Of a stretch of DNA of 54,382 bases, positions 1 to 54,382 are shown piece after piece. The position numbers and the translations under genes were made by a program. Under the pieces are notes generated by a model. The model searched no databases. It saw only the letters and a list, made by a program, of their open reading frames with translations, and was not told the DNA's origin. The DNA comes from an uncultured bacterium (GTDB lineage: Bacteria; Chloroflexota; Anaerolineae; J036; Brachytrichaceae). The DNA is taken from positions 1 through 54,382 of the forward strand of contig CAIXPS010000364.1 in assembly GCA_903921365.1 (NCBI GenBank), written 5' to 3'. Every line of letters begins with the position of its first letter. Position 1 is the stretch's first letter.

Positions 1-3000
1 CTAGGCAACATCACCTACCTGACAGCCACGACCAACATCACAAATCCGGTGTTTGCCTGGAGCTATGGCGACGGTTTCACAGATACTGGCGCAACCGTCA
101 ACCATGTGTATCCGCTCTCCGGAACGTATACTGCGCTGGCGACGGCCAGCAACGGCGTCGTTACTCAGTCAGCAACGACTGCCGTAACAATCACTAACCT
201 CGCGCCGGTAGCGGTGGCAGGTTCAAACCAGACCGTGACCGTCACTGCACTCGTCACGCTCGACGGATCGGGATCATACGACCTCGATGGACACATGCCT
301 TTGACCTATATATGGCGGCAAACTAGCGGAACGCCGGTGATATTGAGCAACCTCGCCATCAGTCGGCCAGCCTTCACCGCACCCGTAACACCCACCATCC
401 TGGCTTTCGCACTCACTGTCACCGACGCGCGCGGACTGGTAACGGCGGCGCCGGCGAGTACCGTCGTGACCGTTACCGATATCAAGGTCAGCAATCCACT
501 CGCGACCAATAGCAGTCCAACCACACTGGGCCAGACGACCACCCTGACCGTCGCCGCCAACGGCAGCGGTGTCACTTATGCGTGGCGCTTTGGCGACGGC
601 GGAATCGGCGCGGGCGCAATCGTGAGTCGCGTCTATTCCACGACGGGCATATACACCGCGATCGTCACGGCAACCAATAGCGTGAATGTCCTGACGACAA
701 CGACGGTTGTAACGATCACCAACCTGCCGCCAGTTGCGGTTTCCGGCGTGAATCAAAGTGTGACGGTCAGCACGGTCGTAACTCTGAATGGATCGGGGTC
801 GTACGATCCTGATGGTCATGTGCCGCTGCTCTACCGCTGGCGTCAGACCGGTGGAACCACCGTCGTGTTGAGCAGCGCCGTGATCACCCGGCCAACTTTC
901 ACAGCGCCGGCAACGCCTTCCGTGCTGACCTTCACGCTAAACGTGACGGACGCGCGCGGATTGGCCGGCGCAGCTTCTTCACAAACTGTTGTTACCATCA
1001 CCGATTCACCGATTTCGAGTGTGGTTGCGAACAACAACAGCCCAACAACACTGGGGCAAACGACGACGTTGACCGCAACCGCCAACGGCAGCAACACTTC
1101 TTTTGTGTGGACCTTCGGCGACGGCACATCGGGTTCTGGCGCAACAGTGAGTCACGTTTATCCGCTTTCCGGCACTTTTACAGCAATGGTTACCGCAACC
1201 AACGCGACGAACAGCCTGACGGCAACCACCTCAGTCACGATCAGCAATCTCCCGCCTGTGGCCAATGCGGGCGCGAGCCAGAGCGTCACCGTTAGCAGCG
1301 TCGTCACGCTCACTGGTTCGGCTTCGACCGATCCCGATGGACACACGCCATTAGTCTACGGCTGGACGCAATCGGGCGGCGCTGCTGTCGTGCTGAGCAG
1401 CGCAATCATCAGCAGGCCAACGTTCTCAGCGCCGAGTGCGCCAACGGTACTGACCTTCACGCTGACCGTAACTGATGCGCGTGGGCTCGCGAGCGTAGCA
1501 GCGGCGAGTACGATCATCACCGTATCAGATTCGGCTATTACGGGCGTCGTGGCAAGAAACGACAGCCCGACGACGCTCGGTCAGACGACAACCCTGACCG
1601 TTACCGCAAACGGCAGCAACGTTGTATACGCATGGGACTTTGGTGATGGCACGCCAGGCGCCGGCGCGACAGTGAACCATGTTTACCCGTTATCGGGAAC
1701 ATACACGGCTGTCGTGACTGCGACTAACGCGACAAATAACCTGACCGCGACGACGTCGGTGACCATCACCAACCTGCCTCCGGTAGCTATCGCCGCCGCG
1801 AGCCAGAGTGTGCCCATCGGCAGCCTTGTCATGCTCGATGGGTCAGCGTCCAACGACCCCGATGGGCACCTGCCATTGTTGTATGGCTGGCGTCAAACCG
1901 GCGGCATCACCGTGACGCTGAGCAACGCGTCGATCAGCCGAACAACGTTCATCGCCCCTGCCGCGCCGTCGGTGTTGACGTTTACCTTGACCGTGACGGA
2001 CGCGCAAGGACTGGTCAGTTCCACGTTCGCGCGCACAGTTGTGACCGTGACCGATGCGCCAATCACTAATGTCGTGGCGACCAACGACAGCCCGACGACG
2101 CTCGGTCAAACAACCACGTTGACCGTCACGTCGAACGGCACTCCTGGCGCTGTCGCCTATGTGTGGCGATTCGGGGATGGCGCCGTGGGCAGCGGCGCCG
2201 CCGTGACACACGTCTATGCGTTGTCGGGCGCCTTCACGGCCATCGTCACCGCGACCAACGCTATAAACAGCCTGACGGCTACCACCTCGGTCACGATCAC
2301 CAACTTCCCGCCTGTAGCCAATGCTGGCGTGAACCAGAGCGTCACCGTGAGCAGCGTCGTCACGCTTGATGGGTCAGCGTCCACTGACCCCGATGGGCAC
2401 ACGCCATTGGTCTACGGCTGGACGCAGACAGGCGGATCACCCATTGTGTTGAGTAGCGCCAGCATCAGCCAGCCAACCTTTACAGCGCCGACTGCGCCCA
2501 CTGTGCTGACCTTCACACTGACAGTCACCGATGCGCGCGGGCTCGCGAGCATAGCAGCGGCGAGTACGGTCATCAGCGTTTCCGATGCGCCGATCACCAA
2601 CATCACGGCAACCAACGATAGCCCGACGACGCTCGGTCAGACGACAACCCTGACCGCTACGGCCAACGGCACGCCAGGCGCTGCCGTATACGCATGGGAC
2701 TATGGTGATGGCACGCCAGGCTCCGGCACCGGCCCAATTGTCAGCCACATCTATCCACTGGCAGGGACCTATACTGCGGTCGTGACCGCGACGAACAGCG
2801 CAAGCGCGCCGGGCATCACCGCGACCACCACCGTCAGCATCACCCCGATCCTGCTCGCGTGCACGCCGTTGAGCGACATCACGGTGACCGGCGCAATCAC
2901 TGGACTCGTTGACTCACTGCAGCCGTTCACGGCGACAGTGGCGCCACTCACAGCGACACTGCCGCTGACCTACACGTGGCAGGCAGATGGGCAAGCGGTA

Positions 3001-3171
3001 ATCATCACACAGACTACGCTGTACACGAATTTCATCTCTTACTCATGGCCGGTCATCGGGCAGCCGATGATCACAGCCACGGCAGCCAATGGGTGTTCAA
3101 CGCTCAGCACAACCACGGTGATTGCGATCCAGCGTGAATACCGCATCTATGTGCCCATCGTTTTAAAGTAG
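1..3171 (+). CDS. PKD-repeat secreted surface protein, 3' part (5' end outside window)
   Basis: The frame is open from base 1, so the gene starts upstream; at least 1056 residues are visible. It is a chain of about five modules of 175-177 residues. Each pairs a PKD domain (core F-G-D-G, H-V-Y-P-L-S-G-T-Y-T) with a K319L/REJ-like beta-sandwich (L-D-G-S-x-S-x-D-x-D-G-H). The repeat SPTTLGQTTTLT starts near 511, 1036, 1561, 2086 and 2617, giving a DNA period of 525-531 bp with high nucleotide identity between copies. PKD tandem repeats are typical of extracellular adhesion or stalk regions; no catalytic domain is visible in this part. The C-terminus ends I-Y-V-P-I-V-L-K, a tail shared in type with two other exported proteins in the window. 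The ligand is unknown. The next gene is convergent 53 bp away. Confidence 0.9.
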   Translation, partial: LGNITYLTATTNITNPVFAWSYGDGFTDTGATVNHVYPLSGTYTALATASNGVVTQSATTAVTITNLAPVAVAGSNQTVTVTALVTLDGSGSYDLDGHMPLTYIWRQTSGTPVILSNLAISRPAFTAPVTPTILAFALTVTDARGLVTAAPASTVVTVTDIKVSNPLATNSSPTTLGQTTTLTVAANGSGVTYAWRFGDGGIGAGAIVSRVYSTTGIYTAIVTATNSVNVLTTTTVVTITNLPPVAVSGVNQSVTVSTVVTLNGSGSYDPDGHVPLLYRWRQTGGTTVVLSSAVITRPTFTAPATPSVLTFTLNVTDARGLAGAASSQTVVTITDSPISSVVANNNSPTTLGQTTTLTATANGSNTSFVWTFGDGTSGSGATVSHVYPLSGTFTAMVTATNATNSLTATTSVTISNLPPVANAGASQSVTVSSVVTLTGSASTDPDGHTPLVYGWTQSGGAAVVLSSAIISRPTFSAPSAPTVLTFTLTVTDARGLASVAAASTIITVSDSAITGVVARNDSPTTLGQTTTLTVTANGSNVVYAWDFGDGTPGAGATVNHVYPLSGTYTAVVTATNATNNLTATTSVTITNLPPVAIAAASQSVPIGSLVMLDGSASNDPDGHLPLLYGWRQTGGITVTLSNASISRTTFIAPAAPSVLTFTLTVTDAQGLVSSTFARTVVTVTDAPITNVVATNDSPTTLGQTTTLTVTSNGTPGAVAYVWRFGDGAVGSGAAVTHVYALSGAFTAIVTATNAINSLTATTSVTITNFPPVANAGVNQSVTVSSVVTLDGSASTDPDGHTPLVYGWTQTGGSPIVLSSASISQPTFTAPTAPTVLTFTLTVTDARGLASIAAASTVISVSDAPITNITATNDSPTTLGQTTTLTATANGTPGAAVYAWDYGDGTPGSGTGPIVSHIYPLAGTYTAVVTATNSASAPGITATTTVSITPILLACTPLSDITVTGAITGLVDSLQPFTATVAPLTATLPLTYTWQADGQAVIITQTTLYTNFISYSWPVIGQPMITATAANGCSTLSTTTVIAIQREYRIYVPIVLK

Positions 3172-3224
3172 AAATGTTGGCAATTGCGTATGATGACCGG
3201 ATCCAAAAACGCCCGGCAGAATAG

Positions 3225-6200
3225 TCAATGAGCGTGTTTCTTATCTTTCCGAATCACCTTTAGGAAAGATTCGACAATAACCGCATCATATAAAGTGCCC
3301 TTGTTCTTCTCAATTTCAGCCAAAGCGTCATCCAATCCGAGTGCAGGCCGGTAAGGGCGGTGAGTAGACATAGCATCGATCACATCCGCGACGGCGATAA
3401 TCTTCGCTTCAATAAATATCCCGTCTCCCTTAAGTTTCCTTGGATACCCCGAACCATCCATCCTTTCATGGTGCTGGTAGATGATCTCGGCAATTGGCCA
3501 TGGAAAATCAACGTCCTTCAGCAAGTCAAAACCGACTTCAGGATGAATCTTGATCAATTCGTATTCGAGTTTGGTCAGTTTGCCGGGTTTACTGAGGATT
3601 TCAGACGGCACCTGGATTTTCCCCAGATCATGAATCAGGCCAGCATAGTAGATTCCCCGAATTTGCTCTGCGGACAGACCCAGATATTCCGCGACGGCAA
3701 CAGAAATATCTGCGACGCGTTTCTGGTGGCCAGAAGTATACGGGTCCCTTGCCTCGACGATATGGGCTAAAGTTTCAATCGTGCCCTCAGTAGTTTTCCT
3801 TAATTTGTCCAGTAAACTCTCAAGCTCGGTCTGGTTCCGCTTCCGGGCCGTAATATCCTGGATGTAGGTGACATTGTATTGGTATTGATGGTTCTTGTCG
3901 CGAATTGCTGAAATGGATATAAACACCCAGATAATATCCCCGTTTTTTTTGATGTATCTTTTTTCAAAACTGGCGCTGTCGATCTCGTCAGAAACCATTT
4001 GTTTGAGTGTCGTTAAGCTGTAACCCTGGTCCTCTTCAAAGGTAATGTCGTTGAAGGTTAACCGCAGCAATTCCTGTTGTGTATACCCCAGCATTTCGCA
4101 CAATTGACTGTTGACCCTTATGAATTTGCCATCCGCATCAACCATACCAATCCCGGCAATCGAGCTTTCAAATACTGTGCGGAACAATGCTTCACTTTCG
4201 CGCAACGCTTCTTCCGCGCGCTTGCGTTCGGTAATATCCACGACGAATCCAACGGTCGCCGGGCCGTCCGCGAAGATCGTCTTCGTCAAGTACATCAGGA
4301 TGGGGAATCGTGTCCCATCTCCCCGGAAGCATTCCGCTTCGTAGCCATCAGGCGCCGAGAGGCCTTTAGCGCGGCGCTGGATATTTTCCAGGATTTGGGG
4401 GCGACACTCTGGAGTGAACAGTTCGAGCGGCGCGAAATGCTTCAGATCATCCAAACGTGAGATTCCGAATAACTTGAGGTAACTCGGATTGGCATAGATG
4501 ATATCCGTGCCTTGGGTGATGTTGATGGCAATTGGCGCGGACTCGAACATCAATTTGTAGCGTTCCTCGCTCGCTCGAAGGCGTTTGTCCGCATTCTCGC
4601 GCTCGGTGATGTCGCGCGACACACCGACAAGTTCGGCGGGTTCTCCTTGCGCGTTGAGAATAAGTGTTGTCAACACTTCAGTGGGAACAACCGTCCCATC
4701 TTTGCGCGGTTGGTCAGCGCGGCTTAGTATATTCCGAACGTTTGTTCTGTCCGCCTGTAATGCCGCAGTTCGCTTTTGCAGTAACTGCGTCACGTGGGCG
4801 AGAGATTCCGGCGTCAACGCGTCAGCCATCGTTTGAGTCAGCACCTCTTCAGGAGTGAACCCGCGCAGTTTTTGCACGGATGGGCTGACATAGGTGAACT
4901 TGCCCGTCTTCAGGCTCAACGTCCAGATCACGTCAGCGGTGTTCTCGGCGATGAAGCGATAGCGCGCCTCGCTTTCGCGCAAGGCTGATTCCATTTGCTT
5001 GCGCTCTGTGATATCAAATGTGACCCCGAACATACGCTTCGGTTTACCCTCGGCGTCGGTAACACAGACGGCATCTCCCAGGGTATAGCATTCGCTGCCA
5101 TCCGGGCGGACGATGCACAGCTCCTTCAGGCTATACTCTCGTTTAGTCCCCTCCATGAATTCCGCTTCGGTGATGCTCCGTTCAATTTCCTTGCGAATAT
5201 TTACTCTCTGTTTTTCGCGATAATCAGCACGGGTGGCCTGGATATAGTCGCTGCCTCTTCCGGTAAAAGTCTCCGGGGAAATCCCATAGAGGCTGAACAT
5301 CTCCCCATCCCATGAGACTTTATCGGTCTCTATGTCCCACTCCCAGATACCCAGACCCGCGATGCGCACAGCCTGTTCGAGCCTTTCCCGGCTGCGCCGG
5401 ATCTCCTCTGCCGCCTGCTTATTTTTCGATAAATCCGTAAAAAAGACGGCAGTAGCCGGCCCGTCGGAGAGTTCGATTTCAGACACGACGACGCTGAAGG
5501 GGAACGTCGAACCGTCTTTACGCAGTCCCACCGATTCATAGGCTGTCTGAGCCGGCATGCCATGAGCACGCTTGCGGGCGCGCGTCACAATCTCATCCCG
5601 ATAGGCAGGCGCAATATGTTCGGTGAATGGATGACCCTGCAAATCATCCGACCTTTCATAGCCAAACATTCGTAAGAAGGCAGGGTTGGCGTAGACATCA
5701 CATCCACCCTGCGTGATGCCAACTGCCACCGGGGCGTCTTCAATTAAGACGCGGAAACGCGTTTCGCTTTCCATTCGCAACTTTTCGATCCGCTTTCGGT
5801 CGGTGACATCGCGTGACGTCAACACAGCAACACTCTGACCGGTTTCATTGACCCTTACTTCACCGGTTGCTTCCATGATCCGCCACAAACCGTCTTTGTG
5901 ACGGATACGAAATGCAATGAGCGGGGGGGACGATTGCGGGTTGCTTACAGAAGCTGTAAATATAGACCGGGTATGGGGCCAATCCTCCGGATGGACAAGC
6001 CCGAAAGCATTCTTACCATTGAGTTCATCTTGCTTGTATCCCAGGATATGTTCTACGGCAGGATTTTGGTACAAAATATGGCCGCCAGCATCTAGAACGG
6101 TGACCAGATCCGAGGTGTTTTCGACCAGGGATTGCCAGTATTTTTCTGTCTGCCGCAGAGTGCTTTCCATCTGCTTTTGGGCAGTGATATTCTTACCGAA

Positions 6201-6602
6201 CACCGACAGACCAACGACCTCGCTATCCACTTTGAGCATGTTTATATTCAGAAGCAGCGTATCGCCGCCAGAATATGTCCTATACTCGGTTGTGTAGCTG
6301 CCTTCTTGTAATGCCTGCTGGTAAAATCCGCGCCAACGCTGCACAAAGTCATCCGTTGGGAAAAGATCCTCCGGGCGCATCCCGGTCGTGATGGAAATAC
6401 CACGTTTATCGAGGAAATAGTCATAGAGACCCCGATTAAACAGGGTCAAGCCAAAGTCGATTGGATTAACGGACCAGATCATATCAGCGCTGCTGTCAAT
6501 CAGTGAGGTTAATAGCGCTTGTGAATGCTCCAGTTCCCTGAACTGTAACTCGCTTGCTCCAGATACCCGCAATCCGTTCGACGATTCCACTTTTGACTTC
6601 AT
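3225..6602 (-). CDS. multi-PAS HD-GYP cyclic-di-GMP phosphodiesterase
   Basis: About 1125 residues. Roughly seven PAS/PAC modules run from residue ~30 to ~930, each ending in a PAC-like D-I-T-E-R-K or D-x-T-x-R-K stretch. An HD-GYP domain forms the last ~180 residues, with H-D-L-G-K and H-H-E-R-M-D-G-S-G-Y-P. HD-GYP enzymes hydrolyse c-di-GMP through a metal pair held by the HD residues; these are intact here. No GGDEF domain, signal peptide or membrane span is seen, so it is probably a cytoplasmic sensor of small ligands or redox state. The start at 6602 (second of two adjacent ATGs) is preferred because a GAGG Shine-Dalgarno lies 6 nt upstream; a GTG at 6626 is possible but has no such site. 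It is transcribed divergently from the ferritin-like gene. Confidence 0.9.
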   Translation of the reverse strand: MKSKVESSNGLRVSGASELQFRELEHSQALLTSLIDSSADMIWSVNPIDFGLTLFNRGLYDYFLDKRGISITTGMRPEDLFPTDDFVQRWRGFYQQALQEGSYTTEYRTYSGGDTLLLNINMLKVDSEVVGLSVFGKNITAQKQMESTLRQTEKYWQSLVENTSDLVTVLDAGGHILYQNPAVEHILGYKQDELNGKNAFGLVHPEDWPHTRSIFTASVSNPQSSPPLIAFRIRHKDGLWRIMEATGEVRVNETGQSVAVLTSRDVTDRKRIEKLRMESETRFRVLIEDAPVAVGITQGGCDVYANPAFLRMFGYERSDDLQGHPFTEHIAPAYRDEIVTRARKRAHGMPAQTAYESVGLRKDGSTFPFSVVVSEIELSDGPATAVFFTDLSKNKQAAEEIRRSRERLEQAVRIAGLGIWEWDIETDKVSWDGEMFSLYGISPETFTGRGSDYIQATRADYREKQRVNIRKEIERSITEAEFMEGTKREYSLKELCIVRPDGSECYTLGDAVCVTDAEGKPKRMFGVTFDITERKQMESALRESEARYRFIAENTADVIWTLSLKTGKFTYVSPSVQKLRGFTPEEVLTQTMADALTPESLAHVTQLLQKRTAALQADRTNVRNILSRADQPRKDGTVVPTEVLTTLILNAQGEPAELVGVSRDITERENADKRLRASEERYKLMFESAPIAINITQGTDIIYANPSYLKLFGISRLDDLKHFAPLELFTPECRPQILENIQRRAKGLSAPDGYEAECFRGDGTRFPILMYLTKTIFADGPATVGFVVDITERKRAEEALRESEALFRTVFESSIAGIGMVDADGKFIRVNSQLCEMLGYTQQELLRLTFNDITFEEDQGYSLTTLKQMVSDEIDSASFEKRYIKKNGDIIWVFISISAIRDKNHQYQYNVTYIQDITARKRNQTELESLLDKLRKTTEGTIETLAHIVEARDPYTSGHQKRVADISVAVAEYLGLSAEQIRGIYYAGLIHDLGKIQVPSEILSKPGKLTKLEYELIKIHPEVGFDLLKDVDFPWPIAEIIYQHHERMDGSGYPRKLKGDGIFIEAKIIAVADVIDAMSTHRPYRPALGLDDALAEIEKNKGTLYDAVIVESFLKVIRKDKKHAH

Positions 6603-6715
6603 CATTGGCCTCGCTATGACAGACACGGCCTGCCATCGATAGTTTTCGGCAAGGGTTATGTGTTCTCATGGAAGGCCAATGAGTGATACCAACGGCCTTA
6701 CGTCGTCATTTTATA

Positions 6716-6737
6716 GCAAATGCTAAATGTGATTTGC
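6716..6737. promoter_or_regulatory. small inverted repeat in divergent intergenic region
   Basis: Between the divergent HD-GYP and ferritin-like genes, GCAAAT (6716-6721) and ATTTGC (6732-6737) form a 6-bp inverted repeat with a 10-nt spacer in an A/T-rich stretch. The size and position fit a regulator-binding site, but nothing in the sequence names the regulator. Confidence 0.25.
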
Positions 6738-6879
6738 ATGGTTCTGACCAACCGTTCGGAGTTAAGTGGTTCATCTTGATCAAAAAGTGAGCAGTGTTTG
6801 GTCTGTTACTCAGTAACGCGAAAGCATACAACTACTCGTGTTGATCGTCAGTAAGATTTCGAATGCGAGGAGTTTAGAT

Positions 6880-7692
6880 ATGAACAGTATTGCTATAACA
6901 ACCTTGAACCGTCGCGCCTTTTTGCGCGGCACTACTGCGGCCGCTGGCGCAACCGCACTGAGCGTGTTGATGAGCCCTGCGGCGTCTGCGTTCGCACAGG
7001 GCAATGCCGAGGATGACACGAGCAAGTATCCGACGTCAGACGATGTCGATATCCTCGTCGCCGCCGAGATCGCCGAGGCGCTTGCGGTGACCACCTACAG
7101 CAACATCATTGACAAGTCCCCGTTCTTCAAGCGGCTGGCGAGCGATGACCAGGGCTACCTGACCGCGGCGCGCCACGAAGAGATGTCGCACTACAACCTC
7201 GAGAAGGCGGTGACGAGTAAAGAATCGCCCTTCAGCTGGTTCTACTATCCGATGGGCATGTTCGACAACGCGCAGGTCACCTTAAACACACTGGTGACGC
7301 TTGAAGATGCGTTCATCGCCGCATATCTCGTCGGCGTGCGTCGCTTCAGCAACTCCAACCTGCGCGTCACTTCTGCCCGCATCATGGGCATCGAGAGCGA
7401 CCACCGCACGCTGGCGCGCGTGCTGGCGCCCAATGTGGCCGTGATGGACGGCGGCCCGATCGAATGGATCACCGGCATCCAGGGGGCGCCCGAGTCCGTC
7501 GATCCACCGAACAACAACGGTTATGAGCGCACGCTGGGGCTGACCAACATCGGTCAGGCAGTGAACGCGTTGTTGCCCTTCGTCGACAAGAACAAGGCGA
7601 TGGCTGCTGGCTTCGACGTTTCCCGCGCGTTCAAGTTTGAGCCCTTCATGCCAAAACTGCCAAACCCACTCGGTGAATTCATCGCGTTTTAA
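6880..7692 (+). CDS. Tat-exported ferritin-like domain protein
   Basis: 270 residues from ATG 6880, chosen because GCGAGGAG (6865-6872) lies just upstream; a GTG at 6838 would add 14 residues ahead of the signal peptide. Residues 1-40 form a twin-arginine leader (N-R-R-A-F-L-R-G, then an Ala-rich h-region). The mature part resembles the ferritin_2-type family (PF13668): D-V-D-I-L-V-A-A-E-I-A-E-A, a second helix with A-R-H-E-E-M-S-H, and later D-A-F-I-A-A-Y-L. The Glu and H-E-E residues are the likely metal ligands. Such exported ferritin-like proteins occur in many soil and thermophilic bacteria and their reaction is not established. Tat export suggests folding, possibly with a metal cofactor, before transport. 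A strong hairpin follows the stop. Confidence 0.8.
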   Translation: MNSIAITTLNRRAFLRGTTAAAGATALSVLMSPAASAFAQGNAEDDTSKYPTSDDVDILVAAEIAEALAVTTYSNIIDKSPFFKRLASDDQGYLTAARHEEMSHYNLEKAVTSKESPFSWFYYPMGMFDNAQVTLNTLVTLEDAFIAAYLVGVRRFSNSNLRVTSARIMGIESDHRTLARVLAPNVAVMDGGPIEWITGIQGAPESVDPPNNNGYERTLGLTNIGQAVNALLPFVDKNKAMAAGFDVSRAFKFEPFMPKLPNPLGEFIAF

Positions 7693-7700
7693 TCGGGGCG

Positions 7701-7738
7701 CCACGGGCGCTGGTTCAACATTAAACCGGCGCCCGTAG
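7701..7738. terminator. hairpin between convergent genes
   Basis: CCACGGGCGCTGGTT (7701-7715) pairs with AACCGGCGCCCGTAG (7724-7738), giving a 15-bp stem apart from an A-C mismatch and one G-T pair, with an 8-nt loop. It lies 8 nt after the ferritin-like stop and 46 nt from the stop of the opposing small gene. There is no clear T-run, so it may act in both directions or need a factor. Confidence 0.6.
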
Positions 7739-7784
7739 CGTTAGTGCTCAAGGCGCCCAGTTTGAGGCCACGTCAAATGTGCGC

Positions 7785-8018
7785 TTAGGCTGGGCCGGGT
7801 CGTTCGTTTTTAGATGTCACATGAATCTGCGCCTGCTCGTCAGCGCCAACAGTGAAATTGGCTGGCGTCCAACCACCCGACTCGGCGACCACTCTGTTAA
7901 CATCCATGTGACGCTCACGTGGGGCGCTCAGCTTTGCGAGTCCGAAGACGAGCATCAGCATCGGAATACCGACGAGAGTAATGCTGGCGGCAGCACCGAG
8001 GCGGGGATGGGGGTTCAT
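7785..8018 (-). CDS. small membrane-anchored protein, truncated cupredoxin-like
   Basis: 77 residues from ATG 8018 (a TTG at 8030 would add four). An N-terminal hydrophobic segment at about residues 8-28 would anchor it. The remaining ~45 residues (G-G-W-T-P-A-N-F-T-V, then Q-I-H-V-T-S-K) look like the first strands of a COX2-type cupredoxin, but the frame stops before any copper ligands (Cys, His, Met). A full cupredoxin would need about 60 more residues. Either the protein is a short paralog or the gene was truncated. It lies 18 bp downstream of the PCYCGCG lipoprotein gene and is probably co-transcribed. No good Shine-Dalgarno is visible, which adds doubt. Confidence 0.45.
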   Translation of the reverse strand: MNPHPRLGAAASITLVGIPMLMLVFGLAKLSAPRERHMDVNRVVAESGGWTPANFTVGADEQAQIHVTSKNERPGPA

Positions 8019-8036
8019 GTTAAGCAACAATCTTTG

Positions 8037-8516
8037 CTATTCAGACAGATTCGTTGGGCCATACTTGGAGTAGGCGGCGTCAACATAGTCCCGTATCTCT
8101 TTGATGCTCTTCCCGTCTTTATATAGTCGCATCGCGTCCTGCGTAATATCCACACAGATGGAGCAGCCAAGGGCGTGATTGTCGTAAATCACTTTGCCGC
8201 CTTCAGCATTTTTTACGTAGCACATATAGTTGGACTTGTGGCCCATCTTGCCGCAACCGCAGTAGCAGGCAACGTGCTGGAGAACATCCGGGTTCGCCAC
8301 AGCGAACTGGTAAGACTGCCGCACCACGACCGGCGCAGCCTTAACTTCGGACGGCATATCCACCATGGAGGCCATAGGGACTATCCTGATCATGGAAGTA
8401 ACGTCTGGCTCATGCGACGCCATCGACTTGCTCGCACCGCAGCCCGAGGCAGTAACGCTGAACAAAATAAAGATGGGAACCAGAAGAGTTATGAATCGGC
8501 GATTATTGCGCGCCAT
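8037..8516 (-). CDS. PCYCGCG-motif lipoprotein
   Basis: 159 residues. ATG 8516 is chosen over longer alternatives because TAAGGAGA sits about 8 nt upstream and the protein then begins with a proper lipoprotein signal (charged R-N-N-R-R, hydrophobic core, lipobox T-A-S-G-C). The mature domain contains A-C-Y-C-G-C-G-K-M-G-H-K-S-N, followed by C-Y-V and G-C-S-I-C-V-D. This is the signature of the PCYCGCG family (PF13798), with the usual Pro replaced by Ala. The Cys-rich motif probably binds a metal or undergoes redox chemistry outside the membrane; the true role is not known. Its neighbours (cupredoxins, two-component system) suggest a metal or redox stress context, which is inference. Confidence 0.8.
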   Translation of the reverse strand: MARNNRRFITLLVPIFILFSVTASGCGASKSMASHEPDVTSMIRIVPMASMVDMPSEVKAAPVVVRQSYQFAVANPDVLQHVACYCGCGKMGHKSNYMCYVKNAEGGKVIYDNHALGCSICVDITQDAMRLYKDGKSIKEIRDYVDAAYSKYGPTNLSE

Positions 8517-8619
8517 ATAGCATCTCCTTAAATGCACCACAGTGCAGGTTGTATCAATTTCATCGTTGAGGATAAGGGGGGATAGCCCGCCTGGGTAGGG
8601 TCGTACGGCGCGACCGGGG

Positions 8620-8635
8620 TAGGCAATATTGCCTA
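8620..8635. promoter_or_regulatory. 16-bp perfect palindrome in divergent regulatory region
   Basis: TAGGCAATATTGCCTA is fully self-complementary and lies between the start of the PCYCGCG lipoprotein gene (minus) and the response regulator gene (plus). Nearby is a second small dyad, GGTCG/CGACC, and repeated GTAGG. The position and symmetry suit an operator, perhaps for the NarL-type regulator encoded 100 bp downstream; the regulator assignment is inference. Confidence 0.45.
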
Positions 8636-8732
8636 TACGCGGTGGGCATACTTGCGCCAGCAGACCGCTCATCTCCCTGGTGGCGCCGAGTGGCGATGGG
8701 CGATAATGGCCGTGGTTAACCACTGATAACGA

Positions 8733-9413
8733 ATGATAGTCGACAATGGCAGCCCTAAACCACTCACCGTGATCCTCGCCGATGACCATGCGGTCGTCCG
8801 ATCGGGCATCCGCGACTTCCTCCAGCAGGACGAACGCCTGCTTGTTATTGCCGAGGCCAGCAACGGCGATCAGGCGTTGGCACTCGCGCTAGCGCAAAAC
8901 CCCGATGTGTTGGTGCTGGATATCCAGATGCCGGGCAGGAATGGCATCGAGGTCGCCAAGGCAGTGCGCGCCTCAGGTTCCAATATGGGCATTCTGATCC
9001 TGACGGCTTATGACGATGAACCCTACATTCTGGGCGCGCTGCAGGCAGGCGCAAACGGCTATGTACTAAAGACGGCTGAACCTGACGAACTTGTCGAGGC
9101 TGTACACTCTGTCTACGAAGGAAAATCCGTGTTAGATCCACTGCTGACACAGCGGTTATGGCAACAGGTCGTTTCTCGATCCCGGGACCAGGAAGGTCCG
9201 ACTGCGGAAGCGCTGACCTCGCGCGAGACGGAAGTGTTGCGGCTGGTGGCGCGCGGCTTCACCAATAAGGCTGTAGCGACTCAATTAGGCATCAGCGACC
9301 GCACTGTGCAGGGACATATGGCCAATGTGTTCAGCAAACTGCACGCCCAAAGCCGCACGGACGCCGCCATGATTGGTCTGCGACTGGGTCTTATTGCCGC
9401 TAAAGATCAATGA
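8733..9413 (+). CDS. NarL/FixJ-family response regulator
   Basis: 226 residues. The N-terminal receiver (about residues 11-130) has the acidic pair in L-A-D-D-H, the phospho-acceptor Asp in V-L-D-I-Q-M-P-G, the switch Thr in I-L-T-A-Y-D-D and the conserved Lys in V-L-K-T-A. The C-terminal LuxR-type helix-turn-helix (about 158-220) reads L-T-S-R-E-T-E-V-L-R-L-V-A-R-G, then T-N-K-A-V-A-T-Q-L-G-I-S-D-R-T-V-Q. It should bind DNA as a dimer when phosphorylated by the kinase encoded next, whose start codon overlaps its stop (ATGA at 9410-9413). No strong Shine-Dalgarno precedes ATG 8733, and no better in-frame start is seen. Confidence 0.93.
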   Translation: MIVDNGSPKPLTVILADDHAVVRSGIRDFLQQDERLLVIAEASNGDQALALALAQNPDVLVLDIQMPGRNGIEVAKAVRASGSNMGILILTAYDDEPYILGALQAGANGYVLKTAEPDELVEAVHSVYEGKSVLDPLLTQRLWQQVVSRSRDQEGPTAEALTSRETEVLRLVARGFTNKAVATQLGISDRTVQGHMANVFSKLHAQSRTDAAMIGLRLGLIAAKDQ

Positions 9414-11146
9414 GCAAGCTTCTGCGCGGCGTAACGGCGCAACTACTCCTGCTAACCGTGTTGCCGTTGACTGTGATACTGGCAATGATCTCCTTTGGCA
9501 GCATCTCGATGCACCAGCAGGCGATGCGCCGCCTGGTCAGCGAGCGCGATGTCCGCGCTGTCACTGCTATTGCAGGCGCCATCGGCGCGGTTTTTCAGCA
9601 CAAAACCGATATGCTGGGTTTGGCGGCAGATAGCAGCGCGCGCGAGACGCAAAACGGCAGTACCCTGGTCATAGATCCGGACAAGGCGGGCGAGTATCCC
9701 GGAGGGATAGCGCTCTATGACAAGGGTGGCGTGCTCGTTGCCAACAATACGGCAGCAGCGCAGTGGGCGCAGTCCATCAGCAACTTATCTGACACATCAT
9801 TCGTAACCAGCACTGACACTGCGCATGTTGGCGTGATGAACGATATGCTCGTGTTCCGCGCACAAGACCGCGCGCACAAGTTCACGGCCATTGGGATGCT
9901 GCCCGTGACCATGCTCCACTTCAGCACATTGGTAAACCCAGCCCCCCAAAGCGGCGCGATTGACGGATACCTGTTCAGCGCAGAGGGTCGCGTGTTGGCC
10001 GATACGTTTCCAGAACGCGGCGGCGGGCTCACGAATGTGAGCGCTCATCCCGGCGTCGCTGAGGCATTGCAGGGACAGAGCGGTGGGCTTTTTCGGCCGG
10101 ATACAGTCAGTGGAGATGAGCACGTAGTCTCGTACGCGCCGATTGTCACCAGCTACGGCGAGACCGGGCTAGGCATCATCATCGAGGAACCGTGGGAGAC
10201 GGTGCTCGATCCGCTGATGCGCACCTCACTCGCCGTGCCGCTCATTACTCTGCCCGTTCTGTTACTCGCGGTGCTGGCTGTCATGTTCGGGTTACGGCGC
10301 ATTGTCCAGCCGCTCCAGCGACTCGATCAGCAGGCGCGCGACATCGGCAACGGCAATTATGCCGTGTTGAACCAGCCGGTGCATGGGATCGAAGAAATCG
10401 AACAACTGCAGAACACGTTGCGCAACATGGTCAACCAGATCCAGGCCGACCAGGAGCGCTTGCGCAACTATGCTCACGCGGTGACCGAAACCCAGGAAGC
10501 CGAACGCAAACGCCTGGCGCGCGAGTTGCACGACGATACGATCCAGAATCTGATCGTCTTGAGCCAGCGCATCCAGGCGACGCGCCAGAGCGTCGCGAAA
10601 GACCAGCCGCAGACTGCCGCCCGATTGGATGACTTGCGCGCCGTAGTGCTGCGCACAATCGAGGATATCCGCCGCTTCAGCCGGGCGTTGCGACCGATCT
10701 ACCTTGAAGACGCCGGACTGGCCGCTGCGATTGAGCGTTTAGCGATTGAGGCCAATGAAACTGCACAGCGTTCTCCGAGTGCGCCGGCATGTATAGTGAC
10801 GTTCAATACCAGCGGGCCAGTTGCGCGACTGAAGCCTGACGTCGAGCTGGCGCTGTTCCGCATCGCACAGGAGGCGCTGGCAAACGCGTTGCGCCATGCA
10901 TCCCCCACGCAGGTATCGATCATGTTAAGCGAATTGCCTTCTGGCACTGTGCAGCTCGTTGTGGATGACGACGGCCGCGGCTTTACGGCAACAAAAGGTC
11001 AGATTGAACCTGCCGCCGGCGGATTCGGTTTGCTGGGCATTCGCGAACGCGCGCTGCTGATCGGCGCCGGCGTGGATATCCAATCCACACCAGGCCGGGG
11101 CGCGCGCATCACAGTGCTCTATCCTGGCGCGCCAGGCACGAGTTAA
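9410..11146 (+). CDS. membrane sensor histidine kinase (HPK7-type)
   Basis: 578 residues. A first membrane span (about 8-30) and a second (about 275-297) enclose an extracytoplasmic sensor of ~245 residues, probably Cache-like. HAMP follows at about 297-350. The dimerisation/phospho-acceptor domain of HisKA_3 type has R-E-L-H-D-D-T-I-Q, with the phosphorylated His near residue 373. The HATPase domain has N-box E-A-L-A-N-A-L-R-H-A, G1 D-D-D-G-R-G-F and G2 G-F-G-L-L-G-I-R-E-R-A. It pairs with the upstream NarL-type regulator by a 4-nt start/stop overlap. The signal is not evident; adjacent cupredoxin and PCYCGCG genes hint at metal or redox sensing. Its last 4 bases overlap the end of the convergent cupredoxin gene. 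Confidence 0.93.
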   Translation: MSKLLRGVTAQLLLLTVLPLTVILAMISFGSISMHQQAMRRLVSERDVRAVTAIAGAIGAVFQHKTDMLGLAADSSARETQNGSTLVIDPDKAGEYPGGIALYDKGGVLVANNTAAAQWAQSISNLSDTSFVTSTDTAHVGVMNDMLVFRAQDRAHKFTAIGMLPVTMLHFSTLVNPAPQSGAIDGYLFSAEGRVLADTFPERGGGLTNVSAHPGVAEALQGQSGGLFRPDTVSGDEHVVSYAPIVTSYGETGLGIIIEEPWETVLDPLMRTSLAVPLITLPVLLLAVLAVMFGLRRIVQPLQRLDQQARDIGNGNYAVLNQPVHGIEEIEQLQNTLRNMVNQIQADQERLRNYAHAVTETQEAERKRLARELHDDTIQNLIVLSQRIQATRQSVAKDQPQTAARLDDLRAVVLRTIEDIRRFSRALRPIYLEDAGLAAAIERLAIEANETAQRSPSAPACIVTFNTSGPVARLKPDVELALFRIAQEALANALRHASPTQVSIMLSELPSGTVQLVVDDDGRGFTATKGQIEPAAGGFGLLGIRERALLIGAGVDIQSTPGRGARITVLYPGAPGTS

Positions 11147-11604
11147 GGCGCTACTACCGTCAGTTTGCCGACCATCCCGCTCACCTTGTGCCCCGCCACG
11201 GTGCAGTAATACTCATACTCGCCCGCCTCGGTAGGTGTGAACGTGACGTCGCCAACGTGTCCCGTCGCAGCCGCTACGTGCACAGGTAACTGGTCTGGAT
11301 CCATCCCGCTCGCAGTATCCATCACATGCTCATCGCCATGCGAGACGGACTTGTCTTTGAGCTTGATCTTCTCGATAGTAAAGTCGTGCATAGTGACGCC
11401 GGCGTTCTTCAACACGACCTCCACGATCTGGCCGACCTTGACCGTGGTATGAGCAGGTGAGAATGAGAATTCCTTCGCCTCAATCGTCAGCTTGACTGGG
11501 GCAAGGATTGCGGTCGTTGCGGCGATGTTCGGCGCAGGCGATTGGCTGCATGCGACAAAGAGCGGCACAGCGGCAATCAACAAGAGAAACGGCAATTTTT
11601 TCAT
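11143..11604 (-). CDS. cupredoxin-domain lipoprotein
   Basis: 153 residues. Signal peptide with lipobox F-V-A-C (Cys19), then a single cupredoxin domain (about 35-152): E-F-S-F-S-P-A near its start, the first copper-ligand region N-A-G-V-T-M-H-D-F, and near the end Y-Y-C-T-V-A-G-H-K-V-S-G-M-V-G. The His, then Cys-x4-His-x4-Met, is the classic type-1 copper set. An inserted stretch with S-H-G-D-E-H-V-M-D lies between strands and may add metal ligands. It is likely a membrane-tethered electron carrier. It converges on the histidine kinase gene and overlaps its stop by 4 bp. Confidence 0.88.
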   Translation of the reverse strand: MKKLPFLLLIAAVPLFVACSQSPAPNIAATTAILAPVKLTIEAKEFSFSPAHTTVKVGQIVEVVLKNAGVTMHDFTIEKIKLKDKSVSHGDEHVMDTASGMDPDQLPVHVAAATGHVGDVTFTPTEAGEYEYYCTVAGHKVSGMVGKLTVVAP

Positions 11605-11792
11605 CGTATGGCAAGGCTAGCACGCGTTTATTCATCAGGCACCCGCCATTTCACCTGTGGATCACTGCGCAATAATGCCCGCAGCACTTGTGATAACGCA
11701 CTCGCACGATGGGCAGAAAGCACCATGTTCGGCATCTGCCGCGCGATGGGTTGCCAGGAACATGCATTGTGCCGAAGTGAGAGAATTGCCGC

Positions 11793-13607
11793 ATGCAAGA
11801 CCCTGTCACCGTCGCTGGCAGCGAGCATGTGGCAATCCCTGCATGGGCATTGCTGCAACGCCGTCTGTTGTCCGAAATGAGCGCCGCCGCCTTCCGTTTC
11901 GCCGAACGTTATACGCGGCCTGACGGCGCCCTCGTGTGGGCGCGGGATGAATGGAAAGGCATGGATGGATCGGATGACGCCTACGAGAGCGTCTACAACT
12001 TCCCGCTCCTGGTTGCGCTGGGCGGCCATCGCGACCTGCTGCCGCTGGCGCACCATGTGTGGGAAGGGATCACGCGCCAGTTCACCGCCTATGGGCAGAT
12101 CCACCGCGAGTTTGACGCCTACTATGATTGGATGCACCACGGCGAGAGTTCGCTGTTTTTGTACTACCTCAGCCTGGCCGGTTCATATGGCGATCTCGAA
12201 TGCGCCAGGGCGAAGCGCTTTGCCGACTTCTACACCGGCGATGACCCGCTCGCGCCTAACTACGATCGCGCATTGCGACTGATCCGCGCGCCATTGACCG
12301 GCAGCCGTGGCCCGCGCTTCACCACAACCGAGGAAGACTGGGCCGAACTGCGCGGCATCTACTCGCAATACCCCGCGCCGTTTGAGGATGTTCCCGGACT
12401 GCGCAACCATATCGCCGACTGGACGGCCCCAGCGACATTCGCGCTCCTGTTGCAGAAGTTTAACGAACACATCGCGCGCGGCGACGTGCCGCTGAACCTG
12501 CTGGCAACCACGCTGGTGACGCACGCCTATCTCGCCACCGGCGATGTCCGCTACCGCGACTGGGTGTTGGAATACACCTCAGCCTGGACAGAGCGCGCGG
12601 CGCAGAACGGCGGCATCCTGCCCGACAACATCGGGTTGAGCGGGGTGATTGGCGAATACAACGATGGAAAATGGTGGGGCGGTTATTACGGCTGGGGCTG
12701 GCCGCATGGGGGGCGCACGTTGATCGAGTCCACCGCTGTTGGCGGGATGAACGCAACCCTGCTGACCGGCGATCCCAGTCGCCTCGATCTGTTCCGTTCG
12801 CAGTTCGATTGGCTGTGGGGACAGGGGCGCGCAGTCGGCGACGCCTGGCACATGCCGTTCTGGCGCGAAGACGCCGGCTGGCGTGATTGGCGCGCGATAG
12901 ACGCCCATCTGCCGATTGCGGTGTGGAGCGTAACGCAGGCCGACGAAGATCGCGCTCGTGTCGAGGCCTTCCCCAATCCGTCAGGCTGGGATGCCGCGCG
13001 CGACACTGGCTGGGGCGATGAAGCAAATGCACAGCCGTGGTACCGCTACGTCAGCGGCCGCAACGATCGCTTCCCTGAGCAGGTATTGCAGACAAGCCTG
13101 CGTCACGTCGAACGTCGTATGGCAGCCATGCAGGTTGACCCGCTGGACCCGCGCGACTGGCCGGCGGTGACGCCGTTTGAAAACGACGCGCACCACTGGC
13201 TCAACCGCAACCCGGTCACGTGCGAAGGGCTGGTAATGACGATGTGGGGCGCGCCAATGCCGATCTACCACGGCGGGTTGTTGCATGCCCAGTTGCGTTA
13301 TTACGACGAGGAGGCGGGACGCGCCGGGTTGCCGGAGGATGTTGCCGCGCTGGTTGAACGCGTGGATGCAACCGGTGTGGACGCGCACTTGATCAACCTC
13401 GACGCGAGCCATAGCAAGCGCGTGGTGGTGCAAGGCGGATCATTTGGCGAGCACATACTCACGCGGATAACGGATAAAACTGATGAGCGCGCGGTTAACG
13501 TTGACGCCTCGCAACTGCGCGTCGAACTCGGTCCAGGCGCCAGCCTGCGCGCGCGAATCACCATGCGGCGGTTGGCGAATCGCCCCTCCTATCAACCAGC
13601 AGGCTAG
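11793..13607 (+). CDS. unrecognised 604-residue protein, possibly (alpha/alpha)-barrel glycosidase-like
   Basis: No signal peptide or membrane span; likely cytoplasmic. It is rich in Trp, Tyr, Asp and His, with motifs such as S-D-D-A-Y-E-S-V-Y-N-F-P, D-A-Y-Y-D-W-M-H-H-G-E, K-W-W-G-G-Y-Y-G-W-G-W-P-H-G-G, and N-D-A-H-H-W-L-N-R-N-P-V-T-C-E-G. Aromatic and acidic clusters between helices are typical of (alpha/alpha)6-toroid carbohydrate enzymes, and the last ~80 residues look like a beta-rich cap. I do not recognise a named family, so the enzymatic role is a guess from composition. It starts at ATG 11793 with no Shine-Dalgarno; a weak -10-like GAGAAT sits 6 nt before it. A strong terminator follows at 13631. 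Confidence 0.75.
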   Translation: MQDPVTVAGSEHVAIPAWALLQRRLLSEMSAAAFRFAERYTRPDGALVWARDEWKGMDGSDDAYESVYNFPLLVALGGHRDLLPLAHHVWEGITRQFTAYGQIHREFDAYYDWMHHGESSLFLYYLSLAGSYGDLECARAKRFADFYTGDDPLAPNYDRALRLIRAPLTGSRGPRFTTTEEDWAELRGIYSQYPAPFEDVPGLRNHIADWTAPATFALLLQKFNEHIARGDVPLNLLATTLVTHAYLATGDVRYRDWVLEYTSAWTERAAQNGGILPDNIGLSGVIGEYNDGKWWGGYYGWGWPHGGRTLIESTAVGGMNATLLTGDPSRLDLFRSQFDWLWGQGRAVGDAWHMPFWREDAGWRDWRAIDAHLPIAVWSVTQADEDRARVEAFPNPSGWDAARDTGWGDEANAQPWYRYVSGRNDRFPEQVLQTSLRHVERRMAAMQVDPLDPRDWPAVTPFENDAHHWLNRNPVTCEGLVMTMWGAPMPIYHGGLLHAQLRYYDEEAGRAGLPEDVAALVERVDATGVDAHLINLDASHSKRVVVQGGSFGEHILTRITDKTDERAVNVDASQLRVELGPGASLRARITMRRLANRPSYQPAG

Positions 13608-13630
13608 CCCGTCCATCGTCGAGCTGCAGG

Positions 13631-13670
13631 CGCAGATGGCGAGTGGCACACTCACCATCTGCGTGTTTTA
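13631..13670 (+). terminator. rho-independent terminator of the 604-residue gene
   Basis: CGCAGATGG (13631-13639) pairs with CCATCTGCG (13655-13663). After one C-A mismatch the stem continues GAGTG/CACTC with a 3-nt loop, giving about 15 bp. It is followed at once by TGTTTTA. Placed 24 bp after the stop at 13607. Confidence 0.75.
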
Positions 13671-13709
13671 GTCATCCGCCCAGGCTCACTTGATCAAGGG
13701 CGGAATGAC
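13671..13709. terminator. second hairpin, facing the Ig-like repeat gene
   Basis: GTCATCCGCCC (13671-13681) pairs with GGGCGGAATGAC (13698-13709), with one bulged A and a 16-nt loop. It lies 18 bp beyond the end of the minus-strand Ig-like gene, where its terminator would be expected; there is no obvious T-run on that strand. Confidence 0.45.
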
Positions 13710-13726
13710 TTAACCCTGAGCGCGTC

Positions 13727-16700
13727 TTATCGTTGGATGATTGGCAGGTAAGCAACTATCTTCAGCACCAATTGCTTTGGAGACAGTGTGGCCGTGCTGC
13801 CGCTGTAGTTCTGGTCTCCAGCATATTGAACCGTGACCGTGTTCGTTCCTGCTGCCAATAACGTGGTGCTGTAGACTGCAATGCCGCTATTCAATGCCGG
13901 CGTTGCGACAACCGCACCGTTAATGGTGATCGACACCGTCCCCGTCGGCGCCACAAGACTCACCGCGGACAGATCTCTAGCCGCCAGGGCAAAGGCCGGT
14001 GGGAGCAACGTGACGGTGAACGTCACCACCTTACCTTGCGTCGAGGGATTCAAAGATGAGGTAATCGTCATTGAGGGACTTGCCTGGTTAACCACCTGGT
14101 TGACCGCCAGCGCGCCCGTGCTGCCATTGAAACTTGAATCGCCATCATAGGTGACTGAGATCGAATGTGAGCCGCCTGAGAGCGCCGAGGTCGAGTACGA
14201 GGCGACGCCTGCGCTCAGTGTGGCCGTGCCCATCGCGGCCCCGTCAACAGTGAAAGTCACCACGCCCGCCGGTGTGCCTGCGCCCGGCGACAAAGCTGCC
14301 ACTGTCGCTGTGAAGGTCACCGACTGACCGAACACAGAGGAATTGGGGAACGAGTCGACGCTCGTCGTAGTGTCCGCCTTATTCACTGCCTGGGTCAGCA
14401 CAGGCGTGCTCGTGCTGGCGTTGAAGTTCGTGTCACCGCTATAACTAACGACGACCGCGCGCGAGCCGACGACGAGTGCTGTTGTCGAGAAGGTCGCCAC
14501 CCCTCCGCTAAGGTTGATTGTGCCGACTGCGATCCCGTCAATCGTGAAGGTTACCGTGCCCGTCGGCGCACCCACGGCGGGTGCTACTGCAGCCACCGTC
14601 GCGGTAAACGTCACCGACTGACCATACGTCGACGGGCTCGGTGAAGCCGTTACCGCCGTAGTGCTGCCGGCCTTATTCACCACCTGGGTCAGCACAGGCG
14701 TGCTCGTGCTGGCGTTGTAGTTCGTATCACCGCCATAGCTGACGACGACCGCGCGCGAACCGACGCCGAGTGCTGATGTCGAGAACGTCGCCACCCCTCC
14801 GCTAAGGTTGATCGTGCCGACTGCGACCCCGTCAATCGTGAAGGTTACCGCGCCTGTCGGCGTGCCTACGCCCGATGGAATCACGGTCACGGTAGCGGTG
14901 AAGGTCACCGATTGCCCGTAGGTGGAGGGACTCTGTGACGAAACGACGCTGGTCGCCGTGCTTGTCCTGGCGACGAATTGAGTCGGTGACAGCGATCCGC
15001 TGCTGCCGATAAAGTTGAGGTCGCCGCCATAAGTGACTAGAATGGCATGCGAACCGATCCCCAATGTCGATGTCAGCAGCGTCGCCACGCCGCTGTTCAG
15101 GGTAGCCGTGCCGACATCAACACCGTCAATCGTGAAAGTCACCGCGCCTGACGGCGTGCCAACGCCCGGAGCAACCGCGGCCACCGTCGCGGTAAAGGTC
15201 ACCGCATCCCCGAACACTGAGGCGTTGAGCGATGAGGCAACGCTCGTGGTCGTCCCCGCCTGATTCACAACCTGATTCGGCGCCAGCGTGCCTGTGCTGC
15301 CATTGAAGCCGGTATCGCCGCTATAGGTGACGGCAACGGTGTGTGTGCCGACCGGAAGTGATGATGTTATGTACGAGGCGATACCACCGATCAGCGTTGG
15401 CGCAACGATCGTGTTTCCGTCGATGGTAAAGGTCACTACCCCTGACGGCGTTCCCGCGCTTGGCGAGACCGCGGCCACCGTCGCAGTGAAGGTCACTGAT
15501 TGACCATACACCGTCGGACTGGATGACGAGGAAACGGTTGTCGTGCTGTTCGCCAGGTTTACCACCTGTGTCGGCGACAGATTCCCCGTGCTGCTGTTGA
15601 AGTTCGTGCTGCCCCCATACGTGACGGAAATCGCGTGCGCGCCAACCGCCAACGTTGATGTGACGTACGTGGCAACTCCACCACTCAGTGTGGGTGTAAC
15701 GATCATGGCTCCGTCGATCGTGAAGGTCGCCTGTCCCGTCGGCGTGCCGGCGCCCGGCGAGACCGCGGCAACCGTAGCCGTGATCGACACCGTCTGTCCA
15801 AACACGGAGGCGTTGGATGACGAATCGACGCTCGTTGTGGTGTTGGCCGGGGCTACCGTCTGGTTCGGCGACAGCGTGCCTGAACTGTTATTGAAGTTTG
15901 TATCACCGCCATACGCGACGGTAACAGTGGTTGTGCCGACAGGAAGCGTTGATGTTGAATACGCCGCCACGCCGCCGTTTAGTGCGACAGTAACCGGTGC
16001 GCCTGCGCCGATCGTGAAAGTCACCACACCTGACGGCGTTCCTGCACCCGGCGATAATGCCGCCACTGTCGCCGTGAACGTCACCGCCTGGCCGTACACC
16101 GAGGAGCTCGACGACGAGGCGACACTCGTCGCACTGTCTGCCTTGTTGACTACCTGGTTCAGTGCAGACGATGTGCTGATGCTGAAGTTCGCATCCCCGC
16201 TATAGCTCACACTCACCGTGTGCGAAGCAACGCCGAGTGATGATGTCGAGAACGTCGCCAATCCACCGCTGACTGCCGCCGTGCTGGCCGTGCTCCCGTC
16301 AATCGTGAAGGTCACTGTGCCCGTAGGCGTGCCTACGCCCGGCGCCACGGCCGTCACTGTCGCAGTGAATGTCACCGATTGTCCGAAGACTATCGGGGTA
16401 AGCGACGAGGCGACAATCGTCGTTGTCCCCGATTTACTCACCACCTGCGTTGGCGAGAGCGATCCACTGCTGCCATTGAAGCTGCCATCACCCCCATATG
16501 CCGCCACGACCGTGTGCGACCCGGCGCCCAGCGACGATGTCGACACCGTCGCCACGCCGCCGCTGAGGGTGACTGTGCCAGCAGAACTGCCATCAATTGT
16601 GAAGCTCACAACGCCCGATGGCGAGCCCGCACCCGGCAGGGCAACTGCCACTGTAGCCGTGAAGGTCACTGACTGGCCAAAAACCGATGCGTTGAGCGAT

Positions 16701-19700
16701 GAGGCAACGCTCGTGGTCGTCCCCGCCTTAGCCACAACCTGATTCGGCGCCAATGTGCCCAAACTACTATTGAAGTTGACATCGCCGCTGTATGTAACTG
16801 TGACGGTGTGCGTGCCGACCGGGAGTGACGATGTCGACACAGTAGCCACGCCACCGCTTAGCGTAGCCGTGCCGATCAAGACCCCGTCGCTAGTGAAGGT
16901 CACTACACTCGACGGCGTTCCGGCGCCTGGCGTGACCGCGGTCACCGTCGCAGTGAAGGTCACTGACTGACCATACACCGACGGGTTCGGTAACGAAGCG
17001 ACACTGGTCGCGCTATTGGCCTTGCCCACAACCTGGGCCGGCGCTAACGTGCCTGTACTGGTATTGAAGTTCGCGCTGCCGCCATAAGTGACGGATATCG
17101 CGTGCGTGCCAACCGCCAACAGCGTGCTACTGAATGTCGCCACACCACCGCTCAATGTTGGCGTGCCGAGAACAACACCGTCTATGGAGAAGGTCGCAAC
17201 GCCCGTCGGTGTTCCGGCGCCCGGCGGGACCGCGGCGACTGTGGCCGTGATCCTTACCGTCTGCCCAAACACCGAGGGGTTAGGAGAAGATGCGACGCTG
17301 GTGGTCGTATTAGCCGGGTTTACCAACTGATCCGGCGACAGCGCGCCGCTGTTGCCGTTGAAGTTCGTGTTGCCTCCATATACCACCTGCACAGGGTGCG
17401 CTCCGGGGGCGAGAAGCCCAGTCGACAGTGAGGCGACCCCATTGTTCAGGGCGCCAGTGCCGGCATTGATGCCGTCGATTGTGAATGTGACCGTGCCTGC
17501 CGGCGTGCCAACGCCTGGCGAGGCTGCGGCCACCGTCGCGGTGAAGGTCACCGACTGCCCGAACACAGATGAATTCGACGACGAGGCTACGTTGACCGTC
17601 GTATTGGCCTTTGTCACGACCTGGGTGGGCAGTGATGCGTTACTGCTTACAAAACTGGCGCTGCCGCTATAGGTGATGACAACCGTATGAGAGCCTACTG
17701 CTAGCGTCGAGGTCACAAACGTCCCGACGCCGCCGCTGAGCGTCGATGTGGCTGCCCTGGCGCCGTCGATGCTGTAAGTGACCACACCTGTCGGCGTTCC
17801 GCTACCCGGCGCGACCGGGGTCACCGTCGCGGTAAAGGTCACCGGTTGCCCGAAGACGGATGGATTAAACGACGAGGCGACGCTCGTCGTCGTGCCAGCC
17901 TTGCTGACCACCTGGCTTGGCGCCAGCAAAACTGTACTGGTGATGAAACCGGAATCGCCGCCATAGGTCGCTCTGACCGTATGCGTAGCGACAGCTAACG
18001 TAGATGTAACGTACCTCGCTACACTATTGATAAGTGTTGGCGCGGCTACGACGACGTTGTCTATGGTAAAGGTTACTGTCCCGGAAGGCGTTCCGATACT
18101 CGGAGCCGCTCGCGTAATGGTCGCCGTGAATGTCACAACCTGCCCGAATACCGAGGGATTGGATGAGGATGTCACGCCGGCGATGGTAGCCGCCTTGTTG
18201 ACAGTCTGGGTGATTGTATTGAAAACCACATCAAAAGTCGTATCACCGCCATAAGTTGCGGTGATCGTGTGGGTTGCCACAGTGAGGGTAGAAGTGGTGT
18301 AACTTGCCGCCCCCGCGCTCAGTGTGCGCGTCACAGTCGCACCGTTGTCCATCGTAAAGGTCACAATGCCCGTCGGCGTGCCAGTGATGCCAGCCGGGCT
18401 GACAACGGCTGTAAAGGTAATCGGCTGCCCAAACACCGCCGGATTGGTCGATGTGGTGAGCGTTAATTTATCATTGCCCAGGTATACAGCCGCGACGATG
18501 CCGGGCGCGGTGCCGGCGCCGAAATAGGCAACGGAATTGGCCGGATCGATGACTGCTGAGCTGAGGAAATCCTCGCCCGCCTGTAGTGTGAGCGTTTGGG
18601 CGGTAGTGAAGGAGGAGAGATCGATTTTAGCAATGATGCCGGGCTGAGAGGATGCGCCGAAGTATGCAAAGCCGTGGATGGGATCGATGACGCCGGCATA
18701 GACCTGGAACCACGCTGGGTCAAAGGGTTGAAGCGTGGCGCCGCTTTCGGTCATAGTGGACAACTGAACCTTGATGATATTGATCGGCGATGTCGAAGAG
18801 GCAAAGTAGGCATAATCGTGCGCCGGATCGATTACCGCGGCGGTCAGGTTCATTTCGCCTACGTTCAACAACAGCCCGCTATCCCGTGTAAATGTGGACA
18901 GATTCACTTTAACCACGCTGTCAGGACCGGGAGTGATTGCGTCGGCATCCGCTGCGGCAAAGTATGCAAAACCATTTGCCGTATCGATGACAGCCGTGTT
19001 CAGGGATTCCTCGTGGTTGGCGAGGCTCAAGGGAAGTGTCATCACTTCAGTGGGCGTAAAGGCGCCGTTCAGGCCAACCTTGACCACAATACCCGGTATT
19101 GTTAAGGTGCCAAAATAGGCAAAGTTGTTGGCAGGATCGATGACCGCTGATGCGAGATAGTCCTCGCCCGGTTGCAGCGTCAACGCGCCGACGCGCGTGA
19201 ACGTAGCCAGGTTGATCTTCACCACCTGGCCAGGCACGGTTAATGTGCCAAAATAGGCATAGTTGTGAAGTGTGTCGATGACTGCTGAATTGAGAACATC
19301 TTCACCTGTATTGAGTGTGATCACGCCGACGCGCGTGAAGGTCTTCAGGTTCACTTTGACCACTTTCCCGGATGCGGTGAATGTGCCGAAGTAGGCAAAA
19401 CCGTTTGCCGTGTCGATCACAGCCGACGTCAGGCCATCTTCAGTTGGGCTGAGCGTCAGGCTGGCGCCCGCTTCTGCGAATTTAGGCGCGGCGGGTGACA
19501 ACGGTGCATTCGAGGCAGCCGCTGCCAGCTGTTGCATGGCGCGGTAGCTTACGCTGGTGGAACGCAACGCAGCCGCCGGGCCAGCCTGATCCAGGTTGCT
19601 CGTGGCGTTGCCGATGAATTCCACGCTGTTTGGGCGGTTGGTCATGACATCCAGTAGCCCGGCGCCGGTCAGCGGCGAGCCATCGCCAGCCAGTTCCAGC

Positions 19701-20245
19701 TTACCATTCACGCCCAGGCGGACAACGCCGGATGATTGAATATCCATCGTGTTAGAGCGCATCACAGTCCGCGGCGTGATGAGCACGCCCCCACTGGCGC
19801 GCACCGCGCCGGAAATCCACAACGAAGCCGACCCGCTGTCGAGTGTGCCGTTCTGGATGACGAGGTCGCCCATGATGCGAACGGGCTGTTGCAACCGCAA
19901 CGTGCCATAAAAGCCTGCGTCTAGTTCAAGCCCGCCAATCACGCCTATAACAGGCGCGTTGATGACCTGGTTTGGCGACGTTGAGGTAATGCGCACAATA
20001 TCGCCCTGCCGGGGCAGACGCCCCGCATCCCAGTTCGCGGGATCAGCCCAGCGCGTGCCGTCGCCATTGCCCGTCCATGTGATCACGCCGGGTTGCGCCG
20101 GCTGACCAATGGATGCATAGGCCGGGGTTGCCGGTAATGTCAGCAATACGGCAAGTGCCACTGCCGCCAATAACGCCAGAGCCCCAATGATTTTCCGTGA
20201 ACGCCGAGAACGAACAATCGCAAGCAAGAAGTCACTATTACGCAT
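13727..20245 (-). CDS. giant Ig-like repeat secreted protein with beta-propeller-like N-terminus
   Basis: 2172 residues. N-terminal signal/membrane segment (about 20-45, ending P-A-Y-A-S). Residues ~50-240 form a beta-helix-like region. Residues ~265-600 hold about seven repeats of 45-50 residues of the type A-V-I-D-T-A-N-G-F-A-Y-F-G-T, as in YVTN/NHL beta-propellers. Then come 16 tandem Ig-like (Big_3 type) domains of ~93 residues, each opening near S-V-A-S-S-x-N-P-S-V-F-G-Q and containing V-T-F-T-I-D-G. The C-terminus is I-V-A-Y-L-P-I-I-Q-R, similar to the PKD protein tail. It is likely an extended cell-surface or released adhesin; the ligand is unknown. GAGGAGAG lies just before ATG 20245. 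Nucleotide repeats make the locus prone to copy-number change. Confidence 0.9.
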   Translation of the reverse strand: MRNSDFLLAIVRSRRSRKIIGALALLAAVALAVLLTLPATPAYASIGQPAQPGVITWTGNGDGTRWADPANWDAGRLPRQGDIVRITSTSPNQVINAPVIGVIGGLELDAGFYGTLRLQQPVRIMGDLVIQNGTLDSGSASLWISGAVRASGGVLITPRTVMRSNTMDIQSSGVVRLGVNGKLELAGDGSPLTGAGLLDVMTNRPNSVEFIGNATSNLDQAGPAAALRSTSVSYRAMQQLAAAASNAPLSPAAPKFAEAGASLTLSPTEDGLTSAVIDTANGFAYFGTFTASGKVVKVNLKTFTRVGVITLNTGEDVLNSAVIDTLHNYAYFGTLTVPGQVVKINLATFTRVGALTLQPGEDYLASAVIDPANNFAYFGTLTIPGIVVKVGLNGAFTPTEVMTLPLSLANHEESLNTAVIDTANGFAYFAAADADAITPGPDSVVKVNLSTFTRDSGLLLNVGEMNLTAAVIDPAHDYAYFASSTSPINIIKVQLSTMTESGATLQPFDPAWFQVYAGVIDPIHGFAYFGASSQPGIIAKIDLSSFTTAQTLTLQAGEDFLSSAVIDPANSVAYFGAGTAPGIVAAVYLGNDKLTLTTSTNPAVFGQPITFTAVVSPAGITGTPTGIVTFTMDNGATVTRTLSAGAASYTTSTLTVATHTITATYGGDTTFDVVFNTITQTVNKAATIAGVTSSSNPSVFGQVVTFTATITRAAPSIGTPSGTVTFTIDNVVVAAPTLINSVARYVTSTLAVATHTVRATYGGDSGFITSTVLLAPSQVVSKAGTTTSVASSFNPSVFGQPVTFTATVTPVAPGSGTPTGVVTYSIDGARAATSTLSGGVGTFVTSTLAVGSHTVVITYSGSASFVSSNASLPTQVVTKANTTVNVASSSNSSVFGQSVTFTATVAAASPGVGTPAGTVTFTIDGINAGTGALNNGVASLSTGLLAPGAHPVQVVYGGNTNFNGNSGALSPDQLVNPANTTTSVASSPNPSVFGQTVRITATVAAVPPGAGTPTGVATFSIDGVVLGTPTLSGGVATFSSTLLAVGTHAISVTYGGSANFNTSTGTLAPAQVVGKANSATSVASLPNPSVYGQSVTFTATVTAVTPGAGTPSSVVTFTSDGVLIGTATLSGGVATVSTSSLPVGTHTVTVTYSGDVNFNSSLGTLAPNQVVAKAGTTTSVASSLNASVFGQSVTFTATVAVALPGAGSPSGVVSFTIDGSSAGTVTLSGGVATVSTSSLGAGSHTVVAAYGGDGSFNGSSGSLSPTQVVSKSGTTTIVASSLTPIVFGQSVTFTATVTAVAPGVGTPTGTVTFTIDGSTASTAAVSGGLATFSTSSLGVASHTVSVSYSGDANFSISTSSALNQVVNKADSATSVASSSSSSVYGQAVTFTATVAALSPGAGTPSGVVTFTIGAGAPVTVALNGGVAAYSTSTLPVGTTTVTVAYGGDTNFNNSSGTLSPNQTVAPANTTTSVDSSSNASVFGQTVSITATVAAVSPGAGTPTGQATFTIDGAMIVTPTLSGGVATYVTSTLAVGAHAISVTYGGSTNFNSSTGNLSPTQVVNLANSTTTVSSSSSPTVYGQSVTFTATVAAVSPSAGTPSGVVTFTIDGNTIVAPTLIGGIASYITSSLPVGTHTVAVTYSGDTGFNGSTGTLAPNQVVNQAGTTTSVASSLNASVFGDAVTFTATVAAVAPGVGTPSGAVTFTIDGVDVGTATLNSGVATLLTSTLGIGSHAILVTYGGDLNFIGSSGSLSPTQFVARTSTATSVVSSQSPSTYGQSVTFTATVTVIPSGVGTPTGAVTFTIDGVAVGTINLSGGVATFSTSALGVGSRAVVVSYGGDTNYNASTSTPVLTQVVNKAGSTTAVTASPSPSTYGQSVTFTATVAAVAPAVGAPTGTVTFTIDGIAVGTINLSGGVATFSTTALVVGSRAVVVSYSGDTNFNASTSTPVLTQAVNKADTTTSVDSFPNSSVFGQSVTFTATVAALSPGAGTPAGVVTFTVDGAAMGTATLSAGVASYSTSALSGGSHSISVTYDGDSSFNGSTGALAVNQVVNQASPSMTITSSLNPSTQGKVVTFTVTLLPPAFALAARDLSAVSLVAPTGTVSITINGAVVATPALNSGIAVYSTTLLAAGTNTVTVQYAGDQNYSGSTATLSPKQLVLKIVAYLPIIQR

Positions 20246-20310
20246 GGAATACTCTCTCCTCTACTATTCACCGTACTAAACGATGCAATGCTCACCTGTG
20301 AGCCGTCGCG

Positions 20311-21609
20311 TCATGGGGATACCATGACCATTGGCAGGAATATGCGGGTTAAAAAGTCTGCCACATCTACCGGCGTGTTGCTGTCGGTTCCGGCGCCGGA
20401 TGCGCCGTTGCCCAACTGACCATAATAGTTATATCCCCAGCACATGACGCTGCCGCTCAACAGCAATGCGCACGTGTGCTGGTTCGACAGGGTTCCACCG
20501 GCAATGGACTTCACGCCGCTGGATAACCCGCTCACATTATTCGTCGGGTAATTCTCCTGCGTTACATTCGTGCCATCACCAAGCTGGCCCTTCTGGTTAG
20601 ATCCCCAGCACTTGACGCCAGTGCTCGTCATGAGAGCACACGTGTGTGATCTGCCGCCAGTAATGGCGCTCACACCACTCGTTAGATTGATAACATCCAC
20701 AGGCGTCAGGTGATTTGTCGGAGCGCTGTTGTCGCCAAGCTGACCTTCTGCGTTATCACCCCAGCACTTGACGCCATGGATGTCCGTGAGTGCACAGGAG
20801 TGATACCCTCCGGCGATAACTGCCGTGGCGCTGATCAATCCTGTATCAGTCATGGGCGAAGAGAGGTTCAGTTTCAAACCGTCGCCAAGTTGACCGTAGA
20901 GGTTGTAGCCCCAGCATTGCACACTTCCGCCCAATTTCAACGCGCAGGTATGGCCGCCGCCAGCTGCGATGGCTGTCACACTAAGCAAATTACTCACGGC
21001 TACAGGCGTATTATTTATGCCCGATGACAAGTTGCCGTTGCCAAGTCGCCCGTATTGGCTCTGTCCCCAGCAATAAACGCTGCCGCCCGCGAGTGCGCAG
21101 GTATGCGCGTCGCCGGCTGTTATTGCAGTGACGCCTGTCAGACCAATGACGCTGACCGGTGTAGCGATCCCGGCGCCCGATGCGCCGTTGCCAAGCTGGC
21201 CGAAATTATTGAACCCCCAGCACTTGACAGTGCCATCTTCCAGCAACGCACACGTGTGATAGCCGCCCGCGGCAATTGCCGTGACGCTGATCAATCCAGT
21301 GACCTGAACTGGTGTGCTGCTCAGCGTGCCGGCTCCAGATTGACCGTCGCCAAGCTGGCCGTGGAGATCGTCACCCCAACACTTCACCGTAGTCTCCGTT
21401 GTCAGTGCGCAACTGTAGAACTGACCCACGGCAATCGCGGTGGCTTTGAGCTGCATCGACGGCCCGGCCAGCGCCAAAGGCGCCACCGAAACGGCATGCT
21501 CAACGCCGGTCGATGCGGCGACATTCAGTGCGGGCGCGCCTGCCACGGCGCATGCCATCCCCAAAGCCACGAATATGCGGACATACCTGCCTGCGAACCA
21601 CTTGCACAT
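20311..21609 (-). CDS. secreted RCC1-repeat beta-propeller protein
   Basis: 432 residues. A hydrophobic leader ends near residue 32 (A-L-N-V-A-A-S). The body is about seven RCC1-type repeats of ~50 residues, each with A-G-x-x-H-T-C-A-L and V-K-C-W-G-x-N-x-x-G-Q-L-G-D/N-G. These fold as a seven-bladed propeller. The paired Cys in each blade are typical of exported bacterial RCC1 proteins and could form disulfides. The C-terminus R-I-F-L-P-M-V-M-V-S-P resembles the tail motif of the PKD and Ig-like proteins. No enzymatic residues are recognised; a binding or surface-display role is likely. GGGAGA lies ~10 nt before ATG 21609. It lies 65 bp upstream of the Ig-like gene in the same direction. Confidence 0.88.
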   Translation of the reverse strand: MCKWFAGRYVRIFVALGMACAVAGAPALNVAASTGVEHAVSVAPLALAGPSMQLKATAIAVGQFYSCALTTETTVKCWGDDLHGQLGDGQSGAGTLSSTPVQVTGLISVTAIAAGGYHTCALLEDGTVKCWGFNNFGQLGNGASGAGIATPVSVIGLTGVTAITAGDAHTCALAGGSVYCWGQSQYGRLGNGNLSSGINNTPVAVSNLLSVTAIAAGGGHTCALKLGGSVQCWGYNLYGQLGDGLKLNLSSPMTDTGLISATAVIAGGYHSCALTDIHGVKCWGDNAEGQLGDNSAPTNHLTPVDVINLTSGVSAITGGRSHTCALMTSTGVKCWGSNQKGQLGDGTNVTQENYPTNNVSGLSSGVKSIAGGTLSNQHTCALLLSGSVMCWGYNYYGQLGNGASGAGTDSNTPVDVADFLTRIFLPMVMVSP

Positions 21610-21698
21610 TACGATACATTCTCCCGGCGCCTTAATACACGATCAGGTCTACTCTCAAGTTAACAATAAACCGTTGGAAGATGAAGCCGCTAATAGAA

Positions 21699-21740
21699 TG
21701 TCGCCATTCTAAACCCTTGTGTGAGCAAAGAATGGCGACA
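21699..21740. terminator. 12-bp stem hairpin in the RCC1/oxidase intergenic region
   Basis: TGTCGCCATTCT (21699-21710) pairs perfectly with AGAATGGCGACA (21729-21740) around an 18-nt loop, followed by CTTTTAC on the plus strand. It lies upstream of the RCC1 gene and downstream of the oxidase gene on the minus strand, so it could be a terminator or an operator/leader structure. Confidence 0.45.
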
Positions 21741-21768
21741 CTTTTACAAGGCCCTCATTGCGAATGGT

Positions 21769-21799
21769 TTCAGGCATCCCCTTTAAGGGGATGCCTGAA
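21769..21799. terminator. 15-bp perfect hairpin downstream of multicopper oxidase
   Basis: TTCAGGCATCCCCTT (21769-21783) and AAGGGGATGCCTGAA (21785-21799) form a perfect 15-bp stem around a single T (about 4 nt unpaired in practice). It begins 12 bp after the oxidase stop. No T-run follows on the minus strand, but the stem is very stable. Confidence 0.65.
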
Positions 21800-21810
21800 G
21801 TCTATCGGCC

Positions 21811-24800
21811 TTACGGTATCGACACGGGCAGAGACGATGCAGTAGGCGGAGAATCGAATGACTGGTTGGGGTAACCAACCGACGGGGCCTGATACACATC
21901 TGTATCACCGACCAGGTTGTTGGCAATCACCCGGTACCGATAGGTCGTTGCCGAGGCAACGGTCGTGTCGGTATACACTACCGCGTTCTGCAAAGCCGTC
22001 CCAATGGCCGACCATGTTGTCCCGCCGTCCGATGACCTCTGGATTGTAAAGCCAGTCTCGTTCTTGGAATTATCCGCCCAGCGCACTGCAACTCTCTGGG
22101 TGGGGATTGCGGTGCGTGTCACCGTCGGCGTGCCAGGCGTCCGTGGCGGCACACCCAATATCATGGAACGCATCATATCGTTCTCTTCATGGCCCAGGAT
22201 GTGGCAGTGCCAGACGTACTCATAACCAAAGTTGATATACGAGTTAACGACTGCCGCCGGTTGTCCGGTTGGATCGACGCCGGTGGTGTTCATCAAGTTG
22301 GCTCCGACCGGTTGTGTTACATCCAGCAGGCGCACGTTGTTGGGCAGATCCCACGGCAACGTCTGCGTCATGGGACGCAGGGCAACAATGATGTCTTCCA
22401 GCGGGTTCATGCGCACCGTGTCCTTCCAGCCTATTTCGTTGGTATCTGGCGGTTTGATCGCGCCGTCCCAGCCTACCCGGTTGATTACCTGGACATTGAA
22501 CAAGTGGAAGTGGATGAAGTGAGTGTCGACGCCGTTATGCGTGATCTTCCAAACCTGCACGTCGCCAGCCTTCAGGATTTCGGTCGGTGGGTCAGTGTTG
22601 CCATACGGTATCGTCGTCTGTGTCTGGAAGTTGGTCCTCGGAATCTCCACGCCCAGCGTGGCGTTCATCCGGCCATAATCCAGCGTGAACAACTCCTGAA
22701 TGGCCTTGGGCTGTAGCGGTGTCTTTGGCACTGATGCAATCGCGGTTGCGCCTGCACCCGTGACATCGCCTGCTCCGCGTGTGATCGTCACCGTCGGAAC
22801 AGAGGTATACCCTGCGCCGCCGGTCACCAGGGTCACGTTTGCCACAGAAGTGGGTTTCAGTATGGCGATCGCTGTTGCCTGGCAGAAGTCACAGGTAAGA
22901 AGCTGCCCCGGCGGGAAGCCGATGACGACCGTTGGCGCAGAGGTATAACCAGAGCCTCCAGCCACGAAGTTAATGCTTCCAACGCCTGTAGCCGTCAACG
23001 TCGCAACCGCAGTGGCGCGGATACAGGTTGTCGTGTTCAACACACAACTCACCGGCGCTGCAATTACTACGGAGGGGGCAGAGGTATAACCTGCGCCCTG
23101 GTTGAGGAAGGTGAGGCCAATCACTTTGCCTCTGCTCACCACGGCTCTCGCAGTAGCCCGAGTGCCGCCGGCCGGAGGCGCGCTGATGGTGACAGTCGGG
23201 ATCTGGATGTACCCAGCGCCCTGAGTCAAGACTTGCAAAGTAGCGACCGAAGTGCCTGCAAGCGTTGTCGTCGCAGCGGCGCCCGTTCCACCGCCGCCAT
23301 TTATGGTGACCAGTGGCGCGGTGATATAGCCGGAACCGCTAAGGGTCAGCGAGAAGACGCCGACACTGGTGGGCACAAGCGCAGCAACCGCTGTTGCGCC
23401 CGATCCGCCACCACCGTTGATGGCAACCGTCGGAATCGCAGTGTACCCGCTGCCGCCATTGGTCAGAGTCACGGAATCAATCGATCCGCCTGTGCCGAAG
23501 TAACCGCTGATCGATGTGTCTTGAATCCTGACATAATTGGATGGGCCGTTGCCATTCGCAGCCGGATAACCAGGTTCCGCCACAAGGATCTTGTCCTGAG
23601 TCTGAGCGAAGATATTCGGCATGGCCGTTGCCACCGACTTCAAGCTGAAGGGGGTGACATTCGGGTTCGTTGCGGTTGCGGCCACCTTAATCTGCATGAT
23701 AGTGCGTGTATTGGGCCCGTAACCCGGCAGGGTTGTCGGCGCACCGCCCATCATGGATTGATCGGGGGAACCGGTGTAGTAATCGTTGCGAGGATCGAAA
23801 GCCGGAACTGGCGCAGGCGAATCGTTATACAGGATGAGCGTCTTGCCAGCGTACTTTGAGAAGTCAACAACGATATCCGCGCGTTCAGCGGGGCCAAGCA
23901 ACAGCCCGTGCGTCCAGATATTGAGCACCGTGATGCTTCTGCGGTTGTATTCATAACTCGTCGGCGTGGAGGGAATCACTACTGCAGATGGCAATAGACC
24001 CCCCTCGGTGCCAATCTGGATGATCGGCGGGCCGGCCGTTGTCGGGTCGGGCACACCGCCGTCACGGCCATCGGTGGGCCAGGAGGACGGCCAGCAGTTA
24101 GCCTGAAGGCCTGTGCCATTGATTGGGTTGCCGTTGGCATCCACGGTGGCCAGAGCGAGTTGTGCGCCGCTGGTTGTAGGATTGATGCTGCATGGCTGCA
24201 GGGTCGACGAGGACGACGGCGGAACCGCTCTCACCATCTTAACTTCACTGTTGATCGCAGAGATTGCCTTTGCGCCGGCGCCTGTGGTATCCGTCGGTGC
24301 ACGTGTGAAAGAGATGATTGGGTTGGCTGTCCAACCTGTCCCAGGATTTGTAACGCTCACGTCCAGGATGACGCCCGCGGGGATAATGACTGCGGTAGCC
24401 GTTGCGGTCACGCAGCCGGTCACGCAGCCAGCCGGCGGATCGATCGTGACGGTGGCAGTTGTATACCCCGTGCCAATATTGGTCATATTGACCGCCACCA
24501 CTTCGCCGCTGATCGGGTCGATGATCGCCACAGCCGTGGCGCTGATGCCGTTGCCGCTGATGGTGACGTTAGGAGCGGATGTATAGTAGCCCGCGCCCAC
24601 GTTGGTGATGAGGATGGAATGCACCGCGCCAGTTGATAGATCAGCCGTGGCCGTTGCGCCGCTGCCCGTGATATCTCCTGGTGCGCGGGTGATTACGACG
24701 GTTGGCGCCACTACATAGCCGCTGCCGCCGTTCGTCAATGCGATCTGCAGGGGATCGGCCACATACAGACCGTAATTCATAGTGCGGTCATTGGCGGCAT

Positions 24801-26688
24801 TCAGGACATGGAACCGATAGGCTGCCGGGTCAACCGACAGCGACGGGTAGGCTGTGCCGTTGACGAGAGGGGTGTCCATAAAGCCTTCAGGCACACCTGA
24901 TGGGTTGGGGAGTCCCGGGCACACCAGGGGTGGGAAGGCGGGTGGGTTCGCCAGTGTATAAGCACTGCTCGTGCACTGATAAGGTTGGCTGACCAGCGTG
25001 GTCGGGTCTTGAGGCGGCCAGAACCATGGCCCGTAGTCCCAGCGGCCAAAGGCGTTGGCGCCAGTGATGTCGGCTGGATTCTGGTTCGGCGTGTACACAT
25101 GCGGGAACCACAGGTTGCCTTTGCCGCCAAATTGCGCGGTGTCCCAGGTTGGATCTGTGGCAGCCAGCTGGCCGCCCGCAGCGCCATTGTCAGGCACAAA
25201 GGTCTTATCCTGGATGACCAGGGGCATTACATGCGCGAGGTCGGGCGTGGCGCCGATCGTCCCAGGGACGGTGGCGGCGGCCAGCAGGTTTTCCTCGGTC
25301 GGGGCGCTTATCAGGAAACCAGCTGCTTCACCGACATAGACGTTCAAGCGGGTAATGCCATAGGCATGATCGTGATAGAACATCAACCGGCCACCCTGCT
25401 GGTTAGTCCAGTAGAACGTTAGAGCGCCGGCGCCAGGATTATTTGTTGCGCCTGCGACTGCACAGGTTGTCTTCTGCGAACAACTGGTGATGGGGACTCC
25501 CGCCGCAGTAAACCACATGTCGGGGACATAGGACACACTGTCGCCTTTCCTGTAGATTGTGGTCGTCTCGCTGATGGGAACGGTCCACTGGTGCTGCGTT
25601 CCATCACTGATCCACGGCGTGTTGCCGCCATGAAGATGGAGCGTCGCCCGGTTCTCCGTGTACGGGTTGACTCCGTCGGGGCCATTGCCGGCGCCCATAT
25701 AAGTATTGTCGGTCGGGATGAACAGGTCGCCGCCCGCGCCAGCGGGCAGGAAGTTGGTGAATTTCACACGCACCGGCCGGTCTCTTGCAGCGAGGATAGT
25801 GGGTCCCAGGTAACTGGGTTTATCCACGGCATAGACGGGCGCTCCGTTGAACACGATCGGCGTCCCATCTGTGTTGTACAGCCGAATATGCTTGCTGGAT
25901 GCGAGGTTCCGGGAAGTCTCAATCTGGACGTAGCCACGCAGAAGCGTACCACCGGTCTGGACGTGAGTCGTGGGATTCGTGACAACCGGCGGCAGGTCCG
26001 CATGCAGTTGCTCGCGATACTGCACCAGGCCAATTTCGTAATAGTCGGCGGCCGGCACAGGCGGAGTTGCAGTCAGGATGCCCGCATAACTGATGGCATC
26101 CGGCGCAGCCACAGGCAGGTACTGACCGATATCATTGCCTGTTACGGTGTTCGTCGTTGGCAAGCTCAGACCGGGCAGCGTATCGACAAACTTGCGCATA
26201 CCGCCAGTGACGTTACCTGTGGCATCGATGACTGGCAGCGGGCTGTTGGCCCAGTTGGCCACGCCAAAGTAATCCGGCGCACTGAGGGCATTCCCCTGTG
26301 GAGCGGATGGCAGTTTCGAGGCCGGCTGCATGCTGGACAACCCTTTCGAAGAGGTATTCAGCGGGCTATGTTGTGCAGTCGCCGGGTCTATGCCTGCAAA
26401 TTTCTGGCTCACGCCCATTTGCCGGGCAGCTTGCCGAAGTGCGGCTGCTTTGCGTTCGGCAGCGGTCATCACACGCATCTGTCCAGTGCCACTCTGTGTT
26501 GCAGGACCTGACATCGTCTTCATTCCGGATTGGACACTCGCTTGCCCCAATCCTCTTTGTAAAGTCGTCCATGCCGCATCAAATTGCGCGGGACTTGGCG
26601 CTTGGGCGCTCACCTGCACGGCGCCGCCAATCAGCGACGCAATCACAGAAAGCGAAAGTGATGCATTAACAATCAAACGGCGAAACAT
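21811..26688 (-). CDS. giant multicopper oxidase with two inserted Gly-rich repeat blocks
   Basis: 1625 residues. Signal peptide (about 1-29). Cupredoxin 1 carries H-L-H-G-G (about 351) and Y-H-D-H-A-Y-G-I-T-R-L (about 438), as in CotA/bilirubin-oxidase-type enzymes. The last cupredoxin has H-F-I-H-F-H (about 1420) and H-C-H-I-L-G-H-E-E-N-D-M (about 1530). All ligands for type 1, 2 and 3 copper are present, with an axial Met. A fibronectin III-like domain follows (about 1550-1605). Unusual are two insertions: about residues 648-815 (four repeats) and 1068-1345 (six repeats) of ~42 residues with G-S-G-Y-T-S-A-P-T-V-x-I. It probably oxidises phenolics or metals such as Mn(II) outside the cell; the substrate is inference. 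AGGAGA lies 6 nt before the ATG. Confidence 0.9.
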   Translation of the reverse strand: MFRRLIVNASLSLSVIASLIGGAVQVSAQAPSPAQFDAAWTTLQRGLGQASVQSGMKTMSGPATQSGTGQMRVMTAAERKAAALRQAARQMGVSQKFAGIDPATAQHSPLNTSSKGLSSMQPASKLPSAPQGNALSAPDYFGVANWANSPLPVIDATGNVTGGMRKFVDTLPGLSLPTTNTVTGNDIGQYLPVAAPDAISYAGILTATPPVPAADYYEIGLVQYREQLHADLPPVVTNPTTHVQTGGTLLRGYVQIETSRNLASSKHIRLYNTDGTPIVFNGAPVYAVDKPSYLGPTILAARDRPVRVKFTNFLPAGAGGDLFIPTDNTYMGAGNGPDGVNPYTENRATLHLHGGNTPWISDGTQHQWTVPISETTTIYRKGDSVSYVPDMWFTAAGVPITSCSQKTTCAVAGATNNPGAGALTFYWTNQQGGRLMFYHDHAYGITRLNVYVGEAAGFLISAPTEENLLAAATVPGTIGATPDLAHVMPLVIQDKTFVPDNGAAGGQLAATDPTWDTAQFGGKGNLWFPHVYTPNQNPADITGANAFGRWDYGPWFWPPQDPTTLVSQPYQCTSSAYTLANPPAFPPLVCPGLPNPSGVPEGFMDTPLVNGTAYPSLSVDPAAYRFHVLNAANDRTMNYGLYVADPLQIALTNGGSGYVVAPTVVITRAPGDITGSGATATADLSTGAVHSILITNVGAGYYTSAPNVTISGNGISATAVAIIDPISGEVVAVNMTNIGTGYTTATVTIDPPAGCVTGCVTATATAVIIPAGVILDVSVTNPGTGWTANPIISFTRAPTDTTGAGAKAISAINSEVKMVRAVPPSSSSTLQPCSINPTTSGAQLALATVDANGNPINGTGLQANCWPSSWPTDGRDGGVPDPTTAGPPIIQIGTEGGLLPSAVVIPSTPTSYEYNRRSITVLNIWTHGLLLGPAERADIVVDFSKYAGKTLILYNDSPAPVPAFDPRNDYYTGSPDQSMMGGAPTTLPGYGPNTRTIMQIKVAATATNPNVTPFSLKSVATAMPNIFAQTQDKILVAEPGYPAANGNGPSNYVRIQDTSISGYFGTGGSIDSVTLTNGGSGYTAIPTVAINGGGGSGATAVAALVPTSVGVFSLTLSGSGYITAPLVTINGGGGTGAAATTTLAGTSVATLQVLTQGAGYIQIPTVTISAPPAGGTRATARAVVSRGKVIGLTFLNQGAGYTSAPSVVIAAPVSCVLNTTTCIRATAVATLTATGVGSINFVAGGSGYTSAPTVVIGFPPGQLLTCDFCQATAIAILKPTSVANVTLVTGGAGYTSVPTVTITRGAGDVTGAGATAIASVPKTPLQPKAIQELFTLDYGRMNATLGVEIPRTNFQTQTTIPYGNTDPPTEILKAGDVQVWKITHNGVDTHFIHFHLFNVQVINRVGWDGAIKPPDTNEIGWKDTVRMNPLEDIIVALRPMTQTLPWDLPNNVRLLDVTQPVGANLMNTTGVDPTGQPAAVVNSYINFGYEYVWHCHILGHEENDMMRSMILGVPPRTPGTPTVTRTAIPTQRVAVRWADNSKNETGFTIQRSSDGGTTWSAIGTALQNAVVYTDTTVASATTYRYRVIANNLVGDTDVYQAPSVGYPNQSFDSPPTASSLPVSIP

Positions 26689-27059
26689 ATACTGTCTCCT
26701 ATTACTAATTGATCACACACTACGGCCACATTTCCAGGATTGACCTGAATATAGCGGTACCCACCTGTCGCGACCCTTGTTGTCGCTGGAACACACACAA
26801 TACACATACAATGCTGAAGCCCTCCTTGAATACAACACTATGTCTCAAATCTCTCTCTCTGGTACTACACACGTCTATTAATGAACCAGTCCCCTCTCCA
26901 AAGGCGGGTTCATATGAATAGGCAAATAATACGTGAGACTTTAGCCGATTATAAGAGGTTTCTCATTTTTAGGAAGTTACATTTGTCATCAAATAGTGAA
27001 TTACAGATACCTTATGCATCAGACCTTAGTCCCCCCTCAGTCATCAGCACCAATGCCGA
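26689..27059. other. 371-bp intergenic region, promoter side of the oxidase gene
   Basis: Relatively A/T-rich. It contains no convincing gene, tRNA or long hairpin. A small dyad TGAACC/GGTTCA (26882-26913 region) and the Shine-Dalgarno of the oxidase near 26693-26698 are the only recognisable elements. It presumably carries the oxidase promoter and the terminator of the upstream lipoprotein gene, but neither is clear. Confidence 0.4.
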
Positions 27060-28262
27060 TTACTGCACGCCGGAGTCCATGAGCATGACATTTGAGCCGG
27101 CGACTGCTGCACTGATGAATACCGTCAGTGTGCGCATGCCCCGGCTGTAAATGGCCATGTACTGCGGAATCACCAGGCTGGCGGTTCCATCCTGGTACGA
27201 CGGCGTGCTGCAATAAGCCGACCTGATGAATGATGGATCTGAATTGGTTAAATTCTCCGTCCAGCCCTGCGCCGTGAGGGCCTTTTTGTAGTATTCGCTT
27301 GAACTGGTGAGAGTCTCGCTGGCCTTGAAGGTTGTTATTCCATTATCGGTGTGCATCTCAGTGGCATTGGCGGCCAGGGGGATGTCCTCTGCCAGTTTAG
27401 AGGCATTCGTGCTACTTGGGGTATTCGCCACAACCGTGGCAACAGCCTGCGCCGCCGCCGGGCACTCCTGCGGGAGTTGTATTACATCGAACTTACCAGC
27501 GTCCGCGATCGAATAGTCCCATTTAATGTTCCCCGTGCTGCCCGCGCCGAGCAATGCGGTTTTCCCGTTGGCTTCGCCCACGTATTTCAGCACATAACCA
27601 CCGTCGCGCGCGACCCAGATATCACCTTTGACCATGGTATATGGACTTGAATTGCTCACGTTGCTGTTGGCGTTGTATTGATCCGCGAGCGTGCCGGCGA
27701 CGACGTCGCCACTTTTTACCAGACTGGCATTATCCAGCAGACCCAGAACTTCAGTGGGGTTAAACAGCGCTGCAGGATTGAGAGTCAAACTGACGCGCGG
27801 GGGGACTCGCGCACAACGGCGGCTGACTTGTGCGTTTGGGCTATACACATACGTGTTATTACCAACCACGTAGAATTCAACGGAGCCACTGGTGGTGGAT
27901 GTCACGGTGCTGTATGTGCTCAGTTTGATGTGTTGATCCATACTGCCGCGGACAGTCTCCTGTGCCATGACGATGCTCATTTTCCGAATCTGGCCCTGTT
28001 CATCCTTGCCTTCCAGTGAATAAGTCACAAATGTGCGATAACTCTTCAGTTTCTCCAGCCCCTTGTCCAACCTGAAATTACTGTTGAGTTCTTTCAAGAC
28101 TGCCGGCGATGGCGTCAGCGCCTGCCCAAGCATCTGATTGCTGGCAACCGCCGCAGTTGGTGTGGAGGTATCTAATCGAGTGCTGAAGACGCTCCCCCCG
28201 CACGAAGTCGCCAGGACGGCCATAACCATGGTAAACGACATCAGTAATAACCTTCTTGACAT
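27060..28262 (-). CDS. exported lipoprotein, LppX/LprG-like fold possible
   Basis: 400 residues. Start M at 28262 is preferred over the ATG 6 nt upstream because AAGGAG (28269-28274) directly abuts the first ATG but is spaced 6 nt from the second. Signal peptide with lipobox L-A-T-S-C-G-G. The body has the pattern seen in bacterial lipoproteins related to LppX/LprAFG: a helix-rich start with Y-R-T-F-V-T-Y-S-L-E-G, then strands including D-Q-Y-N-A-N-S-N and K-G-D-I-W-V-A-R-D-G-G-Y-V-L-K-Y. That family binds lipids in a hydrophobic cavity; the assignment here is tentative. A second C-terminal ~120-residue region (about 275-400) is unassigned. Divergent from the HMG-CoA reductase gene. Confidence 0.75.
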   Translation of the reverse strand: MSRRLLLMSFTMVMAVLATSCGGSVFSTRLDTSTPTAAVASNQMLGQALTPSPAVLKELNSNFRLDKGLEKLKSYRTFVTYSLEGKDEQGQIRKMSIVMAQETVRGSMDQHIKLSTYSTVTSTTSGSVEFYVVGNNTYVYSPNAQVSRRCARVPPRVSLTLNPAALFNPTEVLGLLDNASLVKSGDVVAGTLADQYNANSNVSNSSPYTMVKGDIWVARDGGYVLKYVGEANGKTALLGAGSTGNIKWDYSIADAGKFDVIQLPQECPAAAQAVATVVANTPSSTNASKLAEDIPLAANATEMHTDNGITTFKASETLTSSSEYYKKALTAQGWTENLTNSDPSFIRSAYCSTPSYQDGTASLVIPQYMAIYSRGMRTLTVFISAAVAGSNVMLMDSGVQ

Positions 28263-28356
28263 TCCCATCTCCTTACCGCGCCAGCAATCATTTTGCGCTA
28301 TATATCGCTGGCTATGACTGACATGGCTTCTCTGTGTGCCTGGATTATAAAGTCAA

Positions 28357-28362
28357 TATAAT
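28357..28362 (+). promoter_or_regulatory. -10 box of the HMG-CoA reductase gene (possible leaderless mRNA)
   Basis: Consensus TATAAT ending 8 nt before ATG 28371, with no Shine-Dalgarno between. Transcription would start at or next to the start codon. No good -35 is seen at 17 nt. Confidence 0.5.
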
Positions 28363-28370
28363 CGCCTGCA

Positions 28371-29657
28371 ATGACAAACTCACTAACCCCCACACCCCGA
28401 CTGCGCGATGTCCCGGTTCAGGATCGGCTGGCCGTGCTGGCGCAGATGGCGAATCTCAGCGCTGGCGATGTCGCCGCGTTGCGCGCCGGTCTCAGTCTCG
28501 AACAAGCCGATCACATGGTCGAAAACGTCGTCACGACCTATGCGTTGCCGCTGGGCATCTGCACAAACCTGGTCGTCAATGGCCGCGAGGTGCTGGCGCC
28601 GATGGTGATTGAGGAGCCATCGGTGGTCGCCGGGTGTAGCTTCGCGGCCAAGCTGGCGCGCGCGGGCGGCGGGTTCACCGCCACAGCCGATGCCCCGATC
28701 ATGATCGGGCAGATGCAGGTGCTCGACGTTCCGGATATCGACAAGGCGCGCCAGGCCATCGCACAGGCCGCGCCCGAGTTGATCGAATGGCTGAACGTCC
28801 ACAATCCCGTCACGCGCGACCCGTACACGCGCACCGTGGGGATCGAGACCCGCGCGATCAGCGGGATGGGCGAAGGGGCGGTCCTCTATATGTTGATCGT
28901 GCACGTGCTCTATGACGCCGGCGACGCGATGGGCGCCAACATGGTCAACACGGTGTGCGAGGCGCTCACGCCGCGCATCGAGGCGCTCAGCGGCGGGCGC
29001 GTCAACCTGCGCATTCTGTCGAACCTGGCCGACCATCGGCTCGCGCGGGCGAAGTGCCGCATTCTGGCCGCAGACCTGGTGGACGAGAAGGCGAACAGGA
29101 GCGGTCTGCCCGTAGTCAACCGCATCGTCGAGGCATCCCTGTTTGCCGAGATCGACCCGTATCGCGCCGCCACGCACAACAAGGGCATCATGAACGGCAT
29201 CGACGCCGTGGCAATCGCGACCGGCAACGACTGGCGCGCGATCGAAGCCGGCGCACACGCCTACGCGGCGCGCAGCGGGCGTTACACCTCGCTGACGCGC
29301 TGGCGCGCGAATGAGGATGGCGACCTGACCGGCGAGATTGAACTGCCGCTGGCGGCGGGCATGGTCGGCGGCGCCACGCGCGCGCACCCCTCGGCGCGGG
29401 CGGCGCTGAAAATACTGGGCGTCAAGACCGCGCGCGAGTTAGCCGAAGTGATGGCCTCCGTCGGGCTGGCGCAGAACTTCGCCGCCATACGAGCGCTCGC
29501 CAGCGAGGGCATCCAGCGCGGGCACATGTCGCTGCACGCCCGCCAGGTCGCAATGGCGGCCGGCGCGACCGGCGAACAAATCGAACACATCGCCCGGCAA
29601 CTGGTGCAGGAGGGCAACATCCGGATCGACCGGGCGAAGGAAATCCTGGCGGGCTAG
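28371..29657 (+). CDS. mvaA: hydroxymethylglutaryl-CoA reductase, class II
   Basis: 428 residues, the usual length of class II bacterial HMG-CoA reductases. Motifs: E-N-V-V-T-T-Y-A-L-P-L-G with the catalytic Glu region near residue 62-75, D-A-M-G-A-N-M-V-N-T (about 184-193), the Lys region with H-N-K-G-I-M-N-G-I-D-A-V (about 265-276), T-G-N-D-W-R-A-I-E-A-G with the catalytic Asp, and the C-terminal catalytic His in G-H-M-S-L-H-A-R (about 388). It interconverts HMG-CoA and mevalonate using NAD(P)H in the cytoplasm. In Chloroflexota it probably serves isoprenoid synthesis, although class II enzymes can also work in the degradative direction. No other mevalonate gene lies in this window. The gene seems to be leaderless. 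Confidence 0.95.
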   Translation: MTNSLTPTPRLRDVPVQDRLAVLAQMANLSAGDVAALRAGLSLEQADHMVENVVTTYALPLGICTNLVVNGREVLAPMVIEEPSVVAGCSFAAKLARAGGGFTATADAPIMIGQMQVLDVPDIDKARQAIAQAAPELIEWLNVHNPVTRDPYTRTVGIETRAISGMGEGAVLYMLIVHVLYDAGDAMGANMVNTVCEALTPRIEALSGGRVNLRILSNLADHRLARAKCRILAADLVDEKANRSGLPVVNRIVEASLFAEIDPYRAATHNKGIMNGIDAVAIATGNDWRAIEAGAHAYAARSGRYTSLTRWRANEDGDLTGEIELPLAAGMVGGATRAHPSARAALKILGVKTARELAEVMASVGLAQNFAAIRALASEGIQRGHMSLHARQVAMAAGATGEQIEHIARQLVQEGNIRIDRAKEILAG

Positions 29658-29683
29658 CCGCGCCCAGCGATGACGAAACAGGG

Positions 29684-31651
29684 CTACTCAATCACCACCA
29701 TCTGATGCCCCTCGACGATGGGCACAGTGAGAACTATCCGCCCATCCCGATGCTCGAACGGCAGTTCGACGCGCGAGGGCGCGAGCGTGACGCGGCGTGG
29801 TGCGGCTTCTGCGCGCACCGATAGCGCGACGTCGTGCAGCGGCACGATGTCTTCCACCAGGTCGAGAACGTCGGTGCGGCGCTCGGCCACAAACTGCAAC
29901 AGGTGCACAATCGTCTGCCGTCCTTTTCGCATTACGGTGACCTCCATCGTGCTTGGGCCGCGCACATCAACAAGCTGCTGCGGCATCAGAAGATCGAGGC
30001 AGTTCTGCACCAGTTGGCGATACGGCAGGTTGGCGTGTGTGCCATAGGCCTTGAAGATCGGATAGGCGATAGTGATCACCTGCCCGTTGCGTATCGCGGC
30101 GGCATATTTACTCGCCTGTTTCATTGGCGGCGTCTGCGCGTGCGAGCTGAAATGCTGGTAGTTGCGGTCAAAATAGGGTTCGACCACCTTCGCCAGTGTG
30201 GTTGCGCCTGCGGCGGGAATCATGCGCCACCCGCGCTCGTACATGACGTGATCGGTGCGCGGCACACCTGCCCCCACGGCGTCGCCAACGCGGATGTAGG
30301 TCGTTTGGTAGGGGCTCTCGCCCTGCACCTCAACGCCCATCTCGGGCAACACGGGCTGACCGGCGGCATCAAGGCCGCTCGCGCCAGAGAGAAGTAAACT
30401 ACCGCCCGCCGCGACGAAATCGCGCAGTTTGGCCGCAAGCGCTTCATCCACGGCCACCGCATCCGGGAGGATCAACAGCTCATACGGGCTGAAGTTTGAC
30501 GTGGCGGTGACGACGTCGAACTGATGTTTGAGTTGCGTCAGCATGCGCGTCGCGCCGTCGTTTGTCCCGCCCGGAGTCTCGCGATACTCGCCGCCGCCGG
30601 CCATGAACAGGCCAATCTGCGTGACGGGTTTCGCTCCTTGCGTCCATGGCTCGCATGCCTCGGCGTACTCGTAGACGCTGCCGATCAGGTCGTAGACGAT
30701 GGGGTCCAACTCACCGCGCGGGTGCATCTGGTCGCCGATGGAGCACTGCGCCCCATGCGCCAGCATCTGGCACACTTCGTACTTCAGCGCCGCATAGGGT
30801 TTCAGCCCGCCGAAGTCGGCCCAGCTCTTGTGGAAGCGCGCGGTCATGCCCATGTAAGGCTTGCCAAAGGTGCGCGCGTAGCGCACGTTTTTCGGGAAGT
30901 ACATGTAGCCCCACCCGCCGGTGGGCAGCGCCTCAATCTCGACGTGCGTCATGTGACGGATGTCACGCGGCAGTCCCGACAGCGGGCGCGAGTTGTAGTA
31001 AACAGTCGCCTGCGGCGCGCTAGCCAGCACCATCTTCTGGAAGCGCTTCATATAAGCGAGCGTGACATCGCGCGCGAACTGCCCGCGCGCACCAGGGTCG
31101 GCAGGGTTGCAGCCGCGTTTGTGCATGGCCGCCAGCCCATACTTGCTGAAGCTCTCGATGTCCATGCAGATATCGAAGAACACGCCATCGACCGGCTTGA
31201 AGCGCGCCAGGATTTCCTCGACCTGCCCGGCCAGATAGTCCTGGTAGGGGCTGGTCATGTCCATCACGCGCCAACCGGCCTGCAACGGCTGCGCGCCCAC
31301 GTTGCTGCCATCCTCGTTGCGGGCGATCCACTCGGGGTGGGTGTTGGCCGCGTACTCGTCCAGCAGGATGGAGATGTAGATGGGCGCCCGAATGCCGGCG
31401 GCGTGCAACGCATCGACCTGCGATGCGGTCAGGTCAAGCCCCTGCTTCAGCCCGGGGTGACGCGCCGGATGGTCGGTCTGGTAATACAAGTGGCCATGAT
31501 GGCACTTGGCAAACACCGTCACCGAATTGACATGCGCCCGCTGCATCTGGGCGGCAAACTCTGCCGCGTCGAAGTCCGCGCCGACGTCGGGGATAAACGG
31601 GCTGGTGTGAAAATCCAGGTGAACCTGGCGCTGTCGCAACGTTATCGCCAT
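29684..31651 (-). CDS. GHL6-type putative glycoside hydrolase with trimerisation-like domain
   Basis: 655 residues, no signal peptide. The N-terminal TIM-barrel-like part (about 1-330) matches the hypothetical glycosyl hydrolase 6 pattern: R-Q-V-H-L-D-F-H-T-S, V-F-A-K-C-H-H-G, and F-F-D-I-C-M-D at a likely acidic active site. The central part (about 350-545), with V-T-Q-I-G-L-F-M-A-G-G-G-E and E-L-L-I-L-P-D-A-V-A-V, resembles the beta-galactosidase (GH42) trimerisation domain. The last ~100 residues are beta-rich. The substrate is unknown; cytoplasmic location suggests action on imported oligosaccharides. GGAG lies about 8 nt before the ATG. It sits 18 bp downstream of an ABC transporter gene, so the two are probably co-transcribed. 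Convergent with the HMG-CoA reductase gene. Confidence 0.85.
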   Translation of the reverse strand: MAITLRQRQVHLDFHTSPFIPDVGADFDAAEFAAQMQRAHVNSVTVFAKCHHGHLYYQTDHPARHPGLKQGLDLTASQVDALHAAGIRAPIYISILLDEYAANTHPEWIARNEDGSNVGAQPLQAGWRVMDMTSPYQDYLAGQVEEILARFKPVDGVFFDICMDIESFSKYGLAAMHKRGCNPADPGARGQFARDVTLAYMKRFQKMVLASAPQATVYYNSRPLSGLPRDIRHMTHVEIEALPTGGWGYMYFPKNVRYARTFGKPYMGMTARFHKSWADFGGLKPYAALKYEVCQMLAHGAQCSIGDQMHPRGELDPIVYDLIGSVYEYAEACEPWTQGAKPVTQIGLFMAGGGEYRETPGGTNDGATRMLTQLKHQFDVVTATSNFSPYELLILPDAVAVDEALAAKLRDFVAAGGSLLLSGASGLDAAGQPVLPEMGVEVQGESPYQTTYIRVGDAVGAGVPRTDHVMYERGWRMIPAAGATTLAKVVEPYFDRNYQHFSSHAQTPPMKQASKYAAAIRNGQVITIAYPIFKAYGTHANLPYRQLVQNCLDLLMPQQLVDVRGPSTMEVTVMRKGRQTIVHLLQFVAERRTDVLDLVEDIVPLHDVALSVRAEAAPRRVTLAPSRVELPFEHRDGRIVLTVPIVEGHQMVVIE

Positions 31652-31669
31652 CTCTCAACTCCTATGGTT

Positions 31670-33478
31670 TTAGTTCATCATCTTCGCGTTGGCATACTGG
31701 CGCTCGATCTTCAAGGCCTCCATGTGCGGTTCGATGTTGAGCTGCACTTCGTTCAAGTGCCTGTACAGCCCGCCTTCCATCGCCATCAATTTCTGATGCG
31801 TGCCCTCTTCAATAATACGCTTGCCTTCGAGCACGACGATCTTGTCCGCGTTGCGGATGGTCGATAGCCGGTGCGCGATGATGATCGTCGTCCGCCCGAC
31901 CATCAGTCGCTCCAACGCCTGCTGGATGAGCAGCTCGGTCTCGGTGTCGACGGACGAGGTAGCCTCGTCGAGGATCAGCACAGGCGCATCCTTGAGCACG
32001 GCGCGCGCGATGGACAGGCGCTGCTTCTGCCCGCCGGAGAGCTTCACGCCGCGTTCGCCGATCAGCGTGTCAAACCCATCCGGCAGCTTGACGATAAATT
32101 CATACGCGTTGGCGACCTTCGCCGCCTCCATAACCTCTTCCTCAGTGGCTTCCTTGCGCCCGAAGAGGATGTTCTCGCGCACGGTGCCGTGGAACAGGAA
32201 GACATCCTGCAACACGATGCTGATCTGTTCGCGCAGGCTGCGCAGCGACAGCTGGCGGATGTCGTGGTCGTCAATCGTGATCGACCCGGTAGTCACATCG
32301 TAGAAACGCGGCAGCAGGCTCACCATTGTGGTCTTGCCGACCCCCGTAGGGCCGACGAGCGCCACGACCGAGTTGGCCGGGATATCCAGGTTGATGTTCT
32401 CCAGCACCACGTCGCCACGGTCGTACCGGAAGGTCACATCGTTAAATGCCACCGCGCCGCGCGCCCGTTGTTTCAACACGACGGCGTCGTTCGCATCGCG
32501 CACCTCACACGGCTCGGCGAGAAGTTCGCCCACGCGGTCGCCGCCAGCCAGCGCCTGTTGCACCGACTCCCACGAGCCGCTCAATGCGCGCACCGGCTGG
32601 TAGAACATGTCGAGGTACAGGAAAAAGGCGACCAGGTCCTCGATCGGCAGCGTGCCAGCGAGCGCCAGCCGCCCGCCAAAGTAGATCACCACAATGGTGC
32701 CAAGCGACGACGTAAACTCGACGAACGGGTCGAAGGTCGCCATCAACCGCAACGCCTTGAGCAGCGAATCGCGATACTTGTCGATATGCCCGCCGATGCG
32801 CGAAGCCTCCACGTCCTCGCGCGTAAACGCCTTGATCTCGCGGATGCCCGACAGGTTGTCGTTCAACGTGGCGTTCAGGCTGGCCAGTTCCACCTGCCGC
32901 GCGCGCATGGCAGGGCGCACGTATTTGGCGTACAGGCGCATTGAGGCGATCACCAGCGGGATGGGCAACAAGCTCATCAGCATCAACTGCCAGTTCATCG
33001 TCACCAGCACGGCGGCCACGCCGACGAACATCAGCGCGTTGACGAGCACGTCGGGGATCGCGTGCGCGATCAACGCCTCAAACATATCCGAGTCGTTGAT
33101 CGTGCGCGACATGAGCTGGCCGGTCTGCTTGTCGGAATAAAATCGCAAGGACAGCTTCTGCAGATGCTCATAGATGTGACGGCGCGTATCAGCGACGACG
33201 CCCCAACCAGCCACGTGCGCCGCATAACTGCGCACGAAGCGCAACCCTGCGCGCGCCAGATATATGACCAGCGCGAGGAACGCGAGCTGTGTAACCAGAT
33301 CGAAGGATATGTTCTTGTCGACGGCGGCGGCCTGACCGGTGACGGCGCCAATCATCGTCTTGATGATCCACGGCGTGACCAGTTGCACCCCGACGAGCAC
33401 GACCATGCTGATGATCGTCCAAACCATTTCCTTTTTGTAATTGCTCAGATAGGACACGACTAACTTGACGGTTTTCAT
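31670..33478 (-). CDS. ABC exporter, fused permease-ATPase (MsbA/MdlB type)
   Basis: 602 residues. Six-helix transmembrane domain (about 10-310), then an ATPase: Walker A G-P-T-G-V-G-K-T-T, signature L-S-G-G-Q-K-Q-R, Walker B V-L-I-L-D-E with the catalytic Glu present, and H-loop I-A-H-R-L-S-T. It is a half transporter likely to act as a homodimer in the inner membrane. Its substrate cannot be read from sequence. It heads a two-gene unit with the GHL6 protein. A TATACT -10-like box and GAGGAG stretch lie upstream of ATG 33478. It is separate from, and less close to, the heterodimeric pair at the right end of the window. Confidence 0.92.
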   Translation of the reverse strand: MKTVKLVVSYLSNYKKEMVWTIISMVVLVGVQLVTPWIIKTMIGAVTGQAAAVDKNISFDLVTQLAFLALVIYLARAGLRFVRSYAAHVAGWGVVADTRRHIYEHLQKLSLRFYSDKQTGQLMSRTINDSDMFEALIAHAIPDVLVNALMFVGVAAVLVTMNWQLMLMSLLPIPLVIASMRLYAKYVRPAMRARQVELASLNATLNDNLSGIREIKAFTREDVEASRIGGHIDKYRDSLLKALRLMATFDPFVEFTSSLGTIVVIYFGGRLALAGTLPIEDLVAFFLYLDMFYQPVRALSGSWESVQQALAGGDRVGELLAEPCEVRDANDAVVLKQRARGAVAFNDVTFRYDRGDVVLENINLDIPANSVVALVGPTGVGKTTMVSLLPRFYDVTTGSITIDDHDIRQLSLRSLREQISIVLQDVFLFHGTVRENILFGRKEATEEEVMEAAKVANAYEFIVKLPDGFDTLIGERGVKLSGGQKQRLSIARAVLKDAPVLILDEATSSVDTETELLIQQALERLMVGRTTIIIAHRLSTIRNADKIVVLEGKRIIEEGTHQKLMAMEGGLYRHLNEVQLNIEPHMEALKIERQYANAKMMN

Positions 33479-33536
33479 GTGGCTGCTTTCTTCTTTAACT
33501 CCTCTCTAAAGTATAAAACCAAGTGCAAATAACACA

Positions 33537-33602
33537 CCCTCTCCTCTCCTCCTCTCTCCATCTCCTCTTCTCCCCCGCTCCCCTTCTTCCCCTCATCTTC
33601 CC
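33537..33602. repeat. pyrimidine-only low-complexity tract
   Basis: About 65 nt consisting almost only of C and T (CTCTCCTCTCCTCCTCTCTC and similar), between the divergent ABC exporter and aldo/keto reductase genes. Its purine counterpart appears at 44708-44760. It could form triplex-like DNA or be a decayed repeat. Confidence 0.6.
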
Positions 33603-33635
33603 AAAGCCGCTATCATAGCTATCAAGGAGTATTTG

Positions 33636-34643
33636 ATGACTTACGAATTCGCAGCCAATCGTTACGACAAAATGCCCTATCGCCGTTGCGGGCGCAGCGG
33701 CTTGAAGTTATCCGCAATCTCGCTGGGCGGATGGGAGACTTACGGCGGGTATCGCGGCGCCGATGTAGCCAAAGCGTGCCTGTTTCGCGCGTTCGACCTG
33801 GGCATCACCCACTTCGACTTCGCCAACAACTACGGCACGCCGCCTGGCAACAGCGAGACCGTGTGCGGCCAGGTGATCAAGGAGATGCCGCGCGACGAGT
33901 TGATCATCTCCAGCAAGGCCGGGTACACCATGTGGCCGGGGCCTTATGGCGACTGGGGATCGAAAAAGTACATCGTCGCAAGCTGCGACCAGTCGCTCAA
34001 GCGCATGGGATTGGAGTACTTCGACATTTTCTATCACCATCGCATGGACATGGAAACGCCGCTGGAGGAAACGCTGGGCGCGCTCGATCTGCTGGTGAAG
34101 CAGGGCAAGGCGTTGTATGTGGGCGTGAGCAACTACAGCGGCGCGCATTTTGCGGAAGCCACGCGCATCGTCGCCCGCGATCATCTGGCGCCGATCACCA
34201 TTCACCAACCGTACTACAACATGCTGGGGCGCCGGATCGAATGGGATTTGCTGTCGCAGACCGAACGCGCCGGGACGGGCGTCATCCCGTTCAGCCCGCT
34301 GGCAAACGGGCTGCTCAGCGACAAGTACCTCGGCGGCGATATCCCGGCAGAGAGCCGCGCCGCGTTGAAGTGGGGCAAAGAATGGGTAACGCGCAACCTG
34401 AACGACGAGCGCCGCGCTGCATTGAACGGGTTGAACGACATCGCCAAAGTGCGCGGCCAGACGCTGGCGCAGATGGCGCTGGCGTGGGTGTTGCGATTGC
34501 CGGGCGTCACCAGTGCGCTGATCGGCGCGTCGACTGTCCAACAGATCGAAGAGAACGTCGCCGCACTCGACAACCTGAGTTTCAGCGAGGACGAGCTTCA
34601 ACGCATCGACGCCTTGACGCAGGCATCGCCGCTGCGCAAGTAA
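33636..34643 (+). CDS. aldo/keto reductase, YghZ/Kv-beta type
   Basis: 335 residues from ATG 33636; AAGGAG (33624-33629) is 6 nt upstream, so the TTG just before is not needed. TIM-barrel NADPH-dependent reductase. The catalytic set is visible: Asp and Tyr in D-F-A-N-N-Y-G, Lys in I-S-S-K-A-G-Y and His in F-Y-H-H-R-M-D. The insert G-P-Y-G-D-W-G-S-K-K-Y is characteristic of the YghZ subgroup, which reduces L-glyceraldehyde 3-phosphate and methylglyoxal in E. coli. The cofactor-binding end has S-A-L-I-G-A-S-T. Function as a cytoplasmic carbonyl detoxifier is likely; the exact substrate is inferred from the subgroup. Confidence 0.92.
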   Translation: MTYEFAANRYDKMPYRRCGRSGLKLSAISLGGWETYGGYRGADVAKACLFRAFDLGITHFDFANNYGTPPGNSETVCGQVIKEMPRDELIISSKAGYTMWPGPYGDWGSKKYIVASCDQSLKRMGLEYFDIFYHHRMDMETPLEETLGALDLLVKQGKALYVGVSNYSGAHFAEATRIVARDHLAPITIHQPYYNMLGRRIEWDLLSQTERAGTGVIPFSPLANGLLSDKYLGGDIPAESRAALKWGKEWVTRNLNDERRAALNGLNDIAKVRGQTLAQMALAWVLRLPGVTSALIGASTVQQIEENVAALDNLSFSEDELQRIDALTQASPLRK

Positions 34644-34654
34644 GCGTGTGCGCC

Positions 34655-35647
34655 ATGTTGCAACGTGTTTTTCATTGGCGCAACAGCGGAAGAAGTCAGA
34701 CTTTTCCGAAAAGTCTGACTTCTTCCGCGCTCACCTTTGCACTCGCCTTGTTATTAGCCGCATGTGCGACTACCGCAAATACGCCGACACCCACGCAAGC
34801 GCCAACATCCGCGAGTTCTACATCGTCCACCGGCGCGTTCGATCCCGCTATGGTCAGCGCTATCACACTGGCGGATATCGCCATACTGCCCAATGTCAGC
34901 GCGCGGATGAAGGCGGTGTATCAGGCCGGGCTGGCGCAGGGCAACAACCCGAACGTCTTTGCCAAACTCGGCGACTGCATGACCGAGAATCCGTACTTCC
35001 TCGGCCCGATCAGCGATGGCAAGTACGACCTGGGCGCATACGTGGGACTGAAGCCGGTCATCGACCAGTTTGCCGGGCATCCCACACGCGGCAATGGCTG
35101 GCAGAAGGACTCGTTCGCGACAATTGGGCTGGCATCGGCGGGCGGGTTCAACATCGCCGCGCCGCTGGACTCCACGTGGTCCGACCCGAAGTGGTGCCAA
35201 TCGGGCGAATCGCCGCTGGCTTGCGAGTATCGCGTCAGCAGACCGAGCCTGGCAATCATCATGTTCGGGACGAACGACGTGAACTATACCGACGCCGCGA
35301 CCTATGACTTCTACCTGCGCGCGATCATCAGTGAGACGCTCAGTCGCAACATTGTCCCGATCCTGAACACCTTCCCGACGCGCCCGGAGGACCCGAAGAA
35401 GTCGCTACTGCTCAACCAGATTGCAGTGCGCGCGGCGCGCGACTTCGACATCCCGCTCGTAAACCTGAATCGCGCGCTTGAGGCATTACCGGACAAGGGC
35501 GTGAACCCCGACGACACAACCCACCTGTCGATCCCGCTCGATAAACGGGTGGACATCTTTACACCTGATCACCTGACGTCCGGCTTCACGATGCGCAACC
35601 TGGTGACGCTGCAGGCGTTGCAGAAGGTGTTGGAGGCAGTCAGATGA
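34655..35647 (+). CDS. SGNH-like exported lipoprotein with Cys in nucleophile position
   Basis: 330 residues. The leader has a lipobox L-L-A-A-C (Cys near residue 38). A Thr/Pro/Ser linker follows, then an SGNH-like fold: block I L-G-D-C-M-T (Cys replaces the nucleophile Ser), block III F-G-T-N-D (oxyanion Asn present), and a late T-P-D-H-L-T that may hold the D-H pair. It is related to five other proteins between 36.3 and 43.9 kb, by W-x-D-P-x-x-C-x-x-G-E-S-P-L-A-C-E-Y-R and by M-R-N-L-V-T-L-Q-A-L. Its leader coding sequence contains a 43-bp palindrome. The start at 34655 gives a positively charged n-region but has no Shine-Dalgarno. Whether it is a hydrolase, a transferase or a binding protein is open. 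Confidence 0.8.
   Translation: MLQRVFHWRNSGRSQTFPKSLTSSALTFALALLLAACATTANTPTPTQAPTSASSTSSTGAFDPAMVSAITLADIAILPNVSARMKAVYQAGLAQGNNPNVFAKLGDCMTENPYFLGPISDGKYDLGAYVGLKPVIDQFAGHPTRGNGWQKDSFATIGLASAGGFNIAAPLDSTWSDPKWCQSGESPLACEYRVSRPSLAIIMFGTNDVNYTDAATYDFYLRAIISETLSRNIVPILNTFPTRPEDPKKSLLLNQIAVRAARDFDIPLVNLNRALEALPDKGVNPDDTTHLSIPLDKRVDIFTPDHLTSGFTMRNLVTLQALQKVLEAVR
34686..34728. repeat. 43-bp palindrome with 21-bp perfect arms inside a signal-peptide coding region
   Basis: Arms 34686-34706 and 34708-34728 are exact reverse complements around one C. The palindrome is translated as part of the n-region of the SGNH lipoprotein. It resembles a REP/BIME-like or MITE-like unit. No second copy was noticed in the window. 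Confidence 0.85.
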
Positions 35648-35793
35648 GATTGGGGATACGAGATTTGAGATTTCCCTGCGAAGGTTGGACTTGCAGAATT
35701 CAAACCCGGCATATGCCCCTTCGTAGGGATGCCGTCGGAGCTCAGTCGCGGTGACGGGTGCGGTCATCTCCAATCTCCGATCCCTAATCTCTC
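35646..35793. repeat. GAGATTG-type imperfect inverted repeat between convergent genes
   Basis: Left arm near 35646-35671 and right arm near 35766-35793 are built of variants of GAGATTGG/GAGATTAG and are roughly 80 % complementary over ~26 nt. A third direct copy lies at 36229-36255. They flank the small lipoprotein gene on both sides. They could serve as a bidirectional terminator or be remnants of a heptamer-type dispersed repeat. Confidence 0.6.
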
Positions 35794-36189
35794 TTACTTG
35801 TACCCGCACATGCGCCAGTCGCCGCGATCCTGCACGACCTTGAATTGTTTGTCCGACACGCTCCAGTCGCGCGATTCACCGTTGTAGGTGGTGACGATCT
35901 TGCCGGTGCACGCGACGAGTGTGGCGCTACCGTCCGTCCCGGCATCTTTACATGCGACGTTATCGAGCGTCGCCTTCATCGACTTGAACGACGCCGCCTC
36001 AATACGCGCCTGCGCCTCCCACGACGCGCACGACAGGCCGATCATCGTGTCCACATTGCTCTGCACGCGCGCCTGCAAATACGACTGAACGGTCTGTGCC
36101 GCACTGCCGCTACCGCCGGACTGACAGGCGGCGACGAGTGTCGCCAGCCCGAATAGAGCGATAAAGAGTATCCGCAATTGTTGTTTCAT
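35794..36189 (-). CDS. small lipoprotein
   Basis: 131 residues. Signal peptide with lipobox L-V-A-A-C, then a Gly/Ser spacer and a ~100-residue domain: a long helix with V-Q-S-Y-L-Q-A-R-V, a Cys pair (L-S-C-A-S-W and V-A-C-K-D-A), a third Cys in V-A-C-T-G and a final M-C-G-Y-K. The secondary-structure pattern (helix, then curved sheet with W-S-V and F-K-V-V-Q-D-R-G-D-W-R) resembles NTF2-like/DUF4878 lipoproteins. The function is unknown. GGGAGA precedes ATG 36189 and a TAGAAT -10-like box lies further up. It is bracketed by GAGATTG repeats and inserted between members of the SGNH family in opposite orientation. Confidence 0.8.
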   Translation of the reverse strand: MKQQLRILFIALFGLATLVAACQSGGSGSAAQTVQSYLQARVQSNVDTMIGLSCASWEAQARIEAASFKSMKATLDNVACKDAGTDGSATLVACTGKIVTTYNGESRDWSVSDKQFKVVQDRGDWRMCGYK

Positions 36190-36280
36190 GGTTTTCTCCC
36201 GGCGGCTATTCTAACGTGGGTCTTTCAGAGAGATTGGAGGTTAGAGATTGGGGGCAGGTTTTACGTGGATGCTGATCGCT

Positions 36281-36286
36281 GATAAT
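36281..36286 (+). promoter_or_regulatory. -10 box of the first LysM-SGNH gene
   Basis: GATAAT (preceded by T, giving TGATAAT) ends 8 nt before ATG 36295, with no clear Shine-Dalgarno. This fits a leaderless or very short leader transcript. Confidence 0.4.
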
Positions 36287-36294
36287 AGAGGCAC

Positions 36295-37743
36295 ATGCAA
36301 GTGGGTCGAAACATAAGAAGCGGGTTAATTGCGGGATGCCTGTGCGCGGTGATTTTAGCGGGGTGTGGTGCAGCCGCGCCTCCTGTTCCATTCACACCCG
36401 AGGTCGTCATCCTGTTGACGCCGGAAACGACGGCTATTCCCGCAGCGCGACCCGCAGGAACACCTGCGACGCCCAGCCCGGTTACGGTGACGCCGATTCC
36501 AACCTCCGCACCGCAGTCCTATACCATCGTGGACGGCGACACCCTGTGGGACATCGCCGTGCGCTACGGGCTGACGATCGACGAGATGACCGCTGCCAAC
36601 CCCGGAATCAACCCGGATCGCCTCAAGCTTGGGCAGGTGATCAACATTCCGTCGCCAGGAACGGTCACCGCCGCGCGCATCCTGCAGGTGAGGGCAGATG
36701 TCGCCGCCGAAGGCGCCCCGGCGATAGTCGCGGCAGACGCCGACGGGTTGCGCCTGCGCGAAGGGCCTAGCGAGAGTAGCGCAGTGCTCGCGCGCTTGGA
36801 TGCGCTCACCGCGCTGACGGTCGTCAAGCACAGCGATGACGGCAAGTGGCTCTTCGTAGCCGTGGCGGACGGCAATCGGGGCTATGTGATGGCGCAATAT
36901 GTCGATATGGTCACAACCACAACCACGACGGGGGCTGGCAGCGTGGCTGTGCAGACGGGGGGCGGTGTGGCGATCTCGACCGAGTCGCTGAAAGGCAATG
37001 TGGCCTACCTGTCGGGCTTTAACACGCGCGCGCGCGACATCTTCGCAGCCGGCCAGAAACTGGGCAACCGCGCCAATGTGTTGGCGGTAGTGGGCGACAG
37101 CAACAGCGCCAGCCCGTTGTACCTCGAACCGTTCGACACGGGCAACTACACTTTGGGCGCGTTCAGCTACCTGGCAGACACGATCAAGTTCTTCAAGGGT
37201 TCATTCCGATTTACAACTGTGGCAGCCGTAGTTGGAATCGATACCATTCGCATGATGGACCCCTCAAAGGCCGATCCGATGCGCTGCCTGCCGGGCGAAA
37301 CGCTGCTGGCCTGCGAGTACCGCCGCAAGCGGCCATCCGTCGCACTGATCCTGCTGGGCACCAACGACACGGGCAACTGGCAAAACTTTGAAGCGAACTA
37401 CCGTCGCATCGTCGAGTACACCATCTCTAAAGGGATCGTGCCGATCCTGACGACAAAGGGCGACGACCTGGAAAGCACCCGGTACAACGGGCCGAGCGGC
37501 GCGATCAACGCGGTGATCATCAAGCTCAGCCGCGAATACGGCGTGCCGTTGCTCGACTTGCACTCCGTGGTGACCCAGTTGCCATCAGGCGGGTTTGGCA
37601 CTGATGGGTTCCACTACAACGTCCCGCCAGACGCGCAGACGGCTAACTTCACCGGAACGCACCTGAATTACGGCTACACGATCCGCAACCTGACGTCGCT
37701 GCAGGCGCTCGACGCAGTGAGGCGGCTGGTCATCGGGAACTGA
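36295..37743 (+). CDS. LysM-SH3b-SGNH exported lipoprotein
   Basis: 482 residues. Signal peptide with lipobox I-L-A-G-C-G (Cys24). Thr/Pro linker (to ~73), LysM domain (about 75-122: Y-T-I-V-D-G-D-T-L-W-D-I-A), SH3b-like domain (about 145-205: D-G-L-R-L-R-E-G-P-S, W-L-F-V-A-V-A-D-G-N-R-G-Y-V), then SGNH-like domain (about 260-480). This copy keeps the canonical residues: G-D-S in block I, G-T-N-D in block III and D-G-F-H-Y-N in block V. LysM and SH3b bind peptidoglycan, so the protein probably sits on the cell wall and removes or moves acyl groups there (inference). It is followed after 22 bp by a paralog of the same architecture. Confidence 0.88.
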   Translation: MQVGRNIRSGLIAGCLCAVILAGCGAAAPPVPFTPEVVILLTPETTAIPAARPAGTPATPSPVTVTPIPTSAPQSYTIVDGDTLWDIAVRYGLTIDEMTAANPGINPDRLKLGQVINIPSPGTVTAARILQVRADVAAEGAPAIVAADADGLRLREGPSESSAVLARLDALTALTVVKHSDDGKWLFVAVADGNRGYVMAQYVDMVTTTTTTGAGSVAVQTGGGVAISTESLKGNVAYLSGFNTRARDIFAAGQKLGNRANVLAVVGDSNSASPLYLEPFDTGNYTLGAFSYLADTIKFFKGSFRFTTVAAVVGIDTIRMMDPSKADPMRCLPGETLLACEYRRKRPSVALILLGTNDTGNWQNFEANYRRIVEYTISKGIVPILTTKGDDLESTRYNGPSGAINAVIIKLSREYGVPLLDLHSVVTQLPSGGFGTDGFHYNVPPDAQTANFTGTHLNYGYTIRNLTSLQALDAVRRLVIGN

Positions 37744-37750
37744 TTCGCTT

Positions 37751-37756
37751 TACAAT
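37751..37756 (+). promoter_or_regulatory. -10 box of the second LysM-SGNH gene
   Basis: TACAAT ends 9 nt before ATG 37766, and TGGTCA lies 18 nt upstream as a possible -35. It falls in the 22-bp gap and end of the preceding gene, so the second copy may have its own promoter. Confidence 0.4.
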
Positions 37757-37765
37757 TCTCACACT

Positions 37766-39262
37766 ATGTTGCGTCGGAACAGGGTATTGATCATGATCGG
37801 AGCGGAAGCGGGGGGCATCCTCGTGCTGGTATTGCTCTATCTATTCTTCCGCATCCCGACCTCGCCGCTCAGCGTCATTCAAACGCCGGAAGCGCTGCCA
37901 ACGCCCACCGGGTTCCCCAGCGCCACACCCGCATCGACGACCATCAGCGCCATCCAGTCCACCGCCGTGCCAACGGCAACGCTTGCCGCCGCGCCCACCA
38001 TCGCCGCCATGCAGCAGTACACGGTGCAGGATGGCGACACCTTATGGGGCATCGCGGTGGATTTCCATCTCAACCTCGACGAACTGGTCGCAGCCAACCC
38101 GAAGATCAATCCCGACCAGTTGTTTCCGGGCGACATCGTCAATGTCCCCGCGCCAGGCACGGTGGACGTGTCGCAAATCACCCGCCAGCCGACGGCGCAA
38201 CCGGCGCAGATCGCCTCTGGGCTGAGCGCACAGGTGAAGATGGACACCGGCGGGTTGCGTCTGCGCAAAGGGCCGGGGCTCGATCAGGACGTGATCACCA
38301 AACTGCCCGACGCGACGCAGCTGAACCTGCTCGCGCGCACAGCCGACAGCGTGTGGCTTGAAATCAGCCTGTCCGACGGCAGCCGTGGCTGGGTGATGTC
38401 CGGGTATGTCGAAGTGAGCGGCAACCTGTCCAGCATCGCGATCGCGAAATCCGCCCCGACGCAGGGGCAACCTGCTGCAAACGCCACAGCGGCGCCGCCG
38501 CAGTCCGTGCCACGCGACGAGCCGTACCTCTCGGCAGTCAGCGCGCGAGCCGCCGCAATCTTCAAGGTGGGTCAGGCGATGGGCAACCGCGCAAATGCAT
38601 TTGCGCTTATCGGCGACAGCAATACCCAAAACCCAGCCTTCCTGCAAGCGCTCGATCAGAGCAACTACAACCTGGGCGAGTACGGCTATCTTGAAGACAC
38701 GATCAAGTTCTTCCGCGGCTCGTTTGCGCGCAGTCAGAGCAGCCCGGCTGCTGTCGGCGGATTCAACACGACTAAGGTGCTCGATCCCGCGAACACTCCA
38801 AACTGGTGCAACAAGGGCGAGACACCCCTGTCATGCGAGTTGCGCAGCACCAAACCAAGCGTGGCATTGATCCTGCTTGGCACTGGCGACCAGCACACCT
38901 GGCAGGGCTTCGAGGGGCGCTACCGGACGATCATCGAGTACACCATCAACCAGGGCGTCATCCCGGTATTGATCACCAAGGGCGACACCCTTGAGTCGCG
39001 CGACAACAACGCGACGCCGGGGTACATCAACGCGATCATCGCGCGACTGAGCCGCGAGTACGATGTGCCGTTGCTCGATCTGCACCTCGCGATTGCCAAC
39101 CTGCCCAACACCGGCTTCAACGCCGACGGGTTCCACTACAACACCCCGCCGGATGGCAAATCGTGCTATTTCCTCGGCGACTCGATGCGCTATGGCTACA
39201 CCATCCGCAACCTCACCGCACTGCAGATGCTCGACGCCATCCGCCGGCAAGTCCTGACGTAA
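37766..39262 (+). CDS. LysM-SH3b-SGNH membrane-anchored protein
   Basis: 498 residues, paralog of the preceding gene. An N-terminal membrane segment (about 6-27) without a lipobox anchors it. Then a Thr/Pro/Ala linker, LysM (about 73-122: Y-T-V-Q-D-G-D-T-L-W-G-I-A), SH3b (about 150-215: T-G-G-L-R-L-R-K-G-P-G, R-G-W-V-M-S-G-Y), and SGNH-like domain (about 265-498). Block I is G-D-S-N, block V is D-G-F-H-Y-N, but block III reads G-T-G-D, with Gly where the oxyanion Asn should be. The catalytic Ser and His are thus kept while the oxyanion hole is altered. A terminator hairpin follows at 39272. Confidence 0.88.
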   Translation: MLRRNRVLIMIGAEAGGILVLVLLYLFFRIPTSPLSVIQTPEALPTPTGFPSATPASTTISAIQSTAVPTATLAAAPTIAAMQQYTVQDGDTLWGIAVDFHLNLDELVAANPKINPDQLFPGDIVNVPAPGTVDVSQITRQPTAQPAQIASGLSAQVKMDTGGLRLRKGPGLDQDVITKLPDATQLNLLARTADSVWLEISLSDGSRGWVMSGYVEVSGNLSSIAIAKSAPTQGQPAANATAAPPQSVPRDEPYLSAVSARAAAIFKVGQAMGNRANAFALIGDSNTQNPAFLQALDQSNYNLGEYGYLEDTIKFFRGSFARSQSSPAAVGGFNTTKVLDPANTPNWCNKGETPLSCELRSTKPSVALILLGTGDQHTWQGFEGRYRTIIEYTINQGVIPVLITKGDTLESRDNNATPGYINAIIARLSREYDVPLLDLHLAIANLPNTGFNADGFHYNTPPDGKSCYFLGDSMRYGYTIRNLTALQMLDAIRRQVLT

Positions 39263-39271
39263 TATCATTCT

Positions 39272-39292
39272 AACCCGCGCAGCGGGTTTGTC
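39272..39292 (+). terminator. terminator after the LysM-SGNH pair
   Basis: AACCCGC (39272-39278) and GCGGGTT (39282-39288) form a 7-bp stem with a 3-nt loop, followed by TGTCTGT. It lies 9 bp after the stop. A second small hairpin (TCGGTT/AACCGA near 39309-39323) may serve the opposing gene. Confidence 0.6.
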
Positions 39293-39346
39293 TGTGAGAC
39301 CAGGCGTCGGTTTTCAACCGATTCCGATGCCCTCACGTTTCACTTG

Positions 39347-40405
39347 TCACTTCGTCAACGCCCACAGCATCTGCAACGTCGCCAGGATTCGCATATCTGA
39401 CCCCGCCGGCGTCATGTGGAAGTTGTCGTTGCCCTCATTGCGCAGCCCGTAGCCGGGCAAGTTGCGCGTAGCAGCCCAGAAGTCAATCACGGGGACGCCG
39501 TACTCTGCTCCAAGCTTGCGGATGACGCCGTTGATAGTCCCGCTCTTAGCTTGCGAGTGCGTCTCGAGGTCATCGGCCTTGGTCACCAGCACGGGCAGCA
39601 CATCGGCGTTCATGGTGTATTCGATGACCTTGCGGTAGTTCGTCTCAAAGTCCTGCCACGTGTACTGGTCGCCGGTGCCAAGCGCGATAAAGGCGATGCT
39701 GGCGCGCGACAGCTTCAGTTCGCAGCCCAGCGGCCCATCCTCGCCGCACAGGCTCGGATCCGTCCAGGTGGAGTCGAACATCGCTTCGGCGCCAAAGCTG
39801 CCATGCGTCGCAAGGCTGTAGCGGGAGAATGATGCGGAGAAGCGCTCGATTGTTGGCTTGAGGTACTGGTAACCCTCAGGCAGCGTGAACGTCCCGGCCG
39901 CCAACCGCCCCAGATAGGCCGTCGACTCCGAGTTGCAGTCGCCGACGACCGTGAACAGGTTCTGATCCTTACCAAGCCACCGGCTCAGGCTATAAGTGCG
40001 CCGCATAAACGGCGTCACGGCAGGGATCCAATCGGGCAGGTTGTCCGCTGCAGCGGGTTTTATCGCGGGGGTGAAATCCACAACAGGAAGCTGGCCCAGG
40101 CTCCCGCTGACGGTTCCAAAAATAGCCAGCAGCCAGGCGCCGTCGCCCGCCTTGGACACGCCGCCGAGTTGCACCCAGTTCTGATCGGCCGTGGTTGCCA
40201 CGACTCGATACTTCTGTCCAGCGAACACCGGCTGCGTGTTCGGTTCGGTCAACGCGGGATTCGCGCGCAGGAATGCGCCGCCAATGGTGACAGTGAACGT
40301 GACCGTACCGGCCGCGTTGGCGCGCTGGACAGGCGCTGTCACTGCGACCAGCGAGACAAACAAGATCACCAGAATAAAGGCGAGGCGCAGGGTATTTTTC
40401 ATCAT
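39347..40405 (-). CDS. exported SH3-like/SGNH-like protein with GDC motif
   Basis: 352 residues. Signal peptide (about 1-31, ending A-N-A-A). An SH3-like beta domain follows (about 33-110: F-L-R-A-N-P, Y-R-V-V-A-T-T, W-V-Q-L-G-G). The C-terminal SGNH-like domain (about 155-350) has block I V-V-G-D-C-N-S (Cys for Ser), block III G-T-G-D-Q-Y-T-W (Gly for Asn) and block V N-D-N-F-H (Asp and His kept). There is no lipobox. Its ATG overlaps the stop of the upstream paralog by 1 nt (TAATG), so the two are translationally coupled. A thiol nucleophile or a non-catalytic role is possible. It is convergent with the LysM-SGNH pair. Confidence 0.85.
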   Translation of the reverse strand: MMKNTLRLAFILVILFVSLVAVTAPVQRANAAGTVTFTVTIGGAFLRANPALTEPNTQPVFAGQKYRVVATTADQNWVQLGGVSKAGDGAWLLAIFGTVSGSLGQLPVVDFTPAIKPAAADNLPDWIPAVTPFMRRTYSLSRWLGKDQNLFTVVGDCNSESTAYLGRLAAGTFTLPEGYQYLKPTIERFSASFSRYSLATHGSFGAEAMFDSTWTDPSLCGEDGPLGCELKLSRASIAFIALGTGDQYTWQDFETNYRKVIEYTMNADVLPVLVTKADDLETHSQAKSGTINGVIRKLGAEYGVPVIDFWAATRNLPGYGLRNEGNDNFHMTPAGSDMRILATLQMLWALTK

Positions 40406-41496
40406 TACCTTGAAATCGCATCAAGCGTTTGGAGCGTCGCGACCAGGTGCATGTCCTGGCCGGCCTGGCTGAGGTGGAAGTTCAACCCGCCCTCGTTGAT
40501 GAGGCCGTTGTTTGGCAACGCGCGGGTGGCCTGCCAGAAGTCCAGCAGGGGCACGTTGTACTCATCAGCCAGGGTGCGGATGACGCTGTTGATGTAGCCG
40601 CTTGGGGCGCCGTTGCGGGCTTCCAGGTCGTCAGCCTTGGTCACAAGGACCGGCAGCACGCCCTTCTTGAGCGCATGTTCGACCAGCGGACGATAGTTCT
40701 TCTCGAAATCCTTCCACTCATACTGGTCGCCCGTGCCGACTTCGATGAAGATCACGCTGGCGCGCGACACCCACACCTCACAGGCGAACGGCCCGACATT
40801 TTTGTCGCACAGCGCGTGATCAGCCCAGTCTGAATCGGACATCGCCGCGGCATTGAAGCCGCCATTGACCGCCAGGCTGATGCGGGTGAACGAGGGGGTG
40901 AAACGATCCGCCACCCACCCCAAACCAGTGTAGTCAGTGACATCGAACTGACCCGCCGCAACCCTTTGCAGGTACACGGGCGGGAGCGAGTTGCAGTCGC
41001 CCACAACCGTGAACATGTGCAGGTCCTTGGCGTAGTCGACGCTGCCGCGATAAATCGCCTTCTGATCTGCGGTGATCGTCGGAATCCAGTCGGGGTAATA
41101 GATCGCGCGGTGGTACGGGTGAACCACGTCGAGCGTCAATGGCACGGGCGCGTCGCTGAGCTTGCCCTGCGTGACCACGCCGAGATTGGTCATGATCCAC
41201 GTCCCGGCGTCCTTCTCGGCGCCGGTTGCCAGTTCGACCCACACACTGTCATTGCTGCGGGCGATAACGGTATAGAACTCACCCTTGTATACCGGATAGG
41301 TGCTCGACGCAATGAGGCTGGGCTGATCGCGCAACCATACCAGCGGCGTCGTGATCGTATAGCGGACGATCCCTGCCGCTGTGGTCACCCTGGCCGGCAG
41401 GGTCAAAACGAACACACAAGCGAGCGCGAGCACGAGCACGAGTCCCGCCTGCAATACATGCATTCTATTGGCTGATAAGGTCGATCTCATGCTCAT
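40405..41496 (-). CDS. exported SH3-like/SGNH-like protein with GDC motif
   Basis: 363 residues, paralog of the downstream gene. N-terminal signal/anchor (about 10-40), SH3-like domain (about 43-120: V-W-L-R-D-Q-P, Y-T-V-I-A-R-S), SGNH-like domain (about 160-362). Block I is V-V-G-D-C-N-S, block III is V-G-T-G-D-Q-Y-E-W, and the end has G-L-N-F-H-L-S, where the Asp normally three residues before His is missing. Both nucleophile and Asp are therefore altered. The start could be ATG 41496 or 41490; a weak GAGG lies upstream of the first. The tnpB element ends or begins within ~20 bp of this start, so its promoter may have been displaced or supplied by the insertion. Confidence 0.83.
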   Translation of the reverse strand: MSMRSTLSANRMHVLQAGLVLVLALACVFVLTLPARVTTAAGIVRYTITTPLVWLRDQPSLIASSTYPVYKGEFYTVIARSNDSVWVELATGAEKDAGTWIMTNLGVVTQGKLSDAPVPLTLDVVHPYHRAIYYPDWIPTITADQKAIYRGSVDYAKDLHMFTVVGDCNSLPPVYLQRVAAGQFDVTDYTGLGWVADRFTPSFTRISLAVNGGFNAAAMSDSDWADHALCDKNVGPFACEVWVSRASVIFIEVGTGDQYEWKDFEKNYRPLVEHALKKGVLPVLVTKADDLEARNGAPSGYINSVIRTLADEYNVPLLDFWQATRALPNNGLINEGGLNFHLSQAGQDMHLVATLQTLDAISR

Positions 41497-41596
41497 GAGG
41501 TTGCCTCGCGGGAAACCGCGGTCTTTAGGCCGGGGACGCCCGGCGAAGCGAGCGGCGCAAGCTGTTCTGCTGCTTTCAATACTTGAGGAATCATGC

Positions 41597-41602
41597 TATA
41601 AT
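41597..41602 (+). promoter_or_regulatory. -10 box of tnpB
   Basis: Perfect TATAAT ending 7 nt before GTG 41610. No convincing Shine-Dalgarno fits before GTG. This implies a leaderless mRNA. No good -35 at the usual distance. Confidence 0.55.
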
Positions 41603-41609
41603 TACTCCT

Positions 41610-42707
41610 GTGAAACTGACCGCACAAATCAAGCTTCAACCCACGACAGAACAAGCGGACGCTTTGAAACGCACGCTTGAAACTGCAAACGCTGCGTGCA
41701 ACTACATCAGCAGCGTGGCGTGGCAGAACAAGACATTTGGTCAGTACAAACTGCACCACTTGGTTTATGCGGATGTGCGTGCTAAGTTTGGCTTGTCCGC
41801 ACAGATGACTGTCCGTTGCATAGCAAAGACTGCCGACGCCTACAAGCTCGACAGAGAAACCGAGCGCACCTTCAAACCAACCGGGAGCATCGCTTACGAC
41901 GAACGTATCCTCAGTTGGAAGATCAAGCTGTCTATCGTTTCCATCTGGACGATGGATGGACGCATGTCCATCCCGTTCGTGTGTGGTGAACGTCAACGCG
42001 AATTGTTGCAGACACGCCAGGGCGAATCTGACCTCGCAACAGCCAACGGAAATTACTTTCTGTTTGCTACTTGCAATGTTGAAGAACCCTCGCCGATTGA
42101 GTTTACCGATGTGCTTGGAGTGGACACCGGCATCGTCAATATCGCTACTGACTCCGATGGTGAGGTTCACAGCGGCAAGACAATCAACAACGTTCGTTCT
42201 CGTCATCGTCGCCTGCGCCAGAAACTTCAGCGTAAAGGCACGAAGTCGGCTAAACGTCGTGTGCGTAAACTCAGCGGTAAAGAACAACGGTTTGGAAAGT
42301 GGGTTAACCACAACGTCAGCAAACGTATCGTTGCTAAGGCTCAACACACCGGACGCGCAATTGCCCTCGAAAACCTCGAAGGGATACGCGACCGGGTAAG
42401 GGTTCGGAAGCCTCAGAGAGCAACGCTGCATAGCTGGTCGTTCCACCAGCTTCGCACCTTTATCGAGTACAAGTCGCAACGCGCTGGCGTGACCGTGATT
42501 CTGGTTGATCCCAGAAACACAAGTCGCACTTGCCCGTCCTGCGGATGTATTAATAAAGCTAATCGTCGTACTCAATCTAATTTCACCTGTGTAACCTGCG
42601 GTTTCTCTGGACTTGCAGACCACATCGCTGCTGGAAATATTTCTAGCAGGGGCGTTGTAAATCGCCCATACGTCCCGGATCGCCTGGGACAAAGCTCCGG
42701 GTTTTAA
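41610..42707 (+). CDS. tnpB: TnpB RNA-guided nuclease of IS200/IS605 family
   Basis: 365 residues from GTG 41610, the start matching the usual TnpB N-terminus (V-K-L-T-A-Q-I-K-L-Q-P-T). It has an N-terminal helix-turn-helix, a RuvC-like nuclease with Asp in L-G-V-D-T-G-I, Glu in A-L-E-N-L-E-G-I-R-D, and Asp in L-A-D-H-I-A-A-G-N, and a zinc ribbon C-P-S-C-G with C-V-T-C-G-F. All catalytic residues are present, so it is probably active. TnpB proteins cut DNA guided by an omega-RNA made from the element's right end; the stop codon sits in the right-end hairpin, as expected. The gene itself may promote retention of the element in the genome. Confidence 0.93.
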   Translation: MKLTAQIKLQPTTEQADALKRTLETANAACNYISSVAWQNKTFGQYKLHHLVYADVRAKFGLSAQMTVRCIAKTADAYKLDRETERTFKPTGSIAYDERILSWKIKLSIVSIWTMDGRMSIPFVCGERQRELLQTRQGESDLATANGNYFLFATCNVEEPSPIEFTDVLGVDTGIVNIATDSDGEVHSGKTINNVRSRHRRLRQKLQRKGTKSAKRRVRKLSGKEQRFGKWVNHNVSKRIVAKAQHTGRAIALENLEGIRDRVRVRKPQRATLHSWSFHQLRTFIEYKSQRAGVTVILVDPRNTSRTCPSCGCINKANRRTQSNFTCVTCGFSGLADHIAAGNISSRGVVNRPYVPDRLGQSSGF

Positions 42708-42714
42708 CCCGGAG
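42695..42714 (+). ncRNA. 3' hairpin of the element, likely part of the omega-RNA scaffold
   Basis: CTCCGGGTT and AACCCGGAG form a 9-bp stem around TT, enclosing the tnpB stop codon. In related elements the omega-RNA scaffold includes the tnpB 3' end and right-end hairpin, and the guide is the sequence just beyond the element. The exact RNA ends are not determinable here. Confidence 0.45.
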
Positions 42715-42734
42715 TTATTTACAGTGTCTACTTG

Positions 42735-43850
42735 CTAGAACCCCGCGATGGCTTTAAGCGTCTGGAGCGTCATAAACATGCGCATGTCCATGCCTTGCTC
42801 ATTGAGGTGAAACGAGTTGGTGGCTTTCTGCGCATCATTGCGCTCGACGAGCATCCCGTTGTTTGGCAGGGTGCGCGTGGCGAGATAGAAATCGATCACC
42901 GGCACGTTATAGGCAACACCCAGGCTGCGGATCACATTATTTATGTAATCAGCAGGCGCGCCGCCCTCGAGCGAGTCGAGCGAGTCAGCCTTCGTCATCA
43001 ACACAGGCAGGACGCCCTGGTTGAGGGTGTATTCGATGATGGCGCGGTAGTTGGCCGCAAAGTTGCGCCAGTCATGCTGGTCGCCGGTGCCGACAGCGAT
43101 CACCAGAATACTGGCCTTGGACATGCGCAACTCACACGCCAGCGGGCCTTCATCGCCGCCGCATTGCTTTGGATCGGACCAGGTGGAGTCGAACGCCATG
43201 GCAGTGTTAAAGCTGCCGCGCGTCGCCAGGCTGGTGCGGCTGAAAGACTCGGTGAACCAGTTGGCGGTGTACGCGAGTTTTGGGTCGCTGCTGGTATCGA
43301 AGCCGCTGGCGGCGAAACGACCCAGGTACACGGCGTATTCAGAGTTGCAATCACCGATGACGGTGAAGATGCTGGTATCCCTGCCCGCCCACTTGCTCGC
43401 CTGATAGAGATAGCGCTGATGCCAGTTCACATACGGCAGCCCCTGCGGCAGTTCTTTAATTACTGCTACCTTGGCGACCGCCTTGTCCATAATTGGCAGA
43501 GATGTATAGTCGCCCTGGATGCGCATTGATCCATAATGAATCCAGGCCAGTGAATCCCCGAACGGGATGAGCAGCCATTCGTTATTGCTGCTGCGACCTT
43601 TCACGTCGTAACATTCCCATTTGAGAACGCGACCGACGGTGCCTTTTTCCCAGTTAGCAGCGCCGTAAACATATGCGCTGTCGAGGTCGACCATGATCTG
43701 TACAGTGACGTTCGGGTCGCTGGAAGGTGAGCAGATGAAAGGCAGCTGAACCACGGTCTTGGCGGCAACAGGAATCGCGGTCATCAGCATAACCGCCGCC
43801 AGCGGAAGTGAGAGTAACCGATACAGCCACTTTATCCTCATATTATTCAT
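42735..43850 (-). CDS. exported SGNH-like protein with GDC motif
   Basis: 371 residues from ATG 43850, chosen because AGGAGA sits 4-5 nt upstream; a longer frame to 43895 lacks such a site. Signal peptide (about 1-30, ending V-A-A-K). An SH3-like domain is less clear (about 40-120: N-E-W-L-L-I-P-F-G-D). The SGNH-like domain has V-I-G-D-C-N-S in block I, V-G-T-G-D-Q-H-D-W in block III and N-S-F-H-L-N in place of block V. Cys replaces Ser, Gly replaces Asn, and no Asp sits before His. The paralogs' common stretch D-x-x-W-S-D-P-K-Q-C-G-G, then G-P-L-A-C-E-L is present. The tnpB element lies immediately downstream. Confidence 0.85.
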   Translation of the reverse strand: MNNMRIKWLYRLLSLPLAAVMLMTAIPVAAKTVVQLPFICSPSSDPNVTVQIMVDLDSAYVYGAANWEKGTVGRVLKWECYDVKGRSSNNEWLLIPFGDSLAWIHYGSMRIQGDYTSLPIMDKAVAKVAVIKELPQGLPYVNWHQRYLYQASKWAGRDTSIFTVIGDCNSEYAVYLGRFAASGFDTSSDPKLAYTANWFTESFSRTSLATRGSFNTAMAFDSTWSDPKQCGGDEGPLACELRMSKASILVIAVGTGDQHDWRNFAANYRAIIEYTLNQGVLPVLMTKADSLDSLEGGAPADYINNVIRSLGVAYNVPVIDFYLATRTLPNNGMLVERNDAQKATNSFHLNEQGMDMRMFMTLQTLKAIAGF

Positions 43851-44083
43851 GCATTCTCCTGACATTACATGCTGAGATACGTTCCCGCACCACAACGACG
43901 ATCTGCGATACCTGCCCTGATGAGTAAGGCAGCAACAATCTGGTCGACATCATAAACAATATTATCGAATACGCCCCCTCACGTCAAGCAAGGTGCAATT
44001 TAACTCTACATGTTATGTATGAGAATGGTGTGTGTCTGCCAGGACGCCAGGACGCGGAAAACCATGGCTGCATTGTGTCTTGA

Positions 44084-44089
44084 TATACT
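44084..44089 (+). promoter_or_regulatory. -10 box of the 44097 lipoprotein gene
   Basis: TATACT ends 7 nt before ATG 44097, the same spacing as for tnpB, and no Shine-Dalgarno is present. Suggests a leaderless transcript. Confidence 0.45.
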
Positions 44090-44096
44090 CCAGCCC

Positions 44097-44702
44097 ATGT
44101 CAAAATGGATATTGTTAATCAGTGCGGGTATGCTGATGCTCGCTACCAGTTGCGGCGGCAATCCGACGCCACAACCCACTCAACCTATCACTGCCGCGCC
44201 CGTCGCGACGAAAGTCAACCCGACGGATGCGCCTATCGCCACCGAGGCGCCATCGCCAACGGTGACTGCAACGCCCACAACCGCAACCACGGCGGTCGCG
44301 ACGCCTGCAGCAACGTCCACCGGCGGACAAACGGTAAGCGGAGGCGATTTCACCCCCAAAGTGCGCTCAGTGTGGAACACCGCCGTCGGCCAGGATCAGA
44401 TGCAGGGCGCGTGTCCGAAAGGATCGATGCTTCCCGTGTATGGGCTGGTGCAGATCACGCCCAACGGCGCTACGCTGGCCTGGAAAAACCAGGAACCAGC
44501 GCCGTATACGATGACCAAACTACAACCAGGCGTCTACCAATATGCGGGGCCGACCGCGATCAAGGACGGCGTGGTGACGATGACCGTCAAGTTCCTGAGC
44601 GACAAGGCACTGGAGATGAACCGCGTGTTCGTCGCGACTGCCGACCTCGGCTGCATGCACACACATGTATACACTGGTACATACCAGTGGGATAAGCCGT
44701 AG
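44097..44702 (+). CDS. lipoprotein with Thr/Pro/Ala linker
   Basis: 201 residues. ATG 44097 is chosen as it gives a proper lipoprotein leader (M-S-K-W-I-L-L then lipobox A-T-S-C-G) and lies 7 nt after a TATACT box; the frame is open 29 codons further up but without a leader. A linker of ~75 residues rich in T-P-T-A and A-T-T follows. The C-terminal ~95-residue domain is beta-rich with Cys in G-A-C-P-K-G and L-G-C-M-H-T-H-V-Y, which could form a disulfide or bind metal. The domain family is not recognised. The gene stands alone between the SGNH array and the acylation operon, and a purine-only tract follows it. Confidence 0.8.
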   Translation: MSKWILLISAGMLMLATSCGGNPTPQPTQPITAAPVATKVNPTDAPIATEAPSPTVTATPTTATTAVATPAATSTGGQTVSGGDFTPKVRSVWNTAVGQDQMQGACPKGSMLPVYGLVQITPNGATLAWKNQEPAPYTMTKLQPGVYQYAGPTAIKDGVVTMTVKFLSDKALEMNRVFVATADLGCMHTHVYTGTYQWDKP

Positions 44703-44707
44703 AGCGT

Positions 44708-44760
44708 CGGAGCGGGAGGAGCAGGGGAGAAGAGGTGAAGGGGTGAAGAAGAGACGTTGG
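44708..44760. repeat. purine-rich low-complexity tract
   Basis: About 50 nt almost only of A and G (GGAGCGGGAGGAGCAGGGGA and onward), similar in composition to the complement of the 33537-33602 tract. It separates the lipoprotein stop from the end of the acyl-AMP ligase gene. Confidence 0.55.
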
Positions 44761-44834
44761 AGGTCGATGGCTTTAGCCGGTGTGTGTCACGGTTGACCAC
44801 AGTACCCAGCTAAAGCTTCGGCGTGCCGAATCTA

Positions 44835-46553
44835 TCATGGCGTCACTTCGGGAGTCTGGTTTTCCGCCAGGTATTTGTCGCGGTTGGCGGCGTGGGCGAT
44901 CTTGCCGCTGCTGGTCTTCAGCAGCCAGCGCGGCTCAACGATGCGGACCACGCGCAACGCGACATCCGAGCTTTGGGTGACATACCGCCGGACGGCGTCG
45001 CCGATGGCATCGCGCTCGATCTCGTCGGTCGTGTCGACCTCTGCCACCACCACTACATCTTCAGTGCCTGCGTCGGCATTCAACACGCCAAACGCCACCA
45101 CTCGTCCGGGATGCACCCCCGGCACTTCACCAGCCAGCCGTTCCAGGTCCTGCGGGTACACGTTCTTACCGCCCACGATGATCAGGTCTTTCTTGCGCCC
45201 GGTGACGTACAGTTCGCCGCTGGCGAGGTAGCCCAGGTCGCCCGTGAGATACCACCCGTCATCAAAAGCCTTGCTGGTGATATCAGGACGGTTGTAATAG
45301 CCGGTTAACATGCAGTCGCTTCGTAACGCGATCTCGCCAATCGCGCGATCGGGCAGGTCGTGGTGTTGACCATCAATGCTCGCCGTATCCTCAACGACGC
45401 GCACTTGAACGTTTGGCAGAGGACGACCAGCAGTGAGTAACTTCATCCCGCTTACGCCATCTGCGGGCGGTCGGGCAACGCGCTCGATCAGCAAACCACG
45501 CTGATCAATCTCGTCCACGGTCACAGGCGCGTCGATGCCGGCCTGCGTCACCGCGAAGACGTTCTCGGCCATCGCATAACACGTCGTCAGCGCCCCAGCC
45601 CTCAACCCATATTGGGCATACCGACCGAGGAACGCCTGATGACTCGCCCAATAGGTTGGCTCGGAGCAGTTGATCAGCGCGCGCACGCTGGACAGGTCAA
45701 TCCCAGCCAGGTCGCGGTCGCGAATCTTCTGCGCGCAAAAGTTGTAGGCGAAGTTAGGCAGCCACGCCAGCGTGCCGCGATACCGGGTGATCGCGTGCAG
45801 GAGTTTGTATGGCGCGCGCACCCAGTCGAACGGCGACAGAAGCACCAGCGGCACGCGCGTGAGGATGGGCATGATGAACGAGGCGATCAGACCCATGTCG
45901 TGATACAGGGGCAGCCAGCTCACAACCACATCATCCTGCGTCAGATGAATCGCGCGCGCGTAATGGTCGAGTTGGCTGAACACCGCCCGGTGCGACAGCG
46001 CCACACCCTTCTGCAGCCCAGTCGTCCCCGACGAGTGCTGCAACAGGACGATATCATCCGGCGCGCGCTCCAGCCCACCCAGCCCGTCGAAGTCTGGTTC
46101 ACATGCGCTGACATCTGCTGAGACGACGAGTGGTGGGCGCTTCGTTTGCACCGACAACGCACTGAGTGCGCCACTGATCTCACCTGCGAACTCAGGGTAG
46201 GTCACGATGGCCGCCGGGCGGGTGGTCTCAATCAGCGCGGTCAGGTCCTGGCGGTAGCGTTCCGGGGCGAGCTTCTCAGTGAGGAACGGCATGATCGCGG
46301 GCACTGCCCCATGCAGCACCGCGCCCCAGAAGGCAACCATCAACTCGGCGCTGTGTTGCACGATGACGATGACTACATCGCCCGCGCCGACGCCCGCAGC
46401 CTGCAACGCGCGCGCATACCCGGCCCCGCCAGACAGCAGTGCGCGATACGTGATCGGCGCGTCCTCCTGGCGATTTTGCAGCAGGTGTATCGCGACGCGG
46501 TCGGGACACTCAGCGTAAGCGCGCTGAAGGACGTGTGAGAAGGTGGGCATCAT
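44835..46553 (-). CDS. fatty-acyl-AMP-ligase-like adenylating enzyme (DltA-position)
   Basis: 572 residues (or 571 from the second ATG, better spaced from GAGAGG). ANL-superfamily adenylation enzyme: P-loop H-S-S-G-T-T-G-L-Q-K-G (about 173), W-L-P-L-Y-H-D-M-G-L-I (about 213), T-G-D-L-G-Y, G-R-K-K-D-L-I-I-V-G-G-K-N, and A10 Lys in T-S-S-G-K-I-A-H-A. The Y-H-D-M-G-L-I motif is typical of fatty-acyl-AMP ligases, which load acyl groups onto acyl carrier proteins rather than CoA. Its ATG overlaps the stop of the ACP gene (ATGA), and the ACP is the obvious acceptor. Position in the operon matches DltA of the teichoic-acid system. The acyl substrate is not predictable here. Confidence 0.92.
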   Translation of the reverse strand: MMPTFSHVLQRAYAECPDRVAIHLLQNRQEDAPITYRALLSGGAGYARALQAAGVGAGDVVIVIVQHSAELMVAFWGAVLHGAVPAIMPFLTEKLAPERYRQDLTALIETTRPAAIVTYPEFAGEISGALSALSVQTKRPPLVVSADVSACEPDFDGLGGLERAPDDIVLLQHSSGTTGLQKGVALSHRAVFSQLDHYARAIHLTQDDVVVSWLPLYHDMGLIASFIMPILTRVPLVLLSPFDWVRAPYKLLHAITRYRGTLAWLPNFAYNFCAQKIRDRDLAGIDLSSVRALINCSEPTYWASHQAFLGRYAQYGLRAGALTTCYAMAENVFAVTQAGIDAPVTVDEIDQRGLLIERVARPPADGVSGMKLLTAGRPLPNVQVRVVEDTASIDGQHHDLPDRAIGEIALRSDCMLTGYYNRPDITSKAFDDGWYLTGDLGYLASGELYVTGRKKDLIIVGGKNVYPQDLERLAGEVPGVHPGRVVAFGVLNADAGTEDVVVVAEVDTTDEIERDAIGDAVRRYVTQSSDVALRVVRIVEPRWLLKTSSGKIAHAANRDKYLAENQTPEVTP

Positions 46554-46795
46554 TGCCTCTCGACAATAATCGCGGTCAACTGCTCGATCGTGTCGAACGT
46601 CTCTTTGTTCAATTCGGCGTCGTCGATGCGCACGCCGAACTTGTCCTCAACGAACAAGCCCAGGTCGACAAGGTGAAAGGAGTCAATCAAGCCGCTGGAA
46701 ATCAGCGGGGCGTCGGGAGCGATCACGCGTTTAGGTTGTTGCAGTATCTCTTTGGCGATGTACTGCGCCAGTGCTGTGCGAATCTCGGTTGTCAT
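46550..46795 (-). CDS. acyl carrier protein (DltC-position)
   Basis: 81 residues, normal ACP length. Phosphopantetheine attachment Ser39 in G-L-I-D-S-F-H-L-V-D-L (the usual D-S-L reads D-S-F). It has four-helix ACP spacing and ends with T-I-E-Q-L-T-A-I-I. It should carry an acyl thioester made by the adjacent adenylating enzyme and hand it to the MBOAT at the membrane. It overlaps both neighbours by 4 bp. Confidence 0.93.
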   Translation of the reverse strand: MTTEIRTALAQYIAKEILQQPKRVIAPDAPLISSGLIDSFHLVDLGLFVEDKFGVRIDDAELNKETFDTIEQLTAIIVERQ

Positions 46796-47949
46796 GGTGT
46801 GCTGATTTTACCCAACTGTGTGACGGCGTCAGCGAGCCGGTCGGCCAGCAGCTTTGCCCCGGCCGGTGTGTAGTGCACGGCGCTGTTGGTAAACTCACTC
46901 ATCGGCAGCAAATCCCACGCGTCGATATAGTTCCAGCCCTGCGCCGTCGCCTGCGCGATCATGGCGGCGCGGTACTGATCGTAGGCCCAGCGCGGGTAGA
47001 AGAAGTTGTAGCGGATATCGCTGTTGCGTCCGTTCGAGCGCAGGATCGGCTCGTTGACGATCAACAGCGGCGTCTTGCCAGCAGCGCGGACGCCCGCCGC
47101 GAGTGCATCGAATGCCAGGTCGGCGTCGCCAAACGCCGGCGGCTTGTGGCCATGGAAGGCGTCATCGGGGTCGAGGTCGATGGCCGCTGGCTCATAATCG
47201 GCGGGATAGTCCTGATCGATACCGGTGGCCGCCCACATGACGCCATACAACTGCAGGCGCGCGAGATCGGCCAGATCGCGACGTCGGCCGATAATCGTGC
47301 GGTCAAGCAATGATGGCGTGACAAACTGGGGATCGTTCGGGTCAAGCTTCAGCCCGTACCGGGCGATCAGGTCGCGCGTCGGGGCAGGGTTATTCTGCAG
47401 CAGCGGGTGGAACAACTGCTTGTCGGCGGGGAAGGATTCGAGCGTGACCAGCCACACGACCGCATCGGGTTGCCAGGCGGCGCGCATGGCGCGGTCGAGA
47501 ATCAGCACGTCCTTCGCCAGCGACATGATCGGGTAGCCAAGGTTGTAGGCGCGCACCGTCCGTCCGTCGGCTGTTGTGAGCCTGGCGCGGTTGATCTGCC
47601 CGGCCAGCGTGTCGGCGGGCTTGAGCAGCCAGCCCCATGTGGACGAGTCGCCGATCAACAGCACGCGGAACTCACTGGCCGGCTTCGTCCCTGCCGCGAT
47701 CTCATGCGAGGCGAACATCGCGTCGAGGTTGAGCACGCTGACGTTATAGGCGCGCTCCGGATGATCGCCATAGGGCAGGCGTGACCGGCCGGGAAACAGG
47801 ATGTTGTACGCGGAGACGCGCCCCAGCCCCGCTGCCGGATCGGCCAGGATGAAGATGAGGTTGAAAACAAGAAACAGAAACAACGCCTTGCCCAGCACCT
47901 GCAGCGCTGCCCTGCTACTCAATTGTTGAGTTTCGTTTGTATTGGACAC
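46792..47949 (-). CDS. membrane-anchored SGNH/AlgX-DltD-like protein
   Basis: About 385 residues from GTG 47949, 20 bp after the MBOAT stop; an ATG at 48039 would extend 30 residues into the MBOAT gene and is less likely, but the start is uncertain. A membrane anchor (about 15-37, F-L-F-L-V-F-N-L-I-F-I-L) is followed by an extracytoplasmic SGNH domain: V-L-L-I-G-D-S-S-T-W-G-W (block I Ser), N-L-G-Y-P (block II Gly), and S-A-V-H-Y-T-P-A-G near the end (His), with Asn where an Asp is usual. Single-span SGNH proteins next to an MBOAT typically move acyl groups to a polymer acceptor (DltD, AlgX/AlgJ, PatB). It overlaps the ACP gene by 4 bp. Confidence 0.88.
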   Translation of the reverse strand: MSNTNETQQLSSRAALQVLGKALFLFLVFNLIFILADPAAGLGRVSAYNILFPGRSRLPYGDHPERAYNVSVLNLDAMFASHEIAAGTKPASEFRVLLIGDSSTWGWLLKPADTLAGQINRARLTTADGRTVRAYNLGYPIMSLAKDVLILDRAMRAAWQPDAVVWLVTLESFPADKQLFHPLLQNNPAPTRDLIARYGLKLDPNDPQFVTPSLLDRTIIGRRRDLADLARLQLYGVMWAATGIDQDYPADYEPAAIDLDPDDAFHGHKPPAFGDADLAFDALAAGVRAAGKTPLLIVNEPILRSNGRNSDIRYNFFYPRWAYDQYRAAMIAQATAQGWNYIDAWDLLPMSEFTNSAVHYTPAGAKLLADRLADAVTQLGKISTP

Positions 47950-47969
47950 CGTTAATTCGTGTTTGATTT

Positions 47970-49490
47970 CTATCCTCCAACCAGTCGCCGAAACACAGTC
48001 AGCGACAGGTCGATGCTGGGCAGCGCAAACCAGACCCAACCGAGTGCGACGAAATTGAAGGTAGCGACGACACTAAGCACAGTCACAACGCGCCGGCGAA
48101 CGGGCGACTGCGGCGTCGGTTCAGCATCCGTAGATGCGTTGCGCCGGCGCGCGAACTCGGCCCAGCGGTTGTGCGCGAACAACCCGAAGGCGTGCCATGC
48201 GCCCCACACGACAAAGTTCCATGTGATGCCGTGCCACAGCCCGATCAACAGCATGGTCGTCACCTGACCAAATAGAATGATGAAAGCCGGTTGTCTGAAG
48301 AACCCCTGCGCGGGCAGAAAGTGCGTCTCTCTAGGGCTGCGCAACGCGCGCGTGACCGGGTTGAAGAAGTAGGCGCGGAACCACTGCGACAGCGACATGT
48401 GCCAGCTGTTCCAGAACAGCGTCAAGTTGGACTTGAGATAAGGTCGATCAAAGTTCTCCGGGAGCTTGATCCCAAACAGCCGCCCCAGCCCGATGGCGAT
48501 ATCTGTGTAGCCGCTGAAGTCGAAGAAGATGCGCAGCGCGTAGGCGTACACGATCACCCACATCCAGATCGTCGCGTTGACCTGCGCGGCGTTGACCGCG
48601 TTGAGCGCCACGATCGCGAGCGTATCGGCAATGACGAATTTCTTGAAGACGCCGAGGAGGATGCGGCTTACACCCGCGACGACGGATGCCGTGTCCATCG
48701 GCAGGACGGTCGTATTGCGATAGTCTTTAACGAAGCGATCAGCGCGGTCGATTGGCCCGGCGGTGAGTGCGGGGAAGAACACCACGTAGCTCACGAATTC
48801 GCGCAGTGTGAGGCCGGCGGGCGCTGGTTTCCCGGGCGCCGGCGGACGCGCGGTGACTCGGTCGCGCAGGGCATGGATCAGTCGAAACGCGATGTAGCTG
48901 AAGCCCAGCCAGCGCACATCGAGCGCCGATGCCTGCGCCATATCCTGCCCGTTCAATCCGCGCAAAACAGCGCTGAGCGCCTGCGTCGCGACATCCAGCT
49001 TCAGGATGACAAAGGCGGCGATGACGCCTAATACCAGCCAGTTCAACCAACGCGTTCTGCCGCGAAACAGGAGAGTTGCGCCGGCAATCAGCGCGGCAAC
49101 GATGACCCCTCCGAACGCGACGGTGACAATATCCGGCGGGCGCGTCGGTGTGACGCAGCACAGCGGGTCGATATAGCGGGTCAACGCGATGAAGGCGACG
49201 ATGCCAATGATGACAGCTCCCGCCGGGAGCGCCGCGCGCCACTCGGCTCGGCGCGGCGCGTAAATTGCCGCCCACACGATCACCGTCAACCCGATCGACG
49301 CCGTCGGCAGCCAGAAATCGAGCGAGCGGATCGGGCTGGAGGATTGAAGCCAGTACACCGCGACCACGCTGGCCGCCAGCATCACCCATCCGCGTGCGCG
49401 CATAGCGCGCACACGCGCGCGGTCCCAGGCGCAGGCCAATCCAACGATCAGCGACAGTGCGGCAAAGGCGAGGATTTGCGTCAGGTTCAT
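47970..49490 (-). CDS. MBOAT-family O-acyltransferase (DltB/AlgI type)
   Basis: 506 residues, multi-spanning (about 11 helices). Signature segments: F-F-P-A-L-T-A-G-P-I-D-R, F-D-F-S-G-Y-T-D-I-A-I-G, E-N-F-D-R-P-Y-L-K-S-N, F-W-N-S-W-H-M-S-L-S, and the catalytic His in G-L-W-H-G-I-T-W-N (about 418). Members carry acyl groups from cytoplasmic carriers to extracytoplasmic acceptors. The start ATG 49490 directly follows the stop of the 47-residue microprotein, and it is followed by the SGNH gene. Together with the ACP and ligase this completes an acylation chain. Confidence 0.95.
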   Translation of the reverse strand: MNLTQILAFAALSLIVGLACAWDRARVRAMRARGWVMLAASVVAVYWLQSSSPIRSLDFWLPTASIGLTVIVWAAIYAPRRAEWRAALPAGAVIIGIVAFIALTRYIDPLCCVTPTRPPDIVTVAFGGVIVAALIAGATLLFRGRTRWLNWLVLGVIAAFVILKLDVATQALSAVLRGLNGQDMAQASALDVRWLGFSYIAFRLIHALRDRVTARPPAPGKPAPAGLTLREFVSYVVFFPALTAGPIDRADRFVKDYRNTTVLPMDTASVVAGVSRILLGVFKKFVIADTLAIVALNAVNAAQVNATIWMWVIVYAYALRIFFDFSGYTDIAIGLGRLFGIKLPENFDRPYLKSNLTLFWNSWHMSLSQWFRAYFFNPVTRALRSPRETHFLPAQGFFRQPAFIILFGQVTTMLLIGLWHGITWNFVVWGAWHAFGLFAHNRWAEFARRRNASTDAEPTPQSPVRRRVVTVLSVVATFNFVALGWVWFALPSIDLSLTVFRRLVGG

Positions 49491-49634
49491 CTAGAAGCCC
49501 TGATAGATCCACTGCGGGGCGCTGTCGGCGGTGGCGATCACCACCGCGATGAGGATGAGGCAGATCGCGAGCGCGATCAAGTTCTCGCGCGAGAAAACGC
49601 GCCGAAGCAGTGCGTTGCGATGCGGGTCGTTCAT
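49491..49634 (-). CDS. 47-residue single-span microprotein with C-terminal W-I-Y-Q-G-F (DltX-like)
   Basis: Short gene starting at ATG 49634 with GAGG 6 nt upstream, 2 bp after the preceding stop, and ending immediately before the MBOAT start (TAG then ATG). Residues 1-18 are basic (R-N-A-L-L-R-R-V-F-S-R), 19-35 form one hydrophobic span, and the last residues are W-I-Y-Q-G-F, so the C-terminus is outside. DltX of Gram-positive bacteria is also ~50 residues with one span and, as I recall, ends F-I-Y-N-E-F; its C-terminal Tyr carries the acyl group between DltB and DltD. Here Tyr44 is in the same relative place. Identification rests on size, topology, tail and operon position, not alignment. 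Confidence 0.75.
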   Translation of the reverse strand: MNDPHRNALLRRVFSRENLIALAICLILIAVVIATADSAPQWIYQGF

Positions 49635-49636
49635 TC

Positions 49637-50422
49637 TCAGCCTCGGCGCGCCACTTCGCCAGCAAACGCCTGCGCAAACGCATGCGGCAGGGTCGGGCCG
49701 CAACAGTTGAAAACCAGACCGTCCAGCGACATGCGGCTTAACCCGTCAAACAGGTTGGGGCCGTCGATGATGCGCATTTGCACGGAGTCCTTTTTCTCCT
49801 GATCGAGGTACGCCTCTGCAGCATCGTCGGCCGTGAACAGCGCAGCCAGCCTGCGACCTTTGCCGTCTGGCGCGAGTGCAAGATACTCGCCGCCGTCCTC
49901 GCGGATCATGCCGATGTAATACGACTGATATGCCTTGATGACGTCATACCCCTTGTCGGTCGCGAGAATTGTTTCGATCGCCTGCTCCACGCGGAGGACT
50001 TTTCCCCAGTCGCGCAGCGCGGGAACCTGCTCCCTTGTGTAGTGAATCTCATTTGGCGAGTACGGGTTGATGTTGACAAAGTCAACCGCATCATCCAGCA
50101 CTTCCCACGCGTTGTAGCCATAGATGTTGTCGATGGTATACGCGCCCATCGCCTCATCGCCGATCTTAGCGCGGCAATCGAGATAGGCCTGTTTGTCGCT
50201 GAACATGAAGAAGTGGCAATCCGTCCCACCGAAGCGAATTTTGATAAAGGTGGGATCGCCGCCGTTTGCGGTATCAAAGACCGCGGGAACGATCCAGCCG
50301 CGATGGCTGGCAAGCCCACGCATCAACTGTGCGCCGGTCAAGGTGTGTTGAAAGAACTGGTCAACCGCAACGCGCGGGTCAAACGTATCCGCCACAGGAA
50401 ACCTCCAGATTTCTACCGTCAT
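49637..50422 (-). CDS. uncharacterised protein with two SseB-like repeats
   Basis: 261 residues, no signal peptide. Two similar halves: about 70-130 (F-M-F-S-D-K-Q-A-Y-L-D, later A-W-E-V-L-D-D-A-V-D-F-V-N-I-N-P) and about 195-250 (L-F-T-A-D-D-A-A-E-A-Y-L-D, later L-D-G-L-V-F-N-C-C-G-P). The pattern, a short strand pair with F-(T/S)-D then a helix and L-D-G-(V/L)-V-x-N, resembles SseB N-terminal domains, so I suggest a tandem SseB-like protein with low certainty. It lies between an ABC exporter gene (18 bp) and the DltX-like gene (2 bp), so it is likely part of the same transcript. A cytoplasmic adaptor role is possible. Confidence 0.6.
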   Translation of the reverse strand: MTVEIWRFPVADTFDPRVAVDQFFQHTLTGAQLMRGLASHRGWIVPAVFDTANGGDPTFIKIRFGGTDCHFFMFSDKQAYLDCRAKIGDEAMGAYTIDNIYGYNAWEVLDDAVDFVNINPYSPNEIHYTREQVPALRDWGKVLRVEQAIETILATDKGYDVIKAYQSYYIGMIREDGGEYLALAPDGKGRRLAALFTADDAAEAYLDQEKKDSVQMRIIDGPNLFDGLSRMSLDGLVFNCCGPTLPHAFAQAFAGEVARRG

Positions 50423-50440
50423 GCCATGATCTGATCGTGC

Positions 50441-52267
50441 TCAATGCTCGCCAACCATCTGTGCGCGGCACAACCGGGCATAGTATCCACCCGGCATATT
50501 CACCAGCGATTCGTGGTTGCCGATCTCGACGATCTTGCCTTCCTTCAATACAACAATCTGGCTGGCCTTGCGGATCGTCGACAGGCGGTGAGCGATGACA
50601 ATAGCCGTGCGCCCTTTCATCAGCCGCTCCAACGCTTCCTGGATCAGCATTTCCGTCTGCGTATCGACAGCCGACGTCGCTTCGTCCAGCACCAGGATGG
50701 GTGTATCGGCCAGGATGGCGCGCGCGATTGAGATGAGCTGCCTCTGCCCTCCCGAGAACTGCGAGCCGCGCTCGTGCGCCAGCGTCTCGTACCCCTCTGA
50801 CAACTGCGACAGGAAGTCGTGACAGTTCGCCATCTTCGCCGCCTCGATCACCTCGGCCAGCGTCGCATCCGGCCGTCCATAGCGGATGTTGTTAAAGATC
50901 GTGTCGGTGAAAATGAACGGTTCCTGCATCACCACGGCGATTTGCGAGTGCAACGACTTCTGCGTGACCGATCGGATGTCATGTCCGTCGATCAGGACGC
51001 GCCCGCCCGTGACATCGTAGAAACGGTTGATCAGGCTGGAGATCGTGGTCTTGCCCGATCCGGTCTGGCCGACCAGCGCCACCAGTTGCCCGGCCTCAAT
51101 GTTCAGGTCTATGTCGTGCAATACGTTGCGCGTCCCATCGTAGCTGAACGCGACGTGGTCAAGGGTGATCGATCCTTTTACCGGCGGCATGACCGACGCG
51201 TTCGGCGCATCCATCACCTTTGGCAGTGTGTCGAGCAGTTCGAATATCTTCTCGGCGGAGGCCATCGTCGCCTGCAGCACCAGGTACACATTCGTGAACG
51301 TGCTGATCGGTCCCCACAGCGCGTTGATGTACGAGGTGAATGCAACCAGTGTGCCGACTGTCAATGTCGTAGTCAGCCCGATCTGGTAAGAGGCCACATA
51401 CAACACAGCGGCCAGCCCGGCGGCGCGCGTGATCTCAACGATCGGGCCGAGTCGCGCTGACAGGTTGGTCACATCGAGCCACGAGCGCACCAGCGTGTCG
51501 TTGGAACTGCGAAATTGCTTATAGTTCGTCGCCTCGCGCACGAATGCCTGGATGACGCGCATGCCGGAGATGTTTTCCGCCAGGAAGATGTTGAAGCGCG
51601 TGTTGTACTCGCGCACTACTTCCCAGCCCTCATGAATGCGCGGGCGCAGCGTAGCCGCGGCGATGACAAGGATCGGCAGCGTGATCAGCGCAACCAGCGC
51701 CATGCCGGGGTCAATGACAAACATCAGGATGATGATGATCACCGCCGAGGCGGCGTCGTGAAACAGCATCGCGATCTGGTTAGTCAGGAAGTCGTTCAGC
51801 GTAGAGACGTCGCTGAGAAAGCGGCTCATTGTCTTGCCGACCGGCCACTGTTCGTGAAAGTTGAAGGACAGGCGCTCGACGTGATGGAATAACTGACTGC
51901 GCAGGTCAAACAGCAGATCCTGGCTGATGCGCGTGATCGACAGTGAGCGCGCCATGAAGCCGGCCATGTTGATCGCATGCAGAATAACGGCGCCGATGAC
52001 GACGACGTAGAAGCCCTGGTCGATGAACTTCACCGCGATGTAATTGTCGATCAGGATGCGGTCGATGAACGGGTAAAACTGCGCGATCGTGACGCAAACC
52101 ACATAGATGCAGATCGTCAGGAACATGCGGCGGCGATAGGGTTGCAGGTAGGTCAACAACCGTCCGATCACCTGGCGCGGCGGCAATGACGATACAACCA
52201 GCTTCTTCTTAGCGGGTTTGTCCGGCTGCGGCGTGCTTGAATTCGTTTTGCTAATCGTTCTCAGCAT
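50441..52267 (-). CDS. ABC exporter half, canonical NBD (partner of the next gene)
   Basis: 608 residues. N-terminal cytoplasmic tail (~45 residues, K-P-A-K-K-K), six-helix transmembrane domain, and an ATPase with Walker A G-Q-T-G-S-G-K-T-T, signature F-S-G-G-Q-R-Q-L, Walker B I-L-V-L-D-E with catalytic Glu, and H-loop I-A-H-R-L-S-T. Its start directly follows the stop of the upstream exporter gene (TAAATG), so they are co-translated. The partner has Asp instead of the Walker B Glu; together they should form a heterodimeric exporter with one degenerate site, like TM287/288 or BmrCD. Cargo unknown; the downstream acylation genes suggest a lipid-linked or envelope precursor. Confidence 0.93.
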   Translation of the reverse strand: MLRTISKTNSSTPQPDKPAKKKLVVSSLPPRQVIGRLLTYLQPYRRRMFLTICIYVVCVTIAQFYPFIDRILIDNYIAVKFIDQGFYVVVIGAVILHAINMAGFMARSLSITRISQDLLFDLRSQLFHHVERLSFNFHEQWPVGKTMSRFLSDVSTLNDFLTNQIAMLFHDAASAVIIIILMFVIDPGMALVALITLPILVIAAATLRPRIHEGWEVVREYNTRFNIFLAENISGMRVIQAFVREATNYKQFRSSNDTLVRSWLDVTNLSARLGPIVEITRAAGLAAVLYVASYQIGLTTTLTVGTLVAFTSYINALWGPISTFTNVYLVLQATMASAEKIFELLDTLPKVMDAPNASVMPPVKGSITLDHVAFSYDGTRNVLHDIDLNIEAGQLVALVGQTGSGKTTISSLINRFYDVTGGRVLIDGHDIRSVTQKSLHSQIAVVMQEPFIFTDTIFNNIRYGRPDATLAEVIEAAKMANCHDFLSQLSEGYETLAHERGSQFSGGQRQLISIARAILADTPILVLDEATSAVDTQTEMLIQEALERLMKGRTAIVIAHRLSTIRKASQIVVLKEGKIVEIGNHESLVNMPGGYYARLCRAQMVGEH

Positions 52268-54049
52268 TTAGTCCACTCTTAACGTGTTGACCGGATCGGG
52301 CGCGCGATTGAGCACTTCTTCCATCGATTCGGCGGCAGTCATCCGCTGCAACTCCAGGACGTGCTGGTAATAACCGCCCCCGCGCAACAGCTCCTCATGC
52401 GTGCCCTGTTCAAATATCGCGCCTTCGCGCAGCACGATGATATGGTCGGCCTTCTGCACGGTGGACATGCGGTGCGCGATCAGGATCGTGGTGCGCCCCT
52501 GCATGACCGAGCTAATCGCATCTTGCAACAGGCGTTCGGTTTCGGCGTCCACCGCCGACATAGAGTCGTCAAGAATCAGGATTCTCGGGTTGAGCAGAAT
52601 TGCGCGCGCGATGGCGATCCTTTGGCGTTGTCCGCCGGACAAACCAGTGCCGCGCTCGCCGATCAGTGTCTTGTAGCCTTCGGGCAGGGCGGTGATGAAG
52701 TCGTGCGCCTGGGCCAGCCGCGCCGCGCGCTCAATTTCGTCCTGCCCGGCATCGGGTCGCCCGAGCGCGATGTTGTCGCCAATAGAGGCAGAGAACAAGA
52801 GCCCATCCTGCGCGACGATGCCGACCTGGCGGCGCAACTCGTCAAGGTTGAGCGAGCGCACGTCGTGGCCGTCCACCAGCACACGGCCCGATGTCGTGTC
52901 GTAGAAGCGGCCAAGCAGGTTCACCAGCGTGCTCTTGCCGGCGCCAGTCGCGCCAACCAACGCCAGTGAAGTGCCTGTAGGCACATGCAGGTTGATATCC
53001 TTCAACGCGTGCGCTTTAGCTGTGGCATATTTGAAGCTGACATTTTCGTAGCGCACGTCGCCGCGAATTTCGCCCAGTTTCTCCGCATGCTCCGGCGACT
53101 TGATGCGCACAGGCTCATCCAGCATTTCGAAGATGCGCACGGCGGCTGTGGAGGTCTGGCCGAGTGCGGTCAACTGCGTGCCAAGTGAGTTAGCGGCGCC
53201 CAGCATCAGGCCGGTGTAGCTGATTGACGCGACCAGCGTGCCCAGTGTGATGCCGCCGTTGATCACCTGATACCCGCCAACAATGATCAGCGTCAATTGC
53301 ATCAGGCGCGGGATGGCCGCAATGAACGGGTAGCGCGAGTACCAGCGTTGGTTAGCGAGCACATTCAGCCGGCGCAATTCACTCACCGCTTTTTCGTACT
53401 TGGTCTGCTCCTGCGGTTCCTGCGCGAATGACTTGACCACTTTGATCCCCGACAGACTGTCCTGCAGCACGCTGGACGCGACCGCGTTCTGCTCCTGAAT
53501 GTTGCGGTTGATCGAACGCCAGCGCTGATACAGGATGTACAGCGTGATGCCGGAGAGGACTGTCGGGACAATGGCAATGCCAGCCATCGTCGCATCCAGC
53601 GTGATCAACGCGACCAGCATGACGATGATGACCGTCACTTGCAGCGTCGCATCGATGAGGATGAAGGCGAGGAACACGCGCGTGCTCTCGACATCACTCG
53701 TGATGCGCGACATCAGCCGGCCGGTCTGCTCATTGTCGTAGAAACCGTAAGACAGCGCCAGCAGTTTCTTGTACAACGCAGTGCGGATATCGGTGATCAC
53801 CACTTGCCCGAGACGCTCGCGGTCGCGGCCATAGAAATACTGCGCGATGGCGCGGATCAGGGCGACGCCGAAGAGAAACGCGATGTAACCAGGCAGCAGA
53901 CCGATTTGCTTGCCTGCGATGACGTCATCAACAATGGCTTTGGTGACGACCGGGGCTACCGTCATCAGCCCCGCCAGCGCCAGGTTGAGAATAGCCAACC
54001 ACAGCACCAACGACCAGTGAGGCTTTAAAAAGCCTAACAACCTTCTCAT
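52268..54049 (-). CDS. ABC exporter half, degenerate NBD
   Basis: 593 residues. Six-helix transmembrane domain and ATPase with Walker A G-A-T-G-A-G-K-S-T, signature L-S-G-G-Q-R-Q-R, Walker B I-L-I-L-D-D (Asp where the catalytic Glu is normal) and H-loop I-A-H-R-M-S-T. An Asp here marks the degenerate ATP site of heterodimeric exporters; the mate is the next gene, which keeps the Glu. The start ATG 54049 has only a poor Shine-Dalgarno. Upstream lies a remnant of a GH43-like gene, so the promoter of the whole operon is not obvious. Confidence 0.93.
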   Translation of the reverse strand: MRRLLGFLKPHWSLVLWLAILNLALAGLMTVAPVVTKAIVDDVIAGKQIGLLPGYIAFLFGVALIRAIAQYFYGRDRERLGQVVITDIRTALYKKLLALSYGFYDNEQTGRLMSRITSDVESTRVFLAFILIDATLQVTVIIVMLVALITLDATMAGIAIVPTVLSGITLYILYQRWRSINRNIQEQNAVASSVLQDSLSGIKVVKSFAQEPQEQTKYEKAVSELRRLNVLANQRWYSRYPFIAAIPRLMQLTLIIVGGYQVINGGITLGTLVASISYTGLMLGAANSLGTQLTALGQTSTAAVRIFEMLDEPVRIKSPEHAEKLGEIRGDVRYENVSFKYATAKAHALKDINLHVPTGTSLALVGATGAGKSTLVNLLGRFYDTTSGRVLVDGHDVRSLNLDELRRQVGIVAQDGLLFSASIGDNIALGRPDAGQDEIERAARLAQAHDFITALPEGYKTLIGERGTGLSGGQRQRIAIARAILLNPRILILDDSMSAVDAETERLLQDAISSVMQGRTTILIAHRMSTVQKADHIIVLREGAIFEQGTHEELLRGGGYYQHVLELQRMTAAESMEEVLNRAPDPVNTLRVD

Positions 54050-54098
54050 TCATCACATTGTGCCACATGCTGTGGAAAGGTAAAGGCCAGACATAATT

Positions 54099-54263
54099 GA
54101 TGTAGTAACTGTCGCCGTTAGCCCATACCGGCGTGCCAAAGATGATGTACGGCGTTTGAGCTTCGTCATCTTCGATAAACACCGCCGGGTCATACTGCCG
54201 GGTTGGCGTCAGCCCTTCCCGCAACACTGGCCCGCACAGCGCATCGTGAAGTGGGCCTTCCAC
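54099..54263 (-). pseudogene. GH43-like remnant
   Basis: About 55 codons from GTG 54263 resemble the core of a GH43-type arabinanase/xylosidase: T-P-T-R-Q-Y-D-P-A-V-F-I-E-D-D, then T-P-Y-I-I-F-G-T-P-V-W-A-N-G-D-S-Y-Y-I. The D-P-A-V-F-I-x-D-D pattern is characteristic of the five-bladed propeller. After this the frame reads through unrelated residues into the ABC gene start, and upstream lies the stop of a PlsY-like gene. So both ends of the glycosidase are missing; it is probably a relic left by a deletion or an insertion at this junction. Confidence 0.5.
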
Positions 54264-54382
54264 TAAGAATTTCCGCGCTTGAATACCGACACGCGTTTCT
54301 CCTTCCCGCTCACCAGCCGGACGATGTTCGGTCGCAGGGCGATCACGACCAGGACGACGATGCCCCAGCCGAACGCGGCGTA
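54263..54382 (-). CDS. PlsY-like acyltransferase, C-terminal 39 residues (rest outside window)
   Basis: The frame is open to the window edge. It reads a last membrane helix (W-G-I-V-V-L-V-V-I-A-L) followed by R-P-N-I-V-R-L-V-S-G-K-E-K-R. The pattern helix then (R)-x-N-I-x-R-L-x-x-G-x-E is the usual C-terminus of PlsY, the acyl-phosphate:glycerol-3-phosphate acyltransferase. The call rests on a short tail only. Its stop at 54263-54265 touches the start of the GH43-like remnant. Confidence 0.5.
   Translation of the reverse strand, partial: YAAFGWGIVVLVVIALRPNIVRLVSGKEKRVSVFKRGNS

Follow-up and report, generated by a model that had tools for sequence, protein, structure and literature searches.

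A putative Dlt-like acylation relay fed by a FAAL-type ligase in Anaerolineae (Chloroflexota)

A stretch of 54,382 nucleotides from an uncultured member of the Chloroflexota (contig CAIXPS010000364.1 of assembly GCA_903921365.1; hereafter the window, meaning this whole stretch) carries on its minus strand a five-gene cassette encoding, in 5' to 3' order, a microprotein, an MBOAT, an SGNH protein, an acyl carrier protein (ACP) and an adenylating ligase. Do these genes constitute a Dlt system, a different route for moving acyl groups across the membrane, or unrelated functions that merely adjoin one another? In the absence of biochemical data, we consider it likely (probability about 0.8) that they form a relay resembling Dlt, in which a FAAL supplies the acyl groups for transfer across the membrane, i.e., a FAAL/ACP variant of the MBOAT-SGNH-acyl-shuttle class. 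The evidence for the relay lies in the folds and active-site residues shared with DltB and DltD, a C-terminal motif kept in all microprotein homologues and absent from the cassette MBOATs, the co-occurrence of the genes and the identity of the ligase as a FAAL. The relay is thus well supported, while a fatty cargo and a polymer or glycan as acceptor are only inferred.

Organization of the cassette

The microprotein gene (49491..49634; 47 amino acids, single-pass and DltX-like) directly abuts with its stop codon the start of the gene for a DltB-like MBOAT of 506 amino acids (47970..49490; TAGATG at the junction). The genes for the ACP (46550..46795; 81 amino acids) and the FAAL-type ligase (44835..46553; 572 amino acids) follow the SGNH gene with overlaps of 4 nt at both the SGNH/ACP and the ACP/FAAL junctions. 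For the membrane-anchored, DltD-like SGNH protein, the mechanically assigned start (TTG at 48039) would overlap the MBOAT gene, but an alternative GTG at 47949, located 20 nt past the MBOAT stop, gives a better fit to the homologues. The gene therefore probably spans 46792..47949 (385 amino acids), and the MBOAT/SGNH junction is probably a short gap rather than an overlap. The original prediction had proposed five consecutive genes, four of them with overlapping or abutting ends, and had raised the possibility of a cassette not yet described in Chloroflexota: all five open reading frames are present and the placement in this phylum held. In family searches AMP-binding, PP-binding (PF00550, for the ACP) and MBOAT domains were all found above cut-off, and the SGNH match was sub-threshold. 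A scan for promoters and terminators gave no more signals than were obtained from shuffles.

Distribution in Chloroflexota

The cassette is inherited as a set over much of the class Anaerolineae. We surveyed 400 Chloroflexota genomes for the MBOAT and the microprotein, and 55 Anaerolineae for the SGNH protein, FAAL and ACP. The MBOAT scores over the 400 genomes split into two groups, of at least 267 bits and at most 157 bits. That all 71 MBOAT-positive genomes share one system was ruled out by this split and by the sampled low scorers, which were AlgI/PatA-like with a fused Tyr motif. MBOAT and microprotein were found in an identical set of 34 genomes (34/34), with no convincing case of either without its partner; their joint conservation, the lack of which was to have refuted the original prediction, thus held. 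Weak microprotein matches outside Anaerolineae (G086 and G274; 21.6 bits, within open reading frames of ~820 amino acids) were judged to be chance.

The SGNH protein accompanies the pair in all 34 genomes and was found in no other of the 55 Anaerolineae tested. A FAAL was present in 31 of the 34 cassette genomes versus 1 of 21 other Anaerolineae (p about 7e-11, uncorrected for kinship), and a strong ACP match in 30 of the 34 versus, again, 1 of 21. Co-occurrence persists even without linkage of the genes (e.g., in G349 and G283), and in G046 and G372 the SGNH, ACP and FAAL genes form a block away from the MBOAT gene. Two genomes break the pattern and count against our reading: G055 has MBOAT, microprotein and SGNH protein with no match for FAAL or ACP, and G224 has FAAL and ACP in the absence of the other parts.

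Microprotein and acyl-shuttle motif

The microprotein is a real gene and not a chance open reading frame, since its homologues at 38 loci share an invariant C-terminus and co-occur exactly with the MBOAT across the 400 genomes. The last six residues read [W/F]IYQGF in all 38 homologues, mostly with W rather than F in first place; in the window the tail is WIYQGF, with Tyr44. A C-terminal FxYxxF-type hexapeptide with an invariant Tyr, as is expected of MBOAT-SGNH acyl-shuttle transferases (consensus FXYXXF, PMC12148441; compare FLYFGF, PMC11035591), is therefore present. The DltX sequences that we fetched from S. aureus and Listeria have tails of the same kind (FIYNEF), and the charges of the microprotein, net positive on the N side and net negative on the C side, fit a C-terminus located outside. 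By analogy, [W/F]IYQGF would be the type of acyl-shuttle motif by which DltX moves D-Ala from DltB to DltD, an acyl-Tyr intermediate being inferred. Kinship with DltX is not shown by sequence, as an HHalign comparison of the microprotein family with S. aureus and Listeria DltX yielded a probability of only about 2%; motif, topology and context alone link the two. The Pfam family DltX (PF12459) had no match in the genome itself nor in any of 15 microproteins, and a PDB profile search with the microprotein returned nothing relevant.

MBOAT and SGNH protein

The only NCBIfam match of the MBOAT is LTA_dltB (TIGR04091), at 215.5 bits and below its cut-off of 375, and the DltB structures 6bug/8jem in the PDB match it at an E-value of about 1e-39. 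His364 and His420 are invariant (n = 41 sequences) and align with both active-site His of DltB. In a phylogenetic tree the cassette MBOAT is separate from AlgI-type paralogues, and a fused C-terminal Tyr motif, missing from all 41 cassette MBOATs including that of the window, occurs in 7 of 7 AlgI/PatA-type MBOATs from related Chloroflexota loci.

Despite the lack of a Pfam DltD match (PF04914; none in the genome itself nor in any of 31 SGNH proteins), the SGNH protein is predicted to have a DltD-like fold: its structure model (pLDDT 92) aligns with DltD chains at Z 14.1-14.5 over 275-289 residues, i.e., nearly its full length. Ser102 of the GDS motif and His359 are invariant among the homologues, and helix 12-36 at the N-terminus is a membrane anchor, so that the catalytic Ser/His and the anchor typical of MBOAT-SGNH transferases are both in place. 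A PDB profile search with this sequence gave nothing relevant.

ACP and ligase

Two features named in the original prediction, Ser39 of the ACP and the FAAL signature YHDMGLI of the ligase, are present and conserved in homologues. Ser39, located in GLIDSF, is invariant in 27 sequences; the DltC models TIGR01688 and PRK05087 score 24.5 and 26.9 bits on this protein, under their cut-offs of 52.35 and 68. In the ligase, Y217-G221 and I223 of the signature are invariant in 26 homologues, as is the SSGK motif with Lys551. The predicted assignment of this enzyme as FAAL-type also held, by sequence and by fold. Its nearest solved structures are FAALs (3pbk, 3kxw, 7r7e and FadD32), whether searched with the sequence or with the model, the best curated models are fatty acyl-AMP ligases, and a FAAL-type insertion, absent from DltA, aligns without large gaps to 3kxw/3pbk. 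The FAAL-type pocket itself, the formation of fatty acyl-AMP and the loading of the ACP are inferred. A keto-acid-selecting FAAL-like domain (6ulx) is also among the structure matches.

Proposed relay

In the proposed relay, the FAAL would adenylate a carboxylic acid, most likely fatty or fatty-like, and, as inferred from its family, attach it as a thioester to the phosphopantetheine carried by Ser39 of the ACP. From the mechanism of DltB/DltX and PatA we infer that the MBOAT, with its His364 and His420, would take the acyl group from acyl-ACP and place it on Tyr44 of the extracellular tail of the microprotein. From there it would pass to the anchored SGNH protein, giving an acyl-Ser102 intermediate (fold and residues are shown, the transfer is inferred), the final acceptor being a hydroxyl on a glycan of the envelope or on a related molecule of the surface. 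The predicted delivery of a fatty or other acyl group to an extracellular polymer thus remains an inference for cargo and acceptor alike. Also counting against our reading are the absence of TagF-type enzymes from this genome and the failure of the DltX and DltD models to match. If correct, the relay is a possible route for covalent acylation of envelopes in a phylum without canonical outer-membrane genes, and the cassette represents a defined, directly testable gene set, including one invariant Tyr.

Comparison with known systems

The cassette resembles the Dlt system (DltA, B, C, D and X) in its carrier-protein donor, its MBOAT with two active-site His, its compact operon, its separate microprotein with a C-terminal FxYxxF-type motif and its anchored SGNH protein of DltD-like fold. 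It differs in having a FAAL instead of DltA, in the gene order X-B-D-C-A, in its Chloroflexota host, in a microprotein and SGNH protein unmatched by DltX and DltD models, and in a genome lacking TagF-type polymerases (the only such family looked for). Given that the DltX and DltD models fail, that DltB and DltC stay below cut-off and that a FAAL replaces DltA, it is very likely not a Dlt system by family membership. The notion of a Dlt part list in a different order consequently held as an analogy only.

O-acetylation by PatA/PatB and AlgI/AlgJ also proceeds from an MBOAT to the Tyr of an extracellular C-terminal hexapeptide and on to an SGNH Ser (PMC12148441), but uses acyl-CoA donors and a Tyr motif fused to the MBOAT, whereas the cassette has an ACP and a separate microprotein. 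According to that study, MBOAT-SGNH pathways apart from Dlt have neither a carrier protein nor a separate microprotein; since both are present here, the cassette would seem to be a second branch that is fed by a carrier and uses a microprotein shuttle. FAAL-ACP pairs such as those of FadD32, FadD28 and the olefin synthase FAAL share the ligase family and the carrier-protein partner. These supply cytoplasmic polyketide or lipid synthesis, in contrast to the cassette, where the genes accompanying the ligase and the ACP are of a type that exports acyl groups. We found no report of this cassette in Chloroflexota, or of a FAAL with an MBOAT-SGNH pair, in the literature searched, which was open-access only and is weak evidence of absence.

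Alternative explanations

The alternative that survives best keeps the same relay but swaps the long fatty acyl cargo for a hydroxy-, keto- or short-chain acyl group, i.e., for an acid that is small or polar. The MBOAT has retained the active-site residues of DltB, whose own cargo, D-alanyl, is small; moreover, keto-acid-selecting domains such as 6ulx are among the FAAL relatives in the PDB, which leaves room for a short or atypical chain. However, the curated models and solved structures nearest to the ligase are those of fatty acyl-AMP ligases, which act on medium to long chains, so this remains a possibility only. In the opposite direction, one may speculate that in many Anaerolineae a FAAL loads the ACP with long-chain fatty acids, whose acyl groups are exported via the Tyr microprotein to an extracellular glycan, with secreted Cys-nucleophile SGNH proteins transferring or editing them; cells would then gain a covalently lipidated surface.

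Less probable is an acceptor other than a wall or surface polymer, be it a lipid, a glycolipid or a protein of the cell surface. The acceptor is undetermined, which weighs on our own reading too, and two ABC exporters and several secreted proteins are encoded nearby, but the exporter genes do not accompany the cassette in other genomes and known MBOAT-SGNH pairs modify polymers (PMC12148441). We regard a diverged true Dlt system placing D-alanine on teichoic acids as very unlikely: the five functional parts are equal, DltB is the sole NCBIfam match of the MBOAT and the SGNH fold is DltD-like, but models and structures indicate no D-Ala-specific ligase, the family-level matches are missing or weak as described above, and TagF-type polymerases were not found in the genome. 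A last option is that an MBOAT-SGNH pair fed by acyl-CoA merely adjoins a FAAL and an ACP that serve some unrelated pathway of lipid or polyketide synthesis. G055 and G224 speak for it, as do several genomes in which the FAAL and ACP genes lie apart from that of the MBOAT, but it is hardly compatible with the distribution of the FAAL (31/34 versus 1/21) and with the SGNH-ACP-FAAL blocks of G046 and G372.

Neighboring genes and a secreted SGNH family

Only 2 nt upstream of the microprotein lies a minus-strand gene for a 261-amino acid protein of no known family (49637..50422), which from its spacing we infer to be in the same operon; elsewhere it was found only in the closest relative (L002). 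It is preceded immediately upstream by the two ABC exporter genes (50441-52267 and 52268-54049, minus strand), which are not kept beside the cassette in other genomes. Neither these nor the 261-amino acid protein are conserved, and they were ruled out as core parts.

A second family of SGNH proteins, secreted and found in most cassette genomes, is regarded as accessory to the cassette on the basis of linkage, its activity being inferred. Three members with GDC instead of GDS are encoded on the minus strand (39347-40405, 40405-41496 and 42735-43895), a group (39347..43895) interrupted by a TnpB gene; a fourth with GDC lies on the plus strand (about 34655-35647), as do two secreted SGNH proteins with LysM, SH3 and GDS (36295-37743 and 37766-39262). 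This linked family, in which Cys mostly replaces the catalytic Ser, was an unexpected finding, and no Cys-nucleophile SGNH acyltransferases were found in the open-access literature searched. By weak inference, these proteins probably modify the product of the relay as transferases or esterases. In being secreted and acting downstream of acyl transfer they would resemble the Dlt accessory enzymes FmtA and DltE, which belong to other protein families, whereas the cassette-linked proteins are SGNH-type, mostly GDC and without known activity. The window further encodes, on the minus strand (35794..36189), a lipoprotein-like protein of 131 amino acids, whose family (c5) sits directly upstream of the microprotein in many relatives.

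Gene layout and taxonomic placement

The cassette comprises five minus-strand genes (microprotein, MBOAT, anchored SGNH protein, ACP, FAAL-type ligase) running from 49634 down to 44835 of the window. The microprotein stop directly abuts the MBOAT start, and there are 4-nt overlaps at the SGNH/ACP and ACP/FAAL junctions; for SGNH, the likely start is a GTG at 47949, 20 nt past the MBOAT stop, which we prefer over the mechanically assigned TTG. The Pfam and NCBIfam searches matched AMP-binding, PP-binding and MBOAT above their cut-offs, and SGNH only below threshold. The five gene assignments of the original prediction held. The source genome comprises 6.9 Mb in 603 contigs. Among relatives, an uncultured bin (69%), Candidatus Roseilinea and a Thermoflexales genome come closest, with Anaerolineales next, which places the window in Chloroflexota, class Anaerolineae.

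Co-inheritance of the cassette genes

A DltB-like MBOAT scoring 267 bits or more was detected in 34 of 400 Chloroflexota genomes (the next one stays far below, at 157 at most), and the microprotein in the identical 34. The original prediction was to be refuted if these two were not conserved together, which is not the case. Among 55 Anaerolineae, the SGNH protein occurs in the same 34 genomes and in none of the 21 others, FAAL in 31/34 against 1/21, and a strong ACP match in 30/34 against 1/21, with three more divergent matches besides. Fisher p-values of co-occurrence range from about 1e-15 to 4e-10, uncorrected for kinship, and carry less weight as evidence of co-inheritance than the genomes with scattered genes: one (G349) retains microprotein, MBOAT-SGNH pair, FAAL and ACP on four contigs, and two (G046, G372) hold a block of SGNH, ACP and FAAL separate from the MBOAT.

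Two genomes sharing a genus label each have only some of the parts: in G055 microprotein, MBOAT and SGNH are present and FAAL and ACP were not found, and in G224 FAAL and ACP are present and microprotein, MBOAT and SGNH were not found.

Microprotein and MBOAT

At 36 of 40 loci the gene immediately upstream of the MBOAT encodes the microprotein, and all 38 sequences collected end in [W/F]IYQGF. The Dlt microprotein carries a C-terminal FXYXXF hexapeptide whose Tyr bears D-Ala from DltB to DltD (PMC12148441), reported as FLYFGF (PMC11035591) and found as FIYNEF in the DltX of two Dlt operons retrieved for comparison. In the cassette microprotein the N side is net positive and the C side net negative, which fits a tail outside the cell. 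It is a real gene with a DltX-like product, although neither Pfam DltX nor HHalign gave support for homology to DltX by sequence.

The motifs that contain His364 and His420 of the MBOAT are those which in DltB hold the active-site histidines (289 and 336 in the numbering of PMC11035591). In a small tree a supported branch sets cassette MBOATs and DltB apart from the AlgI type; as the tree has no outside root, it does not show that the cassette MBOATs descend from DltB. Seven lower-scoring MBOATs of Chloroflexota loci, which group apart, serve as an internal control: all seven end in F[IVM]YxxF themselves, a fusion like that of PatA-type MBOATs, whereas 0/41 cassette MBOATs do.

With AlgI/PatA-type Chloroflexota MBOATs (L051, L074, L075, L076, L077, L078) closing in this way, a fused acyl-shuttle motif is seemingly common in the phylum.

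Ligase and anchored SGNH protein

Best NCBIfam matches of the ligase include fatty acyl-AMP ligases, and its closest structures, both by sequence and by fold, are 3pbk, 3kxw, 7r7e and FadD32. Segment ~338-375 aligns without large gaps to 3kxw/3pbk and is absent from DltA; by this alignment it is consistent with the FAAL insertion.

Ser102 (GDS) and His359 of the SGNH protein are invariant. Its AlphaFold model (pLDDT 92) comprises an N-terminal helix and the SGNH domain. VIA-align gave Z 14.1-14.5 over 275-289 residues for four DltD structures, 12-14 over 165-230 residues for the majority of ordinary SGNH hydrolases listed, and 15.6 over 219 residues for CgnD. The Z-scores by themselves do not set it apart from other SGNH folds, and Pfam DltD did not match; read over its whole length, the predicted structure is likely DltD-like.

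Proposed relay, cargo and acceptor

In the reading we favour (probability roughly 0.8), the acyl group would pass from FAAL to ACP, MBOAT, microprotein Tyr, SGNH Ser and an outside acceptor. The data show the parts, their residues and the co-inheritance; every chemical step is inferred by analogy from Dlt and PatA. We lean, without strong conviction, towards an inferred fatty acyl cargo; another acid remains possible. The acceptor is inferred, and likely, to be a wall or surface glycan. Canonical outer-membrane genes are absent in Chloroflexota, and polysaccharide or protein has been suggested as the material of their layers (PMC13319060). The source genome encodes five proteins of the LCP family, whose members in other bacteria link glycopolymers to the cell wall; a TagF-type polymerase was not found in it.

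In the open-access literature searched, we found neither a description of DltB in Chloroflexota (a single review contains both terms) nor a report tying FAAL to MBOAT-SGNH pairs; non-Dlt MBOAT-SGNH pathways lack carrier protein and microprotein (PMC12148441). We read the cassette as a new variant among known systems of this kind; judged by the curated Dlt models, it is not a member of that family.

Accessory SGNH family and neighbouring genes

A second, secreted SGNH family occurs in 26/34 cassette genomes against 1/21 others, in many loci between SGNH and ACP; six copies linked to the cassette lie at 34655-43895 (34.6-43.9 kb) of the window. Of 35 members, 27 have GDC at block I, with Cys, a possible nucleophile, in the catalytic-Ser position, and eight have GDS, including the two window copies with LysM and SH3 domains. 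In the eight cassette genomes lacking this family the anchored SGNH is diverged or located elsewhere and a different gene context is shared, hence there are seemingly two cassette subtypes. Between two of the secreted copies lies a TnpB/IS605 OrfB-type gene (41583-42707, plus strand) with a Cas12f1-like TNB domain.

Directly upstream of the microprotein in ~20 loci (including L004, L009, L040, L043 and L050) lies c5, a family of ~130-170 aa with a lipoprotein-like N-terminus, without Pfam match in two members scanned; the window member is at 35794-36189. In six genomes (L049, L050, L051, L052, L056, L074) a conserved multi-span membrane protein of ~233 aa stands divergently beside c5; by eye, and untested, it might resemble phytol/dolichol kinase. 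On the 212-kb plasmid of Leptolinea sp. HRD-7 (L080, AP024711.1), SGNH, ACP and FAAL are absent from the 17-kb stretch examined, and c5, microprotein and MBOAT genes, annotated as hypothetical proteins, occupy 7374-9353. A 261-aa gene without family match (49637-50422), 2 nt upstream of the window's microprotein, has a counterpart only in the closest relative (L002).
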